This document shows, piece by piece, positions 1-64,000 of a stretch of DNA of 64,000 bases. Numbering within the stretch: position 1 is the first letter of the stretch; the number at the start of each line of letters is the position of its first letter. Source of the DNA: Streptomyces sp. WMMC940 (GTDB lineage: Bacteria > Actinomycetota > Actinomycetes > Streptomycetales > Streptomycetaceae); assembly GCF_027460265.1 (NCBI RefSeq), contig NZ_JAPZBC010000001.1, positions 4,754,001 to 4,818,000 of the forward strand, given 5' to 3'. The notes beneath the pieces are model-generated. The model worked only from the letters and a program-made list of their open reading frames with translations, was not told the DNA's origin and searched no databases. The translations under genes were made by a program, and so were the position numbers.

Positions 1-465
1 GAGGTGAGGGTGGCCGCGCTCGTCGAGCAGCGCGCACGGATCCTGGAGTGGGTCACACCGGCACGGCTGACGATGATGCGGCTGGAGAACCCGTCCGAGC
101 GGGTCGGGTTCGCCACCCGCCAGGTGCTCGACTTCGCCCGCAGCCGGCTGACCGAGGTCTTCGCCGAGGAACTGGACCGACTGCCCGGGGACCGCCGGGC
201 GGACCTGCTCAACGGCCTGGACGCGGTGACCACATGGGGTGCCTGGTACCACTGGCGCAGCGGCGGGCTCGACCCGGACGCCGCCCGCCGCACGATGGGG
301 GCCACGGTGCACGCGCTGCTCGCCGTGACCGACCGCACACCCGGGCCGGACCGGCCCGGCCCGGCGGGCGCCGTGACCGGCCGCGCGCCCGCACCCGGCC
401 CGGCGGCGGACGACGGTCCGTCCCCGCCCCCCGCCGAGGCCCCGCTCCCGCCCCCAGCCCCCTGA
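1..465 (+). CDS. TetR/AcrR-family regulator, C-terminal part (cut by window edge)
   Basis: The reading frame is open from the first base, so the gene begins upstream of the window; the GTG at position 4 is probably internal. The visible part is helical and resembles the ligand-binding C-terminal domain of TetR regulators (WVTPARLTMMRLE, then a WGAWYHWRSGGLDPDAAR segment and an ALLAV helix). The last 45 residues are a Pro/Ala/Gly-rich tail. The DNA-binding helix-turn-helix would lie outside the window, so the family call rests on the C-terminal fold only. A strong hairpin follows the stop. The regulated genes cannot be told from here. Confidence 0.6.
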   Translation, partial: EVRVAALVEQRARILEWVTPARLTMMRLENPSERVGFATRQVLDFARSRLTEVFAEELDRLPGDRRADLLNGLDAVTTWGAWYHWRSGGLDPDAARRTMGATVHALLAVTDRTPGPDRPGPAGAVTGRAPAPGPAADDGPSPPPAEAPLPPPAP

Positions 466-475
466 TCTCACTCAC

Positions 476-504
476 CGGTCCCCGGATCTCAGATCCGGGG
501 ACCG
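476..504. terminator. Perfect hairpin between TetR gene and mec
   Basis: A 14-bp perfect inverted repeat (CGGTCCCCGGATCT and its complement) with one base between the arms. It separates the TetR-type gene from the next promoter. There is no T-run, which is usual for Streptomyces terminators. Confidence 0.6.
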
Positions 505-523
505 TCCGCCTATTCTCGTCCTC

Positions 524-946
524 ATGCTGACCATCACCCAGGCCCTCTACGACCGGATCGTCGCCCACGCCCGCGAGGACCACCCCGACGAGGCGTGCGG
601 CGTGGTCGCCGGGCCCGCCGGGAAGGGGCGGCCCGAGCGCTTCGTCCCCATGCTCAACGCCGCCCGTTCGCCCACGTTCTACGAGTTCGACTCGTCGGAC
701 CTGCTGAAGCTCTACCGGGAGATGGACGACCGGGACGAGGAGCCGGTGGTCATCTACCACTCCCACACGGCGACCGAGGCGTACCCGTCCCGCACGGACA
801 TCTCGTACGCCAACGAGCCCGGCGCCCACTACGTGCTCGTCTCCACGGCGGACACCGACGACGCCGGCCCGTTCCAGTTCCGCTCCTTCCGGATCCTCGA
901 CGGCGAGGTCACCGAGGAGGAGGTCCGGGTCGTCGAGGAGTACTGA
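524..946 (+). CDS. mec: JAMM/MPN (Mov34) metalloprotease, Mec+-like
   Basis: A 140-residue single-domain JAMM peptidase. The zinc motif is complete: an early Glu in DEACGVV, then HSHTATEAYPSRTD, giving H-x-H with the distal Ser and Asp. In Mycobacterium tuberculosis the homologue Mec+ hydrolyses the CysO-cysteine adduct. In other actinomycetes and pseudomonads, related JAMM proteins trim residues after the diglycine of sulfur-carrier proteins. The neighbouring cysO and cysM support this role. The start has no Shine-Dalgarno sequence; a TATTCT box lies seven bases before the ATG, which points to a leaderless mRNA. Confidence 0.85.
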   Translation: MLTITQALYDRIVAHAREDHPDEACGVVAGPAGKGRPERFVPMLNAARSPTFYEFDSSDLLKLYREMDDRDEEPVVIYHSHTATEAYPSRTDISYANEPGAHYVLVSTADTDDAGPFQFRSFRILDGEVTEEEVRVVEEY

Positions 947-1021
947 GGTCCAAATTCCACCAGGCGAACAGATCAGGTCCATGATGCGAGATCACATACC
1001 GGGGGCCGGATCGGGAATCGT

Positions 1022-1033
1022 TACGATGAGCGC
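1022..1033 (+). promoter_or_regulatory. Leaderless -10 box for the cysteine leader peptide
   Basis: TACGAT lies six bases before the ATG at 1034, the spacing expected when transcription starts at the initiation codon itself. Confidence 0.5.
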
Positions 1034-1159
1034 ATGGTTTCCCACGACGTGAGCGAGAAGACGCCGGGCACGCCGCTGCTCGTGGCGCGACTGCACGTCG
1101 ACCTGTGCCGCCTGGCCAGCGCCATCTGTACGCGCTGCGCGGACAGCCGTACGGCCTGA
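1034..1159 (+). CDS. 41-residue putative leader peptide upstream of cysO-cysM
   Basis: A short frame, ATG to TGA, translating to a 41-residue peptide with the core RLHVDLCRLASAIC followed by TRC. Peptides with this R-[LH]-x-V-D-L-x-R-x-A-S-A-x-C signature are common in actinomycetes directly upstream of sulfur-assimilation genes and are annotated as putative leader peptides. Three cysteines cluster in the second half, as expected if ribosome stalling reports low Cys-tRNA. Cys-rich leaderless ORFs act as cysteine-responsive attenuators in mycobacteria. The 109 bases between this stop and cysO are C-rich with no clear hairpin, so the downstream mechanism is not visible. Confidence 0.75.
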   Translation: MVSHDVSEKTPGTPLLVARLHVDLCRLASAICTRCADSRTA

Positions 1160-1268
1160 GCCCACGGCCCACGAACGCAGCAGCAGCCTGCACCAGCCCC
1201 TGCGCGGGGGCCCAGCCGCGCGCCCTTACGCAACGCCCCTTACGCCCCTCCCGACAGGAGCCCATGCC

Positions 1269-2523
<1,255 letters not shown>

Positions 2524-2539
2524 CGCCGCGGACCGTCGG

Positions 2540-2623
2540 GTAGCGCCTCCCCGCGCCGTCGGGCACCCGCCCGGGCGCGCGGAGGGCTCGGGCGCGTTCC
2601 CGGACGGCGCGGGGAGGCTCTAC
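2540..2623. terminator. Long inverted repeat between convergent cysM and PemK genes
   Basis: Arms of about 24 bases (2540-2563 and 2599-2623) match with one mismatch and a one-base bulge around a 35-base GC-rich centre. It lies between two convergent genes and so can end transcription from both sides. Confidence 0.6.
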
Positions 2624-2681
2624 CCGCACGTGCCCGGGAGCCGCCCCCGACCCGTCGAGGCTTCCAGGTGCCCGGACGGCG

Positions 2682-3188
2682 TCACAGGTGGCGCAGCTGG
2701 TCCCACAGCAGCGGGTCCACCACACCCACCCGCCGGCGGAAGTCCCGTACCCGGACCTCGCGCAGTTCGTCCGTCTCCAGGAAGCTGGGGCGCCCGTGCC
2801 CGTCGCCGACCGTGCCCGGCGGGAGCGGGATCACGCCCGGACGCTCGTCGTGATAGCGACTGGTGATCTTGGCGACGCGTGCCGCGCCGCCGTGCACGGC
2901 GAGGACCAGGCAGGGCCGGTCCTTGGATCCGGGCCCGTCCTCGAACGGGACGTCCGCCCACCAGATCTCCCCCGGCTGCGGCCGCCGCTCCGGCCCCGGA
3001 CGCGCGGCACCCTCCGCCGGCCTGCCGGGACGTCCGCCAGGGGCACGCCCCCGCGGCCTCGTCGGCGCCCTGCCGGGTGGTCTTCCGCCGGGCCTCCCCG
3101 CCCGGCCGCCCGGCCTCACCCGCGTCACGGCCGCCAACAGCGCGACCGCCACCACCGCGCCCAGCGCGAGCCACCACGACGTGTCCAT
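2682..3188 (-). CDS. PemK/MazF-family protein with N-terminal membrane helix
   Basis: 168 residues from the ATG at 3188. An N-terminal transmembrane segment (WWLALGAVVAVALLAAV) is followed by a Gly/Arg/Pro-rich linker and then a PemK-like domain from about residue 75: PGEIWWADVPFEDGPGSKDRPCLVL. Family members are often endoribonuclease toxins, but this membrane-anchored form has no antitoxin gene next to it, which argues against an ordinary toxin-antitoxin pair. TACCGT seven bases before the ATG suggests a leaderless transcript. The role in the cell is unknown. Confidence 0.7.
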   Translation of the reverse strand: MDTSWWLALGAVVAVALLAAVTRVRPGGRAGRPGGRPPGRAPTRPRGRAPGGRPGRPAEGAARPGPERRPQPGEIWWADVPFEDGPGSKDRPCLVLAVHGGAARVAKITSRYHDERPGVIPLPPGTVGDGHGRPSFLETDELREVRVRDFRRRVGVVDPLLWDQLRHL

Positions 3189-3431
3189 ACCCCAGACGGT
3201 ACCGGCGCGCATCCCGGGCCGCGCGCGTCGCGCGCCCGCCGTCACGCGTCGTCCTATCCGGTGACAGGGCAGGTGAGTTCCCCCACAACGGGTACGTGCG
3301 AAGGAGCGCCCGGCCCTTTCGCGCCTTACGCTCGACGCACCGCACGACCTCCCCCTGCGCACGCCTCGGCACCCCGCCACCCGCCCACGTTCCCCGTCCA
3401 CCGGACGACCGTCCACGGAGGTTCAAGCTCC

Positions 3432-4184
3432 ATGAAGCTCACCGTCGTCGGCTGCTCAGGGTCGTTCCCGTCCGCGGAATCGGCCTGCTCGAGCTACCTC
3501 GTAGAGGCCGACGGCTTCCGGCTGCTCCTCGACATGGGCAACGGCGCCCTCGGTGAGCTGCAGCGCCACATCGGTCTCTACGACCTCGACGCCGTCTTCC
3601 TGAGCCATCTGCACGCGGACCACTGCATCGACATGTGCGCGTACTTCGTGGCCCGCTACTACCGCCACGACGGCGGCCGCTGCGACGCCATCCCGGTGTA
3701 CGCGCCGGAGGGCGCGGAGCAGCGGCTCACCACCGCGTACGCCGACACCCCCTCCGACAAGTCGATGAGCGAGGTCTTCGACTTCCACACCCTCAAGCCG
3801 GGCGTCTTCGAGATCGGGCCGTTCTCCGTGCGCACCGAGAAGGTCGCGCACCCCGTCGACACCTTCGCCATCCGGATCGAACACGGCGGCCGCTCCCTGA
3901 CGTACTCCGGCGACACGGGCGTCTGCGACCCCCTGGTCGACCTCGCCGACGGCACGGACCTCTTTCTCTGCGAGGCCGCCTTCACCCACGGCAAGGAGGA
4001 CATCCCGGACCTCCACCTCAACGGCCGCGAGGCAGGCGCCCACGCCGCCCGCGCGCGGGTCGGGCGCCTCGTGCTCACCCACATCCCGCCGTGGACGGAC
4101 GCGGAGCGCAACCTCGCGGACGCGCGGGAGGTCTTCCGGGGCCCCGTGGAACTGGCGGCCCCGGGCGTGGTCTACGAGCTGTGA
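3432..4184 (+). CDS. Metallo-beta-lactamase-fold hydrolase (RNase Z-like family)
   Basis: 250 residues. The metal motif is HLHADHCID, with further ligands at AHPVDTF, SGDTG and a late LTHIPPW histidine, the arrangement of the RNase Z/ElaC branch of the MBL fold. The protein lacks an obvious long exosite arm, so tRNA 3'-processing cannot be assumed; many Streptomyces paralogues are uncharacterised. GGAGG stands nine bases before the ATG. It is a single-gene unit with its own strong terminator. Confidence 0.75.
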   Translation: MKLTVVGCSGSFPSAESACSSYLVEADGFRLLLDMGNGALGELQRHIGLYDLDAVFLSHLHADHCIDMCAYFVARYYRHDGGRCDAIPVYAPEGAEQRLTTAYADTPSDKSMSEVFDFHTLKPGVFEIGPFSVRTEKVAHPVDTFAIRIEHGGRSLTYSGDTGVCDPLVDLADGTDLFLCEAAFTHGKEDIPDLHLNGREAGAHAARARVGRLVLTHIPPWTDAERNLADAREVFRGPVELAAPGVVYEL

Positions 4185-4186
4185 GG

Positions 4187-4230
4187 CGGGTCGGGCCGCG
4201 GGGCGCGTCTCCGCCCCGCGGCCCGACCCG
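4187..4230. terminator. 19-bp perfect hairpin after the MBL-fold gene
   Basis: Two 19-base arms (4187-4205 and 4212-4230) pair perfectly around a six-base loop, starting three bases after the stop codon. Confidence 0.8.
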
Positions 4231-4312
4231 GAGATCCACTCCGCAGGCCGGGAGCGACACCTCCCGTTAAACTCGCAGAGAAGCGACACATCGTCCTGAT
4301 CTGCGAGGAAAC

Positions 4313-5905
4313 ATGGCCGATGACGTCAAGGACACCTTGCCTCCGCCGCCCAGCTCGCACAGCCGGGAAGGGCCCGGAGAGCTGAAGCACAACGCGATCG
4401 GCTTCCTCGACGCGCTCGTCATCGGCATCAACTCGACCTCGCCCGCGTACTCGCTGGCCGCGGTCATCGGCTCGGTGGTGGCGCTCGTCGGCGTCTACGC
4501 GCCCGGTGTGGTGCTCGCCTCCTTCGTGCCGATGCTGCTGATCGCATCGGCCTTCTTCTACCTCAACCGGGTCGACCAGGACTGCGGCACGACCTTCTCC
4601 TGGGTCACCCGCGCCATGGGTCCCTGGGCCGGCTGGTTCGGCGGCTGGGCGATCATGATGACCGGAGTGCTCGTCGTCGGTTCGCTCGCCGACGTGGCCG
4701 TCGGCTTCGGGCTGCTCACCGTGGGACTCGACAGCTGGGCGGCCAACGACCTCGTACGCCAGCTGCTCGCCGTGCTGCTCATCCTCGTCATGACCGCCAT
4801 CTGCGTCATCGGCACCGAGGCCTCGGCACACGTCCAGAACGTGCTCATCCTCGCCCAGGTGGCGTCGCTCCTCGCGTTCGCCGTCGTGGCCGTCTACCGC
4901 GTGTACGCGGGCACCAGCTCGCTCGGCGCCGTCGAACCGCAGATCACCTGGCTGGATCCCTTCGCGGCGGGCGGTGCCGCACTGACCGCCGGTCTGCTGC
5001 TCGGCGTCTTCATGTACTGGGGCTGGGAGTCGGCGGTCAACCTCACCGAGGAGGTCAAGAACTCCGCCAGCGCCCCCGGACGGGCCGGCATCTGGTCGAC
5101 GGTCATCCTGCTGGGCACGTACCTCTCGGTCACCATCGCGGTCGTCGCCTTCGCCGGCCCCGCCTACCTCGCCGAGAACGCCGCCGAGGAGGAGTTCATC
5201 TTCGCCTCCCTCGCCCGGCAGGTCCTGGGTGGCTGGGACTGGCTCGTCCTGCTGGCCGTCTCCACGTCCGCGCTCGCCTCGACCCAGACGACGATCATCC
5301 CGGCATCCCGGACGGGGCTCTCCATGGCCCGGCGCGGCGCTCTGCCCGCCGCCCTCGCCAGGATCCACCCCCGCTTCCGCACACCCCACGTCAGCACCTG
5401 GGCCGTCGCGGCCGTCGCCATCGTCTGGTACCTCGTCGTCAGCCAGATCAGCGAGAACGCCCTGCTCGACTCGCTCACGGCCCTCTCGCTGCTCATCGCG
5501 TTCTACTACGCCCTCACCGGCATCGCCTGCGCCGTCTACTACCGCCGCCATCTCACCGAGAGCGTGCGCAACTTCCTGCTCATCGGCCTCGGACCGGTGA
5601 TCGGTGCCGTGCTACTGCTGTGGCTGCTGGTGGAGTCCGTCATCGACATGTCCGACCCGGCCAACTCCTACAGCGGGGTCTCGTGGTTCGGGCTCGGCCC
5701 GCCGCTCGTCATCGGCATCTTCATCGTCGTGGCGGGACTGTTGATCATGTTTGCCCGCCGGCTGACGAGCGACCGCTTCTGGCACGAGCGCCCGAGCGTC
5801 TGCGACCCCGACCTCGCACGCGGAACCACCGGCATCGGCACGGGTACCGGAAAGGGCAGCGGCGGCGGCAGCGGCGGCGGGCGGAACGGATCCGGAGGGC
5901 CGTGA
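4313..5905 (+). CDS. APC-superfamily amino-acid permease
   Basis: A 530-residue polytopic membrane protein with about twelve hydrophobic segments. The family signature at the start of helix 1 is visible: INSTSPAYSLAAVIGSVV. The cytoplasmic C terminus ends in a Gly/Ser-rich low-complexity tail. It probably imports an amino acid or amine by proton symport; the substrate cannot be read from the sequence. GAGG precedes the ATG. The next gene, a universal stress protein, starts one base after the stop. Permease-Usp pairing is common in actinomycetes and suggests that the Usp modulates the transporter. Confidence 0.85.
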   Translation: MADDVKDTLPPPPSSHSREGPGELKHNAIGFLDALVIGINSTSPAYSLAAVIGSVVALVGVYAPGVVLASFVPMLLIASAFFYLNRVDQDCGTTFSWVTRAMGPWAGWFGGWAIMMTGVLVVGSLADVAVGFGLLTVGLDSWAANDLVRQLLAVLLILVMTAICVIGTEASAHVQNVLILAQVASLLAFAVVAVYRVYAGTSSLGAVEPQITWLDPFAAGGAALTAGLLLGVFMYWGWESAVNLTEEVKNSASAPGRAGIWSTVILLGTYLSVTIAVVAFAGPAYLAENAAEEEFIFASLARQVLGGWDWLVLLAVSTSALASTQTTIIPASRTGLSMARRGALPAALARIHPRFRTPHVSTWAVAAVAIVWYLVVSQISENALLDSLTALSLLIAFYYALTGIACAVYYRRHLTESVRNFLLIGLGPVIGAVLLLWLLVESVIDMSDPANSYSGVSWFGLGPPLVIGIFIVVAGLLIMFARRLTSDRFWHERPSVCDPDLARGTTGIGTGTGKGSGGGSGGGRNGSGGP

Positions 5906-5906
5906 G

Positions 5907-6326
5907 ATGCCCGTCGTCCTCGGATACGACGAGTCGCCCGGCTCCGTGCGGGCGCTGCGGGTGGCCATCGAGGTGGCCGCCGCCTTCGGCGAGCCGCTCG
6001 TCCTGGTCTTCGGCGCGGCGCCCCCGGGCACGCTCGGCGAGGAGTACCGGACCCATCTGGAGGCCATTCGCCAGTCCGGCCGGACCGCCCTCGCCCACGC
6101 GGTCGCCGCGGCCGACGCCGCGGGCGTACCCACGGCGGTCGAGATCCTGGACCAGGGACCGGCGGAGGCGCTGCTCGACGCGGCCGACCGCCACGACGCC
6201 CGCGTCATCGTCGTCGGCAGCTACGGCGAGAGTCCCCTGCGGGGCGCCCTCCTGGGCTCGACCCCGCACAAGCTGCTCCACATCTCGCGGGTCCCGGTGC
6301 TGTGCGTACCGGCCGCGGAGGCCTGA
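5907..6326 (+). CDS. Universal stress protein family
   Basis: 139 residues, one UspA domain. The nucleotide-binding loop is visible as VVGSYGESPLRGALLGSTPHKLLHISRVPVLCV, read as the usual G-x2-G-x9-G-S pattern with small deviations. It starts one base after the permease stop with no Shine-Dalgarno sequence of its own, so it is translationally coupled to the transporter. Confidence 0.85.
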   Translation: MPVVLGYDESPGSVRALRVAIEVAAAFGEPLVLVFGAAPPGTLGEEYRTHLEAIRQSGRTALAHAVAAADAAGVPTAVEILDQGPAEALLDAADRHDARVIVVGSYGESPLRGALLGSTPHKLLHISRVPVLCVPAAEA

Positions 6327-6418
6327 GCGAGCGGACGAGCGCGCGGACCGGGGCGGGAGAGGTGGGCCGGCGCCGGGGCGGGCACGGAGCACACGGGCGA
6401 GCGCCCACGCTCAACGCC

Positions 6419-6465
6419 CACGGTCCTCACAACTCCCACAGATCGCGGGTGCTGCGAGGACCGTG
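6419..6465. terminator. Inverted repeat between convergent usp and EIIC genes
   Basis: CACGGTCCTC and its exact complement, 27 bases apart, lie in the 221-base space between two converging genes. The loop is long, so terminator function is a guess. Confidence 0.4.
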
Positions 6466-6547
6466 AGAGCCCAAGGGGAGTGGGGCCCGCGTGCGTCCCG
6501 GCCGCGACCGCCAGGTGGACCCGGCAGCCACGGGGCGGTCGAGACCG

Positions 6548-7822
6548 CTACTTGGCCTCGGCCTTTTCGAGTTCGGCCAGTTCCTCGTCGGACTCGCGGC
6601 CCGGCGTCGGGAGGTTGAACCTGGTGATCGCGAAGCGGAAGACCACGTAGTAGACGACCGCGAAGCACAGGCCGATCGGGATGATCAGCCATGGGTTCGT
6701 CGCCTTGTTCCAGCCCAGCCCGAGGTCGATCAGGCCGGCGGAGAAGGTGAAGCCGGCATGGACGCCGAACGCCCAGGTCACGGCCATCGAGACGGCGGTG
6801 AGGACCGCGTGGATCGCGTAGAGCAGCGGCGCGATGAACATGAACGAGAACTCGATCGGCTCGGTCACGCCGGTGACGAACGACGTCAGGGCGAGCGACA
6901 GCATCATGCCGGTGACGGCCTTGCGGCGCTCCGGGCGGGCCGAGTGCGCGATGGCCAGGGCGGCGGCCGGGAGACCGAACATCATGATCGGGAAGAAGCC
7001 CGTCATGAACAGACCGGCCTCCGGGTCGCCGGCGAAGAAGCGGTGCAGGTCGCCATGGACGACCTCGCCGGCGGCGTTCGTGAAGTCGCCGATCTGGAAC
7101 CAGGCGACGGTGTTCACGAACTGGTGCATACCGATCGGGATCAGTGCACGGTTGATCAGGCCGAACAGTCCGGCGCCGCCGGCGCCCAGACCCGTCATCC
7201 ACTCGCCGAAGTCCGAGATGACGTTGCCGACCGGCTCCCAGACGAGCCCGAAGAAGACGCCGACGACGACGCCGACGAAGGCCATGATGATCGGTACGAG
7301 GCGGCGGCCGTTGAAGAACCCGAGCCAGTCCACCAGCCTCGTGCGGTGGAAGCGCTGCCACAGGACCGCGGACAGCAGACCCATGACGATGCCGCCGAGG
7401 ACGCCGGGGTTGTTGTACGTCGCGGCGACGTCGACGCCCTTGTTGGCCGTGGTGTTGACCACGGCCTCGGTCACCGGGAACGCGGTGAGGACGTTCTTGT
7501 AGACGAGGAAGCCGACGAGGGCCGCGAGCGCGGTGGACCCGTCCGACTTCTTCGCGAAACCGATCGCCACGCCTATGCAGAACAGCAGGGGCAGGTTGGC
7601 GAAGACGGCGTCGCCGGCGGTCGCGAACACCGAGGCGACCTTGTCCCAGCCGAGGCCGTCCTTGCCGAACACGTCGGGCTGGCCGAGGCGCAGCAGGATG
7701 CCCGCCGCCGGCAGCACGGCGATGGGCAGCTGCAGGCTGCGGCCCACCTTCTGCAAGCCCTGGAACAGGCCGGAGCCCCATTTCTTGGCGGGTGGCGCCG
7801 TGTCGACGGTGGCCGTGGTCAC
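6548..7822 (-). CDS. nagE1: PTS EIIC permease, N-acetylglucosamine type (first copy)
   Basis: 424 residues, EIIC of the glucose/GlcNAc PTS family. It begins after a short tail with GLQKVGRSLQLPIAVLPAAGILLRLGQ, and has repeated hydrophobic helices and the late TGVTEPIEFSFMFIAP motif that contributes to sugar binding. No EIIA or EIIB domain is fused; EIIB comes from the small gene at 9635. In Streptomyces coelicolor the corresponding locus holds two EIIC genes and nagF, of which nagE2 is the main GlcNAc transporter. Assignment of E1 versus E2 is by position. Two dre-like sites lie about 90-120 bases upstream. Confidence 0.85.
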   Translation of the reverse strand: MTTATVDTAPPAKKWGSGLFQGLQKVGRSLQLPIAVLPAAGILLRLGQPDVFGKDGLGWDKVASVFATAGDAVFANLPLLFCIGVAIGFAKKSDGSTALAALVGFLVYKNVLTAFPVTEAVVNTTANKGVDVAATYNNPGVLGGIVMGLLSAVLWQRFHRTRLVDWLGFFNGRRLVPIIMAFVGVVVGVFFGLVWEPVGNVISDFGEWMTGLGAGGAGLFGLINRALIPIGMHQFVNTVAWFQIGDFTNAAGEVVHGDLHRFFAGDPEAGLFMTGFFPIMMFGLPAAALAIAHSARPERRKAVTGMMLSLALTSFVTGVTEPIEFSFMFIAPLLYAIHAVLTAVSMAVTWAFGVHAGFTFSAGLIDLGLGWNKATNPWLIIPIGLCFAVVYYVVFRFAITRFNLPTPGRESDEELAELEKAEAK

Positions 7823-7908
7823 AACTTCCTCCAGTGGGCAGGGCGCCGCCCGGCACCGGGAGAAGAAGGGGACGGCGGCGACTCGGGAAATGGCGGTGGT
7901 ATGGACCG

Positions 7909-7941
7909 CATGGTCTACACCAGTCAGAGGTGTAGACCAGT
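7909..7941. promoter_or_regulatory. Two adjacent dre sites (DasR operators) upstream of nagE1
   Basis: Positions 7909-7924 and 7926-7941 each hold a 16-base pseudo-palindrome close to the DasR consensus (TGGTCTA-ACCA core): one reads TGGTCTACACCAGT and the other GGTGTAGACCAGT. They are one base apart, so two DasR dimers could bind side by side. DasR is the GntR-family repressor of GlcNAc uptake and is released by glucosamine-6-phosphate. Confidence 0.8.
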
Positions 7942-8065
7942 TGTAGCACGTGAGGGAAAGATAAGGAACCTGCGATTCCCGAGGGTTCGGTCATACGCCG
8001 AGAGCCCTCGCCGCCGCCCCTGCCGGCGCCCATGGGTGCCGCTCGCGGTCATGCGCCGGCTCCCG

Positions 8066-9361
8066 CTACTTGGTGACCTCGCGCTCCATCTCGTCGCCGA
8101 TCTCGTCCGGCTCGCGCCCCGGCGTCCTGATGTCGAACCTGGTGATCGCGAAGCGGAAGATCGCGTAGTACACCGCCGCGAAGCCCAGGCCGATCGGGAC
8201 GATCAGCCACGGTTTCGTCGCCAGGCCCCAGTTGATCACGTAGTCGATGAAGCCCGCCGAGAAGGAGAAGCCGTCCTTGACGCCCAGGGCCCAGGTGACG
8301 GCCATCGAGACGCCCGTGAGCACCGCGTGGATCGCGTACAGCACCGGCGCGACGAACATGAACGAGTACTCCAGCGGCTCCGTGATGCCCGTGACGAACG
8401 ACGTCAGCGCCGCCGACATCATCAGCCCGCCCACCTCGGCCCGCCGGTGCGGCTTCGCGCAGTGCGTGATCGCCAGTGCCGCCGCCGGCAGGGCGAACAT
8501 CATGATCGGGAAGAAGCCCGTGGTGAACAGGCCCGCGTTCGGGTCCCCGTTCAGGAACATATTGATGTCGCCGTGCACCACCGTGCCGTCGGGCTTGGTG
8601 TACGAGCCGAACTGGAACCACAGCGGTACGTTCAGGAACTGGTGCAACCCCACCACGAGCAGCGCGCGGTTCGCCACGCCGAAGATGCCGGCGCCCCACG
8701 AGCCCAGGTCCTGCAGCCAGTTGCTGAAGCCCTCCAGTGCTCCGCCGACCGGCGGCCAGACCCACAGGCACAGCGCCGCGAACGCGATCGCGACGAACGA
8801 CATGATGATCGGCACGAGCCGGCGCCCGTTGAAGAAGCCGAGCCAGTCCACCAGCTTGGTGCGGTGGTAGCGCTGCCAGATGTAGGCGGTCATCAGGCCC
8901 ATCACGATCCCGCCGAAGACGCCCGGGTTCTGGTACGTGAAGGCCGTGACCGAACCGTCCACGGCCCGGCAGCCGGTGGCCACCGGGGTCGCGGGGTCGA
9001 TGCACTCCTCGGGGAACTCCCGGATCACGCCGTAGTACACGAGGAAACCCGCCACCGCGGCCAGCGCCGTCGAGCCGTCCGCCTTCTTCGCCATGCCGAT
9101 GGCGACACCCACGCAGAAGAGCATCGGCAGTCCCAGGCCCGAGTCCAGCAGTGCGCCGCCGGCCCCGTCCATCACCTTGGCGAGATTCGTCCAGCCGAGA
9201 CCCTGATCGCCGAAGACGTCCGGCTGGCCGAGGCGGTTGAGGATGCCGGCCGCGGGCAGCACGGCGATGGGGAGCTGCAGGCTGCGCCCCATCTTCTGGA
9301 GCCCCTGGAACGACCTGTGCCGCCACGTCCGCCGCGGTACGGCCGCGCTCTCGGTGCTCAT
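8066..9361 (-). CDS. nagE2: PTS EIIC permease, N-acetylglucosamine type (second copy)
   Basis: 431 residues from the ATG at 9361, chosen because GGGAGG stands nine bases before it; a longer in-frame opening has no ribosome site. It is clearly paralogous to the EIIC at 6548 across the whole length (GLQKMGRSLQLPIAVLPAAGILNRLGQ near the start, TGITEPLEYSFMFVAP late). It differs by an insertion with two cysteines (EECIDPATPVATGCRA). It should import GlcNAc with phosphoryl transfer from EIIB, EIIA, HPr and EI encoded elsewhere. It is divergent from nagF, and a dre site lies in the space between them. Confidence 0.88.
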   Translation of the reverse strand: MSTESAAVPRRTWRHRSFQGLQKMGRSLQLPIAVLPAAGILNRLGQPDVFGDQGLGWTNLAKVMDGAGGALLDSGLGLPMLFCVGVAIGMAKKADGSTALAAVAGFLVYYGVIREFPEECIDPATPVATGCRAVDGSVTAFTYQNPGVFGGIVMGLMTAYIWQRYHRTKLVDWLGFFNGRRLVPIIMSFVAIAFAALCLWVWPPVGGALEGFSNWLQDLGSWGAGIFGVANRALLVVGLHQFLNVPLWFQFGSYTKPDGTVVHGDINMFLNGDPNAGLFTTGFFPIMMFALPAAALAITHCAKPHRRAEVGGLMMSAALTSFVTGITEPLEYSFMFVAPVLYAIHAVLTGVSMAVTWALGVKDGFSFSAGFIDYVINWGLATKPWLIVPIGLGFAAVYYAIFRFAITRFDIRTPGREPDEIGDEMEREVTK

Positions 9362-9403
9362 CGGCGTCCTCCCGGAAGTCGCCTGGTTTGGCAGGTGTTG
9401 CAG

Positions 9404-9419
9404 ACTGGTGTAGACCAGT
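9404..9419. promoter_or_regulatory. dre site (DasR operator) between nagE2 and nagF
   Basis: ACTGGTGTAGACCAGT is a perfect 6+6 inverted repeat with a four-base centre and differs from the published dre consensus in very few positions. It lies 43 bases upstream of nagE2 and 216 bases upstream of the divergent nagF, so it should act mainly on nagE2. Confidence 0.85.
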
Positions 9420-9634
9420 TCTCGTACGGCTCCGGTCCGGCCCCGGGTTCTCCCGCGGCCCGATCGAGGTCCGTGGCGGAAGCGGGTCACCGGTGATCGT
9501 CATCATTCGACAGGTGGCGGTCACTCGCCCATGAAGATGGGCCAACCGTGCATTACCGTGACGAAACGGACCGATGGTGGGCCGAGGCAGCGCTGAGCGC
9601 CCCGAACGGGCCTCTCGAACGCAGGGAGAAAGAC

Positions 9635-9868
9635 ATGGCCAGCAAGGCTGAGAAGATCGTCGCCGGGCTCGGCGGTATCGACAACATCGAAGAGGTCGAG
9701 GGCTGCATCACCCGCCTCCGCACCGAGGTCGTGGACCCGGGCAAGGTCGACGAGGCCGCGCTGAAGGCCGCCGGCGCCCACGGCGTCGTCAAGATGGGTA
9801 CCGCCATCCAGGTCGTCATCGGCACCGACGCCGACCCCATCGCCGCGGACATCGAAGACATGATGTGA
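9635..9868 (+). CDS. nagF: PTS EIIB, GlcNAc-specific
   Basis: 77 residues, a free-standing glucose-type EIIB domain. The phosphorylated cysteine is in IEEVEGCITRLRTEV, the family motif. The start at 9635 is preceded by AGGGAGAAAG; an upstream in-frame ATG at 9548 gives an unlike extension and is rejected. It passes phosphate from EIIA to GlcNAc entering through NagE1/NagE2. Confidence 0.9.
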   Translation: MASKAEKIVAGLGGIDNIEEVEGCITRLRTEVVDPGKVDEAALKAAGAHGVVKMGTAIQVVIGTDADPIAADIEDMM

Positions 9869-10029
9869 CCCCCGCGCGAGCCGCCTCCCCACTCACCCGC
9901 GCGAGACCGCACCGCTGACGGCGCACCCCGGTCCACCCCGCCTCCGCACCGGGCCACCCCGTCCCCGCACCGGTCCGATCCGGTCCGTTCCGGTCCGCCC
10001 CCGGTCCGCCCCCGGCGCGGTCTCACCCA

Positions 10030-10064
10030 TGAGGGGTCCGTTCTCCACCGGAACGGGCCCCTCA
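10030..10064. terminator. Hairpin after nagF
   Basis: Fourteen-base arms (10030-10043 and 10051-10064) pair with one G-U, around a seven-base loop, just ahead of the rph promoter. The 160 bases before it are made of imperfect CCGGTCCG-type repeats with no gene. Confidence 0.65.
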
Positions 10065-10088
10065 CGCGCGTACGGATAGGCTCACCAC

Positions 10089-10826
10089 ATGTCTCGTATC
10101 GACGGCCGCACCCCCGAACAGCTCCGCCCCGTCACCATCGAACGCGGATGGAGCAAGCACGCTGAGGGCTCCGTCCTCATCGCCTTCGGCGACACCAAGG
10201 TCTTCTGCACCGCCTCCGTCACCGAAGGCGTCCCCCGCTGGCGCAAGGGCAGCGGCGAAGGCTGGGTCACCGCCGAGTACTCCATGCTGCCGCGCTCCAC
10301 CAACACCCGCGGCGACCGCGAGTCCGTCCGCGGCAAGATCGGCGGCCGCACCCACGAGATCTCCCGCCTCATCGGCCGTTCCCTGCGCGCCGTCATCGAC
10401 TACAAGGCCCTCGGCGAGAACACCATCGTCCTCGACTGCGACGTCCTCCAGGCCGACGGCGGCACCCGCACCACCGCCATCACCGGCGCCTACGTGGCCC
10501 TCGCCGACGCCGTCTCCTGGGCCCAGGCGCACAAGCTCGTCAAAGCCGGGCGCAAGCCGCTCACCGGAACCGTCGCCGCCGTCTCCGTCGGCATCGTCGA
10601 CGGCACGCCCCTGCTGGACCTCTGCTACGAGGAGGACGTCCGCGCCGAGACCGACATGAACGTCGTCTGCACCGGCGACGGCCGCTTCGTCGAGGTCCAG
10701 GGCACCGCCGAGGCCGAGCCGTTCGACCGCAAGGAGCTCAACGCGCTCCTCGACCTCGCCACCGGCGGCTGCGCCGACCTCGCCGCACTCCAGACCGCCG
10801 CCCTCGCCACCACGATCGGCCAGTGA
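10089..10826 (+). CDS. rph: RNase PH
   Basis: 245 residues, normal length for the phosphorolytic 3'-exoribonuclease that trims tRNA precursors. Family motifs are intact: [15 protein letters not shown] at the start, [17 protein letters not shown] with the catalytic arginines, and [24 protein letters not shown] lies six bases before the ATG and there is no ribosome site, so it is probably leaderless. rdgB follows after a lipoprotein gene, and rph-rdgB adjacency is widely conserved in actinomycetes. Confidence 0.95.
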
Positions 10827-11009
10827 GCACGGCTCTGGGCGAGCGACCCCACGCCCCCGGGGCGGTGACCCGGAGTGTCGCCCGGACGAAGGACACCGGG
10901 CGTCCCCCGCCGGCCACCCGAGCCGCTCCTCGGCCGGCGCCCCGGGCAGGGCGCCCCTCCGGAGAGTAAAGAAGCAACCAAGAACGCCACTGCCGGCGTC
11001 ACAGCAGGT

Positions 11010-11039
11010 ACGGGCGTACGGGCCGAACCGTACGCCCGT
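11010..11039. terminator. Hairpin between rph and the lipoprotein gene
   Basis: Perfect 12-base arms around GCCGAA, in a 239-base gap with no gene, ending 26 bases before the lipoprotein start. It could end the rph transcript, or sit in the leader of the next gene. Confidence 0.55.
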
Positions 11040-11065
11040 CCGGGAACCAGGGGAGGGACTGCACC

Positions 11066-11443
11066 ATGCGCAGCCGCCGTATCGCACTCGCCGTCGTCAC
11101 CGCCGTCGCGCTCACCGGAGTCGTCGGCTGCGGTGCCGTCGACAAGGCTCTCGACTGCGTCAGGACCGCCGACGCCATAGCCACCAGCGTCGACAGGCTC
11201 TCCCAGGCCGTCTCCACCGCCTCCGAGGACCCGACACAGCTGACCGAAGCCCTCAACGACATCGACAGGGAACTCGGCAACCTCAAGGACACCACCGACA
11301 ACGCCGACCTTTCCAAGGCCGTCGACGCCCTCTCCAAGGGAGTCGAGAACGTCCGCACGTCCGTGGAGAACGGCGACGCCACCCCGGACATCACGCCGGT
11401 CACCGACGCCGCCACCGAACTCGGCAAGGTCTGCACCTCCTGA
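11066..11443 (+). CDS. Small secreted lipoprotein, unknown function
   Basis: 125 residues. A signal peptide ends in the lipobox TGVVGC, with the lipidated cysteine at residue 22. The mature part (DKALDCVRTADAIATSVDRLSQAVSTA and so on) is helical, acidic and without recognised motifs, with two more cysteines that could pair. GGGGAGGG precedes the ATG. Its place between rph and rdgB is typical for Streptomyces but says nothing about function. Confidence 0.7.
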   Translation: MRSRRIALAVVTAVALTGVVGCGAVDKALDCVRTADAIATSVDRLSQAVSTASEDPTQLTEALNDIDRELGNLKDTTDNADLSKAVDALSKGVENVRTSVENGDATPDITPVTDAATELGKVCTS

Positions 11444-11516
11444 ACCCCTGCCCGCCGGGCGCCGTGCACCCCACCCGCGGCGCCCGCGCCGTCACCGCCG
11501 CGGAGATACTGGGCTC

Positions 11517-12119
11517 ATGACCCGCCTGATCCTCGCCACCCGCAACCCCGGAAAGATCACCGAGCTCCGCGCGATCCTCGCCGACGCCGGACTCGGCCAC
11601 CAACTCGTCGGCGCCGACGCCTACCCCGACCTCCCCGACGTCAAGGAAACCGGCGTCACCTTCGCCGAGAACGCCCTGCTCAAGGCGCACGCCCTGGCCC
11701 AGGCCACCGGCCTCCCCGCCGTCGCCGACGACTCCGGCCTCTGCGTAGACGTCCTCGGCGGCGCCCCGGGCATCTTCTCCGCCCGCTGGTCCGGCACCCA
11801 CGGCGACGACACGGCCAACCTCGAACTGCTGCTCGCGCAGCTCTCCGACATCACCGAGGAGCACCGCGCCGCCCACTTCGCCTGCGCGGCCGCCCTCGCC
11901 CTCCCCGACGGCACGGAACGCGTGGTCGAGGGCCGCCTGCGCGGTACCCTGCGCCACGCCCCGGCCGGCACGAACGGCTTCGGCTACGACCCGGTGCTCC
12001 AGCCGGACGGCGAGACGCGGACGTGCGCGCAGCTGAGCCCCGAGGAGAAGAACGCGATCAGCCACCGGGGGAAGGCGTTCCGGGCGCTGGTGCCGGTGGT
12101 GCGGGAGCTGCTGGGCTGA
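11517..12119 (+). CDS. rdgB: Non-canonical purine NTP pyrophosphatase (RdgB/HAM1)
   Basis: 200 residues. The enzyme hydrolyses XTP/dITP to the monophosphate and keeps deaminated purines out of nucleic acids. The substrate-binding N terminus (LILATRNPGKITEL), the metal site (ADDSGLCVDVLGGAPGIFSARW) and the late FGYDPV and SHRGKAF motifs are all present. GATACT lies six bases before the ATG with no ribosome site, so translation is probably leaderless. Confidence 0.95.
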   Translation: MTRLILATRNPGKITELRAILADAGLGHQLVGADAYPDLPDVKETGVTFAENALLKAHALAQATGLPAVADDSGLCVDVLGGAPGIFSARWSGTHGDDTANLELLLAQLSDITEEHRAAHFACAAALALPDGTERVVEGRLRGTLRHAPAGTNGFGYDPVLQPDGETRTCAQLSPEEKNAISHRGKAFRALVPVVRELLG

Positions 12120-12131
12120 GGTGCACGCAAT

Positions 12132-12166
12132 GAAGGCTCGGCTCGCTTCCCGCGAGCCGAGCCTTC
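12132..12166. terminator. 15-bp perfect hairpin between rdgB and the tRNA gene
   Basis: Fifteen-base arms pair perfectly around TTCCC. The hairpin lies 13 bases after the rdgB stop and six bases from the encoded CCA of the opposing tRNA, so it can serve both. Confidence 0.8.
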
Positions 12167-12174
12167 GGTCATGG

Positions 12175-12247
12175 TGCGCCCGGTCGGATTCGAACCGACA
12201 AACACGACCACCTAAAGATCGCCGCTCAGCCCTTGGCGTACGGGCGC
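12175..12247 (-). tRNA. Atypical tRNA, leucine anticodon UAG, short variable loop
   Basis: 73 nt on the minus strand, followed by an encoded CCA (12172-12174). The acceptor stem GCGCCCG/CGGGCGC and the T arm GTCGG-TTCGAAT-CCGAC pair perfectly. The anticodon stem CGATC/GGTCG (one G-U) holds the loop TTTAGGT, giving anticodon UAG (12212-12214), which reads CUA. The D stem has only three good pairs. Bacterial leucine tRNAs normally have a long variable arm; this one has five bases, so it may be a non-standard or decayed gene despite its intact acceptor and T arm. Confidence 0.65.
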
Positions 12248-12253
12248 CCGTTT

Positions 12254-12277
12254 CCGCGCCCACTGTACTGGGCGCGG
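12254..12277. terminator. Hairpin after the HNH gene pair
   Basis: CCGCGCCCA and its complement around CTGTAC lie between the 3' end of the HNH genes and the tRNA gene, all on the minus strand. Confidence 0.5.
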
Positions 12278-12302
12278 TCGGTGTCCGGTGCGGAGAGGGT
12301 TC

Positions 12303-12839
12303 TCAGTCGCCGCGCCGACTGCCGCCCCGGCACCATGTGGCCGTGGTCGCGTGGCAGTTGGGGCACAGCAGACGCAGGTTCCCGGCGCGGTCGTCCAGCC
12401 GGTCGCCGTTGATGTGGTCGACTTCGAGGGTCATGGGCCGCCCGAGCCATTCGGGCCCGGTCCCGCAGTCGGCGCATGCCTCGGGCAGGCCTGTCTCCCG
12501 GAGCGCGCGCCGCAGGTGCGCCGTTCTGGCGCGCCGCCCCGTTTCCCTCTTCACCAGGATGTCCGCGGCGCGCCGTGCCGGGACGGTCCCGGGCCTGCCC
12601 TTCATGTGCGCCTGGCCGAGGAAGTGGGCGGTACTGAGAGCGTCGTCGGCGATCCACCGCTTCAGGTTCGTGCGCTGACTGGTGTTGTCGGGCCGCGGCA
12701 GCCGCCGCAGCACTTCGGCGAGTGAGTACGAGGAGCTGACGGCCGCGGCCAGTTCTGTGGCTGTCGGCCGGTCGTCCGCCTTTCGGTAGGCCCGTCGCGG
12801 CGGACCCGACATGCCGGTGCCGCCGGGTGTCCGACTCAC
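12303..12839 (-). CDS. HNH endonuclease-like protein (second of tandem pair)
   Basis: 178 residues from a GTG that overlaps the stop of the upstream paralogue as GTGA; an ATG at 12812 would give 169. The C-terminal HNH motif is intact: CADCGTGPEWLGRPMTLEVDHINGDRLDDRAGNLRLLCPNCHATT, with two CxxC pairs for a structural zinc. The N-terminal part carries one copy of a helical unit ending in STAHF. The overlap shows translational coupling. Specificity and role (defence, homing, or degenerate) cannot be read from sequence. Confidence 0.75.
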   Translation of the reverse strand: MSRTPGGTGMSGPPRRAYRKADDRPTATELAAAVSSSYSLAEVLRRLPRPDNTSQRTNLKRWIADDALSTAHFLGQAHMKGRPGTVPARRAADILVKRETGRRARTAHLRRALRETGLPEACADCGTGPEWLGRPMTLEVDHINGDRLDDRAGNLRLLCPNCHATTATWCRGGSRRGD

Positions 12840-13480
12840 GACGGCCTCCGGCGCCGGGCTTTGGCACGTCCCCGGTAGGTGTCCGTCGCCGAGTGGCAGT
12901 TGGGACAGAGCAGGCGCAGGTTCCCCGGTCGGTTGTCGCGCCAGTTGCCGTCGATGTGATCGACCTCCAGCGGCAGCGGACGGCCACGCCACTCGGGCCC
13001 GGTCCCGCACAGCGCGCACTGCTCCGGTACGCCCGTCTCGACCAGGGCACGTCGCAGGCGGCGACCGGGGGTCCGCCGGGATTCCGCTCGGGGTTGTTCC
13101 ACGAGGAGTCCACCGTTCGCCGCCCGGCCCCGGCCCGTGACCGCCCGCGACGGCGCCACGAAATGCGAGGTGTCGATGGCGTAGGCGCGGATACGCCTGC
13201 TGATGTTCGTGTGGTGTCCGCCGACCACGTCCAGGCCGAGTCGGCACAGGACCTCGGTCACACTGGTCGACGCCGCGACCACGGGTTCGAGGACGTCCTT
13301 CGTCCACCGTGCTCCCTCGCGATCGAAGTGCGAGGTGTCCACGCCCATCCGCTTCATCCGCTCGTGGACGTACCGCCGCGAAGCCGCCCCCGCCCCCAGC
13401 TTCCCCAGCGCCTCCGACAACGTCCGCGACGTGCTCGCCGCCTCCGAAAGGCGTTCGCGTGTGTACGGGCTCACCGGCAT
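12836..13480 (-). CDS. HNH endonuclease-like protein (first of tandem pair)
   Basis: 214 residues. The C-terminal HNH-zinc domain (CALCGTGPEW, LEVDHIDGNWRDNRPGNLRLLCPNCH) is close to that of the next gene. The N-terminal half holds two copies of a repeated helical unit of about 55 residues, each ending in DTSHF, probably DNA-contacting helix-turn-helix units. The downstream paralogue keeps only one unit, so the pair looks like a tandem duplication with loss of a repeat. A GGAGGGGG stretch precedes the ATG. Confidence 0.78.
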   Translation of the reverse strand: MPVSPYTRERLSEAASTSRTLSEALGKLGAGAASRRYVHERMKRMGVDTSHFDREGARWTKDVLEPVVAASTSVTEVLCRLGLDVVGGHHTNISRRIRAYAIDTSHFVAPSRAVTGRGRAANGGLLVEQPRAESRRTPGRRLRRALVETGVPEQCALCGTGPEWRGRPLPLEVDHIDGNWRDNRPGNLRLLCPNCHSATDTYRGRAKARRRRPS

Positions 13481-13649
13481 GCGTTGCGTCCCCCTCCGTA
13501 CCGGCCGCGTGTTCGCGTCCTCGCACGGAGTAACGAACCGATCGTCGGATGGTCACGCGCGGCCCGTCCCCCGAAGGCCGGCGCCGGCCCCCGCTCGGAG
13601 GGCCGTCCCCCCGCCCGTGGGGCCGCCCGCCCCCCGGAGGCGGGCACGG

Positions 13650-14357
13650 CTACTCCAGCTCGCCCCGTGCCCCGCCGTCCTCGCGCTTGTCGAGGCGTTC
13701 CCGACGGCGGGCCTCCTTCAGGCGCTGCTTGTCCGCCTTGCGGAGCTTGCGTTCGACGCCGACGCCCCCCATGAGGGCGAAGCCGGTGACGGTCACACGG
13801 GGTGAGCCGGGGGCGATGTCGTCCGGGTCGCCGCCGGAACCGGCCTCGCCGAAGCCGCCCATGAAGCCGAAGCCCCTGACGTCGACGTACATGTCCGGCG
13901 GCACGGTCACCTGGATGCCGCCCATGACGGTGAAACAGCGGATGACGACGTCCCGGTCCTCGAAGTCGGCGTCCCGCAGGTCGATCTCGCCGCCTCCCTG
14001 CAGGACGACGGCGGTGAACCTGCGGGCGACGGTCCAGGTGCCCTTGCGGCCGAAGCCGCTCCAGAACGCGAACGCGCCCCTGGAGGTGGGAGGGTGGCCG
14101 GTGCGCCGGGTGTAGTCCACGGTGCCGGTTGCGGGAGCCGGCGCGGCGGCGAGGGGTGCCGGGGCTCCGCCCGGGGCCGGGAGGTCCCGTACGAGGGGCT
14201 CCAGCTCCCCGTGCGTACGTGCCTTGTAGGCGGCGTCGAGCCGTTCCTCGAATTCGTCCATGTCGAGGCGGCCCTCGGCGACGGCGTCCCGCAGCCGTTC
14301 GGCGATCCGCTCCCGCTCGGCGTCGGAGGCCCGCATGTCCGGAAGGTCGCTCGTCAT
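13650..14357 (-). CDS. DUF1707 protein with LiaF-like C-terminal domain
   Basis: 235 residues. The N terminus (MRASDAERERIAERLRDAVAEGRLDMDEFEERLDAAY, about residues 7-45) is a clear DUF1707/SHOCT-like helical domain. A Pro/Ala linker leads to a beta-rich domain (residues 100-200) with repeated VxGGI/MGG turns like those of cell-envelope stress proteins of the LiaF/DUF2154 type. A very basic C-terminal tail (RKADKQRLKEARRRERLDKRE) follows. TAGGCT six bases before the ATG suggests leaderless expression. An envelope-stress role is inferred from the family only. Confidence 0.75.
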   Translation of the reverse strand: MTSDLPDMRASDAERERIAERLRDAVAEGRLDMDEFEERLDAAYKARTHGELEPLVRDLPAPGGAPAPLAAAPAPATGTVDYTRRTGHPPTSRGAFAFWSGFGRKGTWTVARRFTAVVLQGGGEIDLRDADFEDRDVVIRCFTVMGGIQVTVPPDMYVDVRGFGFMGGFGEAGSGGDPDDIAPGSPRVTVTGFALMGGVGVERKLRKADKQRLKEARRRERLDKREDGGARGELE

Positions 14358-14383
14358 GCGTTCAGCCTAGTCAATCGGGGCGC

Positions 14384-15388
14384 TCACGGCGCCGTCGAAC
14401 GCTCCGCGTACATCCTCGCGATCACCGACTCGATGTCGGGCTCCCGCACCGACAGGTCCACCAGCGGGTAGTCGGCGGCGAGGGCGGCGACGATCGGTGC
14501 CGCCGACGCCGAGGCGGGGAAGGCGAGCCACTGGCGCGGGCCCTCGACCCGTACCGGCCGTGCGCCCGCGACCTCGATGGGCGGGAGCCGGCGTTCGAGG
14601 TCCACGACGAGGGTGCGTTCGCCCGGCGCGACCTCGTGGAGTCCGGCGAGGCTGCCGTCGTAGACGAGCCGGCCGTGGTCGATGACCATGACGCGCTTGC
14701 ACAGTTGCTCGATGTCGGTGAGGTCGTGGGTGGTGAGGAGGACGGTCGTGGCGCGTTCGGCGTTGAGGTCGCGCAGGAACTCGCGCACCTTGGCCTTGGA
14801 GACGACGTCGAGGCCGATGGTGGGTTCGTCGAGGTAGAGCACCTCGGGGTCGTGCAGCAGGGCCGCGGCGATGTCTCCGCGCATGCGTTGTCCGAGGGAG
14901 AGCTGCCGCACGGGTACGTCCAGCAGGGCGCCGAGGTCGAGTAGTTCGACGCAGCGCTCCAGGTTCCGCCGGTAGCGGGCGTCCGGGATCCGGTACATGC
15001 GGTGCACCAGGCGGTACGAGTCGATGAGCGGCAGGTCCCACCAGAGTGTCGTGCGCTGCCCGAAGACCACGCCGATGCGCCGGGCGAGCCGGGTGCGTTC
15101 GCGTGACGGGTCGATCCCGGCGACGCGCAGCCGTCCGCCGCTGGGGGTCAGAATGCCCGTCAGCATCTTGATGGTGGTGGACTTCCCGGCGCCGTTGGGT
15201 CCGATGTAGCCGACCATCTCGCCGCGCGGCACGGTGAAGCTGATGCCGTCGACGGCGCACACCCGTGTCCTCTCCCGGCGCAGCAGGCCCGATCGACGGC
15301 GTACGTCGAAGGCCTTCTCCACGCCTTCCAGTTCGATCAGGCCGCCGGTCCCGACGGCTTCCTGGGTGCGGATTGCTTCCTCGGACAC
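14384..15388 (-). CDS. ABC transporter ATP-binding protein
   Basis: 334 residues. Walker A (GPNGAGKST, near residue 70), signature (QLSLGQRMRGD) and Walker B (VLYLDEPTIGLD) are complete, followed by a C-terminal extension of about 90 residues typical of exporters paired with ABC-2 permeases. It ends a three-gene minus-strand operon after two permease genes, with three bases between it and the middle gene. The substrate is unknown. Confidence 0.88.
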   Translation of the reverse strand: MSEEAIRTQEAVGTGGLIELEGVEKAFDVRRRSGLLRRERTRVCAVDGISFTVPRGEMVGYIGPNGAGKSTTIKMLTGILTPSGGRLRVAGIDPSRERTRLARRIGVVFGQRTTLWWDLPLIDSYRLVHRMYRIPDARYRRNLERCVELLDLGALLDVPVRQLSLGQRMRGDIAAALLHDPEVLYLDEPTIGLDVVSKAKVREFLRDLNAERATTVLLTTHDLTDIEQLCKRVMVIDHGRLVYDGSLAGLHEVAPGERTLVVDLERRLPPIEVAGARPVRVEGPRQWLAFPASASAAPIVAALAADYPLVDLSVREPDIESVIARMYAERSTAP

Positions 15389-15391
15389 GGT

Positions 15392-16255
15392 TCAGCTCCC
15401 GGTGCTGCGGTACGTACGGAGACCCGCCCGCCACGCGGCCGCGGCGAGCGCGCAGCACGCGGCGGCGACGAGCGGTGGTGCGAGGGCGAGCCAGGGGGGC
15501 AGGTCGAGCGGATAGGGCTGCCCGAGGACGTAGAGCGCGGGCAGCCAGTTGACGAAGGCGAGGGGTACGACGAAGGTGACGCCCCGCACGAGGTCCTTCG
15601 CGAAGACGGTGGGCGGGTACTGGAGCAGGGTGTTGCCGCCGTAGGTGAAGGAGTTCTGCACTTCGGCGGCGTCCTGGGCGACGAACTGGAAGGCCGCGCC
15701 GGCGACGAACACGGCGGCGAAGATCGCCGCCCCGCTGAGCAGCATCATCGGCACCATGGCGGCCTTGAGCGGGGTCCAGGCGATGTCGAGGGCGAGGAGT
15801 GCGTAGCCGAGGACCAGCAGACCCTGGGTGATGCGGCCGAGGCGGCGGAGGGCGAAGCGGTCGGCGGCGACCTGGGCGAGTACGGGGGCGGGCCGCACGA
15901 GGAGGGTGTCGAGCGTGCCGTCGCGCACGCGTCGTCCGAGCCGGTCCATGGAGCCCATCGCGAGGTCGGCGAGGCCGAAGGCGGTTCCGGCCGATCCGTA
16001 GAGGAGGGCGATCTCCGGCAGGCTGTACCCGGCGAGGGTGTCGACGTGCGCGAACATCAGCAGGATGACGACGAAGTCGAAGGACGTGGCGGCGAGGTTG
16101 GCGAGCGCGGTCATGGCGAAGGACGCGCGGTAGGTCATGGTGGAGCGCATCCACATGGCCGCGATGAGTCCGTAGGTGCGCAGTCCGGACCGCAGGGTGC
16201 ACGGGTGTTCGACGGCCTGTGGGTGTCCGCCGGAGGGCCGTGGTTGTTCAGCCAC
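15392..16255 (-). CDS. ABC-2 type permease (middle gene of export operon)
   Basis: 287 residues with six hydrophobic segments. The segment RVRDGTLDTLLVRPAPVLAQVAADRF, shared with the partner permease in altered form, marks this ABC-2 subfamily (COG3694-like). Its start overlaps the end of the upstream permease by eight bases, so the two are coupled and likely form a heterodimer. Confidence 0.82.
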   Translation of the reverse strand: MAEQPRPSGGHPQAVEHPCTLRSGLRTYGLIAAMWMRSTMTYRASFAMTALANLAATSFDFVVILLMFAHVDTLAGYSLPEIALLYGSAGTAFGLADLAMGSMDRLGRRVRDGTLDTLLVRPAPVLAQVAADRFALRRLGRITQGLLVLGYALLALDIAWTPLKAAMVPMMLLSGAAIFAAVFVAGAAFQFVAQDAAEVQNSFTYGGNTLLQYPPTVFAKDLVRGVTFVVPLAFVNWLPALYVLGQPYPLDLPPWLALAPPLVAAACCALAAAAWRAGLRTYRSTGS

Positions 16256-17048
16256 CCTGGACGACCACCCTTCTCGTGGCCGCCGACTGGAGGAGCCGGC
16301 CGGCGGTCAGGAGGGCGGCCGCCCAGCCCAGCTGGAAGGCGTAGGCGTGGACGAGACCCCAGCCCGTGCGTTTGCCGAGGAGGACGTCGGCGGGGATCTG
16401 GAGCAGCGAGGACCAGGGCAGGAGCCGGGCGAGTTCGCCGAGGGCGCCGGGGAAGAGGGTGAGCGGCAGCAGCATGCCGGAGAAGAACAGGCCGGCCAGC
16501 CAGGTGACCTGGAGGACGCCGGCGCCGTCCATCAGCCAGAACGCCGACAGGGCCGCGAGGTAGCGGAGGGCGAAGCTGACGACGACGCCGAGGAGCACGG
16601 CGGTGAGGAAGGCCAGCCAGGGCAGCGGGGACGCGGGCAGGGCGAGGTCGAAGGCGAGGGCGCCGAGCAGCAGGGGGACGACGCCGCGGCCGAGGAGGTG
16701 GAAGGCCGCGCGGCCCAGGTCTCCGGCGAGCCACCACAGTTGGAGGTCGGCGGGGCGGTAGAGGTCGATGGCGATGTCGCCGGTGCGGATGCGTTCGATG
16801 AGTTCGTCCTCGAAGCCGCCGCCCATCATGGCGCAGGTCGTCAGGAGGGCCTGGCCCAGCCACACGAAGGTGACGGCCTGGGAGAGGTCGTAGCCGCCGA
16901 GCCGTGGGCGTTCGTCCCAGAGGGCGATATAGGTGTAGGCCATGATGAAGCCGAAGACGGTGTTGGTGAAGACGCCTGCCGCCGTCGCCACCCGGTATGT
17001 CGCATAGCGCCGGAAGCCACCGGCCGCGACGACCGCGTAGAGCCGCAC
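16248..17048 (-). CDS. ABC-2 type permease (first gene of export operon)
   Basis: 266 residues from the GTG at 17048, chosen because AAGGAGG stands seven bases before it; a longer frame from 17204 reads into non-coding sequence. Six hydrophobic segments and IERIRTGDIAIDLYRPADLQLWW align with the second permease. With the following two genes it forms a complete exporter. Confidence 0.82.
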   Translation of the reverse strand: MRLYAVVAAGGFRRYATYRVATAAGVFTNTVFGFIMAYTYIALWDERPRLGGYDLSQAVTFVWLGQALLTTCAMMGGGFEDELIERIRTGDIAIDLYRPADLQLWWLAGDLGRAAFHLLGRGVVPLLLGALAFDLALPASPLPWLAFLTAVLLGVVVSFALRYLAALSAFWLMDGAGVLQVTWLAGLFFSGMLLPLTLFPGALGELARLLPWSSLLQIPADVLLGKRTGWGLVHAYAFQLGWAAALLTAGRLLQSAATRRVVVQGG

Positions 17049-17279
17049 CGGACAGCCTCCTTCGGTGGAATCGTCGCAAGGACTCCGCGTCCGGCACGGA
17101 CGCGCCAAAGCGCATGACCCTAGCCCAGCGGAACCGGCCGCCGCGACCGTATTCCGGGCGGCGGTCCGGGGGTCAAGGGGGTGGGAAGTGCAGTATGGGC
17201 ACACAGCGAATCGCCCGAAATGTCAGCTTCCGTCCCGGAGGTGTTCCTCCGGGCAGGGGCCCGAGGAGTCTCCACGGAC

Positions 17280-19811
17280 ATGAGTCACGAGCCACAGCAG
17301 CGGCGGGACCCGGGGGATCCGACCGCCGTCGGCCGCCCGGTGCCCGGCGCGTCGCCCGAAGGGGTCGGGGAGGGACGGGACGGCGGGACCGGCCGGGAGG
17401 GCCCGGACGTGCGCGCGGACCGGGAGGGCGGGCAGGACGGCGCGGAGCCGCCGGCCGCCGACGCCCGTCGGGGCCGCAGCCGGACCCGCCCCCGGCGCAC
17501 CGGTCTGCGGCGTGCCGTCCCCACCTGGCGGACGGTCCTCGGCGGGTGCCTGCTCTTCGCGCTCCTGCTCATCGGTGGTTTCGTCACCGGCTACCTGCTG
17601 GTCGGTATCCCGCCGGCCAATTCCGCGGCCACGGCACAGTCGAACGTGTACCTCTACAAGGACGGCACGCAGATCGCCCGCGACGGCGAGGTCAACCGGC
17701 AGAGCGTCCGGCTCTCCCAGGTCCCCCTCTCCGTTCAGCGCGCGGTGCTCGCCGCCGAGGATCGCGACTTCTACTCCGAACGGGCAGTCGACCCCCAGGC
17801 GATGGTCCGTGCCGCGTGGAACACCGTCACCGGCAAGGGGAAGCAGTCCGGCTCCACCATCACCCAGCAGTACGTCAAGAACTACTACCTGGGCCAGGAG
17901 CGGACGATCACCCGCAAGGTGAAGGAGTTCTTCATCGCGATCAAGCTCGACCGGGAGGAGAGCAAGGCCGACATCCTGGAGGGCTACCTCAACACCAGCT
18001 ACTTCGGCCGCAACGCGTACGGCATCCAGGCCGCCGCCCACGCCTACTACGGCAAGGACATCGGTGCTGTCGACACCGCCGAGGGCGCCTACCTCGCCTC
18101 GCTGCTCAACGCGCCCAGCGCGTACGACGTGGCCGCCCATCCCGAGAACCGGCCCCGGGTGCTGGCCCGCTGGAACTACACGCTCGACGGCATGGTGACG
18201 GAGAAATGGCTGCCCCTCTCCGACCGGGCCACCATGATCTTCCCGATGCCGCAGACGGCGGGCCCCGCCACGGGGCTCTCCGGACAGCGCGGCTATGTCG
18301 TCCAGGCCGTCGAGGACTGGATCACCGGCAACGGGATCGTCGACGAGAAGACCCTGGCGCGCGGCGGCTACCGCATCACCACCACCCTGGAGCGGAAGAA
18401 GCAGGACGCCTTCGTCGCCGCCGTCGACCGGCACGTGATGTCCCGGCGCGATCCCGGCCGTGCCGCCGACCGCAACGTCCGCGTCGGCGGGGCGTCGATC
18501 GACCCCGCGAGCGGCAAGGTCGTCGCCATGTACGGCGGCATCGACTACACCAAGCAGTACGTCAACAACGCCACCCGCCGCGACTACCAGGTCGGTTCGA
18601 CGTTCAAGCCGTTCGTCCTCGCCGCGGCCGTCGAGAACGGCTCCATGACCCAGGACGGTCGGCGGATCACCCCCGACACGCTCTACGACGGCACGGACCG
18701 GCGCCAGGTGCAGGGCCGCCACGGCCCGACCGGCTACGCGCCGGAGAACGAGGACAACGTCTCCTACGGCCCGCTGAGCCTGCGGATGGCCACGGACCAC
18801 TCGGTCAACTCGGTGTACGCGCAGCTCGCCCAGGACGTCGGACCGCGCAGGGTGCGGGACACCGCCATCGCCCTCGGCGTCCCGGAGACCACCCCGGACC
18901 TGACCGCGACCCCGTCCATCGCGCTCGGTGTGGCCACCGCGAGCGTCCTGGACATGGCCGAGGCGTACGCGACGCTCGCCAACCACGGCCGGCACGGCAC
19001 GTACACGCTGGTCGAGCGCGTCACGAAGGACGGCGTGGAACTGGACCTGCCCACCGCGCCGGCCAGACAGGCCATCAGCCGCGAGGCGGCGGACACCACG
19101 ACGTCCGTGCTGATGGGCGTGGTGCGGCAGGGGTCGGGCACGGCGGCGCTGTCCTCCGGACGGCCCGCGGCGGGCAAGACGGGCACGGCGGAGGGCGACA
19201 GGGCCGCCTGGTTCGCCGGCTACACCCCCGATCTGGCGACCGTCGTCGCCGTCATGGGCCAGGATCCCGACACCGGTGCCCAGAAGTCGCTCTACGGGGC
19301 GCTGGGCCTGCCGCGGATCAACGGCGGCGGGGCGCCCGCGGCGATCTGGGGCGAGTTCACGGCGGCCGCGCTGGCCGGCCGCGAGGCGGTGGACTTCGAC
19401 CTCACGGTCGCCGAGGGCGCGGAGGAGGAGTTCTTCCCGTTCGACGAACCGGGCCTGCCCGGCGACGACCCCTTCGGGCCGGTCGGGAACGAGGACCGCA
19501 CCGACGACCGCCGGTCCGCCACCGGCACGCCGCCCCCGGCGGACTGGCCGGACACCGGCGATGCCGCGGACGGCGTGATCCCGCGCGACGGCGGCACTCC
19601 GCCGGCGGGCGGAACCACGGGCGGCCGCCCGCCCACGGCGGGCCGGGGCACCGGCGGCCCGGCGACCGGTGGGCCTGGCGGCGGCATCGGCCAGGGCGGC
19701 GGGGGGCAGGGCGGGGCCGGCCGGGGCACCACCGGCGGCGGGGGCGACGGCGGCGGCCCGCAGGGGACGGGCGGCACCGAGGGCTGGGGCCTGTTCCCCG
19801 ACCGGCCGTGA
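17280..19811 (+). CDS. Class A penicillin-binding protein (GT51 + transpeptidase)
   Basis: 843 residues from the ATG at 17280 (MSHEPQQRRD); an earlier ATG at 17181 adds 33 unlikely residues. A charged cytosolic tail of about 85 residues precedes the single membrane anchor. The glycosyltransferase domain shows EDRDFYSERAVDP and GSTITQQYVKNYYLGQERT. The transpeptidase domain has the serine in GSTFKPF, SVN in DHSVNSVYAQ and KTG in AGKTGTAE. The last 130 residues are Gly/Thr/Pro-rich. It polymerises and cross-links peptidoglycan outside the membrane. Confidence 0.93.
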   Translation: MSHEPQQRRDPGDPTAVGRPVPGASPEGVGEGRDGGTGREGPDVRADREGGQDGAEPPAADARRGRSRTRPRRTGLRRAVPTWRTVLGGCLLFALLLIGGFVTGYLLVGIPPANSAATAQSNVYLYKDGTQIARDGEVNRQSVRLSQVPLSVQRAVLAAEDRDFYSERAVDPQAMVRAAWNTVTGKGKQSGSTITQQYVKNYYLGQERTITRKVKEFFIAIKLDREESKADILEGYLNTSYFGRNAYGIQAAAHAYYGKDIGAVDTAEGAYLASLLNAPSAYDVAAHPENRPRVLARWNYTLDGMVTEKWLPLSDRATMIFPMPQTAGPATGLSGQRGYVVQAVEDWITGNGIVDEKTLARGGYRITTTLERKKQDAFVAAVDRHVMSRRDPGRAADRNVRVGGASIDPASGKVVAMYGGIDYTKQYVNNATRRDYQVGSTFKPFVLAAAVENGSMTQDGRRITPDTLYDGTDRRQVQGRHGPTGYAPENEDNVSYGPLSLRMATDHSVNSVYAQLAQDVGPRRVRDTAIALGVPETTPDLTATPSIALGVATASVLDMAEAYATLANHGRHGTYTLVERVTKDGVELDLPTAPARQAISREAADTTTSVLMGVVRQGSGTAALSSGRPAAGKTGTAEGDRAAWFAGYTPDLATVVAVMGQDPDTGAQKSLYGALGLPRINGGGAPAAIWGEFTAAALAGREAVDFDLTVAEGAEEEFFPFDEPGLPGDDPFGPVGNEDRTDDRRSATGTPPPADWPDTGDAADGVIPRDGGTPPAGGTTGGRPPTAGRGTGGPATGGPGGGIGQGGGGQGGAGRGTTGGGGDGGGPQGTGGTEGWGLFPDRP

Positions 19812-19906
19812 GCCGTGCCGGCGTGGGCCGACCGGCTGTGGGCCGTGTCGGCTTTGGGCCCGGCCGCGGCCGGGAAGGCCGGTGAGCCGAGCCGCCGTGA
19901 AGGGGA

Positions 19907-20227
19907 TCAGTGGCCCGAGGTCGCCTTCAGGCCGACCACGGCGACGAGGAGCAGGACGACGAAGAAGATCCGGGCGGCGGTCGCCGGTTCACCGAGGACG
20001 GCCATCCCCACGATCGCGGCACCGGCCGCCCCTGTGCCGACCCAGACGCCGTACGCGGTGCCGATGGGCAGGGTTCTGGCGGCGTGGGACAGCAGCAGCA
20101 TGCTGGCGACGATCCCGGCGGCGGTGAACACGCTCGGCCAGAGTCGGGTGAAACCCTCCGTGAACTTCATGCCGATCGACCAGCCGACCTCGAGGAGGCC
20201 GGCGAGAAAGAGCAGGACCCAGGCCAT
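19907..20227 (-). CDS. gdx: SMR-family guanidinium exporter (Gdx/SugE type)
   Basis: 106 residues, four transmembrane helices. The essential glutamate is in AGLLEVGWSIG, and EVGWSIGMKFTEGFTRLWPS is typical of the Gdx/SugE branch rather than the drug-exporting EmrE branch. Start at 20227, where GGAGG stands eight bases ahead. The leader carries a guanidine-III riboswitch, which strongly supports export of guanidinium ion in exchange for protons. SMR proteins work as antiparallel dimers; this gene stands alone, so a homodimer is expected. Confidence 0.92.
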   Translation of the reverse strand: MAWVLLFLAGLLEVGWSIGMKFTEGFTRLWPSVFTAAGIVASMLLLSHAARTLPIGTAYGVWVGTGAAGAAIVGMAVLGEPATAARIFFVVLLLVAVVGLKATSGH

Positions 20228-20235
20228 GACAGGCA

Positions 20236-20304
20236 CCTCCGAGACGCGGACTTCTTGTGGGGTGCGTCGTCTTTGCCTGCCCGGTACGGCGCGTCTCGTC
20301 GGGT
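20236..20304 (-). promoter_or_regulatory. Guanidine-III riboswitch with SD-masking platform
   Basis: Read on the minus strand, 20304-20264 contains CGACGAGACGCGCCGTACC, then GGGCAGGCAAAGACGACGC. This matches the conserved core of the guanidine-III (mini-ykkC-III) aptamer as I remember it (CGACGAGGUGCGCCGUACC, then CAGGACAAGACGGCGC). GAGACGCG inside the aptamer (20297-20290) is exactly complementary to CGCGTCTC (20248-20241), which abuts the Shine-Dalgarno GGAGG (20240-20236). Guanidine binding should therefore free the ribosome site; without ligand the platform helix may block it. Confidence 0.85.
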
Positions 20305-20333
20305 CGACCCCACCGTAGCAAAGGGCATGAGGA

Positions 20334-20360
20334 AGGCCTGGTGACGGTGTCACCAGGCCT
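20334..20360. terminator. 12-bp perfect hairpin after the GroES-like gene
   Basis: AGGCCTGGTGAC and its complement around GGT. It lies downstream of the minus-strand GroES-like gene and shields the riboswitch-controlled gene from read-through. Confidence 0.75.
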
Positions 20361-20464
20361 CTTCCCCGCCCGTGCGGGTACCGCCGCGCCCAGGGCCGCG
20401 CGGTTCGTCCGGGCGTGCGCCGGGCAGCGCGTACCGGCACCGGGCCGGGCGGCGGCGCGGACCG

Positions 20465-20812
20465 CTACAGGTACAGCCCGGTCGAGTCTTCGGCGCCCTC
20501 GAAGCGGTCCGCGGCGACGGCGTGCAGATCGCGCTCGCGCATCAGTACGTACGCCACGCCGCGCACCTCGACCTCCGCGCGGTCCTCCGGGTCGTACAGC
20601 ACGCGGTCGCCGGCCTCGACCGTACGGACGTTCTGCCCGACGGCGACCACTTCCGCCCAGGCCAGACGCCGGCCGACCGCCGCGGTCGCCGGGATCAGGA
20701 TGCCGCCGCCGGACCGCCGCTCGCCCTCGGGGGCGTCCGACCGGACCAGCACCCGGTCGTGCAGCATCTTGATGGGCAGCTTGTCGTGCTTGTCGAGGGT
20801 GTTGTCGCTCAC
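20465..20812 (-). CDS. GroES-like (chaperonin-10 fold) protein
   Basis: 115 residues. The Cpn10 pattern is visible: PIKMLHDRVLVRSD near residue 13, GGILIP, VVAVG, and VEAGDRVLYDPED. It is longer than GroES at the N terminus and lacks the mobile-loop IVL motif used to bind GroEL, so it may not be a true co-chaperonin. It is monocistronic, with no groEL beside it. Such extra GroES-fold genes are common in Streptomyces. Confidence 0.8.
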   Translation of the reverse strand: MSDNTLDKHDKLPIKMLHDRVLVRSDAPEGERRSGGGILIPATAAVGRRLAWAEVVAVGQNVRTVEAGDRVLYDPEDRAEVEVRGVAYVLMRERDLHAVAADRFEGAEDSTGLYL

Positions 20813-20867
20813 GACACCGAACCTACCTGCCGAACGCCGGTCGGGCCGCCTCCGGGGTGGAGCGGGG

Positions 20868-21188
20868 TCACGCCTTCCGCTTCCTGGCGGCCAGGGCCAG
20901 CAGACCGACCAGGCCCACGACGGCCAGCGCCACCGGCACCGCGCGCTCCAGCCTGGGCGCGCCGTCCGGGTGCACGAACCGGTTCTTCACGTCGATCACC
21001 AGGCGATTCGCGGCCACGAAAGCCCGCCCGGCGGTCTGGTCCACGGTCGAGGCGACCTTGGCCTTCGCGTCCCCGATGATCGTCTTCGGGTGCATCCGCA
21101 CCCCGATCTCGTCGAGCGTCTCGGCGAGCTGCTCGCGCCGGCGGACGATGTCCGCCTCGATCTGCGCAGGGGTCCTGGCGTCCGACAC
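20868..21188 (-). CDS. DUF3618 membrane protein
   Basis: 106 residues from a GTG preceded by GGAGG. The N-terminal motif ARTPAQIEADIVRRREQLAETLDEIGVRMHPK is the DUF3618 signature. One transmembrane helix near the C terminus (AVPVALAVVGLVGLLALAA) is followed by a KRK anchor. Function unknown; it is divergent from bcp. Confidence 0.82.
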   Translation of the reverse strand: MSDARTPAQIEADIVRRREQLAETLDEIGVRMHPKTIIGDAKAKVASTVDQTAGRAFVAANRLVIDVKNRFVHPDGAPRLERAVPVALAVVGLVGLLALAARKRKA

Positions 21189-21315
21189 CGCGCCGCCTCC
21201 GTCGTCGTTTCCGGTAGTCCTTCCTCGACAGTCTGTCAGCTCGACGCCGACCGCACCCAACGGCACCCCTATTACGCTCGGTGCCGTACGCCCACATCCC
21301 TGAGGAGAACCGAGA

Positions 21316-21783
21316 ATGAGCGAGCGACTCCAGCCCGGCGACACCGCCCCGGACTTCGCCCTGCCCGATGCGGACGGCAACGAGGTCTCGCTCGCCGACC
21401 ACAAGGGCCGCAAGGTCATCGTGTACTTCTACCCGGCGGCCCTGACCCCGGGCTGCACCAAGCAGGCCTGCGACTTCACCGACAACCTGGACCTGCTGGC
21501 GGGCGCCGGCTACGACGTGATCGGCGTCTCCCCGGACAAGCCGGAGAAGCTCGCGAAGTTCCGGGAGAAGGAAGAGCTCAAGGTCACGCTCGTCGGCGAC
21601 CCGTCGAAGGCGGTCCTGGAGGCGTACGGCGCGTTCGGCGAGAAGAAGCTCTACGGCAAGACGGTGACGGGGGTCATCCGGTCGACGGTCGTCGTGGACG
21701 AGGACGGCAAGGTCGAGCGGGCGCTCTACAACGTGAAGGCCACCGGCCACGTCGCGAAGATCATCAAGGACCTGGGCCTCTGA
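21316..21783 (+). CDS. bcp: Peroxiredoxin Bcp (thioredoxin-dependent thiol peroxidase)
   Basis: 155 residues. The peroxidatic and resolving cysteines lie in TPGCTKQACDF, the atypical 2-Cys arrangement of Bcp/PrxQ. It reduces hydroperoxides in the cytosol using thioredoxin. GAGGAGAA precedes the ATG, and a hairpin follows the stop. Confidence 0.93.
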   Translation: MSERLQPGDTAPDFALPDADGNEVSLADHKGRKVIVYFYPAALTPGCTKQACDFTDNLDLLAGAGYDVIGVSPDKPEKLAKFREKEELKVTLVGDPSKAVLEAYGAFGEKKLYGKTVTGVIRSTVVVDEDGKVERALYNVKATGHVAKIIKDLGL

Positions 21784-21789
21784 CGTCCC

Positions 21790-21834
21790 GCCGCCGGCCG
21801 GAGTCCCCTCCCACGCCGGACCCCGGCCGGCGGC
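21790..21834. terminator. Hairpin after bcp
   Basis: GCCGCCGGCCGG and its exact complement, 21 bases apart, start seven bases after the stop. The remaining 290 bases to the esterase gene hold nothing I recognise. Confidence 0.5.
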
Positions 21835-22122
21835 TCCCGGCCCGCTGCCCCGGACAGGTGCGGCGGTTCGCCCCCTCCGGGTCGAGAAGACCCTCTCCGT
21901 GCACCTCCCGACGCGGAAGGGACCGCCGTGGAGCGCGCCGGACGGAGGGGACAGGCGCCGGGACGCTCGCTGGACCGCCCTCGCACCGGGCGGGACCGAG
22001 TCGGCCGCGGACCCCTTGCGGGGCAGGAGGCCGGGCCGGACTCCGAGCGGCGAGCCGAGGCGGCTCCGGCCCGGGCCCGCGACGTACGGCCCGGGGGTCC
22101 TGCCGCGGCGCCCCGCCCCGCG

Positions 22123-23427
22123 TCAGAGGCGGGCCGCCGCCCGTTCGCCTATCAGCGCGGAGAGGTCCACGCTGCGTGCCATCCGCGCGTACCCCGCGTC
22201 GTTGGGGTGCAGATGGTCCCCGGAGTCGTACGCCGGGTGCAGCCGCTCCGGGGCGTAGGGATCCCTCAGGGCGCGGTCGAAGTCGACGACGGCGTCGAAG
22301 ACCGTGCCCGCGCGGACGGCCTCGTTGATCTCCTGCCGGGCGGCCTCCAGAGCCGGGCTGTGGCGGGGGTGCCCCTCGAACGGCATGAGCGTCGCCCCGA
22401 CCACCCGCAGTCCGCGCGCCCGCGCCCGGTCCGCGAGGCTCCGCAGCCCGGCCGTGACCCGCGCCGGGTCCGCCGTGCCGGCCGGGCGGAGGAGGTCGTT
22501 GACGCCCAGGGCGATCACGACGACCCGGGCGCCCGGCCGGTCGAGCACGTCACGGTCGAGACGGGACAGGCCGCTCGGGCCGATGCCGTCCTGGAGGAGC
22601 CGGTTGCCGCTGATGCCCTGGTTGACGACGCCGTATCCCCAGCGGCCCGAGCGGAGCCGGTCGGCCAGGTGGTCGGTCCAGCGGCGGTCGGTGTCGGGCG
22701 TGGAGCCCGCTCCGTCGGTGAGCGAGTCGCCGAGGGCGACCACGGTGCCGCGCGCGGCCGGATTGCGGACGTCGACGGCCGTCAGGTGGTGCCAGGAGGA
22801 GGTGCGCAGGGTGTAGCGCGCCGCGCCGGTGTCGCGGGTGCGGTCGCCCTGGGCCAGGTACGAGGTCTGGCGCGCCCGCGCGTGCAGGGTGACCGTGCCC
22901 CCGCCGGGCGCCGGGACGAAGAGGGAGACGAGCAGATGCCCGTCCTCGGGGACGGCGAGGAGGGCCGGGTCGCCGACGACGTGCCCGCCCGGGGGCACCG
23001 TGACGGACCGGCGCCCGTCGAAGAGCACCGGCCGCAGGCTGCCGGGGACGGCTGCCGCGCCCCCGGCGGCGACCGCGATGGAGGCGCGGCCTATGTGCAG
23101 GGGCTCGGTCCCGTAGAGGTTCGACAGGGTGATCCTGGCCTCGCTGCCGCCCAGGCTGGTGTGGACGACGTTCCGTACGGAGTGCCCGCCGGCGGGGGCG
23201 ACTCCGGCCTTCCCGGGCGCGGCGGACCAGGTCCCGGTCCAGCCGCCCGTGCCCACGGCCTGCGCCGTCGTGTTGCCGGGCCGGCCGCCGGTTCCGGTGC
23301 CGGGAGCGGCCTGCCGCCGGTGGTCCGGACCGACGAGGGAGAAGGTGCTGATGATCGCGCCGGAGATCAGCAGGGTCAGGGCGACGAGTGCGGCGAACAG
23401 GCCGTACCCGGCCCGCTGGGTTTTCAT
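22123..23427 (-). CDS. Secreted SGNH/GDSL-family hydrolase
   Basis: 434 residues from the ATG at 23427. An N-terminal hydrophobic segment (LFAALVALTLLISGAIIS) serves as signal or anchor. A beta-rich module (residues 60-215) precedes the SGNH domain. Block I is VVALGDSLTDGAGS with the catalytic serine, followed by GISGNRLL, ALGVNDLL and the Asp/His pair in DSGDHLHPNDAGY. It probably deacylates an extracellular ester (lipid, polysaccharide or phenolic); the substrate is not evident. Confidence 0.85.
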   Translation of the reverse strand: MKTQRAGYGLFAALVALTLLISGAIISTFSLVGPDHRRQAAPGTGTGGRPGNTTAQAVGTGGWTGTWSAAPGKAGVAPAGGHSVRNVVHTSLGGSEARITLSNLYGTEPLHIGRASIAVAAGGAAAVPGSLRPVLFDGRRSVTVPPGGHVVGDPALLAVPEDGHLLVSLFVPAPGGGTVTLHARARQTSYLAQGDRTRDTGAARYTLRTSSWHHLTAVDVRNPAARGTVVALGDSLTDGAGSTPDTDRRWTDHLADRLRSGRWGYGVVNQGISGNRLLQDGIGPSGLSRLDRDVLDRPGARVVVIALGVNDLLRPAGTADPARVTAGLRSLADRARARGLRVVGATLMPFEGHPRHSPALEAARQEINEAVRAGTVFDAVVDFDRALRDPYAPERLHPAYDSGDHLHPNDAGYARMARSVDLSALIGERAAARL

Positions 23428-23544
23428 GAGCACATCATCCGATATGGCCGTGGGAACTCGACGTGCGCCCCGGGAGTACCACAGGTAGGGAGAAGGCGTA
23501 CGGCCGTTGGGTAGGAGCGTCGCGTACGCGGACGGGTGGAGTCG

Positions 23545-25218
23545 ATGAAGCGAACTGAACGACCTGAGCGCGAGGATCCGGCCGCCGGCCGTCCGGGCCC
23601 AACTCCGGGCGCGCCCGACGGGTACGGCCGGGCAGCCGGCGCCCCCGCGCCGCCGTCGGCGGGCGGCGGCGCGGACGGTGCCGGGCCCGCTCACGGCCGC
23701 TCCGGGGGCGGCGCCGACGGACGCGAGGTGGCGCTGGGCCGATCGGGTGACGACGGGCGCGACGGGGGCGGCCGTGACGACGCCGACGGTGCGGGACGCC
23801 GCCCCGAGGCGACCGGCGAGGCGGTGCGCGACGGGTCCCGGCCGGGACCCCGTGGCGGCAGCGGCGCCGGACCGGGATCCGACGAGCCGGGCGGGGGCGG
23901 CCGGTCCGGGTCCGCGACCGGGCGTGCCCGTCAGCCGCGACCGGCACCGCTCGCCTCCTTCGCGTACACCGCCGCCGACGAGGAGAAACGCCGCGGAGTA
24001 CGCCGGATGAAGGCCACGGCCACGGGTCTGCTGCTCCTGGTGGCGGTGATCTTCACGCTCGCCACCTGGGCCAGGAACTCCGGCATCGAGGGCTGGCCCG
24101 GCTATGTGGCCGCGGCGGCCGAGGCCGGGATGGTCGGCGCCCTGGCCGACTGGTTCGCGGTCACCGCACTGTTCCGGCACCCCCTGGGCATCCCCATCCC
24201 GCACACCGCGATCATCCCCAACAAGAAGGACCAGCTCGGCGCCTCCCTCGGGAACTTCGTCGGGGAGAACTTCCTCTCCGAGGACGTCGTACGGGCCAGG
24301 CTGCGCGGCCTCTCCCTCGGCGGCCGGCTCGGCGCCTGGCTCGCCGAACCCGCACACGCCGACCGCGTCACCGCCGAACTGTCCACCGCCCTGCGCGGCG
24401 CGCTCGCCGTCCTGCGGGACTCCGACGTCCAGGCCGTCGTCGGCGAGGCCATCACCCGCCGCGCGGAGACCGTCGAGATCGCGCCGGGCATCGGCAAGAC
24501 CCTCGACAAGATCGTCGCCGACGGTGCCCACCACCGCGCCGTGGATCTGGTCTGCGCCCGCGCCCAGAACTGGCTGACCACCCACGGCGATTCCGTGATG
24601 GACGCCGTCCAGGGCGGAGCCCCGGGCTGGACGCCCCGCTTCGTCGACCGGAAGGTCGGCGAGCGGGTCTACAAGGAGCTGGTCCGGTTCGTCACCGAGA
24701 TGCGTGACGCCCCCGACCACCCCGCGCGTGCCGCGATCGACCGGTTCCTCGCCGACTTCGCCTCCGACCTCCAGGCGGACACGGACACCCGCACCCGGGT
24801 GGAGCGCATGAAGTCCGACATGCTCTCCCGCCCCGAGGTGCAGGACATCATCGCGTCGGCATGGGCGTCCGTGCGCGCCATGATCATTTCCGCGGCCGAG
24901 GACGATCGCAGCGAACTGCGGCTGAGGGCCCGTGCCTCCCTGATGTCCCTCGGCGCACGACTGGCCACGGACGGCAGGCTTCAGCGCAAGCTGGAGGGCT
25001 GGATCGAGAACGCCGCGGTGTACGTGGTGACGACGTACCGCGAGGAGATCACGTCCCTGATCAGCGACACGGTCGCGAGCTGGGACGCCGAGCACACCTC
25101 GCGCAAGATCGAGGCGCACATCGGTCGTGACCTGCAGTTCATCCGGATCAACGGCACGGTCGTCGGTGCGCTGGCCGGTCTGTTGATCTACACGGTGGCG
25201 CACGCGCTCGGCGGCTGA
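23545..25218 (+). CDS. DUF445 membrane protein with long disordered N terminus
   Basis: 557 residues from the ATG at 23545 (GGTGGAG just ahead); a GTG at 23536 would add three. The first 130 residues are Gly/Pro/Arg/Asp low complexity. DUF445 starts near residue 150: RRMKATATGLLLLVAVIFTLAT (helix), GYVAAAAEAGMVGALADWFAVTALFRHPLGIPIPHTAIIP, then a long helical part and a C-terminal helix (VVGALAGLLIYTVAHALGG). It resembles the YjiN/DUF445 family, whose function is unknown. Confidence 0.8.
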   Translation: MKRTERPEREDPAAGRPGPTPGAPDGYGRAAGAPAPPSAGGGADGAGPAHGRSGGGADGREVALGRSGDDGRDGGGRDDADGAGRRPEATGEAVRDGSRPGPRGGSGAGPGSDEPGGGGRSGSATGRARQPRPAPLASFAYTAADEEKRRGVRRMKATATGLLLLVAVIFTLATWARNSGIEGWPGYVAAAAEAGMVGALADWFAVTALFRHPLGIPIPHTAIIPNKKDQLGASLGNFVGENFLSEDVVRARLRGLSLGGRLGAWLAEPAHADRVTAELSTALRGALAVLRDSDVQAVVGEAITRRAETVEIAPGIGKTLDKIVADGAHHRAVDLVCARAQNWLTTHGDSVMDAVQGGAPGWTPRFVDRKVGERVYKELVRFVTEMRDAPDHPARAAIDRFLADFASDLQADTDTRTRVERMKSDMLSRPEVQDIIASAWASVRAMIISAAEDDRSELRLRARASLMSLGARLATDGRLQRKLEGWIENAAVYVVTTYREEITSLISDTVASWDAEHTSRKIEAHIGRDLQFIRINGTVVGALAGLLIYTVAHALGG

Positions 25219-25778
25219 GCCGGCGCCGGGCCGACCGCGGGCAAGGGGCCGGCGTGGGCCGGCGCCGAGCGGGAGTGCGGCGGGGAGCCGCGGGCAGAGC
25301 CGGGAGCGCCCGGGAAAGCGCTGGGTGCGCGACCGGACTCTGTCCGCCGGTTGCGCACCCAGCCACCATGGGGGAGTTGCCCTTGAGTACGGACGCGCCG
25401 CCGTCCCCGTTCAATGTCCTTCGGGGCCGCTTCCGGCCATGTCTGCCGGGCCGTTCTCGGACTGTCCTCACGTCCGGCCGCCGACGGCCGGTCGATCCGT
25501 TCCGTCGGCACTCGAGCCCGAGGGCTGGTCGCCAGGGATGGCGCGACAGGCCCAGATCGAGAGACTTCGCCGCCTTGCGCCGGGCCGTGCCGCCGGGCCC
25601 GGACGAGGACCGGCGGACGCGCCGCCCGCCGAATGTCGAAGACCCCGTTCCCCACCGGCCGGTTGGCCGCTCACGGGCCGGCGGGGGGAGAGGCCCCCTG
25701 CGGCCCGCGCACCGCGTCGGATCCGTTGCGGTGAGGCGCCACGGAACGCACCCTGGAGGGAGAGGCAGGGAGACCGTC
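25219..25778. other. 560-base intergenic region with one hairpin
   Basis: No frame here has coding character. A long hairpin (25320-25363, 17-bp arms with one G-U, loop of ten) lies 100 bases after the DUF445 stop and is listed separately. The remainder holds no feature I recognise. Confidence 0.6.
25320..25363. terminator. 17-bp hairpin downstream of the DUF445 gene
   Basis: GCTGGGTGCGCGACCGG pairs with CCGGTTGCGCACCCAGC, all Watson-Crick except one G-U. Confidence 0.75.
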
Positions 25779-26222
25779 ATGCCCACTCTCGAAGAACAGA
25801 TCGACATCACGGCGCCCGGTGACGTGGTCTGGAACCACCTGCACCAGGTCGAGGACTATCCGCAGTTCGTAGGAGGCGTACGGGAGGCCCGGCGCGAGGG
25901 AGCCTCCGGCGTCCACATGGACGTGGAGACCGCGGCGGGGCGGGCCTTCGGGCTCGACGCCGCCACGGACGATCTCCGTCCGAATCAGACGATGACCTGG
26001 AGGACGACGGAGACCCCGCACCTCAGCGGCTCCGTCTCGCTCCTCCCGATCGACGCGACCCACACGAGGATGCAGCTACGCATGGAGTACGACCCCGCGG
26101 AGGCGCACGACGCGTTCGGGGGGCCCCGGGGATTTGCCCAGTCGTCCGCGATCGAGAGGACCGTCCGGGCGGACCTCCACCAGTTCAAGGATCTGGTGGA
26201 ACGGGCACACCCCCGCACCTGA
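25779..26222 (+). CDS. SRPBCC-family (START-fold) protein
   Basis: 147 residues, beginning MPTLEEQIDITAPGDVVWNHLHQVEDYPQFVGGV, the classic polyketide-cyclase/START-like opening, with the long C-terminal helix (RTVRADLHQFKDLVERA). Such proteins bind hydrophobic ligands; this one stands apart from any pathway genes. GGGAGA precedes the ATG. It is followed by a DUF1876 gene 60 bases on, and both resemble small stress-induced proteins. Confidence 0.8.
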   Translation: MPTLEEQIDITAPGDVVWNHLHQVEDYPQFVGGVREARREGASGVHMDVETAAGRAFGLDAATDDLRPNQTMTWRTTETPHLSGSVSLLPIDATHTRMQLRMEYDPAEAHDAFGGPRGFAQSSAIERTVRADLHQFKDLVERAHPRT

Positions 26223-26282
26223 CCAGCACAGTGCCCCGCGGTGGACGGGGCCGACGGAACCGTACGGCGAAGGTGACCCGTC

Positions 26283-26549
26283 ATGACGACGCAGCACTGG
26301 AACATCGACCTGTCGTTCGAGGAGGACGGGACGCGGACGGCCTGCAAGGCCTCTCTCAGCGGCCCCAACGCTCCCGGCGTCGAGGGCAGGGGCATAGCGC
26401 GACGCAATCCGGACGACAGCCCGGACGCGAAGATAGGCGAGGAACTGGCGGCGGCCCGCGCCTGCTCCGAACTGGCTCATGAACTCGTCGGCCGTGCCGC
26501 TGCCGACGTCGAGAGCCACACCCACCGGCCGGCGAACATCGGCATGTGA
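26283..26549 (+). CDS. DUF1876 (dsRBD-like fold) protein
   Basis: 88 residues: HWNIDLSFEEDGTRTACKASL, then the RNPDDSPDAKIGEELAAARACSELAHEL helix, the standard DUF1876 pattern. The family is abundant in actinomycetes and often lies among stress genes. Its function is unknown. A hairpin follows. Confidence 0.85.
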   Translation: MTTQHWNIDLSFEEDGTRTACKASLSGPNAPGVEGRGIARRNPDDSPDAKIGEELAAARACSELAHELVGRAAADVESHTHRPANIGM

Positions 26550-26600
26550 CGGCGGGCGATCCGCACCGGTCCCGCAGGCCGGTGGCGGGCCGACACCACG

Positions 26601-26635
26601 CGCCGGTGGCCGGGGAGTCCTGCCGGCCACCGGCG
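26601..26635. terminator. 13-bp hairpin between convergent DUF1876 and acylphosphatase genes
   Basis: CGCCGGTGGCCGG and its exact complement around a nine-base loop, in a 216-base convergent gap. Confidence 0.65.
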
Positions 26636-26765
26636 CACGACACGGCGTGACCGCCGGGTACGCGTCCGCCTCGCACCGGCCCCGCGAGGTCCAGTCCCCG
26701 GGCCCCGCGAGGTCCAGTTCCCGGGATCGGGCACGCCGGGCCCGGCAGCGGCCCCGGCGGGAGGG

Positions 26766-27053
26766 TCAGGCGCCGCCGCTGGGGCTGTGCCGCACCTCGA
26801 ACCCCATGAGCCCCTCGGATTCCTCGTCGCTCACCTCCACCGCGCGCACATCGGCGGACGGCGGCCCTACTCGTGCCCACCGCACGAGCGTCGCGACGGC
26901 GTCGGGACCGCCCTCGAACACTGCCTCGACCCGTCCGTCGGTGAGGTTCCGCACCCAGCCGGCCACCCCGTGCTCCTCGGCGACCCGCCTGCACGTGTCC
27001 CGGTAGAAGACGCCCTGGACCAATCCGGAGACCACTACGCGCTTTCGCACCAT
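26766..27053 (-). CDS. acyP: Acylphosphatase
   Basis: 95 residues. The phosphate-binding loop SGLVQGVFYRD carries the catalytic arginine, and GWVRNLTDGRVEAVFEG carries the catalytic asparagine. It hydrolyses acyl phosphates such as acetyl phosphate. Length and motifs are normal for the family; it is monocistronic. Confidence 0.93.
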   Translation of the reverse strand: MVRKRVVVSGLVQGVFYRDTCRRVAEEHGVAGWVRNLTDGRVEAVFEGGPDAVATLVRWARVGPPSADVRAVEVSDEESEGLMGFEVRHSPSGGA

Positions 27054-27165
27054 GACTCCGGATCGTACGAGCCGGTGGGCCCCGCGCCCGGCGGCGACGC
27101 GTCGCGCGCGGCGGCACGGATACGCCCTCGCGGTCAGGCCCGTCGGGAACGGACCCCGGTGACCG

Positions 27166-27618
27166 TCAGGCCCACAGCTTGTACGTCACCTCGGGCGGCA
27201 GGTGCTCGGGCCTGCTACCGGGGAAACTGAGGTGGAGCTGCCCGTACCGCTGCTGATCGGGGTTCTTCTCCCACGCCTCCGGGCGCTCGAACCTGACGTT
27301 CACGGGGTACGAGTGGAATGTGCCCGCGGCGCAGTAGGGCTTGCAGTCGTTCACCACGTTCAGCCCCGTGGCCACGGCGGACGTCGGACCCCACGACGAC
27401 CACTTGAGCTCGGTCAGCCCACTGTTGCCGTCACCGCAGGCGATCAGGAACTCGCTCGGGCGCACCTGCGCCTTCATGAAGCAGTCCACCACCACGACCT
27501 CGTCACCGGGCTGTGCCGCCACGGAGGGGGACGCCGAGGCGGTCGCAGGTACAAGGCCTACTGCGAGCGACATCGCGGCGAACATCATGGCCGCGGTCCT
27601 CAGCTTGTGTGTCTGCAT
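27166..27618 (-). CDS. Small secreted protein, unknown function
   Basis: 150 residues from the ATG at 27618. The signal peptide (RTAAMMFAAMSLAVGLVPATASA) ends near residue 30. Four cysteines in the mature part (DCFMK, IACGDGN, NDCKPYCAAG) could form two disulfides. The IACGDGN-GLTEL-WSSWG pattern is found in secreted Streptomyces proteins of unknown role. No ribosome site is clear. Confidence 0.65.
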   Translation of the reverse strand: MQTHKLRTAAMMFAAMSLAVGLVPATASASPSVAAQPGDEVVVVDCFMKAQVRPSEFLIACGDGNSGLTELKWSSWGPTSAVATGLNVVNDCKPYCAAGTFHSYPVNVRFERPEAWEKNPDQQRYGQLHLSFPGSRPEHLPPEVTYKLWA

Positions 27619-27922
27619 GTGTGCTCCCAGCCGTCTCTCCCCGAGCCACCCGGCCCACCGTCCCCACGCACCCCTACCGCCCAGGGCGGCCCCGTACCCC
27701 ACGGCGCATCCCGACAGGCGCTCCCGACCTCCTTCGAACGGTGCTTCTGTATCGACGCTACGACCGCGCCGGGGGACCCACCACTTACAGGGGTAACAAC
27801 CGCACGGAGCGGAACGCGCGCCCGGCCACTCTTGGCTGGTCGAGGGGCGGGGAGACGCCAGGAGGCGCCGGCTGCCGTGAGCGACTGCTGAGTGCGCCTG
27901 TGTGCGCTGAGTCGGCCGGAGG
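27619..27922. other. 304-base gap, no feature seen
   Basis: Between the start of the small secreted protein and the end of the large helicase gene. It must hold the promoter of the secreted-protein gene, but I see no clear box, hairpin or short gene. Confidence 0.5.
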
Positions 27923-30900
27923 TCAGTTCGCGGCGATGGCCGAGTAGGTCCAGACGTCGGCAGGCATCTGACGCTGAAGCCTCCACGTGATGCCCATCGG
28001 CTTGCTTCCCTTGTGCGTCACGTAGTCCGCGGGGCCGAGGAGCAGCCAGGGCTGGGGTCCGCCGATGTCCGTCTTCTTGTAGCGGCGGACGAAGAGGAGG
28101 ACGTGGCTTCCCAGCTCCTTGTGCGTCCTATAGCGAATGCCGGTGGGGGAGGTGTCCGAGGTCTGGTTCTGGGACTCCCAGTGGAAAAGGGACTCGTTCA
28201 GGGCGTAGTCCCGGTAGCGGGTCCGGGGGGAGAAGTCCTTCTCGTCCTTTTCCAGCGTGATCAGTAGAGCGTCGGTTCGTGTGCTCTCGCACCACTTGAC
28301 GCCCTCACGGAAGTGGCCTGGCATGAAACCGCCTATATGGGACTGGCCCAGGGCAGGGAGGATCTCCTCGCGGCTGTAGGAAGCGTGCACCGTGAGGGGG
28401 ACGCCGCCAAGGTCGCCGAGGAGGGGGATGGGGACGTGGTCCGCCTGGTCGAGGACGTAGGCCAGGACCTGGCGGAGTTCGCTTCGGAAGTCATGGCGGG
28501 GACCCAGCGAGTCGAAGGCCTCCTGGTACGTGCGGAAGCCTCCGAGGGGCCAGAGCGAGAAGAAGAGCATGCGTGCGTATGCCTGGCCGAGGCCATCAAG
28601 CTCGTCGTACCGGGGGGCGTCGTCCTCGAGGAGGCTCGTATACGCCGCGACGCGGTGTGGGTCGTCGATGTGAAGGAAGGCGGGCACTCTTCTGAGAAGT
28701 GCGTCCTCCCCCTCGGCCGCAGGCGTGGAGAGCAGGTCGGCGCGGCGCAGGAGGCCGGTCCAGGAGTTTCCGCTACCTCTGTAGAGCTCCTTGACGTCCC
28801 GGCCGCTCTCCTTGAGGTAGCCGGAGAGGCGAGGCTCCGCGTGCTGTCTGACCTCCCGTGCCAGTTGTGTGACGTTGATGCTGATCTGGCTGCGGATGTT
28901 GCCGATGACGGTGTTCTTGGCCTTGGGCTCAAGAATGATCTGGCAGCCGGAGGGAAGGGTCGGGAAATCGCGCTCGATACCGGCCAGTAGGCGGCCGCGC
29001 GTCAGATTGGTCAGCGCCTGGAACTGCTGCTCGAAGCGGAACTCCTTGCGGTGCTGGCCGATGAAGTCGAGAACGGTCAGCACGGCTTTGCTCTCGGTTC
29101 GGCGCAGTCCCCGCCCGAGCTGCTGCAGAAACACGGTTGCGCTTGATGTGGGGCGCAAGAGCAGGAGCGTGTCGACGTCCGGGATGTCCAGGCCCTCGTT
29201 GAAGAGGTCGACCGAGAAGATGACCTGCAACTCTCCGGACTTCAGTGAGTCCAGCGCGGCCTTTCGGTCCCTTCGGGGGGACTCGCCCGACAGCGCCACG
29301 GCTTTGAGGCCGGCGTGCGAGAAGACGTCGGCCATGAAGCGGGCGTGGGAGACCGACACGCAGAACCCCAGGGCACGCATGGACGCCGGGTCCGAGACTT
29401 TGTCCATGACGGCCCGTACCACGAGGCGTGCTCTAGCGTCGTCACCGGTGAAGAGGGTGCTCAGCTCCGATAGGTCGTACGAGCCGCGCTTCCACGCAAC
29501 GGCGCTCAAATCGGTGTTGTCGGTCACGCCGAAGTAGTGGAACGGGCTCAGCAGTTCATTCTCCAGCGCCTCCCACAGCCTCATCTCCGCCGCGATGCGG
29601 CCGTTGAAGAACTCGTCCTGGACGTTGCGTCCGTCCATCCGCTCCGGCGTCGCGGTCAAGCCGAGCAGTTGGCGAGGAGTGAAGTAGTCGATGATCTTCC
29701 GATAGGTCGAAGACACCCCGTGGTGGAACTCGTCGATGACGATGACGTCGAAGTGGTCCGGTGGGAAGCGCTCGAGACGCCGGGTGCTGAGGGACTGAAC
29801 GCTGGCGAAGACGTGGTTCCAATCGCTGGGAACGAGGTTGCTGTGCAGTTCCTCCCCGAAGTTCGCATCGACGAGTACGTCCTGGTACGTGCGGAGCGAC
29901 TGCCGGAGGATCTCCTGGCGATGAGCGACGAAGAGAAGTCGCAGATCTGGTCCGTACTTCTCCCGTAGGCGCTTGAAGTCCAGGGCGGCCATGACCGTCT
30001 TGCCGGTGCCGGTCGCGGCGACCAAGAGGTTGCGGTCGCGTCCGTGGAGTTCACGCTCCACTTCAAGGCGTTCCAGCATGTCCCGTTGGTGTGGGTAGGG
30101 GCGTACCTCCAGCCCGGAGAGTGTGAGATGGCGGTCCTCGGCGCTGCGGGTTCGGCGGCCCGCCTGCAGGAGCGCGTCGTCGAGACGCGTGGCGTCCCGC
30201 ACGGGGTCGTACGGCTCGAATGCCGGATCGCTCCAGTAGGAGTCGAAGGTCGCCTCGAACTTGCGCAGCACGTCCGGGGTGGCGACGGAGGAGAGGCGGA
30301 CGTTCCACTCCAGTCCGTCGAGGAGCGCGGCCTTCGACAAGTTGGAACTGCCCACGTATGCCGTGTCGTAGCCGCTGTTCCGGCGGAAGAGCCAGGCCTT
30401 GGCATGGAGGCGGGTGGAGCGCAGCTCGTAGTTGACCTTGATCTGGGCGCTGAATTTCTGAACCAGTCTGTCCAGAGCGCGCCGTTCGGTGGCACCGATG
30501 TAGGTGGTCGTGAGGACGCGAATGGGCACGCTGCGAGCGTGAGCGGCTTCCAGGGACCGCTCGATGACGCGAAGTCCGTGCCACTTCACGAAGGCGCAGA
30601 GCAGGTCGACGCTGTCAGCCGTCGCCAGTTCGGCCCGCAACTCGAAACCGAGGCTCGGGTCCTCGGGGGAGTTGGTGATGAGTGCCGTGTCGGACAGGGG
30701 CGTCGCCGGGCGGATGGCGTACACGCCCTCGGCTTCCTTCTCGGCGACTGCGAGCAACTGTCTGGGGCCTTCGGCGATGAGGTCGACCCACTCACGAGCC
30801 CCGTCCACGGTGTTCATGGCTTCGAGGATGTGGTTCGCCGCGTGCACCCGGTCTGCTGCGGGCAGCCGTTCCAGCACCAGCCTGGTCGTCTCCGCCACAT

Positions 30901-31063
30901 GACGAGCGATCACGTGGGGCGATGATTCGGGCCCCACGAGGTCGTCGATCGCGTGCCACTGGCCGTCCGCTCCCAGATCCTTGAGCCGGTTCTCCAGTCG
31001 CAAAGTGATCAACTGCTCGTAGAGCCCGGCAACTGGCGGCCCGGCGTTCACCGGCCTCGTCAT
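27923..31063 (-). CDS. PLD nuclease-SF2 helicase-DUF3427 protein, candidate defence gene
   Basis: 1046 residues from the ATG at 31063, with GGGAGGG seven bases ahead. Domain order: a phospholipase-D-type nuclease (about 100-290; HAKAWLFRRNSG...VGSSNLSKAAL), an SF2 helicase (about 325-760; ATGTGKT, VIDEFHHG, LTATPERMDG, LGRGLRRTE), then a DUF3427 region ending SHVLLFVRRYKKTD. This architecture resembles restriction motor subunits and occurs in genomic islands, so a stand-alone antiphage or DNA-processing role is likely but not shown. Codon use is visibly less GC-rich than neighbouring genes, a sign of acquisition. No methylase is adjacent. Confidence 0.85.
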   Translation of the reverse strand: MTRPVNAGPPVAGLYEQLITLRLENRLKDLGADGQWHAIDDLVGPESSPHVIARHVAETTRLVLERLPAADRVHAANHILEAMNTVDGAREWVDLIAEGPRQLLAVAEKEAEGVYAIRPATPLSDTALITNSPEDPSLGFELRAELATADSVDLLCAFVKWHGLRVIERSLEAAHARSVPIRVLTTTYIGATERRALDRLVQKFSAQIKVNYELRSTRLHAKAWLFRRNSGYDTAYVGSSNLSKAALLDGLEWNVRLSSVATPDVLRKFEATFDSYWSDPAFEPYDPVRDATRLDDALLQAGRRTRSAEDRHLTLSGLEVRPYPHQRDMLERLEVERELHGRDRNLLVAATGTGKTVMAALDFKRLREKYGPDLRLLFVAHRQEILRQSLRTYQDVLVDANFGEELHSNLVPSDWNHVFASVQSLSTRRLERFPPDHFDVIVIDEFHHGVSSTYRKIIDYFTPRQLLGLTATPERMDGRNVQDEFFNGRIAAEMRLWEALENELLSPFHYFGVTDNTDLSAVAWKRGSYDLSELSTLFTGDDARARLVVRAVMDKVSDPASMRALGFCVSVSHARFMADVFSHAGLKAVALSGESPRRDRKAALDSLKSGELQVIFSVDLFNEGLDIPDVDTLLLLRPTSSATVFLQQLGRGLRRTESKAVLTVLDFIGQHRKEFRFEQQFQALTNLTRGRLLAGIERDFPTLPSGCQIILEPKAKNTVIGNIRSQISINVTQLAREVRQHAEPRLSGYLKESGRDVKELYRGSGNSWTGLLRRADLLSTPAAEGEDALLRRVPAFLHIDDPHRVAAYTSLLEDDAPRYDELDGLGQAYARMLFFSLWPLGGFRTYQEAFDSLGPRHDFRSELRQVLAYVLDQADHVPIPLLGDLGGVPLTVHASYSREEILPALGQSHIGGFMPGHFREGVKWCESTRTDALLITLEKDEKDFSPRTRYRDYALNESLFHWESQNQTSDTSPTGIRYRTHKELGSHVLLFVRRYKKTDIGGPQPWLLLGPADYVTHKGSKPMGITWRLQRQMPADVWTYSAIAAN

Positions 31064-31119
31064 CTGATTCCCTCCCCTGTGACCCCCTTCCCGGAGATAC
31101 CACCGACCACCGACAGGGA

Positions 31120-32124
31120 TCAGGGCCTGGCCAACCCGTGGCACCCCCCGTAGGCCGCCCTCGACCCGCACCAGCACAGTGCCCCCTTCGTCGGGGGCCA
31201 TGGCGTCGCCTTGCCGCGGGCCGCCAGTGTCGTGGCGTACTGGGGGAGGAGCGAGGCGTCCGCGGGGGAGGTGGCCTCCGAAGCGGCGAAGGCCTCGTAG
31301 GAGGGGACCGTGCCCGTGACGATGCCGAGGTTGCCCGTGCCCGTCGCCGCGAGGTCGCGGAGGGCGGACTCGATGGCGGTGAGATGGGCGTCGTGGGTCG
31401 GGTACTCCGAGGCCAGCGAGGGGTACGTGCCGAGGAGTTCGGTCAGCTCCGGGGCCGGCCAGTGGAGGACCGCGACCGGGAAGGGGCGGGACAGCGCGGC
31501 CCGGTAGGTGCCCAGCTCGGAGCGGAGACGGTCGATCTCGGCGCGGAGCTCCGCGGGGTCCGAGGAGCCGAGGGCCCACAGGCGCTTGGGGTCGTGGAGT
31601 TCGTCCAGGGGGACGGCCGCCGCGTGGAGGCGGTCGGCGAGGGTGTCCCAGTCGTCGTGCGGCAGCGCCAGGAGGCGGCGCACGCGGTGGCGGCCCGTCA
31701 GGAGGGACTGGGTCGAGTAGGAGGTCTCCTCGTCCGGGGCGATGAGCCGGGTGACCGCCTCGGTGAAGGTGGAGTGGGCCGCGTCGAGTTCGTCGTGGGC
31801 CTCCAGCGTCTCGGCGATGATCTCCCACGGTGCCGCGTCGTCCGGGGCCGCCGTGCGGATGCCGTCGATGAGCGTGCGTGCCTCCGCCTCGTGGCCGTAC
31901 TCCCACAGGTTGGCCGCCTGGAGCGCCTTGATCAGGTGCGAGTCGTCCGGATCGTCGGCGAGGAGGCTGTCGTACAGGCCGCTCGCGCGGGCCCGGTCGC
32001 CGGAGAGCTCCAGATGTGCCGCGGCCTGGAGCAGCAGCGGTTCACGGTCCTCCGGGTACTGCTCCGCTGTGCGCAGCAGGCGCTCGGCTTCGGCGGTGTG
32101 GTCGGCAGGAGTGTCGGGGCGCAT
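31120..32124 (-). CDS. TPR-like protein with C-terminal SEC-C zinc motif
   Basis: 334 residues from the ATG at 32124; TACGGT seven bases ahead suggests a leaderless mRNA. The first 150 residues are TPR-like helices (AERLLRTAEQYPEDREPLLLQAAAHLELSGD). The end, CWCGSRAAYGGCHG, is a SEC-C type zinc-binding motif as in SecA. It lies 56 bases upstream of the helicase on the same strand and might share its transcript. Function is unknown. Confidence 0.75.
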   Translation of the reverse strand: MRPDTPADHTAEAERLLRTAEQYPEDREPLLLQAAAHLELSGDRARASGLYDSLLADDPDDSHLIKALQAANLWEYGHEAEARTLIDGIRTAAPDDAAPWEIIAETLEAHDELDAAHSTFTEAVTRLIAPDEETSYSTQSLLTGRHRVRRLLALPHDDWDTLADRLHAAAVPLDELHDPKRLWALGSSDPAELRAEIDRLRSELGTYRAALSRPFPVAVLHWPAPELTELLGTYPSLASEYPTHDAHLTAIESALRDLAATGTGNLGIVTGTVPSYEAFAASEATSPADASLLPQYATTLAARGKATPWPPTKGALCWCGSRAAYGGCHGLARP

Positions 32125-32190
32125 GCAGCACACCGTACTGCTGTACGGGGCCTCGCAGGGGCCTGGTGACTTGGAGGGGCCGCCCCTATC

Positions 32191-33033
32191 GTGCGCCCCG
32201 TGCGGGAGCGGAGGCCGCGGCGGGGAGCCGGGCGGACACCTGTGGTCGTACAGGGGCGGCGGACCCGGTCGGGCCGGGCGGGCGCCCGGGGCGGGCTCGC
32301 CCGCGCGCTCTGGGCCGGTGCCGAGATCACCGTGACCCTGGGCGTCGTGGTGCTCCTGCTCGTCGCGCACCAGCTCTGGTGGACCAACCGGCAGGCCAAG
32401 GAGGGCGCCGCACGGCAGGTCGAGGCCCTGGAGCGGGAGTGGGTACGGACGCCCGGGCCGGATGCCGGGGCCGGGTCGGGCGACGGCACCGGCCCGGACG
32501 CCGGTGCGGGGCAGGCCGCCCCGGACCGGGGTGCACCGGGCCCCGGCGGTGGGAGGGGCTCCCGGGAGGCCGCGCCCGGCCGGGACCAGGCGTACGCCGT
32601 GCTGCGCATCCCGCGGCTCGGTGTCGTCGCGCCCGTCGCGCGGGGGGTCGCCAGGCGGGGTGTGCTGGACAAGGGGTACGTCGGGCACTATCCGCGGACG
32701 GCGCAGCCGGGGCAGGCGGGCAACTTCGCGGTCGCGGGGCACCGCAACTCCCATGGCGAGCCGTTCCGGTACATCAACCGGCTGCGCAAGGGCGACCGGA
32801 TCGAGGTGGAGACCCGCACGGGCGTCTTCACCTATGTGGTGGACCAGCAACTGCCCCGGACGTCCGCGCGCGACGGCGGGGTGATCGCGGCCGTGCCGCG
32901 GAGTGCGGTCCGGCCCGGTTACGGGTACGGCGAGCCCGGCCGTTACGTGACGCTGACGACGTGCACGCCCGAGTACACGTCCGAGTACCGGCTGGTGGTG
33001 TGGGGAAAGCTCGCCGCGACGCGGCCCCGGTGA
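32191..33033 (+). CDS. Class E sortase
   Basis: 280 residues. After a basic tail, one membrane helix (VTLGVVVLLLVAHQLWW, about residues 48-64) and a Gly/Pro linker lead to the sortase barrel. Catalytic residues are visible: H184 in VAGHRNSHGE, C258 in TLTTCTPEYT and R267 in SEYRLVVWG. Class E sortases of Streptomyces anchor proteins with LAxTG signals; a LAATG protein is encoded at 38555. Start by GTG; no clear ribosome site. Confidence 0.88.
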   Translation: MRPVRERRPRRGAGRTPVVVQGRRTRSGRAGARGGLARALWAGAEITVTLGVVVLLLVAHQLWWTNRQAKEGAARQVEALEREWVRTPGPDAGAGSGDGTGPDAGAGQAAPDRGAPGPGGGRGSREAAPGRDQAYAVLRIPRLGVVAPVARGVARRGVLDKGYVGHYPRTAQPGQAGNFAVAGHRNSHGEPFRYINRLRKGDRIEVETRTGVFTYVVDQQLPRTSARDGGVIAAVPRSAVRPGYGYGEPGRYVTLTTCTPEYTSEYRLVVWGKLAATRPR

Positions 33034-33265
33034 TCCACGCGCCGTGTCGCGCGACCCGGGCCCGGCCGGCCGTGGTGCTCGCGGAGGCCCGCCCGTCGCC
33101 GGACGCCGGTCCTCCCGCGGGCCGGGTGCGAGGTGCGTCGCCGAGGTTTTCCACAGGGAACCCGGAGGGCATTCCGCTCGTGTATAACGAATGGAGGTTC
33201 GTATCACTCGTACGGCAGCACGGCCACCGCTGCGAGCGGGGCGGGGAAGCAAGGGAGGGGCACGC

Positions 33266-33577
33266 ATGGCCGGTCAGACCTGGCGTGTGCTGAGGCCGCT
33301 CGCGCTGCTGCTCTTCATCCTCGTCGAGGTCTTCGTCGCCGGGGGCATCGGACTCTCCACCGCCGTGGCCCTCGCCGCCACCGCGGCGGCCGGTGCCGCG
33401 CTGGTCGCCTGTGCGCTGATCCTCTCGCGGGCGGTTCCGCGGGTGCCGGGCACCCGCATACGTACCGCGCTGCGTGATCGCGAGCAGCGCACGGCGTTCC
33501 TGCCGCAGCGCGATCCCGACTCCGCGGGCCGCTGCCGGCCCAGGGCTCCCGGTCGTCCCTCGACGACGGCCGCGTAG
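33266..33577 (+). CDS. Small membrane protein (DUF6412-like)
   Basis: 103 residues from the ATG at 33266 with GGGAGGGG ahead. Two hydrophobic helices (LALLLFILVEVFVAGGIGLST and LAATAAAGAALVACALILS) are followed by a basic polar tail with REQRTAFLPQRDPDSAGR. I believe this is the DUF6412 family. Its consistent place before a YidC-like gene suggests a shared envelope role. The 232 bases upstream contain no gene. Confidence 0.65.
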   Translation: MAGQTWRVLRPLALLLFILVEVFVAGGIGLSTAVALAATAAAGAALVACALILSRAVPRVPGTRIRTALRDREQRTAFLPQRDPDSAGRCRPRAPGRPSTTAA

Positions 33578-33695
33578 GGACGCCACCCCCCTCACCTTTC
33601 TCACACGCGTGCCCCTTCGGGGTCGTGTGTCCCTTCGCGGGTCGTCATGCCGACATATCCGTTCGTTCCGGCACGACGAGACCCGGAGGGCCTCC

Positions 33696-34451
33696 ATGTC
33701 CGCACTCCTGTCCCTGTTCGCTTCCCTGGTCGGTCTGCTCGCCGACCTGGTCCAGCCGCTGTTCCACACTTCCGCCACCGCCGCGGCGATCGTCCTGTTC
33801 ACCGCGCTGGTTCGGCTGGCCGTCCATCCGCTGTCCCGCGCGGCGGCGCGGGGGCAGAAGGAACGGGCCCGGCTCGCGCCGCAGATGGCCGAGCTGCGCA
33901 GGAAGCACGGAAAGGATCCGGAGCGGCTGCAGCGTGCCGTCCTGGAACTGCATACGAGGGAGAAGGTCTCGCCGCTGGCGGGCTGTCTGCCCGGGCTGCT
34001 GCAGCTGCCCGCGTTCTTCCTCATGTACCAGCTGTTCTCCAGCTCCCGGATCGGCGGAGAGGCGAACGAACTGCTCGGGCACGGCCTGTTCGGTGCCGAG
34101 CTGGGCGGTCGGTGGGCCGACGCGCTCGCGCAGGGCGGGGTGTTCGGGCCGGCCGGGTCGGTGTACCTCGCGGTGTTCGGGATCGTCGCCGTCGTGGCCA
34201 CGTTCACGTACGCGCGGACCAGGCGGCAGTCGGCGGCCGCCGGCCCGGCCCGGCCGGAGCAGGTGCTGCCGGGGATGGGCGCGATGACGAAGGTGCTGCC
34301 GCTGATGTCGTTCGCGACGCTGATCACCGTCGCCGTGGTGCCGCTGGCGGCGGCACTCTACGTGGTGACAAGCATGACGTGGAGTGCGGTGGAGAGGGCG
34401 TTCCTGTACCGGGACGCCCCGGCTGCCGGTGCGCTGACTACCGTCGGGTAA
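33696..34451 (+). CDS. YidC/Oxa1-family membrane insertase paralogue
   Basis: 251 residues with five hydrophobic segments. The core resembles YidC: TSATAAAIVLFTALVRLAVHPLSRAAARGQ (with an arginine in the first conserved helix), the cytoplasmic hairpin ERARLAPQMAELRRKHGKDPERLQRAVLELHTRE, and GCLPGLLQLPAFFLMYQLF. It is shorter than the main YidC, which in actinomycetes lies near the replication origin, so this is a second copy of unknown clients. GGAGGG stands before the ATG. Confidence 0.85.
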   Translation: MSALLSLFASLVGLLADLVQPLFHTSATAAAIVLFTALVRLAVHPLSRAAARGQKERARLAPQMAELRRKHGKDPERLQRAVLELHTREKVSPLAGCLPGLLQLPAFFLMYQLFSSSRIGGEANELLGHGLFGAELGGRWADALAQGGVFGPAGSVYLAVFGIVAVVATFTYARTRRQSAAAGPARPEQVLPGMGAMTKVLPLMSFATLITVAVVPLAAALYVVTSMTWSAVERAFLYRDAPAAGALTTVG

Positions 34452-34601
34452 CGGTCCAGGTTGTGAACAGGGTCTTGCAGGCTGTCCCGGACTCTTGGAG
34501 GATCAGCCAAACCTCCGATGAGCCGCACATTCCCCTCCGCCGCACGCGGGGACTCCTCAAGCGGGGCCACCTCGACGCCAGGGACCACAGGGAGAACAGA
34601 G

Positions 34602-35462
34602 ATGAAGCTGCTGCGTGTCGGTGAAGCGGGTTTTGAACGGCCCGCGCTGCTCGACCGGGACGGGACGACCCTGCGGGACCTGTCGGGACTGGTGCCGGAC
34701 ATCGACGGGGCGCTGCTCGCCGACGAGGACGCGCTCGGCCGGATCAGGTCGGCCGCGGAGGCCGGGGAGCTCCCGGTGCTCGACGCCGCCGGGGAGCGGA
34801 TCGGCGCGCCGGTCGCCCGTGTCGGCAAGGTCGTGTGCATCGGGCTGAACTACCACGACCACGCGGCGGAGACCGGCGCTGCGCCCCCGGCCGAGCCCGT
34901 CGTCTTCCTCAAGGCGTCGGACACGGTCGTCGGTCCCGACGACACCGTCCTCGTGCCGCGCAACAGCGAGAAGACGGACTGGGAGGTGGAGCTCGCGGTG
35001 GTCGTCGGGCGTACCGCGCGCCGTCTGGAGTCCGACGAGGAGGCGCTGGCGCACATCGCCGGGTACGCCGTCGCGCACGACGTATCGGAGCGGGAGTTCC
35101 AGATCGAGCGCGGCGGCACCTGGGACAAGGGCAAGAACTGCGAGACGTTCAACCCGCTGGGGCCCTGGCTGGTGACCCGGGACGAGGTGCCGGACCCGCA
35201 GGCGCTGTCCCTGAGGCTCTGGGTCAACGGTGAGCTGAAGCAGAACGGCTCCACCGCCGACCAGATCTTCCCGGTCGCCGAAGTGGTCCGGTACGTCAGC
35301 CAGTTCATGACCCTGTACCCGGGGGACGTCGTCAACACCGGTACGCCCGCCGGTGTGGCGATGGGGCAGCCGGAGCCCAAGCCGTATCTGCGGGCCGGTG
35401 ATGTCGTCGAGTTGGAGATCGAAGGGCTCGGACGCCAGCGCCAGGTGCTGAAGGACGCTTAG
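34602..35462 (+). CDS. Fumarylacetoacetate hydrolase-family protein
   Basis: 286 residues from the ATG at 34602 (GGGAGAAC ahead); an ATG at 34518 lacks support. The FAH fold is clear: GLNYHDHAAETGA, EKTDWEVELAVVVG, GYAVAHDVSEREFQ, KNCETFNPLGPW and NTGTPAGVAMG, with the acidic metal ligands in EVELAVV and the upstream motif. Members hydrolyse or decarboxylate 2-oxo acids; the exact substrate is open. Confidence 0.9.
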   Translation: MKLLRVGEAGFERPALLDRDGTTLRDLSGLVPDIDGALLADEDALGRIRSAAEAGELPVLDAAGERIGAPVARVGKVVCIGLNYHDHAAETGAAPPAEPVVFLKASDTVVGPDDTVLVPRNSEKTDWEVELAVVVGRTARRLESDEEALAHIAGYAVAHDVSEREFQIERGGTWDKGKNCETFNPLGPWLVTRDEVPDPQALSLRLWVNGELKQNGSTADQIFPVAEVVRYVSQFMTLYPGDVVNTGTPAGVAMGQPEPKPYLRAGDVVELEIEGLGRQRQVLKDA

Positions 35463-35546
35463 GCCGCACGGTCGGGGAGCCGTGGGGAGGCGCCGCACGG
35501 GCAGGGGCGAGGAGGAGGGGAAGAGCGGGGCGAGGAGGAGAAGGGT

Positions 35547-35581
35547 CGCGGAGGGGGTGCGGGGGATTCACCCCCTCCGCG
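35547..35581. terminator. 13-bp hairpin between convergent FAH and heme-domain genes
   Basis: CGCGGAGGGGGTG pairs perfectly with CACCCCCTCCGCG around nine bases. Confidence 0.75.
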
Positions 35582-35586
35582 GGTCC

Positions 35587-36072
35587 TCAGGAGGCGAGGA
35601 GGCGCTCCAGCGCCTCCACCACCATTGCGTGGTCCTCGACCTGCGGAAGGCCGGAGACCGTGACCGTGCCGATGACGCCGGCGCCCTCGACGCGGACCGG
35701 GAACGATCCGCCGTGCGCCGCGTACCGGTCGGGATCGAGCCGGGAGGACTCCTCGAATGTCGTGCCCTTGGCGCGGAACCTGCTGCCGACGAGGAGCGAG
35801 CTCTCGCCGTAGCGCTCGACGACCCGCCGCTTGCGGTCGATCCAGGCGTCGTTGTCCGCCGACGACCCGGGGAGAGCACAGTGGAAGAGCTGCTGGCCGC
35901 CGCGACGGATGTCGATCGCGACCGGCGCCTGCCGCTCGCGCGCCAGGTCGGCCAGCGCCGAGCCGAGGGCCCAGGCGTCGTCGTGGGTGAACCGGCGCAG
36001 CGTCAGACGCTCTTCCTGCGCCTCGAGCACGGCTATCCCGGGGAAGCCGGGCTGTGCGCCGCCGCCGCTCAT
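35587..36072 (-). CDS. UPF0303/GlcG-HbpS-type heme-degrading domain protein
   Basis: 161 residues; a single domain of the GlcG/HbpS-like fold with LARERQAPVAIDIRRGGQQLFH and AAHGGSFPVRVEG. Its ATG overlaps the stop of the oxidoreductase gene (ATGA), so the two are translated together. Homologues are annotated as heme-degrading domain proteins; the enzymatic role is uncertain. Confidence 0.78.
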   Translation of the reverse strand: MSGGGAQPGFPGIAVLEAQEERLTLRRFTHDDAWALGSALADLARERQAPVAIDIRRGGQQLFHCALPGSSADNDAWIDRKRRVVERYGESSLLVGSRFRAKGTTFEESSRLDPDRYAAHGGSFPVRVEGAGVIGTVTVSGLPQVEDHAMVVEALERLLAS

Positions 36073-37193
36073 GCGCCGAGCTCCACGGTGACGCCGTCGC
36101 GGGCGGAGCGGCGGGCCGCCTCCAGGACGTCGAGGGCGTCGGCCGCCTCGTACGCGGTGACCGGCGGGGCCGTGCCGTCGCGCAGGGCCGCGGCGACACC
36201 GGCGTAGTACGCCGGGTAGTCGCCGGGCAGGGTCTCGACGGGGTGTCCGCCACCCGTCAGCGGCGACTCGCCGGAGCCCACGCGCCCCCACAGCTCCTGC
36301 GGCTCCCGGCCCCACGGCCGGTCCGGTTCCGGCCGTTCGCCGTCGCGCAGCGCGGCCTCCTGCGGGTCCAGGCCGTACTTCACATAGCCGGCGGCCGAGC
36401 CCAGGACCCGGAAGCGCGGGCCGAGCTGGGCGGTCGTGGCGCTCACGTAGAGGTGCGAGCGGACGCCGCCGGCGTGTGTGACGGCGATGAACGTGTCGTC
36501 GTCGGTCTCGGCGCCCGGGCGGCGTACGTCGGACTCCGCGTACACCCGCACCGCCGGACCGAAGAGGGCGAGGGCTTGGTCGACGACGTGGCTGCCCAGG
36601 TCGTACAGGAGGCCGCCGATCTCCTCGGGGGCGCCCGACTCGCGCCAGCCGCCCTTGAGTTGCGGGCGCCAGCGCTCGAACCGGGACTCGAAGCGCTGGA
36701 CCTCGCCGAGCCCGCCGTCCTCGATCAGACGGCGGAGGGTGAGGAAGTCGTTGTCCCAGCGGCGGTTCTGGAAGACGGAGAGCAACAGGCCGTGCTTCTC
36801 CGCGAGGCCGGCGAGCGCCCGGGCCTCGGCGGCGGTCCCGGCGATCGGCTTGTCCACGACGACGGGGAGCCCGGCCTCGAGGGCGGCGGTGGCGACCGGG
36901 ACGTGCGTCTTGTTGGGAGACGCGATGACGACCAGATCGAGTTCGTCCGCGCGCTCCCACAGCTCGTCGGCCGTGGCCGCGAAGCACACGTCGGGGAACT
37001 CGGCACGGGCCTGCTCCCGGCGCTCCTCGCTCGACGTCACGATCGTGTCGAGGGCGAGGCCCTCGGTGGCCGCGATGAGCGGGGCGTGGAAGACGGAACC
37101 CGCCAGGCCGTAGCCGACGAGTCCGACACGGAAGGGCGTCCCGGCCGGGGTGGGATTCCCGGTCGCGGCGCCGGTGCCAGTGCTGCCAGTCAT
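36069..37193 (-). CDS. Gfo/Idh/MocA-family NAD(P)-dependent oxidoreductase
   Basis: 374 residues from the ATG at 37193; a GTG at 37202 is also possible. The Rossmann motif is VGLVGYGLAGSVFH, and the catalytic region shows VDKPIAGTAAEA (EKP-like) and GLLYDLGSHVVDQAL with the histidine. It probably acts on a sugar or inositol derivative. It forms an operon with the downstream UPF0303 gene and diverges from a ROK regulator, which likely controls it. Confidence 0.88.
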   Translation of the reverse strand: MTGSTGTGAATGNPTPAGTPFRVGLVGYGLAGSVFHAPLIAATEGLALDTIVTSSEERREQARAEFPDVCFAATADELWERADELDLVVIASPNKTHVPVATAALEAGLPVVVDKPIAGTAAEARALAGLAEKHGLLLSVFQNRRWDNDFLTLRRLIEDGGLGEVQRFESRFERWRPQLKGGWRESGAPEEIGGLLYDLGSHVVDQALALFGPAVRVYAESDVRRPGAETDDDTFIAVTHAGGVRSHLYVSATTAQLGPRFRVLGSAAGYVKYGLDPQEAALRDGERPEPDRPWGREPQELWGRVGSGESPLTGGGHPVETLPGDYPAYYAGVAAALRDGTAPPVTAYEAADALDVLEAARRSARDGVTVELGA

Positions 37194-37206
37194 GGGCCCC
37201 ACTTAA

Positions 37207-37219
37207 GCAACGCTGTTGC
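37207..37219. promoter_or_regulatory. Inverted repeat in the oxidoreductase/ROK divergent promoter
   Basis: GCAAC-GCT-GTTGC lies 14 bases from the oxidoreductase ATG and 31 bases from the ROK start. It is a reasonable operator for the ROK protein. Confidence 0.5.
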
Positions 37220-37249
37220 CAAAGCGCAAGCGCACCGCACAATGGCGGG

Positions 37250-38446
37250 GTGAAGTGGAGCAACGCGGGTGCGAATCTTCCGGTGCTGCGCAGCCACAAC
37301 GCGGCGCTGGTACTGGATCTGCTGAGGGCGGCCGACGAGGACGGGATCAGCCGGCTGGAGCTGGCCGAGCGCACCGGACTCACGCCCCAGGCCGTCAGCA
37401 AGATCACGGCGAGGCTGCGGGCGGACGGGCTGGCGACCGAGGCGGGCCGTCGTGCGTCCACCGGAGGCAAGCCCCGTACGGTCCTGCGCCTCGTCCCGTC
37501 CGCCGCGCACGCCGTGGGGCTCCACCTGGACCGCGACGAGCTGACGGCCGTCCTCGTCGACCTCGCAGGCACGGTGGTCGCGTCCCGCACCCGGGCGCTG
37601 GACCTCGGCGGCGCGGTGCCCGACGTCCTCTCGGCGGCGACGGGCGAGGTACGGGCGCTGCAGGCGGGCGCGCCGGAACGGCTACTCGGCGTCGGGGTCG
37701 GCATGCCGGGGCCGCTGGACCACTGGAGCGGGGTCCCGGGCCGGGTGACCGGTGCACCGGGGTGGGCGGGCGTCCCGCTCCGCGACGAACTCGCGGAGCG
37801 GCTCGGCCTGCCGGTCGTCCTGGACAAGGACACCAACGCGGCCGCACTGGCACTCGTGTTGCGGGGGCGGCCGGAGGGGGGGTCCGAAGGCTACGGTCCG
37901 GTGACCGGGCCGACGGACGGGGGCCCCGTCCCCTCCGCTTCCGCCACGCCCTCCGCCTTCGCTTCCGCCTCCTCCGCCGCGCCTGGGTCGTTCGCCTATC
38001 TCCACCTCGGTACGGGACTGGGCGCCGGGCTCGTGATCGGCGGTGTGGTGCATCGGGGGGCGCGCACCGGCGCCGGCGAGTTCGGGCACCAGGTCGTGCG
38101 GCTCGACGGCCCGGTCTGCCCCTGCGGCAACCGCGGCTGCATCGAGGCCCTGTGCCTCGCGGCCGTCGCCCGCGGAGACCTCGGCGAAGCGGCCCGGATC
38201 CTGGGCACCGGGGCGGCCAACCTCGTACGGCTGCTCGACGTCGACCAGGTGCTGCTCGGCGGGCGTACGGTCCTCGCCGACGCGGAGACGTTCGTCCGGG
38301 GCGTCCGCTCGGTGGTCGGCGACGGCGCCGTGCACGTCGCGCTGGCCGAGACCGGTGCCCACCCCGTGGCGGAGGGGGCGGCACAGCTCGTGCTGGCCCC
38401 GCTGTTCGGTCGTATGGAGGCGACGGGTTCCGCCAACCGGGCGTAA
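37250..38446 (+). CDS. ROK-family transcriptional regulator
   Basis: 398 residues. The N-terminal winged helix is GISRLELAERTGLTPQAVSKITARLRADGL. The ROK part shows DKDTNAAAL, HLGTGLGAGLVIGG, and the zinc motif CPCGNRGCIEALC. An insertion of about 40 Ser/Ala/Gly/Pro residues (about 207-245) splits the kinase-like fold just after DKDTNAAALALVLRG. CACAAT six bases before the GTG suggests leaderless translation. It probably senses a sugar and represses the divergent oxidoreductase operon. Confidence 0.88.
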   Translation: MKWSNAGANLPVLRSHNAALVLDLLRAADEDGISRLELAERTGLTPQAVSKITARLRADGLATEAGRRASTGGKPRTVLRLVPSAAHAVGLHLDRDELTAVLVDLAGTVVASRTRALDLGGAVPDVLSAATGEVRALQAGAPERLLGVGVGMPGPLDHWSGVPGRVTGAPGWAGVPLRDELAERLGLPVVLDKDTNAAALALVLRGRPEGGSEGYGPVTGPTDGGPVPSASATPSAFASASSAAPGSFAYLHLGTGLGAGLVIGGVVHRGARTGAGEFGHQVVRLDGPVCPCGNRGCIEALCLAAVARGDLGEAARILGTGAANLVRLLDVDQVLLGGRTVLADAETFVRGVRSVVGDGAVHVALAETGAHPVAEGAAQLVLAPLFGRMEATGSANRA

Positions 38447-38554
38447 TGGTGTGATTTTCAGGTCGCGGGGTGGCGTCGGTACCCGGCGGGTGGGCGCGCG
38501 CGTGGCAGCGTCGCTGCCGACGCCGCCCACGCCCGCGATCTGCTGAGGTTCCCC

Positions 38555-39743
38555 ATGCGCCTGCGCACCGCCCTCGCCGCCGGAGCCGTCACGGCCGCCC
38601 TCGTCCCCGTCGTCCTGGCGGCACCGGCCCCCGCGCACGCCCCGCAGACCCCGCGGCCCGTACCGCCGGCGCCGGGTACGGCCGCACCGCTTCCCGCGCC
38701 GCCCAGCACGGGCGCTCCTCAGTCCGTACCGCCCCGCACCGGCCGGCAGCAACCCACCCCGCCGCAGTCCGCTCCCGCCGTCCGGCGTACCCCGCCCCGG
38801 CGCCTCCCGCCCCAGCCCGTGCCGCCCCCGTCCACCGTGCCGCAGCCCCTCGTGCCCCAGCCCCCGGCACCCCAGCAGCCCGCGGTACCCCAATCGGCGG
38901 CACCCGTGCCACCGGTCCCGCAGCCCGCCGTCCCCCAGTCCGCCCTCCCGCAGCCCAACGCGCCTCAGTCCGCTGCGCCTCAGTCCGGTGCGCCGAATGC
39001 CGCGTCGCCCGCGGCACCCGGCGGAGCGCCCCTCCAGCAGCAGCCGTCCTGCGGCGATCTCAACGCGGTCGAGTTCCCGGTCGCCACCCGCATCGTGCGG
39101 GGGCCCGGAGGAGTACCGGGCCGGCGGCGGCGCCCACGAGTTCTCCGTCGAACTGTCCAACACCACGGCCCAGCCGTGCCTGAACATCCACCCCGTGGTC
39201 GTCCTCGCCGGGCAGGGCCGGGCCATCCCGCCGGACCGGGTCCGGCTGGAGTTCTACGACGGCGCCGCGCAGATGTGGCGGCCCGTCACCATCGAGAAGA
39301 CGGACCAGGGCGAGGCCGTCGGCGCCTTCGGAGCGGGCTCGGGCGGCTTCGCGGGCCTGTCGCTGCCGGCCGGCGGCACGTTCTCCGTACGGGTGCGGCT
39401 CGCCTTCCCCGACCGCACCACACCCCCCGACGCAGTCGTCGCGAACGCCGCGGTCGTCCAGCGCCGGGGGGCGGACGGGGACTGGGTGGGGGAGTCCAAC
39501 GACTACCGCTTCGTCATCGTCGCGCCCGAGCCCACCGGGCGGCCCTCGGAGTCCGCCGCCGAACCGGAGGCGACCCGGACCCGCGCCCCCGGTTCCGGCG
39601 ACGACGGCACCGCCCGGCGGGACGCGCACGAACTCGCAGCGACCGGTACCCGTCCCTGGCACTCGGTGGGTATGGCCACGGCCGGTGGTGTCCTCCTGGC
39701 CGGAGCGGTGGTGCTGCTCATGCTGAGGCGCCGGTCCCGCTGA
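38555..39743 (+). pseudogene. Frameshifted LAxTG-anchored Pro-rich surface protein
   Basis: Frame one gives a signal peptide (AALVPVVLAAPAPAHA), about 125 Pro/Gln/Ala-rich residues and SCGDLNAVEFPVATRIV. From about 39100 the coding signal passes to another frame: PEEYRAGGGAHEFSVELSNTT and onward to a sorting signal (HELAATGTRPWH), a hydrophobic helix and RRRSR. Removing one G from the run of five at 39099-39103 joins the two parts. Either the gene is inactive or the extra base is a sequencing error or slippage site. LAATG fits class E sortases. Confidence 0.8.
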
Positions 39744-39785
39744 GGGCTTGCAGGGAACGGACGTGTCGCATCCGTGCAAGCCCTC
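39742..39785. terminator. Hairpin after the LAxTG protein gene
   Basis: GAGGGCTTGCA/TGCAAGCCCTC form the base and ACGGA/TCCGT an upper stem. Confidence 0.6.
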
Positions 39786-39929
39786 GGGCGCCGGCGTGCC
39801 GCGGCCGGGACCGGCTCCGTCACCCACCTGCCCGCGCCCGTCCGTTCGGCGAGCCGTTCACCCGCGTCTGGCGACATCCCGGCGTGGACCGTTCACCGGT
39901 CCGTCGCCGACCGGCCCCCGGCGGGTCTC

Positions 39930-40125
39930 TCGTGGGTCTCGGGGAAGGCCCCAACGCGCTGCGCGGGCGCATCGCCGAGGTGCAGTGGCGCGGGGCGACG
40001 CACCGTCCGTACGTGGACGCCGACGGGCACCGCGGCAAGGCCGATCCGCGCGAGCTGCGCCGGCCGCCGTCCCTCGGCGACGACATGACCCTGCACTTCG
40101 CCCCGCAGGACGCCGTGCTGCCGGC
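39930..40125 (+). pseudogene. Remnant of an ABC ATPase C terminus (TOBE region)
   Basis: In one frame the sequence reads GPNALRGRIAEVQWRGATHR, then a short acidic loop, then DDMTLHFAPQDAVL. It resembles the TOBE domain that ends import ATPases of the spermidine/iron/phosphonate type. No Walker motifs remain and there is no start. Confidence 0.5.
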
Positions 40126-40256
40126 CGCGGGGGTGGCCGGCGCCCAGGGCCCCGGCGCTCCCCGGCCACCACCGGAGTGCCGACCCGACGGTCGAGCGGC
40201 CGCGGGGAGCGCCCGTGCGGCAGCCTGCCCGCCGCCGGACGGGACCGGCCGGGCCG

Positions 40257-40476
40257 CTGCTCGCCGAGTACTCGCAGCTCGACACGGCCCGGTTGGAGGT
40301 GGCCTCGTCGCTGGGCGCGCGGCCCGCCCGCATCGTCCGGAAGGTGATCCTCCCCGAGGCGCTGCCCGCGCTCGCGGCCGTCGGCGGCCTCGTCCTCGTC
40401 ATGTGCCCCAGTGAGTTCGGCATCGTCTTTTTCACCGGGGTCAAGGGCGTCGCGACGCTCCCGGAACTCGCCCCGT
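40257..40476 (+). pseudogene. Remnant of an ABC permease C terminus (2-aminoethylphosphonate/iron type)
   Basis: The frame reads QLDTARLEVASSLGARPARI, then VRKVILPEALPALAAVGGL and PSEFGIVFFTGVKGVATLP. This is the cytoplasmic EAA loop (A-S-LGA-R-P) plus the last helix of a permease. The FGIVFFTG motif is typical of PhnV-like permeases. It ends in unrelated sequence. Confidence 0.6.
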
Positions 40477-40553
40477 TCCGACCCCCCAAGCCAAGAGCTC
40501 GCCCTACGCACCTGGTGACCCGCGAACGGTCGCGGAAGGATAGCGGGCACGGA

Positions 40554-40582
40554 CCAACGCCCCCGCCCCGCGGGGGCGTTGG
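40554..40582. terminator. 13-bp perfect hairpin before the phosphatase gene
   Basis: CCAACGCCCCCGC pairs perfectly with GCGGGGGCGTTGG around CCC. It probably ended the lost transporter operon. Confidence 0.75.
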
Positions 40583-40629
40583 ACTGGGCGCGACTTCCAT
40601 CACGTCACCCACACCCGACGGAGGACCCG

Positions 40630-42168
40630 ATGCCGACCCGCGGCATACCCCGCCGATCCGTACTCGCCGCCGGCGCCGCGACCGCCGCGACCGCCGCGGC
40701 GCTGACCAACGCCCCCGCGGCCCTGGCGGCCGCCCGGCCCCTCCCCGACGGCACCAGCAGGGACAAGGTGCTCGTCGTCGGGATGGACGGGCTCCGCCAC
40801 GACCGGATCGACGCCGCCGACGCCCCCCACCTCAAGTCGATGATGGCGAACGGGACCTACGGGACGTCCCTGCTCTACTCCCGCCCCATGGCCGCGACGT
40901 CCTCCGGTCCCGGCTGGTCCACGATCTCCACCGGAGTCTGGCCCGACAAGCACGGCGTCAGGGACAACACCTTCATCGGCAAGAACTACGGCAGGTACCC
41001 CGGGTTCCTGGCCCGGCTCGCCCAGGTGCGGCCCGAACTGTCCACGTACGCCGCCGTCGACTGGAAGCCCCTGGACACCCAGGGCACCGTCACGCCCGGC
41101 GCCGACGTCAGGCTGGTACTCGACGGCGACAGGGACGGCTACCCGGGCCACGACGCCACCATCGCGAACGACACCGAGTCGATCCTGCGCGACCAGAACC
41201 CTGATGTGCTCTTCGTGTACTTCGGCAACACCGACGTCGTCGCGCACGGCTCCGGCACCGGCCGGAAGTACCTCGACGCCATCGCCGTCCAGGACGCGCA
41301 TCTCGGGAGGCTGCTCGCCGCGATCAAGGCCCGGCCCACGTACCCGGCCGAGCGATGGACGGTCATCGTCGCCACCGACCACGGGCACATCGACGCGGGC
41401 GGCCACGGAGGCAGCTCCATCGAGGAGCGGCGGACCTTCGTCCTGGCCCAGGGGCCGGGCATCCCCGCCGGAGCCCGGCCCATCGACACCCGCCTCGTCG
41501 ATGTCGCCGCCACCGTCTTCGGACAGCTCGGCATCACCCCCGACCCGGCCTGGGGCCTCGACGGCAAGCCCGTCCAGGAGCGCACCGGGGACCCCTTCGA
41601 CACACTCCAGCCCTCGCTGACCGGCCGGGTGGACGAGACGGGCATCCCGGCCTCCGTCCTGGGCTTCACGCACACCGCCCCCGGCGGCTGGTCCGTGATC
41701 AACAACGCGATGGGCACCGGCGGAGTCGGCGAGTGGCGCGGCTGGGCCTTCGCGACCGACGAGTTCTGGTCCCGCACGCACCGTGACCAGTGGCGGGAGC
41801 TGAACGTGCGGTCGCGCGGCGTCTTCGCCGTGGCGGACTCCGACGAGTGGGACGACAGGGCGAACTCGGGCGGGTACGACTCCACGCTCGTCACCCCCGC
41901 GTACGACGTGAGCGGCCGCGGTACCGTGCGGCTCGACTTCACGACCCTCTACCGCCAGGAGGGCGGCCAGACCGCCCGGATCCTGGCCTCCTTCAACGGC
42001 GGGACGCCGACCGTGGTCAGGAGCTACACCTCGGACGTGGTGTCGCAGCCGCAGTCCGTGTCGGTCCCCGTCCCGGCCGGCGTCTCCAACGTGAGCTTCC
42101 GCTTCCACTACACCGGGGCGAACAACTGGTACTGGGTGATCGACGGGGTCAGGGTCACGGCTTCCTGA
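40630..42168 (+). CDS. Tat-exported alkaline phosphatase-superfamily hydrolase
   Basis: 512 residues from the ATG at 40630 (GGAGG ahead). The twin-arginine signal is RRSVLAAGAATAATAAALT. The nucleotide-pyrophosphatase/phosphodiesterase fold is complete: VVGMDGLRHDRI, MAATSSGPGWSTISTGVWPDKHGV with the Thr/Ser nucleophile, FGNTDVVAHG, and VATDHGHIDAGGHGG for metal binding. The last 130 residues form a beta-sandwich module. Position behind transporter remnants suggests a phosphonate or phosphoester scavenging role, now without its importer. Confidence 0.85.
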   Translation: MPTRGIPRRSVLAAGAATAATAAALTNAPAALAAARPLPDGTSRDKVLVVGMDGLRHDRIDAADAPHLKSMMANGTYGTSLLYSRPMAATSSGPGWSTISTGVWPDKHGVRDNTFIGKNYGRYPGFLARLAQVRPELSTYAAVDWKPLDTQGTVTPGADVRLVLDGDRDGYPGHDATIANDTESILRDQNPDVLFVYFGNTDVVAHGSGTGRKYLDAIAVQDAHLGRLLAAIKARPTYPAERWTVIVATDHGHIDAGGHGGSSIEERRTFVLAQGPGIPAGARPIDTRLVDVAATVFGQLGITPDPAWGLDGKPVQERTGDPFDTLQPSLTGRVDETGIPASVLGFTHTAPGGWSVINNAMGTGGVGEWRGWAFATDEFWSRTHRDQWRELNVRSRGVFAVADSDEWDDRANSGGYDSTLVTPAYDVSGRGTVRLDFTTLYRQEGGQTARILASFNGGTPTVVRSYTSDVVSQPQSVSVPVPAGVSNVSFRFHYTGANNWYWVIDGVRVTAS

Positions 42169-42256
42169 CTAGGCTGGGGGGCGCCGGTACATCGTCGTGG
42201 CGGCGCCCCGTCAGCACACCGCACATCGCACTACGCGTACGGCAGGAGTCCGCTTC

Positions 42257-43036
42257 ATGGCAGAGCGCAAGCCGATCGAATCCTGGCTCACCGACATGGA
42301 CGGTGTCCTCATCCACGAGGGCGTGCCGATCCCGGGCGCCGACTCCTTCATCAAGAAGCTCCGGGAGAGCGAGAAACCGTTCCTCGTCCTCACCAACAAC
42401 TCCATCTACACCCCGCGTGACCTGCATGCCCGGCTGGCGCGGATGGGTCTGGACGTGCCGATCGAGAACATCTGGACGTCCGCGCTGGCCACCGCCAAGT
42501 TCCTGGACGACCAGCGCCCCGGCGGTACGGCGTACGCCATCGGCGAGGCGGGGCTGACCACCGCCCTGCACGAGATCGGGTACGTCCTCACCGACCAGGA
42601 TCCCGACTACGTGGTCCTCGGCGAGACCCGCACGTACAGCTTCGAGGCGCTGACGAAGGCGATCCGGCTGATCAACGGCGGAGCCCGCTTCATCAGCACC
42701 AACCCGGACGAGACCGGGCCGTCCGCCGAGGGCCCGCTCCCCGCGACCGGATCGGTCGCCGCGCTGATCACCAAGGCCACGGGCAAGGACCCGTACTTCG
42801 TGGGCAAGCCGAATCCGCTGATGATGCGGGCGGGTCTGAACGCCATCGGGGCCCACTCCGAGTCCAGCGCGATGATCGGCGACCGGATGGACACCGATGT
42901 GCTCGCGGGGCTCGAGGCGGGTATGGAGACCTTCCTCGTGCTGACCGGTCTGACGGCGCCCGCGGACATCGACCGCCACCCCTTCAGGCCCTCCAAGGTG
43001 GTCGACTCCATCGCGGACCTCGTGGACCGGATCTGA
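42257..43036 (+). CDS. HAD-superfamily IIA phosphatase (NagD-like)
   Basis: 259 residues from the ATG at 42257 (AGGAG ahead). HAD motifs are complete: WLTDMDGVLIHEG, LTNNS, KPNPLMMR and MIGDRMDTDV. Subfamily IIA enzymes hydrolyse small phosphate esters. Its place after the AP-superfamily hydrolase suggests a shared phosphate-ester pathway, perhaps once fed by the lost transporter. Confidence 0.9.
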   Translation: MAERKPIESWLTDMDGVLIHEGVPIPGADSFIKKLRESEKPFLVLTNNSIYTPRDLHARLARMGLDVPIENIWTSALATAKFLDDQRPGGTAYAIGEAGLTTALHEIGYVLTDQDPDYVVLGETRTYSFEALTKAIRLINGGARFISTNPDETGPSAEGPLPATGSVAALITKATGKDPYFVGKPNPLMMRAGLNAIGAHSESSAMIGDRMDTDVLAGLEAGMETFLVLTGLTAPADIDRHPFRPSKVVDSIADLVDRI

Positions 43037-43048
43037 CCCGGTCGGAGG

Positions 43049-43081
43049 CCCGGACGGCCTCGTCGCAGTGACCCGTCCGGG
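43049..43081. terminator. Hairpin after the HAD gene
   Basis: CCCGGACGG and its complement, 15 bases apart, start 13 bases after the stop. Confidence 0.55.
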
Positions 43082-43141
43082 TCTCCTGGAGATGCGGAAC
43101 TGGGCGGAACGCGTGAATCTCTTTACACCAGGAGGTTCACA

Positions 43142-43888
43142 ATGCGTTCAGTTCCGATTGCTCTCCGTGTCGTAGGGGCGGCCGCCGGCTTCCTGATTCT
43201 GGCGCCCGTCCCGGGGACCGCGCACGCGGAGGAAGGCGCCCGGCTCACGGACACGGTCCACCCCGTCAGAGCGGAACCCGGGAGCGAGGTGCAGGACGGC
43301 CGGGAGAGCGGTGCCGTGGACCGGCTCCAGATCGTCACGCTCACGCCGCCCTCCCGCTTCGAGCCCGACGACAAACAGGGCGAGGAGGAGAACGGCAAGA
43401 AGGACCGTGAGGGCCAGGAGGGGCAGAAGGACAACGGGTCCCAGGACGGCAAGAAGGACGAGGGGTCTCGCGACGGCAGTAAGGACGAGGGGTCCCAGGA
43501 GGGGAAGAAGGACGACGGGAAGAAGGACGACGGGAAGAAGGACGAGGGGTCTCGCGACGGCAGGAAGGACGACGGGTCCCAGGACGGCAAGAAGGACGAC
43601 GGGTCCCGGGATCGCGGGGACGGCTCCGACGACGGCTCCGACGAGGAGGACGGCCCGGAGGACCTGGTCGGGGCTCCCGACCCGGCCGAGAGCCCCGTCG
43701 CGCCCGTCCGCGCCGGCGGCGGCGGCGCCGCGGACCGGCTGGCCGCGCAGAGCGCCAAGTCCGCCGAATCCCAGGGCCCCGGCACGCCGCACACGGTGAT
43801 CGGGCTGCTCCTGGTCGGAGCGGCGGCCGTCGCCGTGGCCTTCCGCAGCGCCCGCCGCCGGCGCGTCGGCTCCCCGGACCGGGACTGA
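43142..43888 (+). CDS. Secreted, C-terminally anchored protein with Lys/Asp-rich repeats
   Basis: 248 residues; signal peptide ending VPGTAHA, near residue 29. The middle (about 75-165) is built from short repeats such as SQDGKKDD, SRDGSKDE and DGKKDD. A polar/Gly stretch then leads to a C-terminal helix (VIGLLLVGAAAVAVAF) and SARRRR. No LPxTG or LAxTG signal is seen, so it may be held by the C-terminal helix. A class F sortase follows six bases on, suggesting a functional pair. GGAGG precedes the ATG. Confidence 0.75.
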   Translation: MRSVPIALRVVGAAAGFLILAPVPGTAHAEEGARLTDTVHPVRAEPGSEVQDGRESGAVDRLQIVTLTPPSRFEPDDKQGEEENGKKDREGQEGQKDNGSQDGKKDEGSRDGSKDEGSQEGKKDDGKKDDGKKDEGSRDGRKDDGSQDGKKDDGSRDRGDGSDDGSDEEDGPEDLVGAPDPAESPVAPVRAGGGGAADRLAAQSAKSAESQGPGTPHTVIGLLLVGAAAVAVAFRSARRRRVGSPDRD

Positions 43889-43894
43889 CCCGCC

Positions 43895-44566
43895 GTGCCC
43901 TCCGGAGACGAGGCGCCTCCGGGCAGCGGGCGGCTGCTCACCGGCGTGGCCTGGGCGATCCTGCTGATGGGCCTGTGGCTCTGGGGCCGTGAGGCCAGCG
44001 ACGGTGCCGGGGGCTCCTCGGCCCCCACCACGGGGGACGTGGCGGCGGTGGGCCGTCCGCTCGGCGTACCGCTGCCGCCCGCCCGGGAGCCGCTGGCACC
44101 CGCCGGACCCACCAAGGTGGACATTCCTTCGCTAGGGGTCTCGGCCCCCGTCGTCGCCCGCGGCCTGGACAACACGGGCGCGGTCGAACCGCCGCCGTTC
44201 GCCACCCCGGACGCCGTCGGCTGGTTCGGCACCGGGACCCGGCCCGGTGCCGAGGGCGCGGCGCTGTTCGTCGGCCACGTCGACACCAGGACCGAGCCGG
44301 CGGTCTTCTACGGCCTCAGCGCGGCCCGCCCCGGCGAGACGGTCAAGGTGACCCGGACCGACGGCTCGGTCGCCGTCTTCACCATCGAGGACGTCCAGGT
44401 CGTCAGCCGGGACCGGTTCGACGCCCGCAAGGTGTACGGGGCGCACCACCCGGGCCGGGCCGAACTCCGGCTCATCACCTGCGGTGGCACCTACGACAGG
44501 AAGACCGCTTCGTACACGGCGAACGTCGTGGTGTCCGCCTACCTCACGGACGCGCGCGGCGTCTGA
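43895..44566 (+). CDS. Class F sortase
   Basis: 223 residues. One N-terminal membrane helix (LLTGVAWAILLMGLWLW) and a Pro-rich linker lead to the catalytic barrel: H128 in FVGHVD and C196 in LRLITCGGTYD. The catalytic arginine is less obvious; R202 just after the cysteine is a candidate. It starts with GTG six bases after the repeat protein, so the two are coupled. Substrates of class F sortases are poorly known. Confidence 0.85.
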   Translation: MPSGDEAPPGSGRLLTGVAWAILLMGLWLWGREASDGAGGSSAPTTGDVAAVGRPLGVPLPPAREPLAPAGPTKVDIPSLGVSAPVVARGLDNTGAVEPPPFATPDAVGWFGTGTRPGAEGAALFVGHVDTRTEPAVFYGLSAARPGETVKVTRTDGSVAVFTIEDVQVVSRDRFDARKVYGAHHPGRAELRLITCGGTYDRKTASYTANVVVSAYLTDARGV

Positions 44567-44645
44567 GGCCCGCCGGAGTCGGTGTTCGGGCCCGCCGGGA
44601 CCGCGCCGCAGGTCGTGGGCGGGGCCCTCACCCACGAGAGCGCAT

Positions 44646-44671
44646 CGGCCGTCCTCGGCCGCGGACGGCCG
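44646..44671. terminator. Hairpin between sortase F and cslZ
   Basis: CGGCCGTCC and its complement around eight bases, in a 240-base gap. Confidence 0.5.
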
Positions 44672-44806
44672 GGAGGCAGCCGCGGCCGCGGTTGCCTCGT
44701 GGCCCGCGGACCGCGTGTGTCAGGATGGATCCGGCCGGGCTCGTTCCGGCAGCGGGGCGCCTGGGGGGTGGCCCGGCACGTACCACGGTGCACCAAGGGG
44801 GAGTGG

Positions 44807-45808
44807 ATGTACGGCAGTCGAGTCGGGCGCGCCCGATGGACGGCGGCCGCGATGGGGGCCGTCCTGCTGGTGGCGGGATGTTCCTCCTCGGACGGCGACG
44901 GCGACAAGCCCGCGGCCCAGCAGCCCAAGGCGACGGATCCGTACTGGGTGAACCCCGAGGGAAACGCGGCGAAGCAGGTGGCCTCGTACCTCGACGACGG
45001 TGACAGCGCGAGCGCCGAGCTGATCAAGAAGATCGCGGCCCAGCCGATGGGCGAGTGGATCGGCCCCGACGACCCGGAGGGCGAGGCGCGGAAGTACACG
45101 AAGGCCGCCGCGAAGGCGGACCGCGACGCCCTTCTGGTCCTCTACAACATCCCGCACCGTGACTGCGGCCAGTTCTCCAAGGGCGGTGCCTCGGACGGCG
45201 ACGCCTACCGCGCCTGGGTCGACAAGGTCGCCAAGGGCATCGGCGACCGCCGGGCCACCGTCGTCCTCGAACCGGACGCCGTGCTGCACCTGGTGGACGG
45301 CTGCACCCCGAAGGAGTACCACCAGGAGCGGTACGACCTGCTGAAGGGGGCCATCGAACGGCTCGGGCGACTCCCCGCGACCAAGGTCTACCTGGACGCG
45401 GGCAACGCGGGCTGGGCGGACCCGGGCTCCCTCCCGGATCCGCTGCGCCGGGCCGGCATCGACCAGGCCGACGGCTTCGCGGTCAACGTCTCCAACTTCC
45501 AGACGACCGAGGCCAGCAAGGACTTCGGCCGCAAGCTGTCCGCCATGGTCGGTGGGAAGCACTTCGTGATCGACACCAGCCGCAACGGCAACGGGCCGTA
45601 CACCCAGGGCGATCCGAAGGAGAACTGGTGCAACCCGCCGGGCCGTGCCCTCGGCGAGAAGCCCACGACGAAGACCGGTGATCCGCTCGTCGACGCCTAT
45701 CTGTGGGTGAAGCGGCCGGGCGAGTCCGACGGTGACTGCAAGGGTGGTCCCAAGGCCGGTGACTGGTACCCGGAGTACGCACTCGAACTGGCCCGCAACA
45801 CCGAGTAG
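44807..45808 (+). CDS. cslZ: GH6 endoglucanase lipoprotein CslZ
   Basis: 333 residues from the ATG at 44807 (GGGGGAG ahead). The lipobox LLVAGC places the lipidated cysteine at residue 25. The GH6 cellulase fold is visible: LVLYNIPHRDCGQFSKGGA, VVLEPDAVLHLVDGC with the catalytic aspartate, VYLDAGNAGW, and DTSRNGNGP. It converges on glxA; the same trio in S. coelicolor makes and trims a glucan at hyphal tips. CslZ is expected to cut the beta-1,4-glucan made by CslA. Confidence 0.9.
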   Translation: MYGSRVGRARWTAAAMGAVLLVAGCSSSDGDGDKPAAQQPKATDPYWVNPEGNAAKQVASYLDDGDSASAELIKKIAAQPMGEWIGPDDPEGEARKYTKAAAKADRDALLVLYNIPHRDCGQFSKGGASDGDAYRAWVDKVAKGIGDRRATVVLEPDAVLHLVDGCTPKEYHQERYDLLKGAIERLGRLPATKVYLDAGNAGWADPGSLPDPLRRAGIDQADGFAVNVSNFQTTEASKDFGRKLSAMVGGKHFVIDTSRNGNGPYTQGDPKENWCNPPGRALGEKPTTKTGDPLVDAYLWVKRPGESDGDCKGGPKAGDWYPEYALELARNTE

Positions 45809-45816
45809 CCGCACAC

Positions 45817-45863
45817 ACGACGGCGAAGGGGGCTCCCGCTGCGGGAGCCCCCTTCGCCGTCGT
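45817..45863. terminator. 23-bp perfect bidirectional terminator between cslZ and glxA
   Basis: Two 23-base arms pair without mismatch around one base (45840). It starts nine bases after cslZ and ends 20 bases before the glxA stop on the other strand. Confidence 0.9.
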
Positions 45864-45882
45864 GCCCGTTCGTCGTCCCGGT

Positions 45883-47835
45883 CTAAGGGACCTCGACCCA
45901 GACGGCCTCCGACGGGGTGCCCTCTCCGTCCGTCACGAACAGCATGTACCAGCCGGACGGGACCAGGGAGCGGTTCTTCGGCACGGTGACCTCGAAACCG
46001 CCCGCCGTCCTCGTCATCTCCAGCGCGATGGACCGCTGGTCGACATCGGTCACATGCGTCACCGCGCTGGGCCGCATCAGCTTCGCCGATTTCAGCTTCG
46101 CCGCGTCCGCGCTCTTGAACGTCGCCGAGCCGCCACGCGCGATCTTCTTCGGGCCGGCGCCGATCTCGGGCCGGGAGCCCCGGAAGAGATAGGGCGGGGT
46201 GTAGATCTCGATCCGCTGCTCGAACACGCCGGGCTTGGTGTTGGCGTCGTCGCCGAAGAGCGAGTCGGAGCCGAAGATCATGACCCGGCCGTCGGGCAGC
46301 AGCACCGAACCCGAGTGGTAGTTGCGGCCGACCCGGGGGTCGGCGACACGTGTGTACTCGCCCGTCTTCGGGTCGTAGGTGCGCGCCTCCAGGACGTTGG
46401 AGCCGCTGCGGCCCCGGTAGTCCTCGGAGCCGCCGGTGACCAGGACGCTGTCGTCCGGCATCAGCGAGGCGCTCGGGTAGCGCGTGCCCTTGTCGAGGGA
46501 GGCGCCGTCCTTGAAGCGGGGCTGCGGGTCCTTCAGATCGACCAGCCGGGACTTCTCGCTGGACTTCTCGGACTCGCCGACCCCGCCGCCGCCGATGACC
46601 ATGAACCGCTGGTCCTGGGCCGGCGGCAGCATCACGGTCGCCGAGGTCTCCATCAGGTCCGGGTCGCTCAGCCCGGGCACCTTGGTGAACTTGTTGGTGT
46701 CCAGGTCCCAGATCCCGGGGTCACGGCCGACGTCCGCGGGACCGTATCCGGCGTTGGAGCCGGAGTAGAAGAGCTTCCCGTTGTCCATCAGGAAGATCGC
46801 CGGGTAGGTCGGGAAACGCCGCTCGAAGCCGGTGTACTGCCACTTCTTCGTCTTCGGGTCGTAGATCTCGTCCTTGCCCGGGACGATCTGGCCGATCTCG
46901 TCCAGGCCGGACAGGGACAGGACCTTGCCGTCCTCGAGCGTGGTGAGCGTGGGATACCAGCGAGCCTCGTTCATCGGGTCGACGGTGATGTACTTCTCCG
47001 CGACCGGGTCGAACTCGAAGGCCTCCTTGATGCCCTGGAAGTCCTTCTTGTCGAGGGCGAGCTTCTGTGCGATGCCGTAGACGTTCCGGTTGTCCGAGCC
47101 CTTGAGGCCGTGCACCCGGTAGTTGTCCTCGGTACCGGTCTCGTACGACTTCCCGGACTTCGCGGCCTCGACGTAGATCCGGCCGAGTCCCGCCTCGGTG
47201 CGCAGGAAGCGCCCGGTCGCCTTGTCGAAGACCTTCTTCGCCTTCTCGACGAGGACCGGGTCCTTGGAGACGAACGTCTTGCCGTTCTTCTTGCCGGTGA
47301 ACTTGGTGCCCGCGGGCAGGGTGATCGGCTTGTCCGGGTCCTCGTTGTGGACGATCATCAGGCCGCCGGCCTTGGTGACGTCCCCCTGGAGCTTCTCGTA
47401 CCGCTTGGTACCGCCCGCGACCAGCAGCTTGCCGTCGGGCAACTGGGTGTGCCCGGCGCAGAACATGTCCTTGGGCGTGGGTATGTGCTTGAAGTCGTTC
47501 GTCTTCGGGTCCCAGAGCACGGACTCGAACTTCTTGGCGTCGAAGTTCTTCTGGTTGTTGCCGGAGCCCGCGATCAGCAGCACCTTGCCGGTGTGGAGCA
47601 GGGCCGCGTGGATCGTGTTGATCTTGTACTTCTCCGGGACGTCGAGGAAGTCCCAGTGGCCGTTGGCGGCCTTGTACTCGGGCCGGTTGATCTTGTACTC
47701 GTGGTACTGCTCCGAGCCGTACCGGTACATCGCCGGTCCGTTGAAACCGGCGATCGCCGCCACGACCGCCGCGCCGATCAGGATCCGCCGGGCCCGGTTC
47801 TTGCGGTGGTTCGGCCGGACGGGAAGTGTGCTCAT
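45883..47835 (-). CDS. glxA: GlxA, radical copper oxidase (galactose-oxidase family)
   Basis: 650 residues. An N-terminal helix (ILIGAAVVAAIAGFNGPAMY) anchors it outside the membrane. Kelch-type repeats form a beta-propeller and the C-terminal part is a beta sandwich. Copper-site residues by family comparison are C126 in PKDMFCAGHT and W293-Y294 in MNEARWYPTL, with Tyr-Cys cross-link expected, plus the tyrosine of FPTYPAIF and the histidine of RNYHSGSVLLPDGR. Its ATG overlaps the cslA stop (ATGA), so synthesis is coupled to the glucan synthase. Confidence 0.95.
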   Translation of the reverse strand: MSTLPVRPNHRKNRARRILIGAAVVAAIAGFNGPAMYRYGSEQYHEYKINRPEYKAANGHWDFLDVPEKYKINTIHAALLHTGKVLLIAGSGNNQKNFDAKKFESVLWDPKTNDFKHIPTPKDMFCAGHTQLPDGKLLVAGGTKRYEKLQGDVTKAGGLMIVHNEDPDKPITLPAGTKFTGKKNGKTFVSKDPVLVEKAKKVFDKATGRFLRTEAGLGRIYVEAAKSGKSYETGTEDNYRVHGLKGSDNRNVYGIAQKLALDKKDFQGIKEAFEFDPVAEKYITVDPMNEARWYPTLTTLEDGKVLSLSGLDEIGQIVPGKDEIYDPKTKKWQYTGFERRFPTYPAIFLMDNGKLFYSGSNAGYGPADVGRDPGIWDLDTNKFTKVPGLSDPDLMETSATVMLPPAQDQRFMVIGGGGVGESEKSSEKSRLVDLKDPQPRFKDGASLDKGTRYPSASLMPDDSVLVTGGSEDYRGRSGSNVLEARTYDPKTGEYTRVADPRVGRNYHSGSVLLPDGRVMIFGSDSLFGDDANTKPGVFEQRIEIYTPPYLFRGSRPEIGAGPKKIARGGSATFKSADAAKLKSAKLMRPSAVTHVTDVDQRSIALEMTRTAGGFEVTVPKNRSLVPSGWYMLFVTDGEGTPSEAVWVEVP

Positions 47836-49772
47836 TTCTTACGTCCCCCAAGGGCGATCTGCATGGTCTGGTCCGCGGGGGCCCACTGGGGCTGCTGCTC
47901 GTGGGCGGCCGGCGACACGGCTTCGGAGGCCCCGCCATCCGTCCCCGGCTTCGCACGGCGCCGCCCCCTCCGCTTCTTCTTCTCCTCGCGGATCCCGTAC
48001 CGCCAGGCGAAGATGGGCGCCGCCGTGATCAGCAGGGCCAGGCCGGCCCAGGTGATCATCGCCGGGTGGTCGTGCCCGAACCAGAACGAGGAGACGAGCG
48101 AGCCGCCGAAGATCAGGATGAAGAAGAGGTGGATCCGGAACGTGCCGAAGAGCGTGTCCGGGCTGGAGGAGTCGCCCTTGGGCGTGACCACGAACTTGCT
48201 CTTGCGCCGCAGCGCGGCGTCCATCAGGGAGCGTGCGTAGATCGGCGCGGAGAGGGCGGACATCACCATGCCGGCCAGACCGCCGGAGCCCTCGGGCTCG
48301 TGGGGCGACACGTTGTGGCGGCGGTTCCAGATGTAGAGGCCGATCTGCAGGGCCGAGGCGTTGCCGTACAGCATCATCCAGATGGCCGGGTCGATCTGCA
48401 CGCCCGAGGCGCCCATGCCCAGGAACAGCGCACAGCTGAGGGCCGCCAGGATCCAGTTGAGGGCCGACATCGGGTAGAAGATGATCATCATGGTGTAGTT
48501 GAAGAGCTTGCCGGCCGGCAGTGTGCCGAAGCCCTTCCAGTACTGCTTGAGGATCGTCTCGTACGTGCCGCGGGACCAGCGCAGCTGCTGGGTGAAGAAG
48601 TCGGTCCAGGCGGACGGGCCCTCACCGACGGCCAGGACGTCCGGGGTGTAGACGGACCGCCACTTGTTGCCGGTCCCCGGGTTCTTGGCCCGGTGCATCT
48701 CGAAGCCGGTGGCCATGTCCTCGGTGATCGAGTCGTACAGGCCACCGATCTGCTTGATGGCGCTGATGCGCACGGCGTTGGAGGTGCCGACGAACATGGG
48801 GGCGCCGTAGCGGTTGCCGGCGCGCTGGATCAGGGCGTGGAAGAGGAACTGCTGGGATTCCGCGGCCTTGGTGACGAAGGTGTCGTAGTTGCCGTAGACC
48901 TGCGGGCCGATGACGAAGCCGACGTCCGGGTCGCGGAAGTACCCGAGCATCCGCTCCAGGTAGTTCGGCAGCGGTATGTGGTCGGTGTCGACGGAGGCGA
49001 AGAAGTCGTAGTCGCCGCCGTGCGCCTCGAGCCAGGCGTTGTAGTTGCCGTGCTTGGTCTTGGCCCGGTGGGCGCCTTTCTCCTGGTTCCACTTGGCTAT
49101 GCCCTTGCGGGAGAAGTGGTGGACGCCGAGCCGTGCGCAGACCTCCTTGACGGCCGGGTCGTCGCCCTCGTCGAGCAGCCACACGTGCATCAGCCCGCGG
49201 TGCCGGATCTTCACGGCCGCCTCGAGCGTCTTCGTGACCATCTCCAGGGGTTCCTTGCCCGGCACGAAGGAGGTGAGGAAGGCGACGCGGGTGCCGGACT
49301 CCGGCACGACGGGTATCGGGTCGCGGGCGACGAGTGTCGCGTGCGCGTTCGACAGGACGTTCATCGTGCGGAAGAGCTCGATCAGGCCGATCGAGACGAG
49401 CATGACGACGTCGAGCCACAGCAGCAGCTCGTCGTTCAGGTTGGGGTCGCGCTCCGTCCAGTGCTGCGGCTGCATCAGCCAGGCGAACAGGCCCAGCGAG
49501 ACCAGCGGCGCGGCCCCGAGGAGCAGAGCGGCCCGGACGCGGTGCGGCTCCTGCGACAGCAACGAGCGGTACTGCACCTTGTACGGTCTCGACGGGTCCG
49601 GCTGGGTCAGGGGACCGGCCAGCCGGCTGTAGTGCTCGTAGTCGTACCTCGGCAGCGCCTTCTTGGGGCGCAACCGATGGCCTCCCGTCCTGAGCTGCGG
49701 GGGAACCCGAAGCTGCGTGGTCCGGGAAGGGTCGTCGTCCTGCTGCCGGGCGCCGTTCGGCGTCGACGTCAT
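47832..49772 (-). CDS. cslA: CslA, cellulose synthase-like glycosyltransferase (GT2)
   Basis: 646 residues. Two N-terminal helices, a GT2 domain, then five or six C-terminal helices. Catalytic motifs are present: SVDTDHIPLPNY (DxD), ITEDMATGFEMH (TED) and QQLRWSRG (QxxRW). It polymerises a beta-linked glucan across the membrane and is needed for normal tip growth in S. coelicolor. The order cslA-glxA is one operon; cslZ converges on it. Confidence 0.93.
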   Translation of the reverse strand: MTSTPNGARQQDDDPSRTTQLRVPPQLRTGGHRLRPKKALPRYDYEHYSRLAGPLTQPDPSRPYKVQYRSLLSQEPHRVRAALLLGAAPLVSLGLFAWLMQPQHWTERDPNLNDELLLWLDVVMLVSIGLIELFRTMNVLSNAHATLVARDPIPVVPESGTRVAFLTSFVPGKEPLEMVTKTLEAAVKIRHRGLMHVWLLDEGDDPAVKEVCARLGVHHFSRKGIAKWNQEKGAHRAKTKHGNYNAWLEAHGGDYDFFASVDTDHIPLPNYLERMLGYFRDPDVGFVIGPQVYGNYDTFVTKAAESQQFLFHALIQRAGNRYGAPMFVGTSNAVRISAIKQIGGLYDSITEDMATGFEMHRAKNPGTGNKWRSVYTPDVLAVGEGPSAWTDFFTQQLRWSRGTYETILKQYWKGFGTLPAGKLFNYTMMIIFYPMSALNWILAALSCALFLGMGASGVQIDPAIWMMLYGNASALQIGLYIWNRRHNVSPHEPEGSGGLAGMVMSALSAPIYARSLMDAALRRKSKFVVTPKGDSSSPDTLFGTFRIHLFFILIFGGSLVSSFWFGHDHPAMITWAGLALLITAAPIFAWRYGIREEKKKRRGRRRAKPGTDGGASEAVSPAAHEQQPQWAPADQTMQIALGGRKK

Positions 49773-50295
49773 CTTTCATCCCCCCGCACGCCTGCTGGCT
49801 GCGTGATCGTTCGGTCGTGTCCGGACCGGGGCTCCCCTTGGCCAGCCGGTACCGGACGCATCAGTGGCAGGCCACCGTATCCGTAGACATAAGACGATGG
49901 TCTTCCGGTTGCATGATGCCCGTCTCCGCGTTCGTCCGTGAACGGGACCCCCACACCGGGCCAGTAGCGACGGGAGAATCCCCTCGAATCACCCCAAGTC
50001 GCAACTGTTTGAGCCCGCTGACCCCTTGGGGTCGCGGACTCTCAGGACAGGGTCCCGGAGCGGGGGACGTGATCGCAAGCGGATCCGGAGCCGCCGGGAG
50101 GCGCGCTGTCCGGGTTCCTCCGCACCGCTCCGCATCGGGGTGGAGGGTGGGTGTGAGGGTGGGAGGCGCGGAGCGCGTCCAATCTCTCTGGATGGGCTGT
50201 CCGATCAGGTTGGACGTCGGGCTTTCCGGTGCCTCCCCGCACGGTCGTTGACGGCGGTTTGGTCAACCGGCGTCCCAGCGGGAAGAATCCACCGC
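49773..50295. other. Upstream region of cslA and left edge of the island
   Basis: No convincing gene. The stretch must hold the cslA promoter. At 50247-50267 it has GTTGAC and GTCAAC, 9 bases apart, just before the HTH gene. From about 50280 it becomes the inverted-repeat copy. Confidence 0.55.
50247..50267. promoter_or_regulatory. Possible operator before the HTH gene
   Basis: GTTGAC and its complement lie 29 bases upstream of the GTG. This sequence is outside the duplicated segment, so the second HTH copy lacks it. Confidence 0.35.
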
Positions 50296-50860
50296 GTGGC
50301 CAACGCACTGCAGGAATTGGTGAAGAGCCGGCTGGAGCAGCAGGGCTGGTCCTACGGCGACGTGGCCCGGCGCGGGGGCGTCCCGCGTTCCACCGTGCAC
50401 CACCTGGCCACCGCCGAACGCGTCACCCGCATGCCGCAGCAGGCCACGCTCGAGGGCCTGGCCAGAGGACTGGAACTGCCCCTGGACTCCGTCCGCAGGG
50501 CCGCGGCCGAAGCCTGCGGGATCCACCTGTACTTCGAGGAGACCCCCGGCACACCCGCCGACCCCGAGGTCGCCACCCTCATCGCCAGCGTCCAGCAACT
50601 CTCCCCGGCCGACCGCCGCCACGTCACCGCACTCGTCGAATCCCTCCTGCGCAACACCCACCGACCCGACACCGGCGCAGACACCCACACCCACCCCGGC
50701 ACCGGCACAGACACCCACACCCACCCCGGCGCCGGCACCGGCACAGACACCGGCTCAGGACCCCGCACGGGCCACGACACCGGCACCCACCCCGGCACCC
50801 ACCAGAGCACGGACCCCCACCCCGCCACCGACTGAACCGGGCCCCGACGACATCCGGCCG
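50280..50860 (+). repeat. Outer inverted repeat IR1, left copy
   Basis: About 0.58 kb, almost identical to the reverse complement of 57178-57754. It spans the whole HTH gene and 25 bases beyond its stop, ending at CATCCGGCCG in both copies. The only clear length difference is in the HTHPGTG-coding tandem tract. Confidence 0.9.
50296..50835 (+). CDS. XRE-type HTH regulator with Thr/His/Pro/Gly repeat tail (copy 1)
   Basis: 179 residues from GTG (VANALQELVKSRLEQQGWSYGD). The helix-turn-helix is GWSYGDVARRGGVPRSTVHHLATAE, residues 18-42, followed by a helical middle (SPADRRHVTALVESLLR). The last 50 residues are a repeat tract of THTHPGTGTD type, low in complexity and probably disordered. A near-identical copy lies at 57203 on the other strand. 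The target genes are unknown; the right copy lies next to tRNA-Lys. Confidence 0.8.
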   Translation: MANALQELVKSRLEQQGWSYGDVARRGGVPRSTVHHLATAERVTRMPQQATLEGLARGLELPLDSVRRAAAEACGIHLYFEETPGTPADPEVATLIASVQQLSPADRRHVTALVESLLRNTHRPDTGADTHTHPGTGTDTHTHPGAGTGTDTGSGPRTGHDTGTHPGTHQSTDPHPATD

Positions 50861-51094
50861 GGCCGCAGGCGTCGACGGGCCGGATCGCGGTTTCCGGTGC
50901 GCGCCGGCGAGGTGCGGGCGGACGTGCCGTTTCGATGGGGGATCGGAGACTTCGGGCCGGTAGTGCGCATGGCGCATCCGTTTGATGCATTTGCTGGCGA
51001 AGTATCAGATAGCCCGGAAATGCGGGCGATTGGGGGTCTATTCTCGCCCCGCGGGGCGGGTGAACCCCCCGAAGCCTCCGGGAGAGGGGTGGAC

Positions 51095-51355
51095 GTGCTT
51101 GTCGTTCCAGGAGCGCTCGCGACCGCCGTCGTCCGTGACAGGACGGGAGAGCCGGTGGTGCTGCTGTCCGGTGAACTCCCCTCCGCCCTCACCGCGTCCG
51201 GTGTGGACGAGTTGCTCAACCTGGCCGCCGCCGTACTCGGGACGGAGGAACTGGAACTCTTCGGGCGCTGCCTCGCGGCACTCCGTTGCGGCGAGATGCT
51301 CCGGGAAACCCGTATCGAGGTCAGCGGAGCCGTACTGACCATCTACCGCGACTGA
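51095..51355 (+). CDS. Unknown 86-residue protein (copy 1 of inverted pair)
   Basis: Starts with GTG (VLVVPGALATAVVRDRTGEP) after GAGAGGGG. The rest (VVLLSGELPSALTASGVDELLNLAAAVL and so on, ending AVLTIYRD) is nearly identical to the protein encoded at 52155 on the other strand. The alternation of beta and helix suggests a small alpha/beta fold. I do not recognise the family. A longer in-frame opening from 50897 is not supported because the paralogue diverges there. Confidence 0.65.
   Translation: MLVVPGALATAVVRDRTGEPVVLLSGELPSALTASGVDELLNLAAAVLGTEELELFGRCLAALRCGEMLRETRIEVSGAVLTIYRD
51114..51350 (+). repeat. Inner inverted repeat IR2, left copy
   Basis: About 237 bases matching the reverse complement of 52159-52395 with, by eye, one base change. 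It covers most of the 86-residue coding sequence. Confidence 0.9.
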
Positions 51356-51440
51356 CCCGCGAACGGCAGCAGGCTCCCGGGAGCCGTCTCCGGGAGCCCA
51401 CGCCGACCGCCCGTCGGTTCGGGCGGCGCATCAGGCCGGA

Positions 51441-51758
51441 TCAGAACCGGCGACCGCAATCCCAGCCGTGTCCGGCGTGGTTGCGGTACCACCCGTAGGC
51501 GTCGTACCGGTGCGCCCTGTGTGCGGGGCGGCGTTCCCACAGGCGACGGCAGTCGCGGTCCCACCGGTTCCGGTGGCGGTCCCGGACATGGTGCCTGACG
51601 TACCGCTGACCGAGGTCGGTGCAGCGCTCCACGCCGCGGAACTGCTGTGCGGCGACGGGCGAATGGGCCGGCGCGGCGATGGCCGTGCCCGTCAGGGGAA
51701 TGGCGGCCGCGGTCGCGGTCAGGACCGCCGTCGCAAGGAGGCGTGCGAATGTTCTCAC
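51441..51758 (-). CDS. Small secreted Arg/His/Tyr-rich protein
   Basis: 105 residues from GTG at 51758 with GGAGAAAAACG ahead. Signal peptide ARLLATAVLTATAAAIPLTGTAIAAPA, cleaved near residue 30. The mature peptide of about 75 residues is strongly basic (RYVRHHVRDRHRNRWDRDCRR...) with three cysteines and many aromatic residues. It lies between the two copies of IR2. An antimicrobial or nucleic-acid-binding role is possible from composition, but there is no family match I can name. Confidence 0.65.
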   Translation of the reverse strand: MRTFARLLATAVLTATAAAIPLTGTAIAAPAHSPVAAQQFRGVERCTDLGQRYVRHHVRDRHRNRWDRDCRRLWERRPAHRAHRYDAYGWYRNHAGHGWDCGRRF

Positions 51759-52154
51759 CGTTTTTCTCCTGGTTCGAGGGATTTCTGGTGGCCCTCCGGA
51801 CCATACGCGGATCCAGTAACGGGATTCATTCGTGCATGCGAGCGGAGAGGTCTTGTCGGCGCATTGCCGACCCTGTTCCGAAAGCCGGGGAAACCGGGCC
51901 TGAGCTTTGCTTGGTGAGGGTTTCGCGAAATATGGCGGCGGTGTCTGAGAACACTCGCGAGGGTGACTCAACTGCGGCGTTTCGCACGGGTTTTGGGTGC
52001 GGGTACATAACGGCGCAAATTGCAACTCGGCTGCACCGGGTCCTGGGTTGAATAATTCCTGCGGCCCGTTGCGGCCGGAATCGGGAGCTGCCGGAATGCT
52101 CCGCCGTCGCACGGAAATCCGCCCCGAGTTGCGTGCAGTCGCTGCCCCCGTCGC
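51759..52154. other. 396-base AT-richer gap inside IR2
   Basis: Noticeably less GC-rich than the surroundings (for example the stretch near 52005-52065), with no coding frame I can support. It holds the promoter of the secreted Arg-rich protein. The composition suggests recently acquired DNA. Confidence 0.5.
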
Positions 52155-52415
52155 TCAGCTGCGGTAGATGGTCAGTACGGCTCCGCTGACCTCGATACGG
52201 GTTTCCCGGAGCATCTCGCCGCAACGGAGTGCCGCGAGGCAGCGCCCGAAGAGTTCCAGTTCCTCCGCCCCGAGTACGGCGGCGGCCAGGTTGAGCAACT
52301 CGTCCACACCGGACGCGGTGAGGGCGGAGGGGAGTTCACCGGACAGCAGCACCACCGGCTCTCCCGTCCTGTCACGGACGACGGCGGTCGCGGACGCCAT
52401 GGGGACGACAAGCAT
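52155..52415 (-). CDS. Unknown 86-residue protein (copy 2 of inverted pair)
   Basis: Starts with ATG (MLVVPMASATAVVRDRTGEP) after GAGAGGGG. Beyond the first ten residues it is almost identical to the copy at 51095. The last residue and flanking bases differ, so the duplicated unit ends at the stop codon. Function unknown. Confidence 0.65.
   Translation of the reverse strand: MLVVPMASATAVVRDRTGEPVVLLSGELPSALTASGVDELLNLAAAVLGAEELELFGRCLAALRCGEMLRETRIEVSGAVLTIYRS
52159..52395 (-). repeat. Inner inverted repeat IR2, right copy
   Basis: Partner of 51114-51350. The spacer between the copies is about 0.8 kb. Recombination between them would invert the segment with the secreted Arg-rich gene. Confidence 0.9.
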
Positions 52416-52759
52416 GTGCACCCCTCTCGCGGAGGTTTCGGGCGGTTCACCCGTCTTGAGGCACGAGAGGATAGCCATCAGGAGTCATGTCGTTGCCGGT
52501 GGGAATCGGCCGGATTGAGCCGATCGGGTGAGGCTCCCCACGGGCCGGCATCGGCTCCGTCCCCGCCCGTCACCTCTCCTGCCTGCGGTTTTGGTGGGCA
52601 TGGGCGGTCTTCGCCATGGCGGGCGGGATGTTCCGGTCCCTTGTCGGTGGCTCCGCGGAGTCCTACTGTCCAATCTCGTCAGACAGATCGTCCGGCATGG
52701 ATGGACGCGTTCGGGAACGGGCGCAGTCCGCCCATGCCCTTCGCGCAAAGGACCCACCC
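52416..52759. other. 344-base region upstream of the peptide genes
   Basis: No convincing gene. It lies between the divergent 86-residue protein and the first peptide gene, so it should carry the promoters of both. I see no certain -10/-35 pair. Confidence 0.5.
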
Positions 52760-52978
52760 ATGCTTGGCATGCGAGAACTGGACGCCGAGGCCGCCGCGGA
52801 GCTGCTGCCCGGGCGTGAGGCCCTGGGCCGGCTGCGGTTCAACTTCGTCAGGACCACGAGCGTGAGCGAGCGCATCGCCTACGTCGACGCCCACAACGAG
52901 TCGCTCGCGGCCAACGTCTGTTCGCCGGACGCCGTCGCGGCCTCCGAGGCGACCCAGTCCATCAGCGTCCGCCAGTAG
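52760..52978 (+). CDS. Tandem peptide gene 1 (candidate exported-peptide precursor)
   Basis: 72 residues from ATG at 52760; a second ATG at 52769 gives 69. The conserved part is AEAAAELLPGREALGRLRFN, then FVRTTSVSERIAYVDAHNESLAAN and a Ser/Ala-rich end closing in QSISVRQ. This copy has one cysteine (NVCSPDA) that the others lack. No Sec signal peptide is present. Small size, three tandem copies and the adjacent membrane protease point to a modified or processed peptide, with the acidic/leucine-rich N terminus as leader. Confidence 0.75.
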   Translation: MLGMRELDAEAAAELLPGREALGRLRFNFVRTTSVSERIAYVDAHNESLAANVCSPDAVAASEATQSISVRQ

Positions 52979-53008
52979 CGGCACTTCCTTCCCAGAGGGG
53001 TTTCCACC

Positions 53009-53224
53009 ATGAACGTCGAAGAGCTCGAGGCCGAGGCCGCCGCCGAACTGCTGCCCGGGCGCGAGGCCCTGGGCCGGCTGCGGTTCAACTTCGTCAGGAC
53101 CACCAACGTGAGCGAGCGCATCGCGTACGTCAGCGCCCACAACGAGTCGCTCGCGACCAACATCAACTCCCCGTACGCCGTCGCGGCCTCGTCCGCCGCC
53201 CAGTCCATCAGCGTCAGCCAGTAG
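53009..53224 (+). CDS. Tandem peptide gene 2
   Basis: 71 residues: MNVEELEAEAAAELLPGREA, the same LRFNFVRTT block, then NVSERIAYVSAHNESLATNI and a tail ending AQSISVSQ. GAGGGG precedes the ATG. Differences from copies 1 and 3 are concentrated in the first seven residues and in the NSPYAVAASSAA region near the C terminus, which would be the variable core if the N terminus is a leader. Confidence 0.75.
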   Translation: MNVEELEAEAAAELLPGREALGRLRFNFVRTTNVSERIAYVSAHNESLATNINSPYAVAASSAAQSISVSQ

Positions 53225-53255
53225 CCGGCGCTTCCTCCCGAGAGGGGTTTCCACC

Positions 53256-53471
53256 ATGAACGAAGACCAGCTCAACGCCGAGGCCGCCGCCGAACTGCTG
53301 CCCGGGCGCGAGGCCCTGGGCCGGCTGCGGTTCAACTTCGTCAGGACCACCAACGTGAGCGAGCGCATCGCCTACGTCAGCGCCCACAACGAGTCGCTCG
53401 CCGCCAACATCGACTCCCCGGACGCCGTCGCGGCCTCCGAGGCGACCCAGTCCATCTCGATCAGCCAGTAA
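53256..53471 (+). CDS. Tandem peptide gene 3
   Basis: 71 residues: MNEDQLNAEAAAELLPGREA, the shared LRFNFVRTTNVSERIAYVSA block, then HNESLAANIDSPDAVAASEA and TQSISISQ. The middle third is identical to copy 2. The alternating small/polar pattern at the end (A-x-S-x-A-x-x-S-I-S-I-S) would favour beta structure. The M50 protease gene follows 66 bases on. Confidence 0.75.
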   Translation: MNEDQLNAEAAAELLPGREALGRLRFNFVRTTNVSERIAYVSAHNESLAANIDSPDAVAASEATQSISISQ

Positions 53472-53537
53472 CGATCCCGGTCGTGTGCGGGCCGCGTTCT
53501 TGGGGGCGCGGCCCGCACCGGGAGGAAGAGCAGGACG

Positions 53538-55373
53538 GTGACCAAAAGCCAGAAGGTCCACCCTGGTCCCGTGGGGGCGGCGGCCTGCGACGCGGGCGAC
53601 GTGGCTCACCCGTACGAATACACGGAGACGCTGTTCCCCGTTCCGCGTCTCGGTGCGGGACTCCAGTTTCTCGGCGAGTACCAGGGGTCCGGCTTCACGG
53701 ACCGCAAGTACCTGGTCCGCCGAGGGGACGGGCAGGTGGTCCAGCTCTCCCGGTTGCTCTACCTGGTCGCCGAATCCATCGACGGCGTACGCGACACCGA
53801 GACCGTCTCGCACCGGGTCAGCGGGCGCTACGGACGGGAGATCAGCGCCGACAACATCGAGTACCTCGTCGAGCAGAAGCTCGAACCGCTCGGCATCACC
53901 GTCCCCTTCGGACAGGAGGGCGACCAGGTCGCCGGCCCCACCACCGACCTCCTCCTGGTCCTCAAGGGCCACCGGGTGATCTTCCGCGAGCGGCAGGTGG
54001 CCCGTATCGCCGCGGCGCTCGCCTGGCTGCACCGGCCACCGGTCGTGGTCCTGGTGCTGTCCGCGGCGCTCTGCGTGGACGTCTGGCTGTTCGCCGTCCA
54101 CGGAGCGATCGCGCCGGTGCTGCAGGTGCTGGAACAGCCTGTGCTGATGCTCGCCGTCTTCGCACTGATCGTGGCATCGCTGGTCTTCCACGAGTTCGGC
54201 CACGCCTCGGCGTGCAGGTACGGCGGCGCGCGCCCCGGGAGCATCGGCTGCGGCCTCTTCCTCATCTGGCCCTCGATGTACACCGAAGTCACCGATGTCT
54301 ACCGCATCGGGCGGGCCGGCCGGATCCGGACCGACCTGGGCGGGATCTACTTCAACGTGGTCTTCGTGCTGGGGCTCGCCCTGGCGTACGTCCTCACGGG
54401 CCAGCCCCTCTTCCTCGCCGCGATCTACCTCGTGCACTTCGAAATCCTGGAGCAGCTGCTGCCGGTGGTCCGGCTGGACGGCTACTACATCCTCGGGGAC
54501 CTCGCGGGAATCCCCGACCTCTTCGGGAAGATCAAGCCCATTCTGCGCTCCATGCTGCCGGGACGTCCGCCGTCCCCGGAGGTGGCCGGGCTGAAGCGGC
54601 CCGCGAGGATCATGGTCACCGCATGGGTGGTGACCATGGTGCCGCTGATCGCCGCCGAACTCGGCTACGTGCTGTGGAACCTCCCCCGCCTGCTCACCAC
54701 GAGCCTGCGCTCACTGGCGGAACAGGTGGCGGGGACCTGGTCCGCCTTCGCCGACGGCCAGTTCTCCGCCGGTCTCGTCGGGGTCGTCGGTAGCTTCATG
54801 CTCATCTGCCCCCTGGCCGGCGCGACCTACCTCGCCGTACGGCTGGTGGGCCGGCTCGTGAAGGTCATCGCCCGGGCCACGGAGGGCAACGCCCGGCTGC
54901 GGGTGGCCGTCTGGGGCGGGGTGCTGGTGGGATCGGGCGCGCTCTGCGCGGCGTGGCTGACCGGTATGACCCCGGAGCCGTTGCCGCGCCAGCCGCCCAT
55001 CGCCCCCATCCTCCAGCCCGGTGTTCCCACGGTCCGCCCGACGGCCGCGGCCCCCGGCGCGGAACGGCCCATCCCCGCCACCCCGGACCCGACCCGTCTC
55101 ACCGACCCACCGCCCGAGGCCCCCGCACCCGCGGCGACTTCCGGCGCCACCCCCGCCGGCCTGACCGCCACCAAGAGCGGCTCCCCGTCCGCGAGCCCCG
55201 TCACGGACGCGCCGACACCAGGGCCGACGAGCCCGACGCCGAGTCCGAGCCGTACTTCGGCGTCGCCTTCGGCCGACCCGAGCGCCTCGCCGACGCCGAG
55301 CACCACGCCGTCCGGATCCCCTTCGCCCTCGGTGACCCCCTCGGAGTCGCAGAGCGCGACCGAGGAGCCGTAG
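53538..55373 (+). CDS. Membrane M50 zinc protease with PqqD/RRE-like N-terminal domain
   Basis: 611 residues from GTG, with GGAGGAAGAG ahead. Residues about 55-122 (KYLVRRGDGQVVQLSRLLYL, then SHRVSGRYGREISADNIEYL) look like a PqqD-type peptide-recognition domain. The membrane part has HEFGH (H218, E219, H222) and the third ligand in LDGYYILGD (D314), typical of site-2 proteases and of peptide zinc metalloprotease proteins in RiPP loci. About ten helices are predicted by eye. The last 130 residues are a Pro/Ser/Thr-rich extracytoplasmic tail. It should bind and cut the adjacent peptides during export. Confidence 0.85.
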   Translation: MTKSQKVHPGPVGAAACDAGDVAHPYEYTETLFPVPRLGAGLQFLGEYQGSGFTDRKYLVRRGDGQVVQLSRLLYLVAESIDGVRDTETVSHRVSGRYGREISADNIEYLVEQKLEPLGITVPFGQEGDQVAGPTTDLLLVLKGHRVIFRERQVARIAAALAWLHRPPVVVLVLSAALCVDVWLFAVHGAIAPVLQVLEQPVLMLAVFALIVASLVFHEFGHASACRYGGARPGSIGCGLFLIWPSMYTEVTDVYRIGRAGRIRTDLGGIYFNVVFVLGLALAYVLTGQPLFLAAIYLVHFEILEQLLPVVRLDGYYILGDLAGIPDLFGKIKPILRSMLPGRPPSPEVAGLKRPARIMVTAWVVTMVPLIAAELGYVLWNLPRLLTTSLRSLAEQVAGTWSAFADGQFSAGLVGVVGSFMLICPLAGATYLAVRLVGRLVKVIARATEGNARLRVAVWGGVLVGSGALCAAWLTGMTPEPLPRQPPIAPILQPGVPTVRPTAAAPGAERPIPATPDPTRLTDPPPEAPAPAATSGATPAGLTATKSGSPSASPVTDAPTPGPTSPTPSPSRTSASPSADPSASPTPSTTPSGSPSPSVTPSESQSATEEP

Positions 55374-55452
55374 TCCGGATCGCCCCCCATCCACCTCTCC
55401 GGCCCCGACAGCCCCCTCCCGATTCCCCGTACGTCCGCAAAGGAGCATCCCG

Positions 55453-56139
55453 ATGACGCACCGAAAACCACGCACCGGCCACGGCGGCCGCAGAGCCGCA
55501 CGGTTCGGCATGCTCGTCGCCGCCTGTACGGCCGGCTTCGCCACGGCGAGCCCTGCCGGGGCGGCATCGTACGTGTCGACCGGCAACCGCCATGTCGGTG
55601 TCGCGGTGGACGAAGCGCACGCGAACGCCGGACCCAGGCACCGTTACGACTACGACGACGAGTTCGCGGTCCATGAGCTCGGAACGCGCCTCGGCGTCGG
55701 CGCGCGCAACAGGGCGGTCGCCCGTTCCGCGGGCTGCACGCTCGACAACCCGTGCCGCTCGGTCGCCCTGTCCTTCCAGGTCGTCACCGTCACCGGCACG
55801 ATCACGCGGCTCAACGCGGCGAACACCAGCCGTGCGGTCAACGACCACTGCGACGGCTGCCAGACGTTCGCGGGGGCCTACCAGTTCATCGTCTCCACCC
55901 CGCACTCGTTCACGCTGAGCCGCCCGGTCAGGAACGAACTCGCCCGGCTCGAAAGGCGACTGGCCGAACTGGAGCGCAGCCGCGAGCCGATCAGCACCGT
56001 CAGGACCCGTGCCGACTCCCTGGCCGCCGAGGTCGTGAGCCTGCTCAGGGGAGCGGTGGCGGCCGCGCCCCGCGGCGAGGCCGTCGACCCGCTGCAGAGC
56101 TTCCGGCCCACCGTCACCCTGCGGCGCCACATCGACTAG
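55453..56139 (+). CDS. Secreted cysteine-containing protein of the peptide locus
   Basis: 228 residues with GGAG ahead of the ATG. Signal peptide: basic start, then FGMLVAACTAGFATASPAGA. The mature part has CTLDNPC and CDGC cysteine pairs in a beta-rich domain (VALSFQVVTVTGTITRLNAA...AGAYQFIV), then a helical C-terminal part (RNELARLERRLAELERSREP). The block NAANTSRAVN echoes the AHNESLAAN block of the tandem peptides. No family I can name. It lies 79 bases after the protease on the same strand and is probably in its operon. Confidence 0.7.
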   Translation: MTHRKPRTGHGGRRAARFGMLVAACTAGFATASPAGAASYVSTGNRHVGVAVDEAHANAGPRHRYDYDDEFAVHELGTRLGVGARNRAVARSAGCTLDNPCRSVALSFQVVTVTGTITRLNAANTSRAVNDHCDGCQTFAGAYQFIVSTPHSFTLSRPVRNELARLERRLAELERSREPISTVRTRADSLAAEVVSLLRGAVAAAPRGEAVDPLQSFRPTVTLRRHID

Positions 56140-56289
56140 GGCGTGTCCCGACGGGGCGGACGTCGGCCGATGCGGCGCCAGGCCGCCCGGACGCCGCTCC
56201 GCGCCGAGCCCCACCCGCCTCCCGGCTCGGGGACCCCTCCCCGAGCCGGTAGGTGGACCCGTCTCCAGTCCTCCGGAGGACCACCATCC

Positions 56290-56583
56290 ATGAGTTACCC
56301 ACCCGAGGTGCGCCGTCAGGCCCTCGACCTGCTGGCCGTGGGCGAGCCCGTGAAGAAGGTCGCGGTCGACCTCGGCCTCAGCGAGCGGACGCTCTACCAG
56401 TGGCGGCGCAGATACCTGCCGCAACTGCGGCACCAGCGGTACTTCCCCGACGCGGGGACGGAACTCACGGCCGCGCGCAGACGCATCACGGAACTGGAGA
56501 CCGAGGTCGCCGTCCTCCGGCGCGCGACCGAGCTGCTGCGGGACGCGATGTCCCCAAAAGACGATTCGAGGCAGTACGCGTGA
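56290..56583 (+). mobile_element. IS3-family OrfA (HTH transposase subunit)
   Basis: 97 residues: SYPPEVRRQALDLLAVGEPV, then DLGLSERTLYQWRRRYL (helix-turn-helix), then a leucine-zipper-like helix ITELETEVAVLRRATELL. The reading frame is intact. OrfB begins at its stop codon in the -1 frame, the usual IS3 arrangement. Confidence 0.85.
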
Positions 56584-56903
56584 TGGCTCACGAGGGCTTG
56601 CCCGTGCGGATCGCCACGAGCGTCCTGGGGGTGACCGAGTCCGGGTACTTCACCTGGCGTTCCCGTCCTCCCTCCGCACGTTCCGTCCGTCACTCCTGGC
56701 TCACCGAAGTCATCTCCGCCATCCACGCCGCTTCGCACGGGACCTATGGATACCGGCGCATCCACGACGAACTGACTTCGCGCCACGGCATCGCGGTCAG
56801 CCACGGCACGGTTCAGCTCCTGATGCGCCGCGCCGGTCTCCAGGGTCTCTCCGCCGGCGAACGGCGCCGTACCCGGCCGACGCCAAAGAGGTCGCCGGCC
56901 TGA
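56583..56903 (+). mobile_element. IS3-family OrfB, truncated before the catalytic domain
   Basis: 106 residues of the OrfB N terminus (VRIATSVLGVTESGYFTWRS, HGTYGYRRIHDELTSRHGI: the HTH_21 domain), then unrelated residues and a stop. The DDE integrase core of about 170 residues is missing, so the element cannot transpose alone. Confidence 0.85.
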
Positions 56904-56922
56904 ACGAGAGAGCGATCCGACC

Positions 56923-57171
56923 ATGAGCATGGAATACCCGTCGTTCCCGACTCCGCCGCTGCCCATCTCCACGTATCTGCGCCCCCAACTGCGGGCGGGG
57001 GAGGACCTGCCGGCGACCCAGGCGCACCAGGTGATGCTGCACTGCGCCCTGGACGCGGCATGCGTCCCCGTGCGGCTGACCGACACCCGTGCCGTCGCCC
57101 GGATCGCCGAACTCGACTTCCCCACGGTGAACGCCGTGATCGGCTGGCTGCGGACGCTGAGCGAGCGTTGA
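56923..57171 (+). CDS. Unknown 82-residue protein
   Basis: MSMEYPSFPTPPLPISTYLR, then a helical part (QAHQVMLHCALDAACVPVRL, AVARIAELDFPTVNAVIGWL). It has two cysteines and no signal peptide or membrane helix. It lies between the truncated IS3 OrfB and the right copy of IR1, which begins seven bases after its stop. The ribosome site is weak. I do not recognise it; it could be the tail of an older gene. Confidence 0.5.
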   Translation: MSMEYPSFPTPPLPISTYLRPQLRAGEDLPATQAHQVMLHCALDAACVPVRLTDTRAVARIAELDFPTVNAVIGWLRTLSER

Positions 57172-57177
57172 GCGCGG

Positions 57178-57754
57178 CGGCCGGATGTCGTCGGGGCCCG
57201 GTTCAGTCGGTGGCGGGGTGGGGGTCCGTGCTCTGGTGGGTGCCGGGGTGGGTGCCGGTGTCGTGGCCCGTGCGGGGTCCTGAGCCGGTGTCTGTGCCGG
57301 TGCCGGCGCCGGGGTGGGTGTCGGTGTCTGTGCCGGGGTGGGTGTGGGTGTCTGCGCCGGTGTCGGGTCGGCGGGTGTTGCGCAGGAGGGATTCGACGAG
57401 TGCGGTGACGTGGCGGCGGTCGGCCGGGGAGAGCTGCTGGACGCTGGCGATGAGGGTGGCGACCTCGGGGTCGGCGGGTGTGCCGGGGGTCTCCTCGAAG
57501 TACAGGTGGATCCCGCAGGCTTCGGCCGCGGCCCTGCGGACGGAGTCCAGGGGCAGTTCCAGTCCTCTGGCCAGGCCCTCGAGCGTGGCCTGCTGCGGCA
57601 TGCGGGTGACGCGTTCGGCGGTGGCCAGGTGGTGCACGGTGGAACGCGGGACGCCCCCGCGCCGGGCCACGTCGCCGTAGGACCAGCCCTGCTGCTCCAG
57701 CCGGCTCTTCACCAATTCCTGCAGTGCGTTGGCCACGCGGTGGATTCTTCCTGC
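57178..57754 (-). repeat. Outer inverted repeat IR1, right copy
   Basis: Partner of 50280-50860, in opposite orientation. The two copies enclose about 6.3 kb. Confidence 0.9.
57203..57736 (-). CDS. XRE-type HTH regulator with Thr/His/Pro/Gly repeat tail (copy 2)
   Basis: 177 residues from GTG at 57736. Identical by eye to the copy at 50296 through the helix-turn-helix and middle region. In the repeat tail one THTHPGT unit is altered and two residues are missing. The gene points away from tRNA-Lys. This may be the original copy, since the other lies at the far edge of the inserted block. Confidence 0.8.
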   Translation of the reverse strand: MANALQELVKSRLEQQGWSYGDVARRGGVPRSTVHHLATAERVTRMPQQATLEGLARGLELPLDSVRRAAAEACGIHLYFEETPGTPADPEVATLIASVQQLSPADRRHVTALVESLLRNTRRPDTGADTHTHPGTDTDTHPGAGTGTDTGSGPRTGHDTGTHPGTHQSTDPHPATD

Positions 57755-57937
57755 CGTGGGACGGGGTGACGCGTACGGGTGAGTCCGAGTGTATGCCGCA
57801 GGTGGGACGTCCTTCTCCTGCCGCCCGCCGTCCGGGGGTCTCCCGGCGACGCCCCCGGCGCCGGGCGGGCTTTCGCGCGTATGCGAAAGGGCGCCCTCGG
57901 AGGCCGAGGACGCCCGGATCAACGAACTGATCGCTGG

Positions 57938-58011
57938 TGCGCCGCCAGGGACTCGAACCCCGGACCCGCTGATTAAGAGTCAGCTGCTCTAACCAACTGA
58001 GCTAGCGGCGC
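57938..58011 (-). tRNA. tRNA-Lys (CUU)
   Basis: 74 nt on the minus strand with encoded CCA (57935-57937). The acceptor stem is GCGCCGC/GCGGCGC and the D arm GCTC/GAGC. The anticodon arm is GCTGA-CTCTTAA-TCAGC with anticodon CUU, and the T arm CGGGG-TTCGAGT-CCCTG. All four arms pair normally. Confidence 0.97.
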
Positions 58012-58164
58012 CTGCTGACCCGGAGAACTCTACCGGACCCCCTGGGATGCTCCTGACCATTTCCTTGCGCGTTCCGGCCTGTCGGATGGTCGTTTTTTCG
58101 CTTTGCTCCGTCAAAATGCGATTTGTCATGACGGAAGAGCGTGGTGGATCTGAAGGGGCAAGGG

Positions 58165-60141
58165 ATGACCGTTCCGGTGTTCGAGGAGTACGAGCCGGCC
58201 GGAGACTGCGTCTGCCCCGGCTGCGCCCAGCAGCGGCGGGAACGGGCCCGTGCCCTGCCGGTGCGTGCCGGAGGTCACCCGGCCGCGCACGGCGCCCGCC
58301 GCGCTCTCGTACTGGTCACCGCGGCGGGAGCGGTACTCAGCGGCGGGAGCGCGGGGGCCCTGGCCGATCCCGGAGCGGGGCGCTCCCCGGTGCCCGAGCC
58401 GGAGGCGGCGGCACCCCGGACCGCGCGGACCGGGGTGCCTGCCGCCGAGGCGGACACGGCGGCGCCACGCCGACCGGTCGGGGCACGGGCGGTCGGGGTG
58501 CGGGCGGCCCGGGCGCACCCCGTTCGGGCCGGGCGTGCCGGACTGGGGCACAACCGGCCGGAACGCGACCCGCTCCCCGTCCCCGCCCCGGCCCGGGTGC
58601 GGGCGGAGCGCGCAGGAACGGACGATCCCCCGGTGGGCCCCGGCGGCGCGGACCGCTCCCGTGGCGATCGTGTCCTGGCGGTGGATCCCGCACGGCCCGG
58701 GCGCGAACCCCGCCCCGACCCGGAGACCCCGCAGGGCGGCCAGGAACCGCTGCACGGCGGCCCGATCGCCGGCCCCGCCGGGACGGCCGGTCTGCGCAAG
58801 ATGGCCCGTGCCGACATCATGAACCGGGCGAAGCGCTGGGTGAACGCCAAGGTCCCGTACTCCATGAGCCGGTACTGGGCGGACGGCTACCGGCAGGACT
58901 GCTCCGGCTACGTCTCCATGGCCTGGCACCTCGCGGGCAACGAATGGACGGGCAGCCTGGCCCAGTTCGGCACGCGCATCGAACGCAAGGACCTGCAGCC
59001 CGGCGACATCCTGCTCTTCCACAATCCGAGCGATCCGTCCAAGGGCTCCCACGTCACGATCTTCGGCGGCTGGGCGGACAGCACCCGTACGAAGTACATC
59101 GCGTACGAACAGGCCAGGCCGCACACCCGCAGACAGACCACGCCCCTGGCCTACTGGAGCAACTCCGACCAGTACGTGGCCTACCGCTACAAAGGGCTGA
59201 AGGGCGTGGGCACCGCCGACGGGACGATCGCGGGGATCGGAGAGATCGGGTTCCCCGGGGTGGGGGTCTTCGCGCCCGGCGAGGACAACGCGTACGTCGC
59301 CCGGCTCGCGAGGCTGCTGGCGGAGCGGGGTTTCGGAAGCAACGACACGACCGGTCCGGGGTCGCGCTGGGGGGAGGCGCACCGGCGCGCCACCCAGGCG
59401 TTCCAGCACGCCCAGGGCTGGAGGGGTACGGAGGCGGACGGGGTGCCGGGACCGGACACCTGGCGCCTGCTGGTGAACGGCACGGGCAGGAAGGCGGCGC
59501 CCGGCGCGGCCGTGGCCGTGCCGAACGGGCCCGGACGACAGACGGGTGCGGTGACCGGGGCATCCGCGCCTGCAGCGGGCCCGACCGCGACCGGTCCGGA
59601 ACAGGTGCCGTCGTCCGCCGCGCGGCCCCCCGCCGGGGCGGGTGCCACGGCGGCGGGGTCCGATTCCGCGGGGGCCCGGCAGGCGGCGCCCGTGCCCGCC
59701 CCGGCCCCGGTGGCCGGGACCGCGTCCGGCGGTCGTGCCGCGGCTGCTCCGGCCCGGCCTGGTTCCGCCGTCCGGTCCGTCCCCGCCGGACCCCGCAGGC
59801 CACCTTCCGCAGCGGCCGCCCCCCGCCGGCCGGGCGCCGCGACGGCGACTCCGGCCGGTTCCCGGAAGCCGGCGCCCGGAGCCGCCGCCTCCGCGCCGGG
59901 TTTCCCGGGCCACGGACACTTCCGCCCCGGCGGCTCCGGCAGCTCCGGAAGGCATCTGGACACTCTCCGCCGGCAGCTGGTGAAGCGGGGCTTCGCCAGG
60001 CACTACTCCACCCGCCCCGGCCCGCGCTGGGGCGACGCGGACCGTCGCAGCGTCGAGGAGTTCCAGCGTGCGCAGGGCTGGCACGGCGCGGCGGCCGACG
60101 GCTACCCCGGCCCCGAGACCTGGCGGCGACTCTTCTCATGA
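58165..60141 (+). CDS. Secreted NlpC/P60-type hydrolase with two peptidoglycan-binding modules
   Basis: 658 residues from the ATG at 58165 (AAGGGGCAAGGG ahead). A short cysteine pair (CVCPGC) and a basic stretch precede a hydrophobic segment (ALVLVTAAGAVLSGGSAGALA). Then a disordered Pro/Arg/Ala region of about 150 residues leads to the NlpC/P60-like domain: YRQDCSGYVSMAWH with the catalytic cysteine and SHVTIFGGW with the histidine. Two PG-binding modules follow, both ending in the AFQ/EFQ-AQGW...ADG-PGP-TW pattern, separated by an Ala/Pro linker. It probably cuts peptidoglycan stem peptides. Its stop overlaps a possible ATG of the next gene. Confidence 0.85.
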   Translation: MTVPVFEEYEPAGDCVCPGCAQQRRERARALPVRAGGHPAAHGARRALVLVTAAGAVLSGGSAGALADPGAGRSPVPEPEAAAPRTARTGVPAAEADTAAPRRPVGARAVGVRAARAHPVRAGRAGLGHNRPERDPLPVPAPARVRAERAGTDDPPVGPGGADRSRGDRVLAVDPARPGREPRPDPETPQGGQEPLHGGPIAGPAGTAGLRKMARADIMNRAKRWVNAKVPYSMSRYWADGYRQDCSGYVSMAWHLAGNEWTGSLAQFGTRIERKDLQPGDILLFHNPSDPSKGSHVTIFGGWADSTRTKYIAYEQARPHTRRQTTPLAYWSNSDQYVAYRYKGLKGVGTADGTIAGIGEIGFPGVGVFAPGEDNAYVARLARLLAERGFGSNDTTGPGSRWGEAHRRATQAFQHAQGWRGTEADGVPGPDTWRLLVNGTGRKAAPGAAVAVPNGPGRQTGAVTGASAPAAGPTATGPEQVPSSAARPPAGAGATAAGSDSAGARQAAPVPAPAPVAGTASGGRAAAAPARPGSAVRSVPAGPRRPPSAAAAPRRPGAATATPAGSRKPAPGAAASAPGFPGHGHFRPGGSGSSGRHLDTLRRQLVKRGFARHYSTRPGPRWGDADRRSVEEFQRAQGWHGAAADGYPGPETWRRLFS

Positions 60142-60185
60142 TCCACAACTCCGATGTGCACCGAACCCGCGAGGAGGCGACCGCG

Positions 60186-62051
60186 GTGACCCCGACGACC
60201 CCCTACTCCGAGGACCCTCCGGGTCCCTCCCTCCCGCTCGGCCGGCTGACCTCCGCGTCGGTCGCCGTCCACAGCGCGGGGCTGCCCGTCAGGGGCAGCA
60301 CTGCCTCCGGCGGGCCCGAGCCCGAGGCCACGTCCGGCCCGGAGGCGCCGACGGCGTTCGGCCACGGCCGGGACGTGCGCGGCACCCCCGCCGTGCAGGG
60401 CATTCCGGATCCGTATGACGCCGGTGCGGTGCTCGGCGGCCGGGACGTGCGCGGCACCCCCGACGCGCACGGCACCGCCGGGCGTGGTGGCGCGCCCGCG
60501 GAGGCCGGACTGCCCGCCCCCGCCCAGGAGCTCCCTTCGGGGGGCGGGTCCGGGGCGGGTTCCGGAACCGCCTTCCCGCCCGGGCCCGGCGGCACTGCGA
60601 ACGGCGCCACCGACGCCCGCTCCCACCCGGGCGTCCTGTCCGAGGCGGGCGCCCCGTCCGAGGAGGGCGGGACGAAGCCCGGTGGCGCGCGGGACACCAC
60701 GCCCGCGACCGAGCGCGCCGAGCGGCAGTTCAGCGGGGCCGGCGGTCGCCGGACTGTCGTCATCGGCACCGATACGACCGGCGCCATCCCCGTCCACCTG
60801 CTCTACCGGGACGCCGTCGCGTCCGCCGGAGCGACCACCCGGGGCCCGGCGGGGGAGGCGGCCGCGGACCCGCGGACGGAGCCGGCCACCGGTGCGGACG
60901 CCACCCGCCCGCTCAACGGGACGTCCGCCAGCAAGGGGCCGGACGGCGGCGCACAGCCCAAGGACCGCTGGAGCGCCTTCGGCGTGAACGGGCTGACCAA
61001 GGACGTCGACGGCGACAGCGGCCCCGACACCATCGCCATGCCCCCGGTGGCGTCCGCCACCGGACGGCGGTCCACACCGGGCGCCGGCCAGGCCACCCGC
61101 CGGCCGGCACCCCCTCCGGACCCCCGGCTGATCGAGCGGCCCGGCCCGGTCCTGCCCGGCTGGGCGGCTCTGCTCGCCGGGGTCGTCTCCCTCGTCGCCT
61201 GCGCGGCCGTGCTGCACTGGGCGGGAGCCTTCCCGCCCGAGGTGACGACGCTCTTCGGAGTGGGCGAACGGCCCTACGGCGGTCTCGGGTTCGTGCACTG
61301 GGGCGTGCTCGCCGTGTCCCTGACGGTCGCGCTGTTCTCTCTCGGCGGGCTCGCGCGCGGCCGGGTCGGCCACGCCTGGGTGCTGACGCTGTACGGGGAG
61401 TACCGCGGCAGTGTCCGCCGCAGCGGTCTCATGTGGGTGAGCCCGCTGCTGCTCCGCCGCCGGGTGGACGTACGGTTGCGGCACTGGCGCAGCGAGCCCA
61501 TGCCGTCGGTCGACGCCGACGGCACCGCGCTCGAGGCCGTCGTCCTCGTCGTGTGGCGGGTCCGGGACACGGCCCGCGCCGTGCTCGGGGTCGCGAACCA
61601 CGAGTCGTACCTGAGGGAGCAGGTGGAGGCGGCACTGGCACGGGTGCTGTCCCAGATCCCGGCCGACGCCTCGGCGCCGGCCGCCGGCGGCGGTCCCGCG
61701 CTCGAACTCCGTCCGACGCTCCGCAACGCCGAGGCCGTCGGCGACGCCCTGACGAAGACGCTCGCGGCGGAGTGCGCCCCCATCGGGATCGACGTCTTCT
61801 CGGCGCAGCCGACGCGCATCGAGTACGCGCCCGAGGTGGCCGCGGCGATGCGCCGCCGTCGGGTCGCCGCCCTGGAGGCCGAGCGCCGCGACACCGTGTT
61901 GAGCTCGGTGGTCGACGCGGTGGACGACACGGTGCAACGGCTCACGATGCGTGGGCTGGTGGAGTTCGACGACTACGAGCGCAAGGCCCTCGTCCGCGAC
62001 CTGACCGTGGCGTTCTGCACGGCGAGGACCGGCGGTGCGGAGACCCCGTGA
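60186..62051 (+). CDS. SPFH/band-7 membrane protein with disordered N terminus
   Basis: 621 residues from GTG at 60186, chosen for GAGGAGG eight bases ahead; an ATG at 60138 overlapping the previous stop is the alternative. The first 315 residues are Gly/Ala/Pro/Thr-rich. Two membrane helices (GWAALLAGVVSLVACAAVL and VHWGVLAVSLTVALFSLGGLA) precede the SPFH domain (GEYRGSVRRSGLMWVSPLLLRRRVDVRLR...). SPFH proteins organise membrane microdomains. Coupling to a wall hydrolase suggests a local envelope-remodelling role. Confidence 0.8.
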   Translation: MTPTTPYSEDPPGPSLPLGRLTSASVAVHSAGLPVRGSTASGGPEPEATSGPEAPTAFGHGRDVRGTPAVQGIPDPYDAGAVLGGRDVRGTPDAHGTAGRGGAPAEAGLPAPAQELPSGGGSGAGSGTAFPPGPGGTANGATDARSHPGVLSEAGAPSEEGGTKPGGARDTTPATERAERQFSGAGGRRTVVIGTDTTGAIPVHLLYRDAVASAGATTRGPAGEAAADPRTEPATGADATRPLNGTSASKGPDGGAQPKDRWSAFGVNGLTKDVDGDSGPDTIAMPPVASATGRRSTPGAGQATRRPAPPPDPRLIERPGPVLPGWAALLAGVVSLVACAAVLHWAGAFPPEVTTLFGVGERPYGGLGFVHWGVLAVSLTVALFSLGGLARGRVGHAWVLTLYGEYRGSVRRSGLMWVSPLLLRRRVDVRLRHWRSEPMPSVDADGTALEAVVLVVWRVRDTARAVLGVANHESYLREQVEAALARVLSQIPADASAPAAGGGPALELRPTLRNAEAVGDALTKTLAAECAPIGIDVFSAQPTRIEYAPEVAAAMRRRRVAALEAERRDTVLSSVVDAVDDTVQRLTMRGLVEFDDYERKALVRDLTVAFCTARTGGAETP

Positions 62052-62052
62052 T

Positions 62053-62104
62053 TGGTCTGGACATGTTCAAAGTTCGTCAATAATCTGAGACTTGGTCTAG
62101 ACCG
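62053..62104 (+). promoter_or_regulatory. Chitinase-type 12-bp direct repeats / dre-like site before the LPMO gene
   Basis: TGGTCTGGACAT (62053-62064) and TGGTCTAGACCG (62093-62104) are direct repeats 40 bases apart. They match the TGGTCNNGACCN-type pairs in Streptomyces chitinase promoters. The second contains the dre core GGTCTAGACC, so DasR could also bind. Confidence 0.75.
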
Positions 62105-62180
62105 GAATCCGCACGACCGCACAAGCGCAGCTGCACGGCACGGCTCACAGAACTCCCCCACGTTCTCCAGGAGCGACAGC

Positions 62181-62768
62181 ATGCGAAAGCGAATAGGCGC
62201 GGCCGTCGTCGGGCTCGCGGTGGCGGGGACGACCCTGCTCGCCACCGGGAGCGCCGGCAGCCACGGTTACACCGACTCTCCGATCAGTCGTCAGAAGCTC
62301 TGTGCCAACGGCACCGTGGGCAACTGCGGCGAGATCCAGTGGGAGCCCCAGAGCGTCGAGGGGCCCAAGGGCTTCCCCGGCGCGGGTCCGGCGGACGGGA
62401 AGATCTGCGCCGGTGGCAACAGCCGCTTCGCGCAGCTCGACGACCCGCGCGGCGGTGCCTGGCCCACCACCCGGGTCTCGTCGGGGCAGAGCCACACCTT
62501 CCGGTGGCAGTTCACCGCCATGCACGCCACGACCGACTTCAAGTACTACATCACCAGGAACGGCTGGAACCCCGGCCGGCCGCTCACCAGGGCCGCGCTC
62601 GATCCGCAGCCCTTCCTGACCATCCCGTACAACGGCCAGCGCCCCCCGGGGACGCTCAGTCACTCGGGCACGCTGCCGTCGAAGTCGGGCCGTCATCTGA
62701 TCCTGGCGGTGTGGACCATCGCCGACACCTCGAACGCGTTCTACGCCTGCTCGGACGTTCAATTCTGA
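62181..62768 (+). CDS. AA10 lytic polysaccharide monooxygenase (chitin/cellulose-active)
   Basis: 195 residues from the ATG at 62181 (AGGAG ahead). Signal peptide cleavage before H28 gives a mature protein starting HGYTDSPISR, whose N-terminal histidine is the first copper ligand; H115 in FTAMHATTDF is the second, and the final FYACSDVQF carries the axial aromatic. Single-domain, no carbohydrate-binding module. A homologue near csl in S. lividans (LPMO10E) acts on chitin and is linked to glucan remodelling. The chitin-type promoter repeats agree with this. Confidence 0.92.
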   Translation: MRKRIGAAVVGLAVAGTTLLATGSAGSHGYTDSPISRQKLCANGTVGNCGEIQWEPQSVEGPKGFPGAGPADGKICAGGNSRFAQLDDPRGGAWPTTRVSSGQSHTFRWQFTAMHATTDFKYYITRNGWNPGRPLTRAALDPQPFLTIPYNGQRPPGTLSHSGTLPSKSGRHLILAVWTIADTSNAFYACSDVQF

Positions 62769-62793
62769 CGCAACGTCAGCTACCGTGCGCGCC

Positions 62794-64000
62794 ATGGGCG
62801 TCACGGGGAGTGGTACGACCGTCGCGGAGCTGGTACGGCGCCAGTGGGGCGATCACCGGGTGGGGCTGGTCCACGAGGACCTCGTGCTCAGCCACCACCA
62901 GGTCGCCTCCGGTGCCGCCGCACGGGCCGCACTGCTCACGGAGTTGCTGCCCCGGGGAGCAGAGCCGCACCTCGGGGTCCTGCTCGACAACACGCACGAG
63001 TTCCCGCTCTGGATCGGCGCGGCAGCCCTCACCGGGGCCGCCGTCGCCGGCATCAACCCGACCCGCCGGGGCGCGGAGCTGGCCCGCGACATCCTGCACA
63101 CCGACTGCCGGGTGCTGGTCACCGAGCGCGCGTACCTTCCCCTGCTCGACGGTCTCGAACTGCCGGGCGTGCGCGTGCTGGTGACCGACGACGCCGCGTA
63201 CGCCGCGCTCCTCGCCCCCTGCGAGGATGCCGGTCCCGCCGACATCGACCCCCTGCCGGGGCGCACCGTGCGGCCCGGCAGCCGGCTGCTGCTGTACTTC
63301 ACCTCCGGCTCGACGGGCGCGCCCAAGGCCGCGATCTGCAGTCAGGGTCGGCTCGCCGCCGCCGGGGCCTCCCTCGTCTCGCGCTTCGGGGTGCGCCGGG
63401 ACGACGTCCACTACGTCTGCATGCCGATGTTCCACGGCAACGCGGTGATCGCCGCCTGGGCGCCCGCACTGGTGGCCGGTGCGACGGTGGCTCTGCGGCG
63501 CCGCTTCTCCGCGTCGTGCTTCCTCTCCGACGTACGGTCCTACGGAGCCACGTACTTCACCTATGTGGGCCGGGCCGTGCAGTACCTGCTCGCCACTCCC
63601 GAGCGCGAGGACGACCGCGACCACTCGCTCCGGCTCGGCTTCGGCACCGAGGCGGGGGCCGTCGACGCGGAGCGCTTCGAGGCGCGGTTCGGCGTTCGGC
63701 TCGTCGAGGGCTACGGCTCCTCCGAGGGCGGCGCCGCCGTCCAGCGCACCTCCGGCACTCCGCGCGGCGCGATCGGCCGGGCCGCGCGCGGGGACGACCT
63801 CGCCGTGGTCGACCCGTGCAGCGGCGAGGAGCGCGAGCCGGCCCGCTTCTCCCCGGGGGGCGTGCTGCTGAACGGCGACCGGGCGATAGGCGAACTGGTC
63901 AACCGCGGCCGCAGCCCCTTCGAGGGCTACTGGCGCAACGCCGAGGCGGAGGCGGAACGGCTGCGGGGAGGCTGGTACTGGAGCGGCGACCTCTTCTACC
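62794..64000 (+). CDS. Acyl-CoA synthetase/AMP-binding ligase (cut by window edge)
   Basis: 402 residues are visible, open at the right end. The ANL family motifs are LLYFTSGSTGAPKAAI (P-loop), GYGSSEGG and the start of the YWRNAEAEAERLRGGWYWSGDL motif. It activates a carboxylic acid as the adenylate and probably transfers it to CoA. TACCGT seven bases before the ATG and no ribosome site suggest leaderless translation. The C-terminal lid domain lies outside the window. Confidence 0.88.
   Translation, partial: MGVTGSGTTVAELVRRQWGDHRVGLVHEDLVLSHHQVASGAAARAALLTELLPRGAEPHLGVLLDNTHEFPLWIGAAALTGAAVAGINPTRRGAELARDILHTDCRVLVTERAYLPLLDGLELPGVRVLVTDDAAYAALLAPCEDAGPADIDPLPGRTVRPGSRLLLYFTSGSTGAPKAAICSQGRLAAAGASLVSRFGVRRDDVHYVCMPMFHGNAVIAAWAPALVAGATVALRRRFSASCFLSDVRSYGATYFTYVGRAVQYLLATPEREDDRDHSLRLGFGTEAGAVDAERFEARFGVRLVEGYGSSEGGAAVQRTSGTPRGAIGRAARGDDLAVVDPCSGEEREPARFSPGGVLLNGDRAIGELVNRGRSPFEGYWRNAEAEAERLRGGWYWSGDLFY

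What the first reader, a model, noticed from the sequence alone, without database searches (positions are those of the whole stretch)
52760..56139. Candidate undescribed peptide export/maturation system: three tandem peptides, RRE-M50 protease, secreted Cys protein
Three 71-72-residue peptides in tandem share a conserved N-terminal block (AEAAAELLPGREALG) and vary at the extreme ends. They are followed by a membrane M50 protease whose N terminus looks like a PqqD-type recognition domain. A signal-peptide protein with CTLDNPC and CDGC pairs comes next on the same strand. Peptide plus recognition domain plus M50 protease is the logic of known RiPP loci. Yet I see no YcaO, LanM, radical-SAM, methyltransferase or ABC exporter here, so the chemistry may be limited to proteolysis and assembly. 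The tail pattern could favour beta or amyloid-like assembly on the surface.
Basis: partly seen in the sequence, partly recalled or inferred. Interest (0 to 1): 0.85.

Follow-up and report, generated by a model that had tools for sequence, protein, structure and literature searches.

The report
Self-sufficient beta-repeat peptide maturation cassette
Three small repeat-type peptides, a membrane protease that probably recognises their front end, and a secreted cysteine-clamped protein form a conserved, apparently undescribed cassette with relatives across the actinobacterial phylum, and it probably builds something outside the cell rather than a decorated natural product.

Summary
In 295 genomes of the genus the peptide and the secreted protein occur in exactly the same 36; an M50 gene follows the peptides in 20 of 20 loci read and the secreted gene follows it in 18. 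The protease N-terminus models as an RRE. In the best 80 of at least 542 named relatives (ranked by a fused query, so biased to that form) M50 and Cys domain are ONE polypeptide (80 of 80), preceded by a longer precursor with the same leader (78) and repeat modules (80). No tailoring enzyme or exporter was seen to recur. Peptides, long precursors and the Cys domain share one register N-x2-[SC]-...-Q. Best reading: the RRE binds the leader, the site-2 protease removes it (and may export the core), and the Cys-clamped ectodomain receives or nucleates cores that self-associate as a beta repeat. Cleavage is likely; export and assembly are inferred. Tests did not place it with daptides, epipeptides, curli or rodlins. 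Ten searches of an open-access library found no description.

The parts
52667..52685 (+). Palindrome TGTCCAATCTCGTCAGACA, probable operator, 93 nt upstream of the first peptide
   Evidence: TGTC-N11-GACA upstream of the first peptide in 17 of 24 cassette starts of this genus (9 of 4800 mononucleotide shuffles); a narrower 19-letter form occurs once in the whole 7.67 Mb genome
52760..52978 (+). Precursor peptide A (72 aa; single Cys in the arch loop)
53009..53224 (+). Precursor peptide B (71 aa)
53256..53471 (+). Precursor peptide C (71 aa)
53538..55373 (+). RRE-M50 maturase (611 aa)
   Evidence: NCBIfam NF041824 82.9 bits (cut-off 300); relatives
53628..53927 (+). RRE-like domain, about residues 31-130 of the maturase
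   Evidence: AF2 bbb-aaa; VIA-align rows for solved RREs
53988..54959 (+). Site-2-protease (M50) membrane part; HEFGH at 54189-54203
   Evidence: (HExGH and the DGY Asp invariant in A6)
55005..55370 (+). Pro/Ser/Thr-rich C-terminal tail; the Cys domain follows here in fused relatives
55453..56139 (+). Secreted Cys beta protein (signal peptide read by eye, 4 invariant Cys)
55693..55794 (+). Arch 1 of the secreted protein (residues 81-114, C95-x5-C101 in the loop)
   Evidence: AF2 strands 81-93 and 102-114; weak hhalign self-offset
55807..55899 (+). Arch 2 of the secreted protein (residues 119-149, C133-x2-C136-x7-Q144), same register as the peptides
52155..52478 (-). 107-aa protein of unknown function, usual neighbour of the cassette
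   Evidence: relatives in 17 of 21 loci of this genus, the window counted
57203..57922 (-). XRE-type HTH protein, usual neighbour (second copy 50026-50835 +)
   Evidence: relatives in 20 of 21 loci, the window counted (the 6.6 kb contig L033 lacks it)

Best explanation
A dedicated maturation and assembly system for beta-repeat proteins. The precursors carry an N-terminal leader (by eye E[LI]..E....LP.[RK]E) that is bound in the cytoplasm by the RRE fused to an intramembrane site-2 protease; the protease cuts the leader off and, as is thought for EpeP, may also pass the core outward, since no exporter was seen to accompany it. Outside, the Cys-clamped beta domain (a separate secreted protein here; the protease's own C-terminal ectodomain in the fused relatives) presents copies of the same beta arch with Ser replaced by Cys in the loop, and receives, caps or nucleates the cores, which stack as beta-arch repeats into a surface or extracellular structure. 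Shown by sequence: the unit, the fusion, the leader, the shared register. Supported by fold prediction: RRE, beta-rich secreted domain. Inferred: leader cleavage by this protease, export, self-assembly, nucleation.
For: Unit: peptide and secreted protein in the identical 36 of 295 genomes. RRE-like fold. RRE, S2P and Cys domain in one frame: 10 of 20 sec-anchored distant loci and 80 of 80 named loci, RRE HMM 79 of 80 (the best 80 of at least 542, ranked by a fused query). Precursor upstream in those 80: leader 78 with the wider filter (67 with the strict one), arch module 80. Anchoring on the precursor alone: RRE-S2P in 16 of 18 stretches. Precursor families are homologous: window peptides vs distant short peptides E 3.6e-7, short vs long 3.5e-19. 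Alternating conservation in residues 39-51 and 59-71, joint permutation p 5e-5; none in 1-38, p 0.29. Both modules of seven aligned long precursors keep N0 S3 Q14 Q20 A26 A28 Q32 Q38. Secreted domain shares the register: arch profile vs fused domain 15.7, 0 of 150 column shuffles reach it; peptide core vs secreted profile 19.8, max of 200 shuffles 17.3; C-x2-C-x7-Q twice in 80 of 80 fused domains, 0 of 4000 shuffled sequences. Among weak fold rows of the secreted model are beta-solenoid or beta-helix proteins, FapC and CsgA included. A conserved core face is unusual for antimicrobial RiPPs (recalled). Precedent for an M50 thought to do cleavage and export: EpeP, passage in PMC10885120, which adds that deleting epeP did not fully abolish the product.
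Confidence: 0.5

Rival explanations
1. Secreted RiPP-like signal or antimicrobial: the protease releases a diffusible peptide, with modification (if any) by enzymes encoded elsewhere; the secreted protein is an immunity or receptor protein.
For: RRE plus M50 plus tandem short precursors is the layout of daptides (PMC10036551 passages) and the M50 matches daptide_HExxH and LiaK/YydH models below cut-off.
Against: No tailoring gene was seen to recur in 21 Streptomyces-type loci or 80 named loci; the core has one invariant face; long precursors are 208-331 aa from the leader on, with two modules.
Confidence: 0.2
2. Regulated-proteolysis sensor: RRE-S2P plus ectodomain senses metal or redox through its two CxxC pairs and processes an intracellular substrate protein whose fragment acts inside the cell.
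For: Four Cys columns at 100% and C-x2-C-x7-Q twice in 80 of 80 fused domains, a spacing also used by zinc sites (recalled); S2Ps are classical regulatory proteases (recalled).
Against: In arch 2 the CxxC pair sits at the arch-loop Ser positions of the precursors; precursors come as tandem copies or two modules; none gave a DNA-binding Pfam row.
Confidence: 0.14
3. Cross-linked envelope coat: cores are displayed and covalently joined through Cys or Gln by general enzymes, the secreted protein being the first acceptor, without amyloid-type stacking.
For: Terminal Gln invariant in 41 of 41 peptides; in ten loci and the window at least one peptide has a single Cys in the loop.
Against: No loop Cys in the peptides of L043-L052; no transglutaminase or sortase among the recurring neighbours scanned.
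Confidence: 0.1

Closest known systems
Daptide biosynthesis, RRE-S2P protease MpaP (PMC10036551, passages seen)
   Same: RRE fused N-terminally to an intramembrane site-2 protease, several precursors with a conserved leader motif; NF041824 matches 83-106 bits
   Different: No MpaB, C, D, M-type genes seen to recur; no C-terminal Thr; beta-type pattern rather than alpha-helical product; extra Cys ectodomain; score far below the 300-bit cut-off
Epipeptides (YydF/EpeX) with M50 protease YydH/EpeP (PMC10885120 passage; listing)
   Same: M50 releases, and is thought to export, the peptide
   Different: No radical SAM enzyme seen; LiaK/YydH model 35-48 bits vs cut-off 225; RRE and Cys ectodomain are additions as far as I recall
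Curli CsgA/CsgB and Fap FapC (recalled; weak fold rows)
   Same: Gln/Asn/Ser/Ala repeat register, subunit plus a related capping or nucleating partner
   Different: No curlin match; leader handled by RRE-S2P instead of a signal peptide; no CsgG-type channel expected in these envelopes
Streptomyces rodlins and chaplins
   Same: Small surface amyloid-type proteins in the same genus (listing); a rodlin pair just upstream of the cassette in 4 of 36 genomes, one clade in the tree
   Different: Neither peptides nor secreted protein match NF041022; rodlins not found in 5 of the 36 genomes and remote from the cassette in the window's own genome. Chaplin models were not searched by name; no chaplin row appeared

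Membership tests
RRE-dependent precursor maturation (RiPP-type) | bbb-aaa RRE fold | tested here: met
RRE-dependent precursor maturation (RiPP-type) | Leader-bearing precursor next to the RRE protein | tested here: met
   20 of 20, leader 78 of 80, 16 of 18 from the precursor side
RRE-dependent precursor maturation (RiPP-type) | Post-translational modification enzyme besides the protease | tested here: not met
   Families in 8 or more of 80 named loci, besides maturase and precursor: housekeeping types, in 1-3 named taxa each except a histidine kinase in 6 and an ORF antisense to the precursor in 7. Flanks of 6 kb only; unlinked enzymes not excluded
Daptides | RRE-S2P protease at equivalog level | tested here: not met
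   82.9-105.8 bits vs cut-off 300
Daptides | Invariant C-terminal Thr and oxidative decarboxylase/aminotransferase/methyltransferase | tested here: not met
   Terminal Gln in 41 of 41 window-type peptides; no such family among recurring neighbours
Epipeptides | M50 at LiaK/YydH equivalog level, radical SAM enzyme | tested here: not met
   47.6 bits vs 225; no radical SAM among recurring neighbours
Curli | Curlin repeat (Pfam) | tested here: not met
   No curlin row at E up to 1
Functional amyloid (any) | Cross-beta fibre of the secreted product | not testable with these tools
   needs protein; pattern evidence only
Rodlins | NF041022 match | tested here: not met
   No match for peptides or secreted protein; true rodlins in L036 score 181-185 bits

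The most novel reading that the evidence does not exclude
A phylum-wide, previously unrecognised route to extracellular beta-solenoid fibres in Gram-positive actinobacteria: RiPP-style leader recognition and a membrane protease, with its own Cys-locked copy of the repeat as tethered nucleator, replace the signal peptide, chaperones and channel of curli-type systems. It would be a two-gene amyloid-type machine.
Probability: 0.42. Interest if true: 0.94.

Novelty: new variant of a known kind. Interest (0 to 1): 0.84.

Why it matters
It would show that RRE-guided processing is used to build structures and not only to make natural products, would give many actinobacteria (Streptomyces-type genomes, Arthrobacter, Nocardioides, environmental mycobacteria and others) a shared surface or matrix component that no paper I found has looked for, and offers a very small genetic system (precursor plus one fusion protein) for testing how an intramembrane protease can cut and perhaps export a soluble peptide.

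Tried and rejected
Daptide, epipeptide, curli, rodlin and defence-system models were tried and not met or not matched. Weak rows treated as chance: two peptides to a viral capsid-associated family (E 0.012 and 0.017, below cut-off), the secreted protein to a PHROG (E 0.034), one long precursor to Gasdermin and Fimbrial_CS1 (E 0.35 and 0.63). Rodlin linkage was considered as functional evidence and down-weighted: 4 of 36 genomes, one clade. The cslA-glxA-type genes next to the window's cassette were considered and rejected as a link: not found in the 20 other stretches. The M50 could not be counted across the 295 genomes (searches failed), so its co-occurrence rests on fetched loci. PDB sequence search gave nothing for the M50 or the long precursors and only chance-level rows for the secreted protein (best E 0.09). 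Absence of fold rows is not used against any family.
Full report
1. What is there. On the + strand, 52760-56139 holds three tandem peptide genes (72, 71, 71 aa), an M50 gene (611 aa, GTG start) and a gene for a 228-aa protein with a signal-peptide-like start, with gaps of 30, 31, 66 and 79 bp. Pfam and NCBIfam name none of the peptides or the secreted protein; the M50 gets 82.9 bits from the daptide protease model (cut-off 300) over residues 57-328 and 47.6 bits from the LiaK/YydH model (cut-off 225).

2. It is a unit. The genome is a 7.67 Mb one whose closest named proteins are from Streptomyces. Among 295 genomes of the genus, 36 have the peptide and the same 36 the secreted protein; the sets are identical. 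36 of 41 secreted-protein genes have a peptide within 6 kb; the other five are on contigs without a peptide hit. In 20 loci read at length (20 of the 36 genomes), peptides are followed by M50 in 20 and by the secreted protein in 18. Counting the window, an XRE-type HTH gene is near in 20 of 21 loci and a 107-aa protein in 17 of 21. A palindrome stands upstream of the first peptide in 17 of 24 cassette starts; a narrower form of it occurs once in the whole genome.

4. The secreted protein corresponds to an ectodomain. A profile of it hit 26 of 394 genomes of the class. Of 20 distant stretches read, 19 have RRE plus S2P (L100 does not), and in 10 all three parts are one frame of 745-1098 aa. The 80 are the best for a fused query, so they over-represent the fused form. 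In a tree of 63 RRE-S2P rows (every third named one), the fused form (37), the window's type (18) and the other split type (8) are each one side of a branch (100/99, 100/100 and only 90/58 support).

5. Precursors run through the family. Upstream of the maturase lie 2-3 tandem peptides of roughly 67-96 aa (starts uncertain) in L092, L094-L097 and L101, or a single longer protein in L103-L111: 15 of these 20 stretches. L093, L098 and L099 begin at the maturase, L100 has no maturase, and L102 shows no precursor in the region searched. In the 80 named loci the leader is found in 67 by a strict filter and 78 by a wider one (L115 starts inside the precursor, L151 shows a module only), the arch module in 80. 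Searching with the long precursor alone hit 18 of 396 genomes of the phylum, 15 of them outside the window's class; of 18 stretches then read (17 genomes), 16 have RRE-S2P and 11 a Cys domain; of the seven without one, five end within 0.8 kb of the maturase or before it and two (L220, L221) lack it in the stretch. The window peptides are homologous to the short ones (E 3.6e-7) and these to the long ones (3.5e-19); the long ones hold two modules homologous to each other (E 1.8e-21).

6. One register in peptide, precursor and ectodomain. In 41 peptides residues 39-51 and 59-71 alternate conserved and free positions (joint p 5e-5 by permutation; no alternation in 1-38). Counting from N51 the invariant positions are N0, S3, A8, S10, Q14, I16 and Q20, with A12 nearly invariant. 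Seven aligned long precursors keep N0, S3, Q14, Q20, A26, A28, Q32, Q38 in both modules. In the secreted protein N130 is 0, C133 is 3, C136 is 6, Q144 is 14. C-x2-C-x7-Q occurs twice in 80 of 80 fused domains and at least once in 66 of 66 Streptomyces-type proteins. hhalign finds this register unaided: peptide core vs secreted profile 19.8 (max of 200 shuffles 17.3), full peptide 19.3 (2 of 200 as high), secreted vs itself offset 38 at 10.6 (E 0.78); precursor arch vs fused domain 15.7 (0 of 150), vs Streptomyces-type domain 12.0 (1 of 150). With the peptide-core HMM against 366 ORFs of the loci (the family's own included) plus 66 added secreted proteins, 36 of 75 secreted rows rank above the first decoy and 39 do not (best 14.2 vs 4.0 bits); they are one family, so this is one observation. 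AlphaFold2 places strands 81-93, 102-114, 119-131, 137-149 at high confidence with the Cys pairs in the loops between. Conservation alternates in strands 81-93 (p 0.019) and 119-131 (p 0.003) but not in the other two. Fold rows are weak; many are beta-helix or solenoid proteins as I recall them (SufB/SufD, UreD/UreH, bactofilin, ice-binding, FapC, CsgA), others are not (MALT1, ribokinases, Cas1).

7. How it probably works. Shown: a conserved set of leader-bearing beta-repeat precursors, an RRE-S2P and a Cys-clamped domain. Besides maturase and precursor, families in 8 or more of the 80 named loci are an S9 peptidase (23 loci), acetate kinase, phosphate acetyltransferase, GNAT, oxidoreductase, isocitrate lyase, HSP20 and lipid-transport types in 1-3 taxa each, a histidine kinase (11 loci, 6 taxa), one unnamed family and an ORF antisense to the precursor; no exporter, no tailoring enzyme, within 6 kb. 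Likely: RRE binds the leader and S2P removes it. If the separate form is exported by its N-terminal signal, which is read by eye and modest in the window protein, the fused form should also place this domain outside. Inferred: the core crosses the membrane with the help of the protease (EpeP is thought to do both, though its deletion did not fully abolish the product; PMC10885120 passage) and assembles on the domain. A conserved core face, tandem or duplicated modules and a related partner fit assembly better than a toxin or signal.

8. Known or not. Ten literature searches (listings only) in an open-access library found no description. RRE-Finder, its 2025 successor, a review of leader proteases and the daptide paper were seen as passages; the first two do not contain the term M50. 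Subscription papers and supplements were not searched.

Noticed in passing
window 44582-49772: GH6, GlxA-type oxidase and cellulose-synthase-like GT2 genes (Pfam; the cslA-glxA type locus as I recall it) lie 3 kb upstream of the cassette; not found in the 20 other stretches, so probably a coincidence of this genome.
   Followed up: partly
L036-L039 (G035, G018, G257, G219); L036:5898-7012: A pair of rodlin genes (NF041022, 181-185 bits in L036) 1.2-2.3 kb upstream of the first peptide on the same strand; 4 of 36 genomes, one clade.
   Followed up: yes
window 50026-52478 and 57203-57922: The XRE gene and the 107-aa gene are each present twice around the cassette; L034 and L035 also have two of each.
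   Followed up: no
window 56290-56903: A small HTH_Tnp_1-type gene follows the secreted gene. Relatives follow the secreted gene in L033, L034, L035, L043 and L047, and follow a lone peptide gene in L040-L042: it may be a domesticated IS3-type fragment.
   Followed up: partly
L095, L096, L101, L210 upstream of or beside the peptides: Small ORFs without the leader but with an arch-like stretch (e.g. L101 NVVADVNAVVATSGDTASSSTTTTVTQ) near the peptide array.
   Followed up: no
window 52760-52978 and L033-L042: At least one peptide per locus carries a single Cys in the arch loop beside the invariant Ser; peptides of L043-L052 have none.
   Followed up: no
L040 6128-6340, L041 4199-4411, L042 10150-10362: A lone second peptide gene lies 6-9 kb from the cassette, with its own HTH and XRE neighbours.
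   Followed up: no
window 58141-62051: A PG_binding_1 protein and a Band_7/SPFH protein follow the tRNA-Lys at 57935-58011.
   Followed up: no
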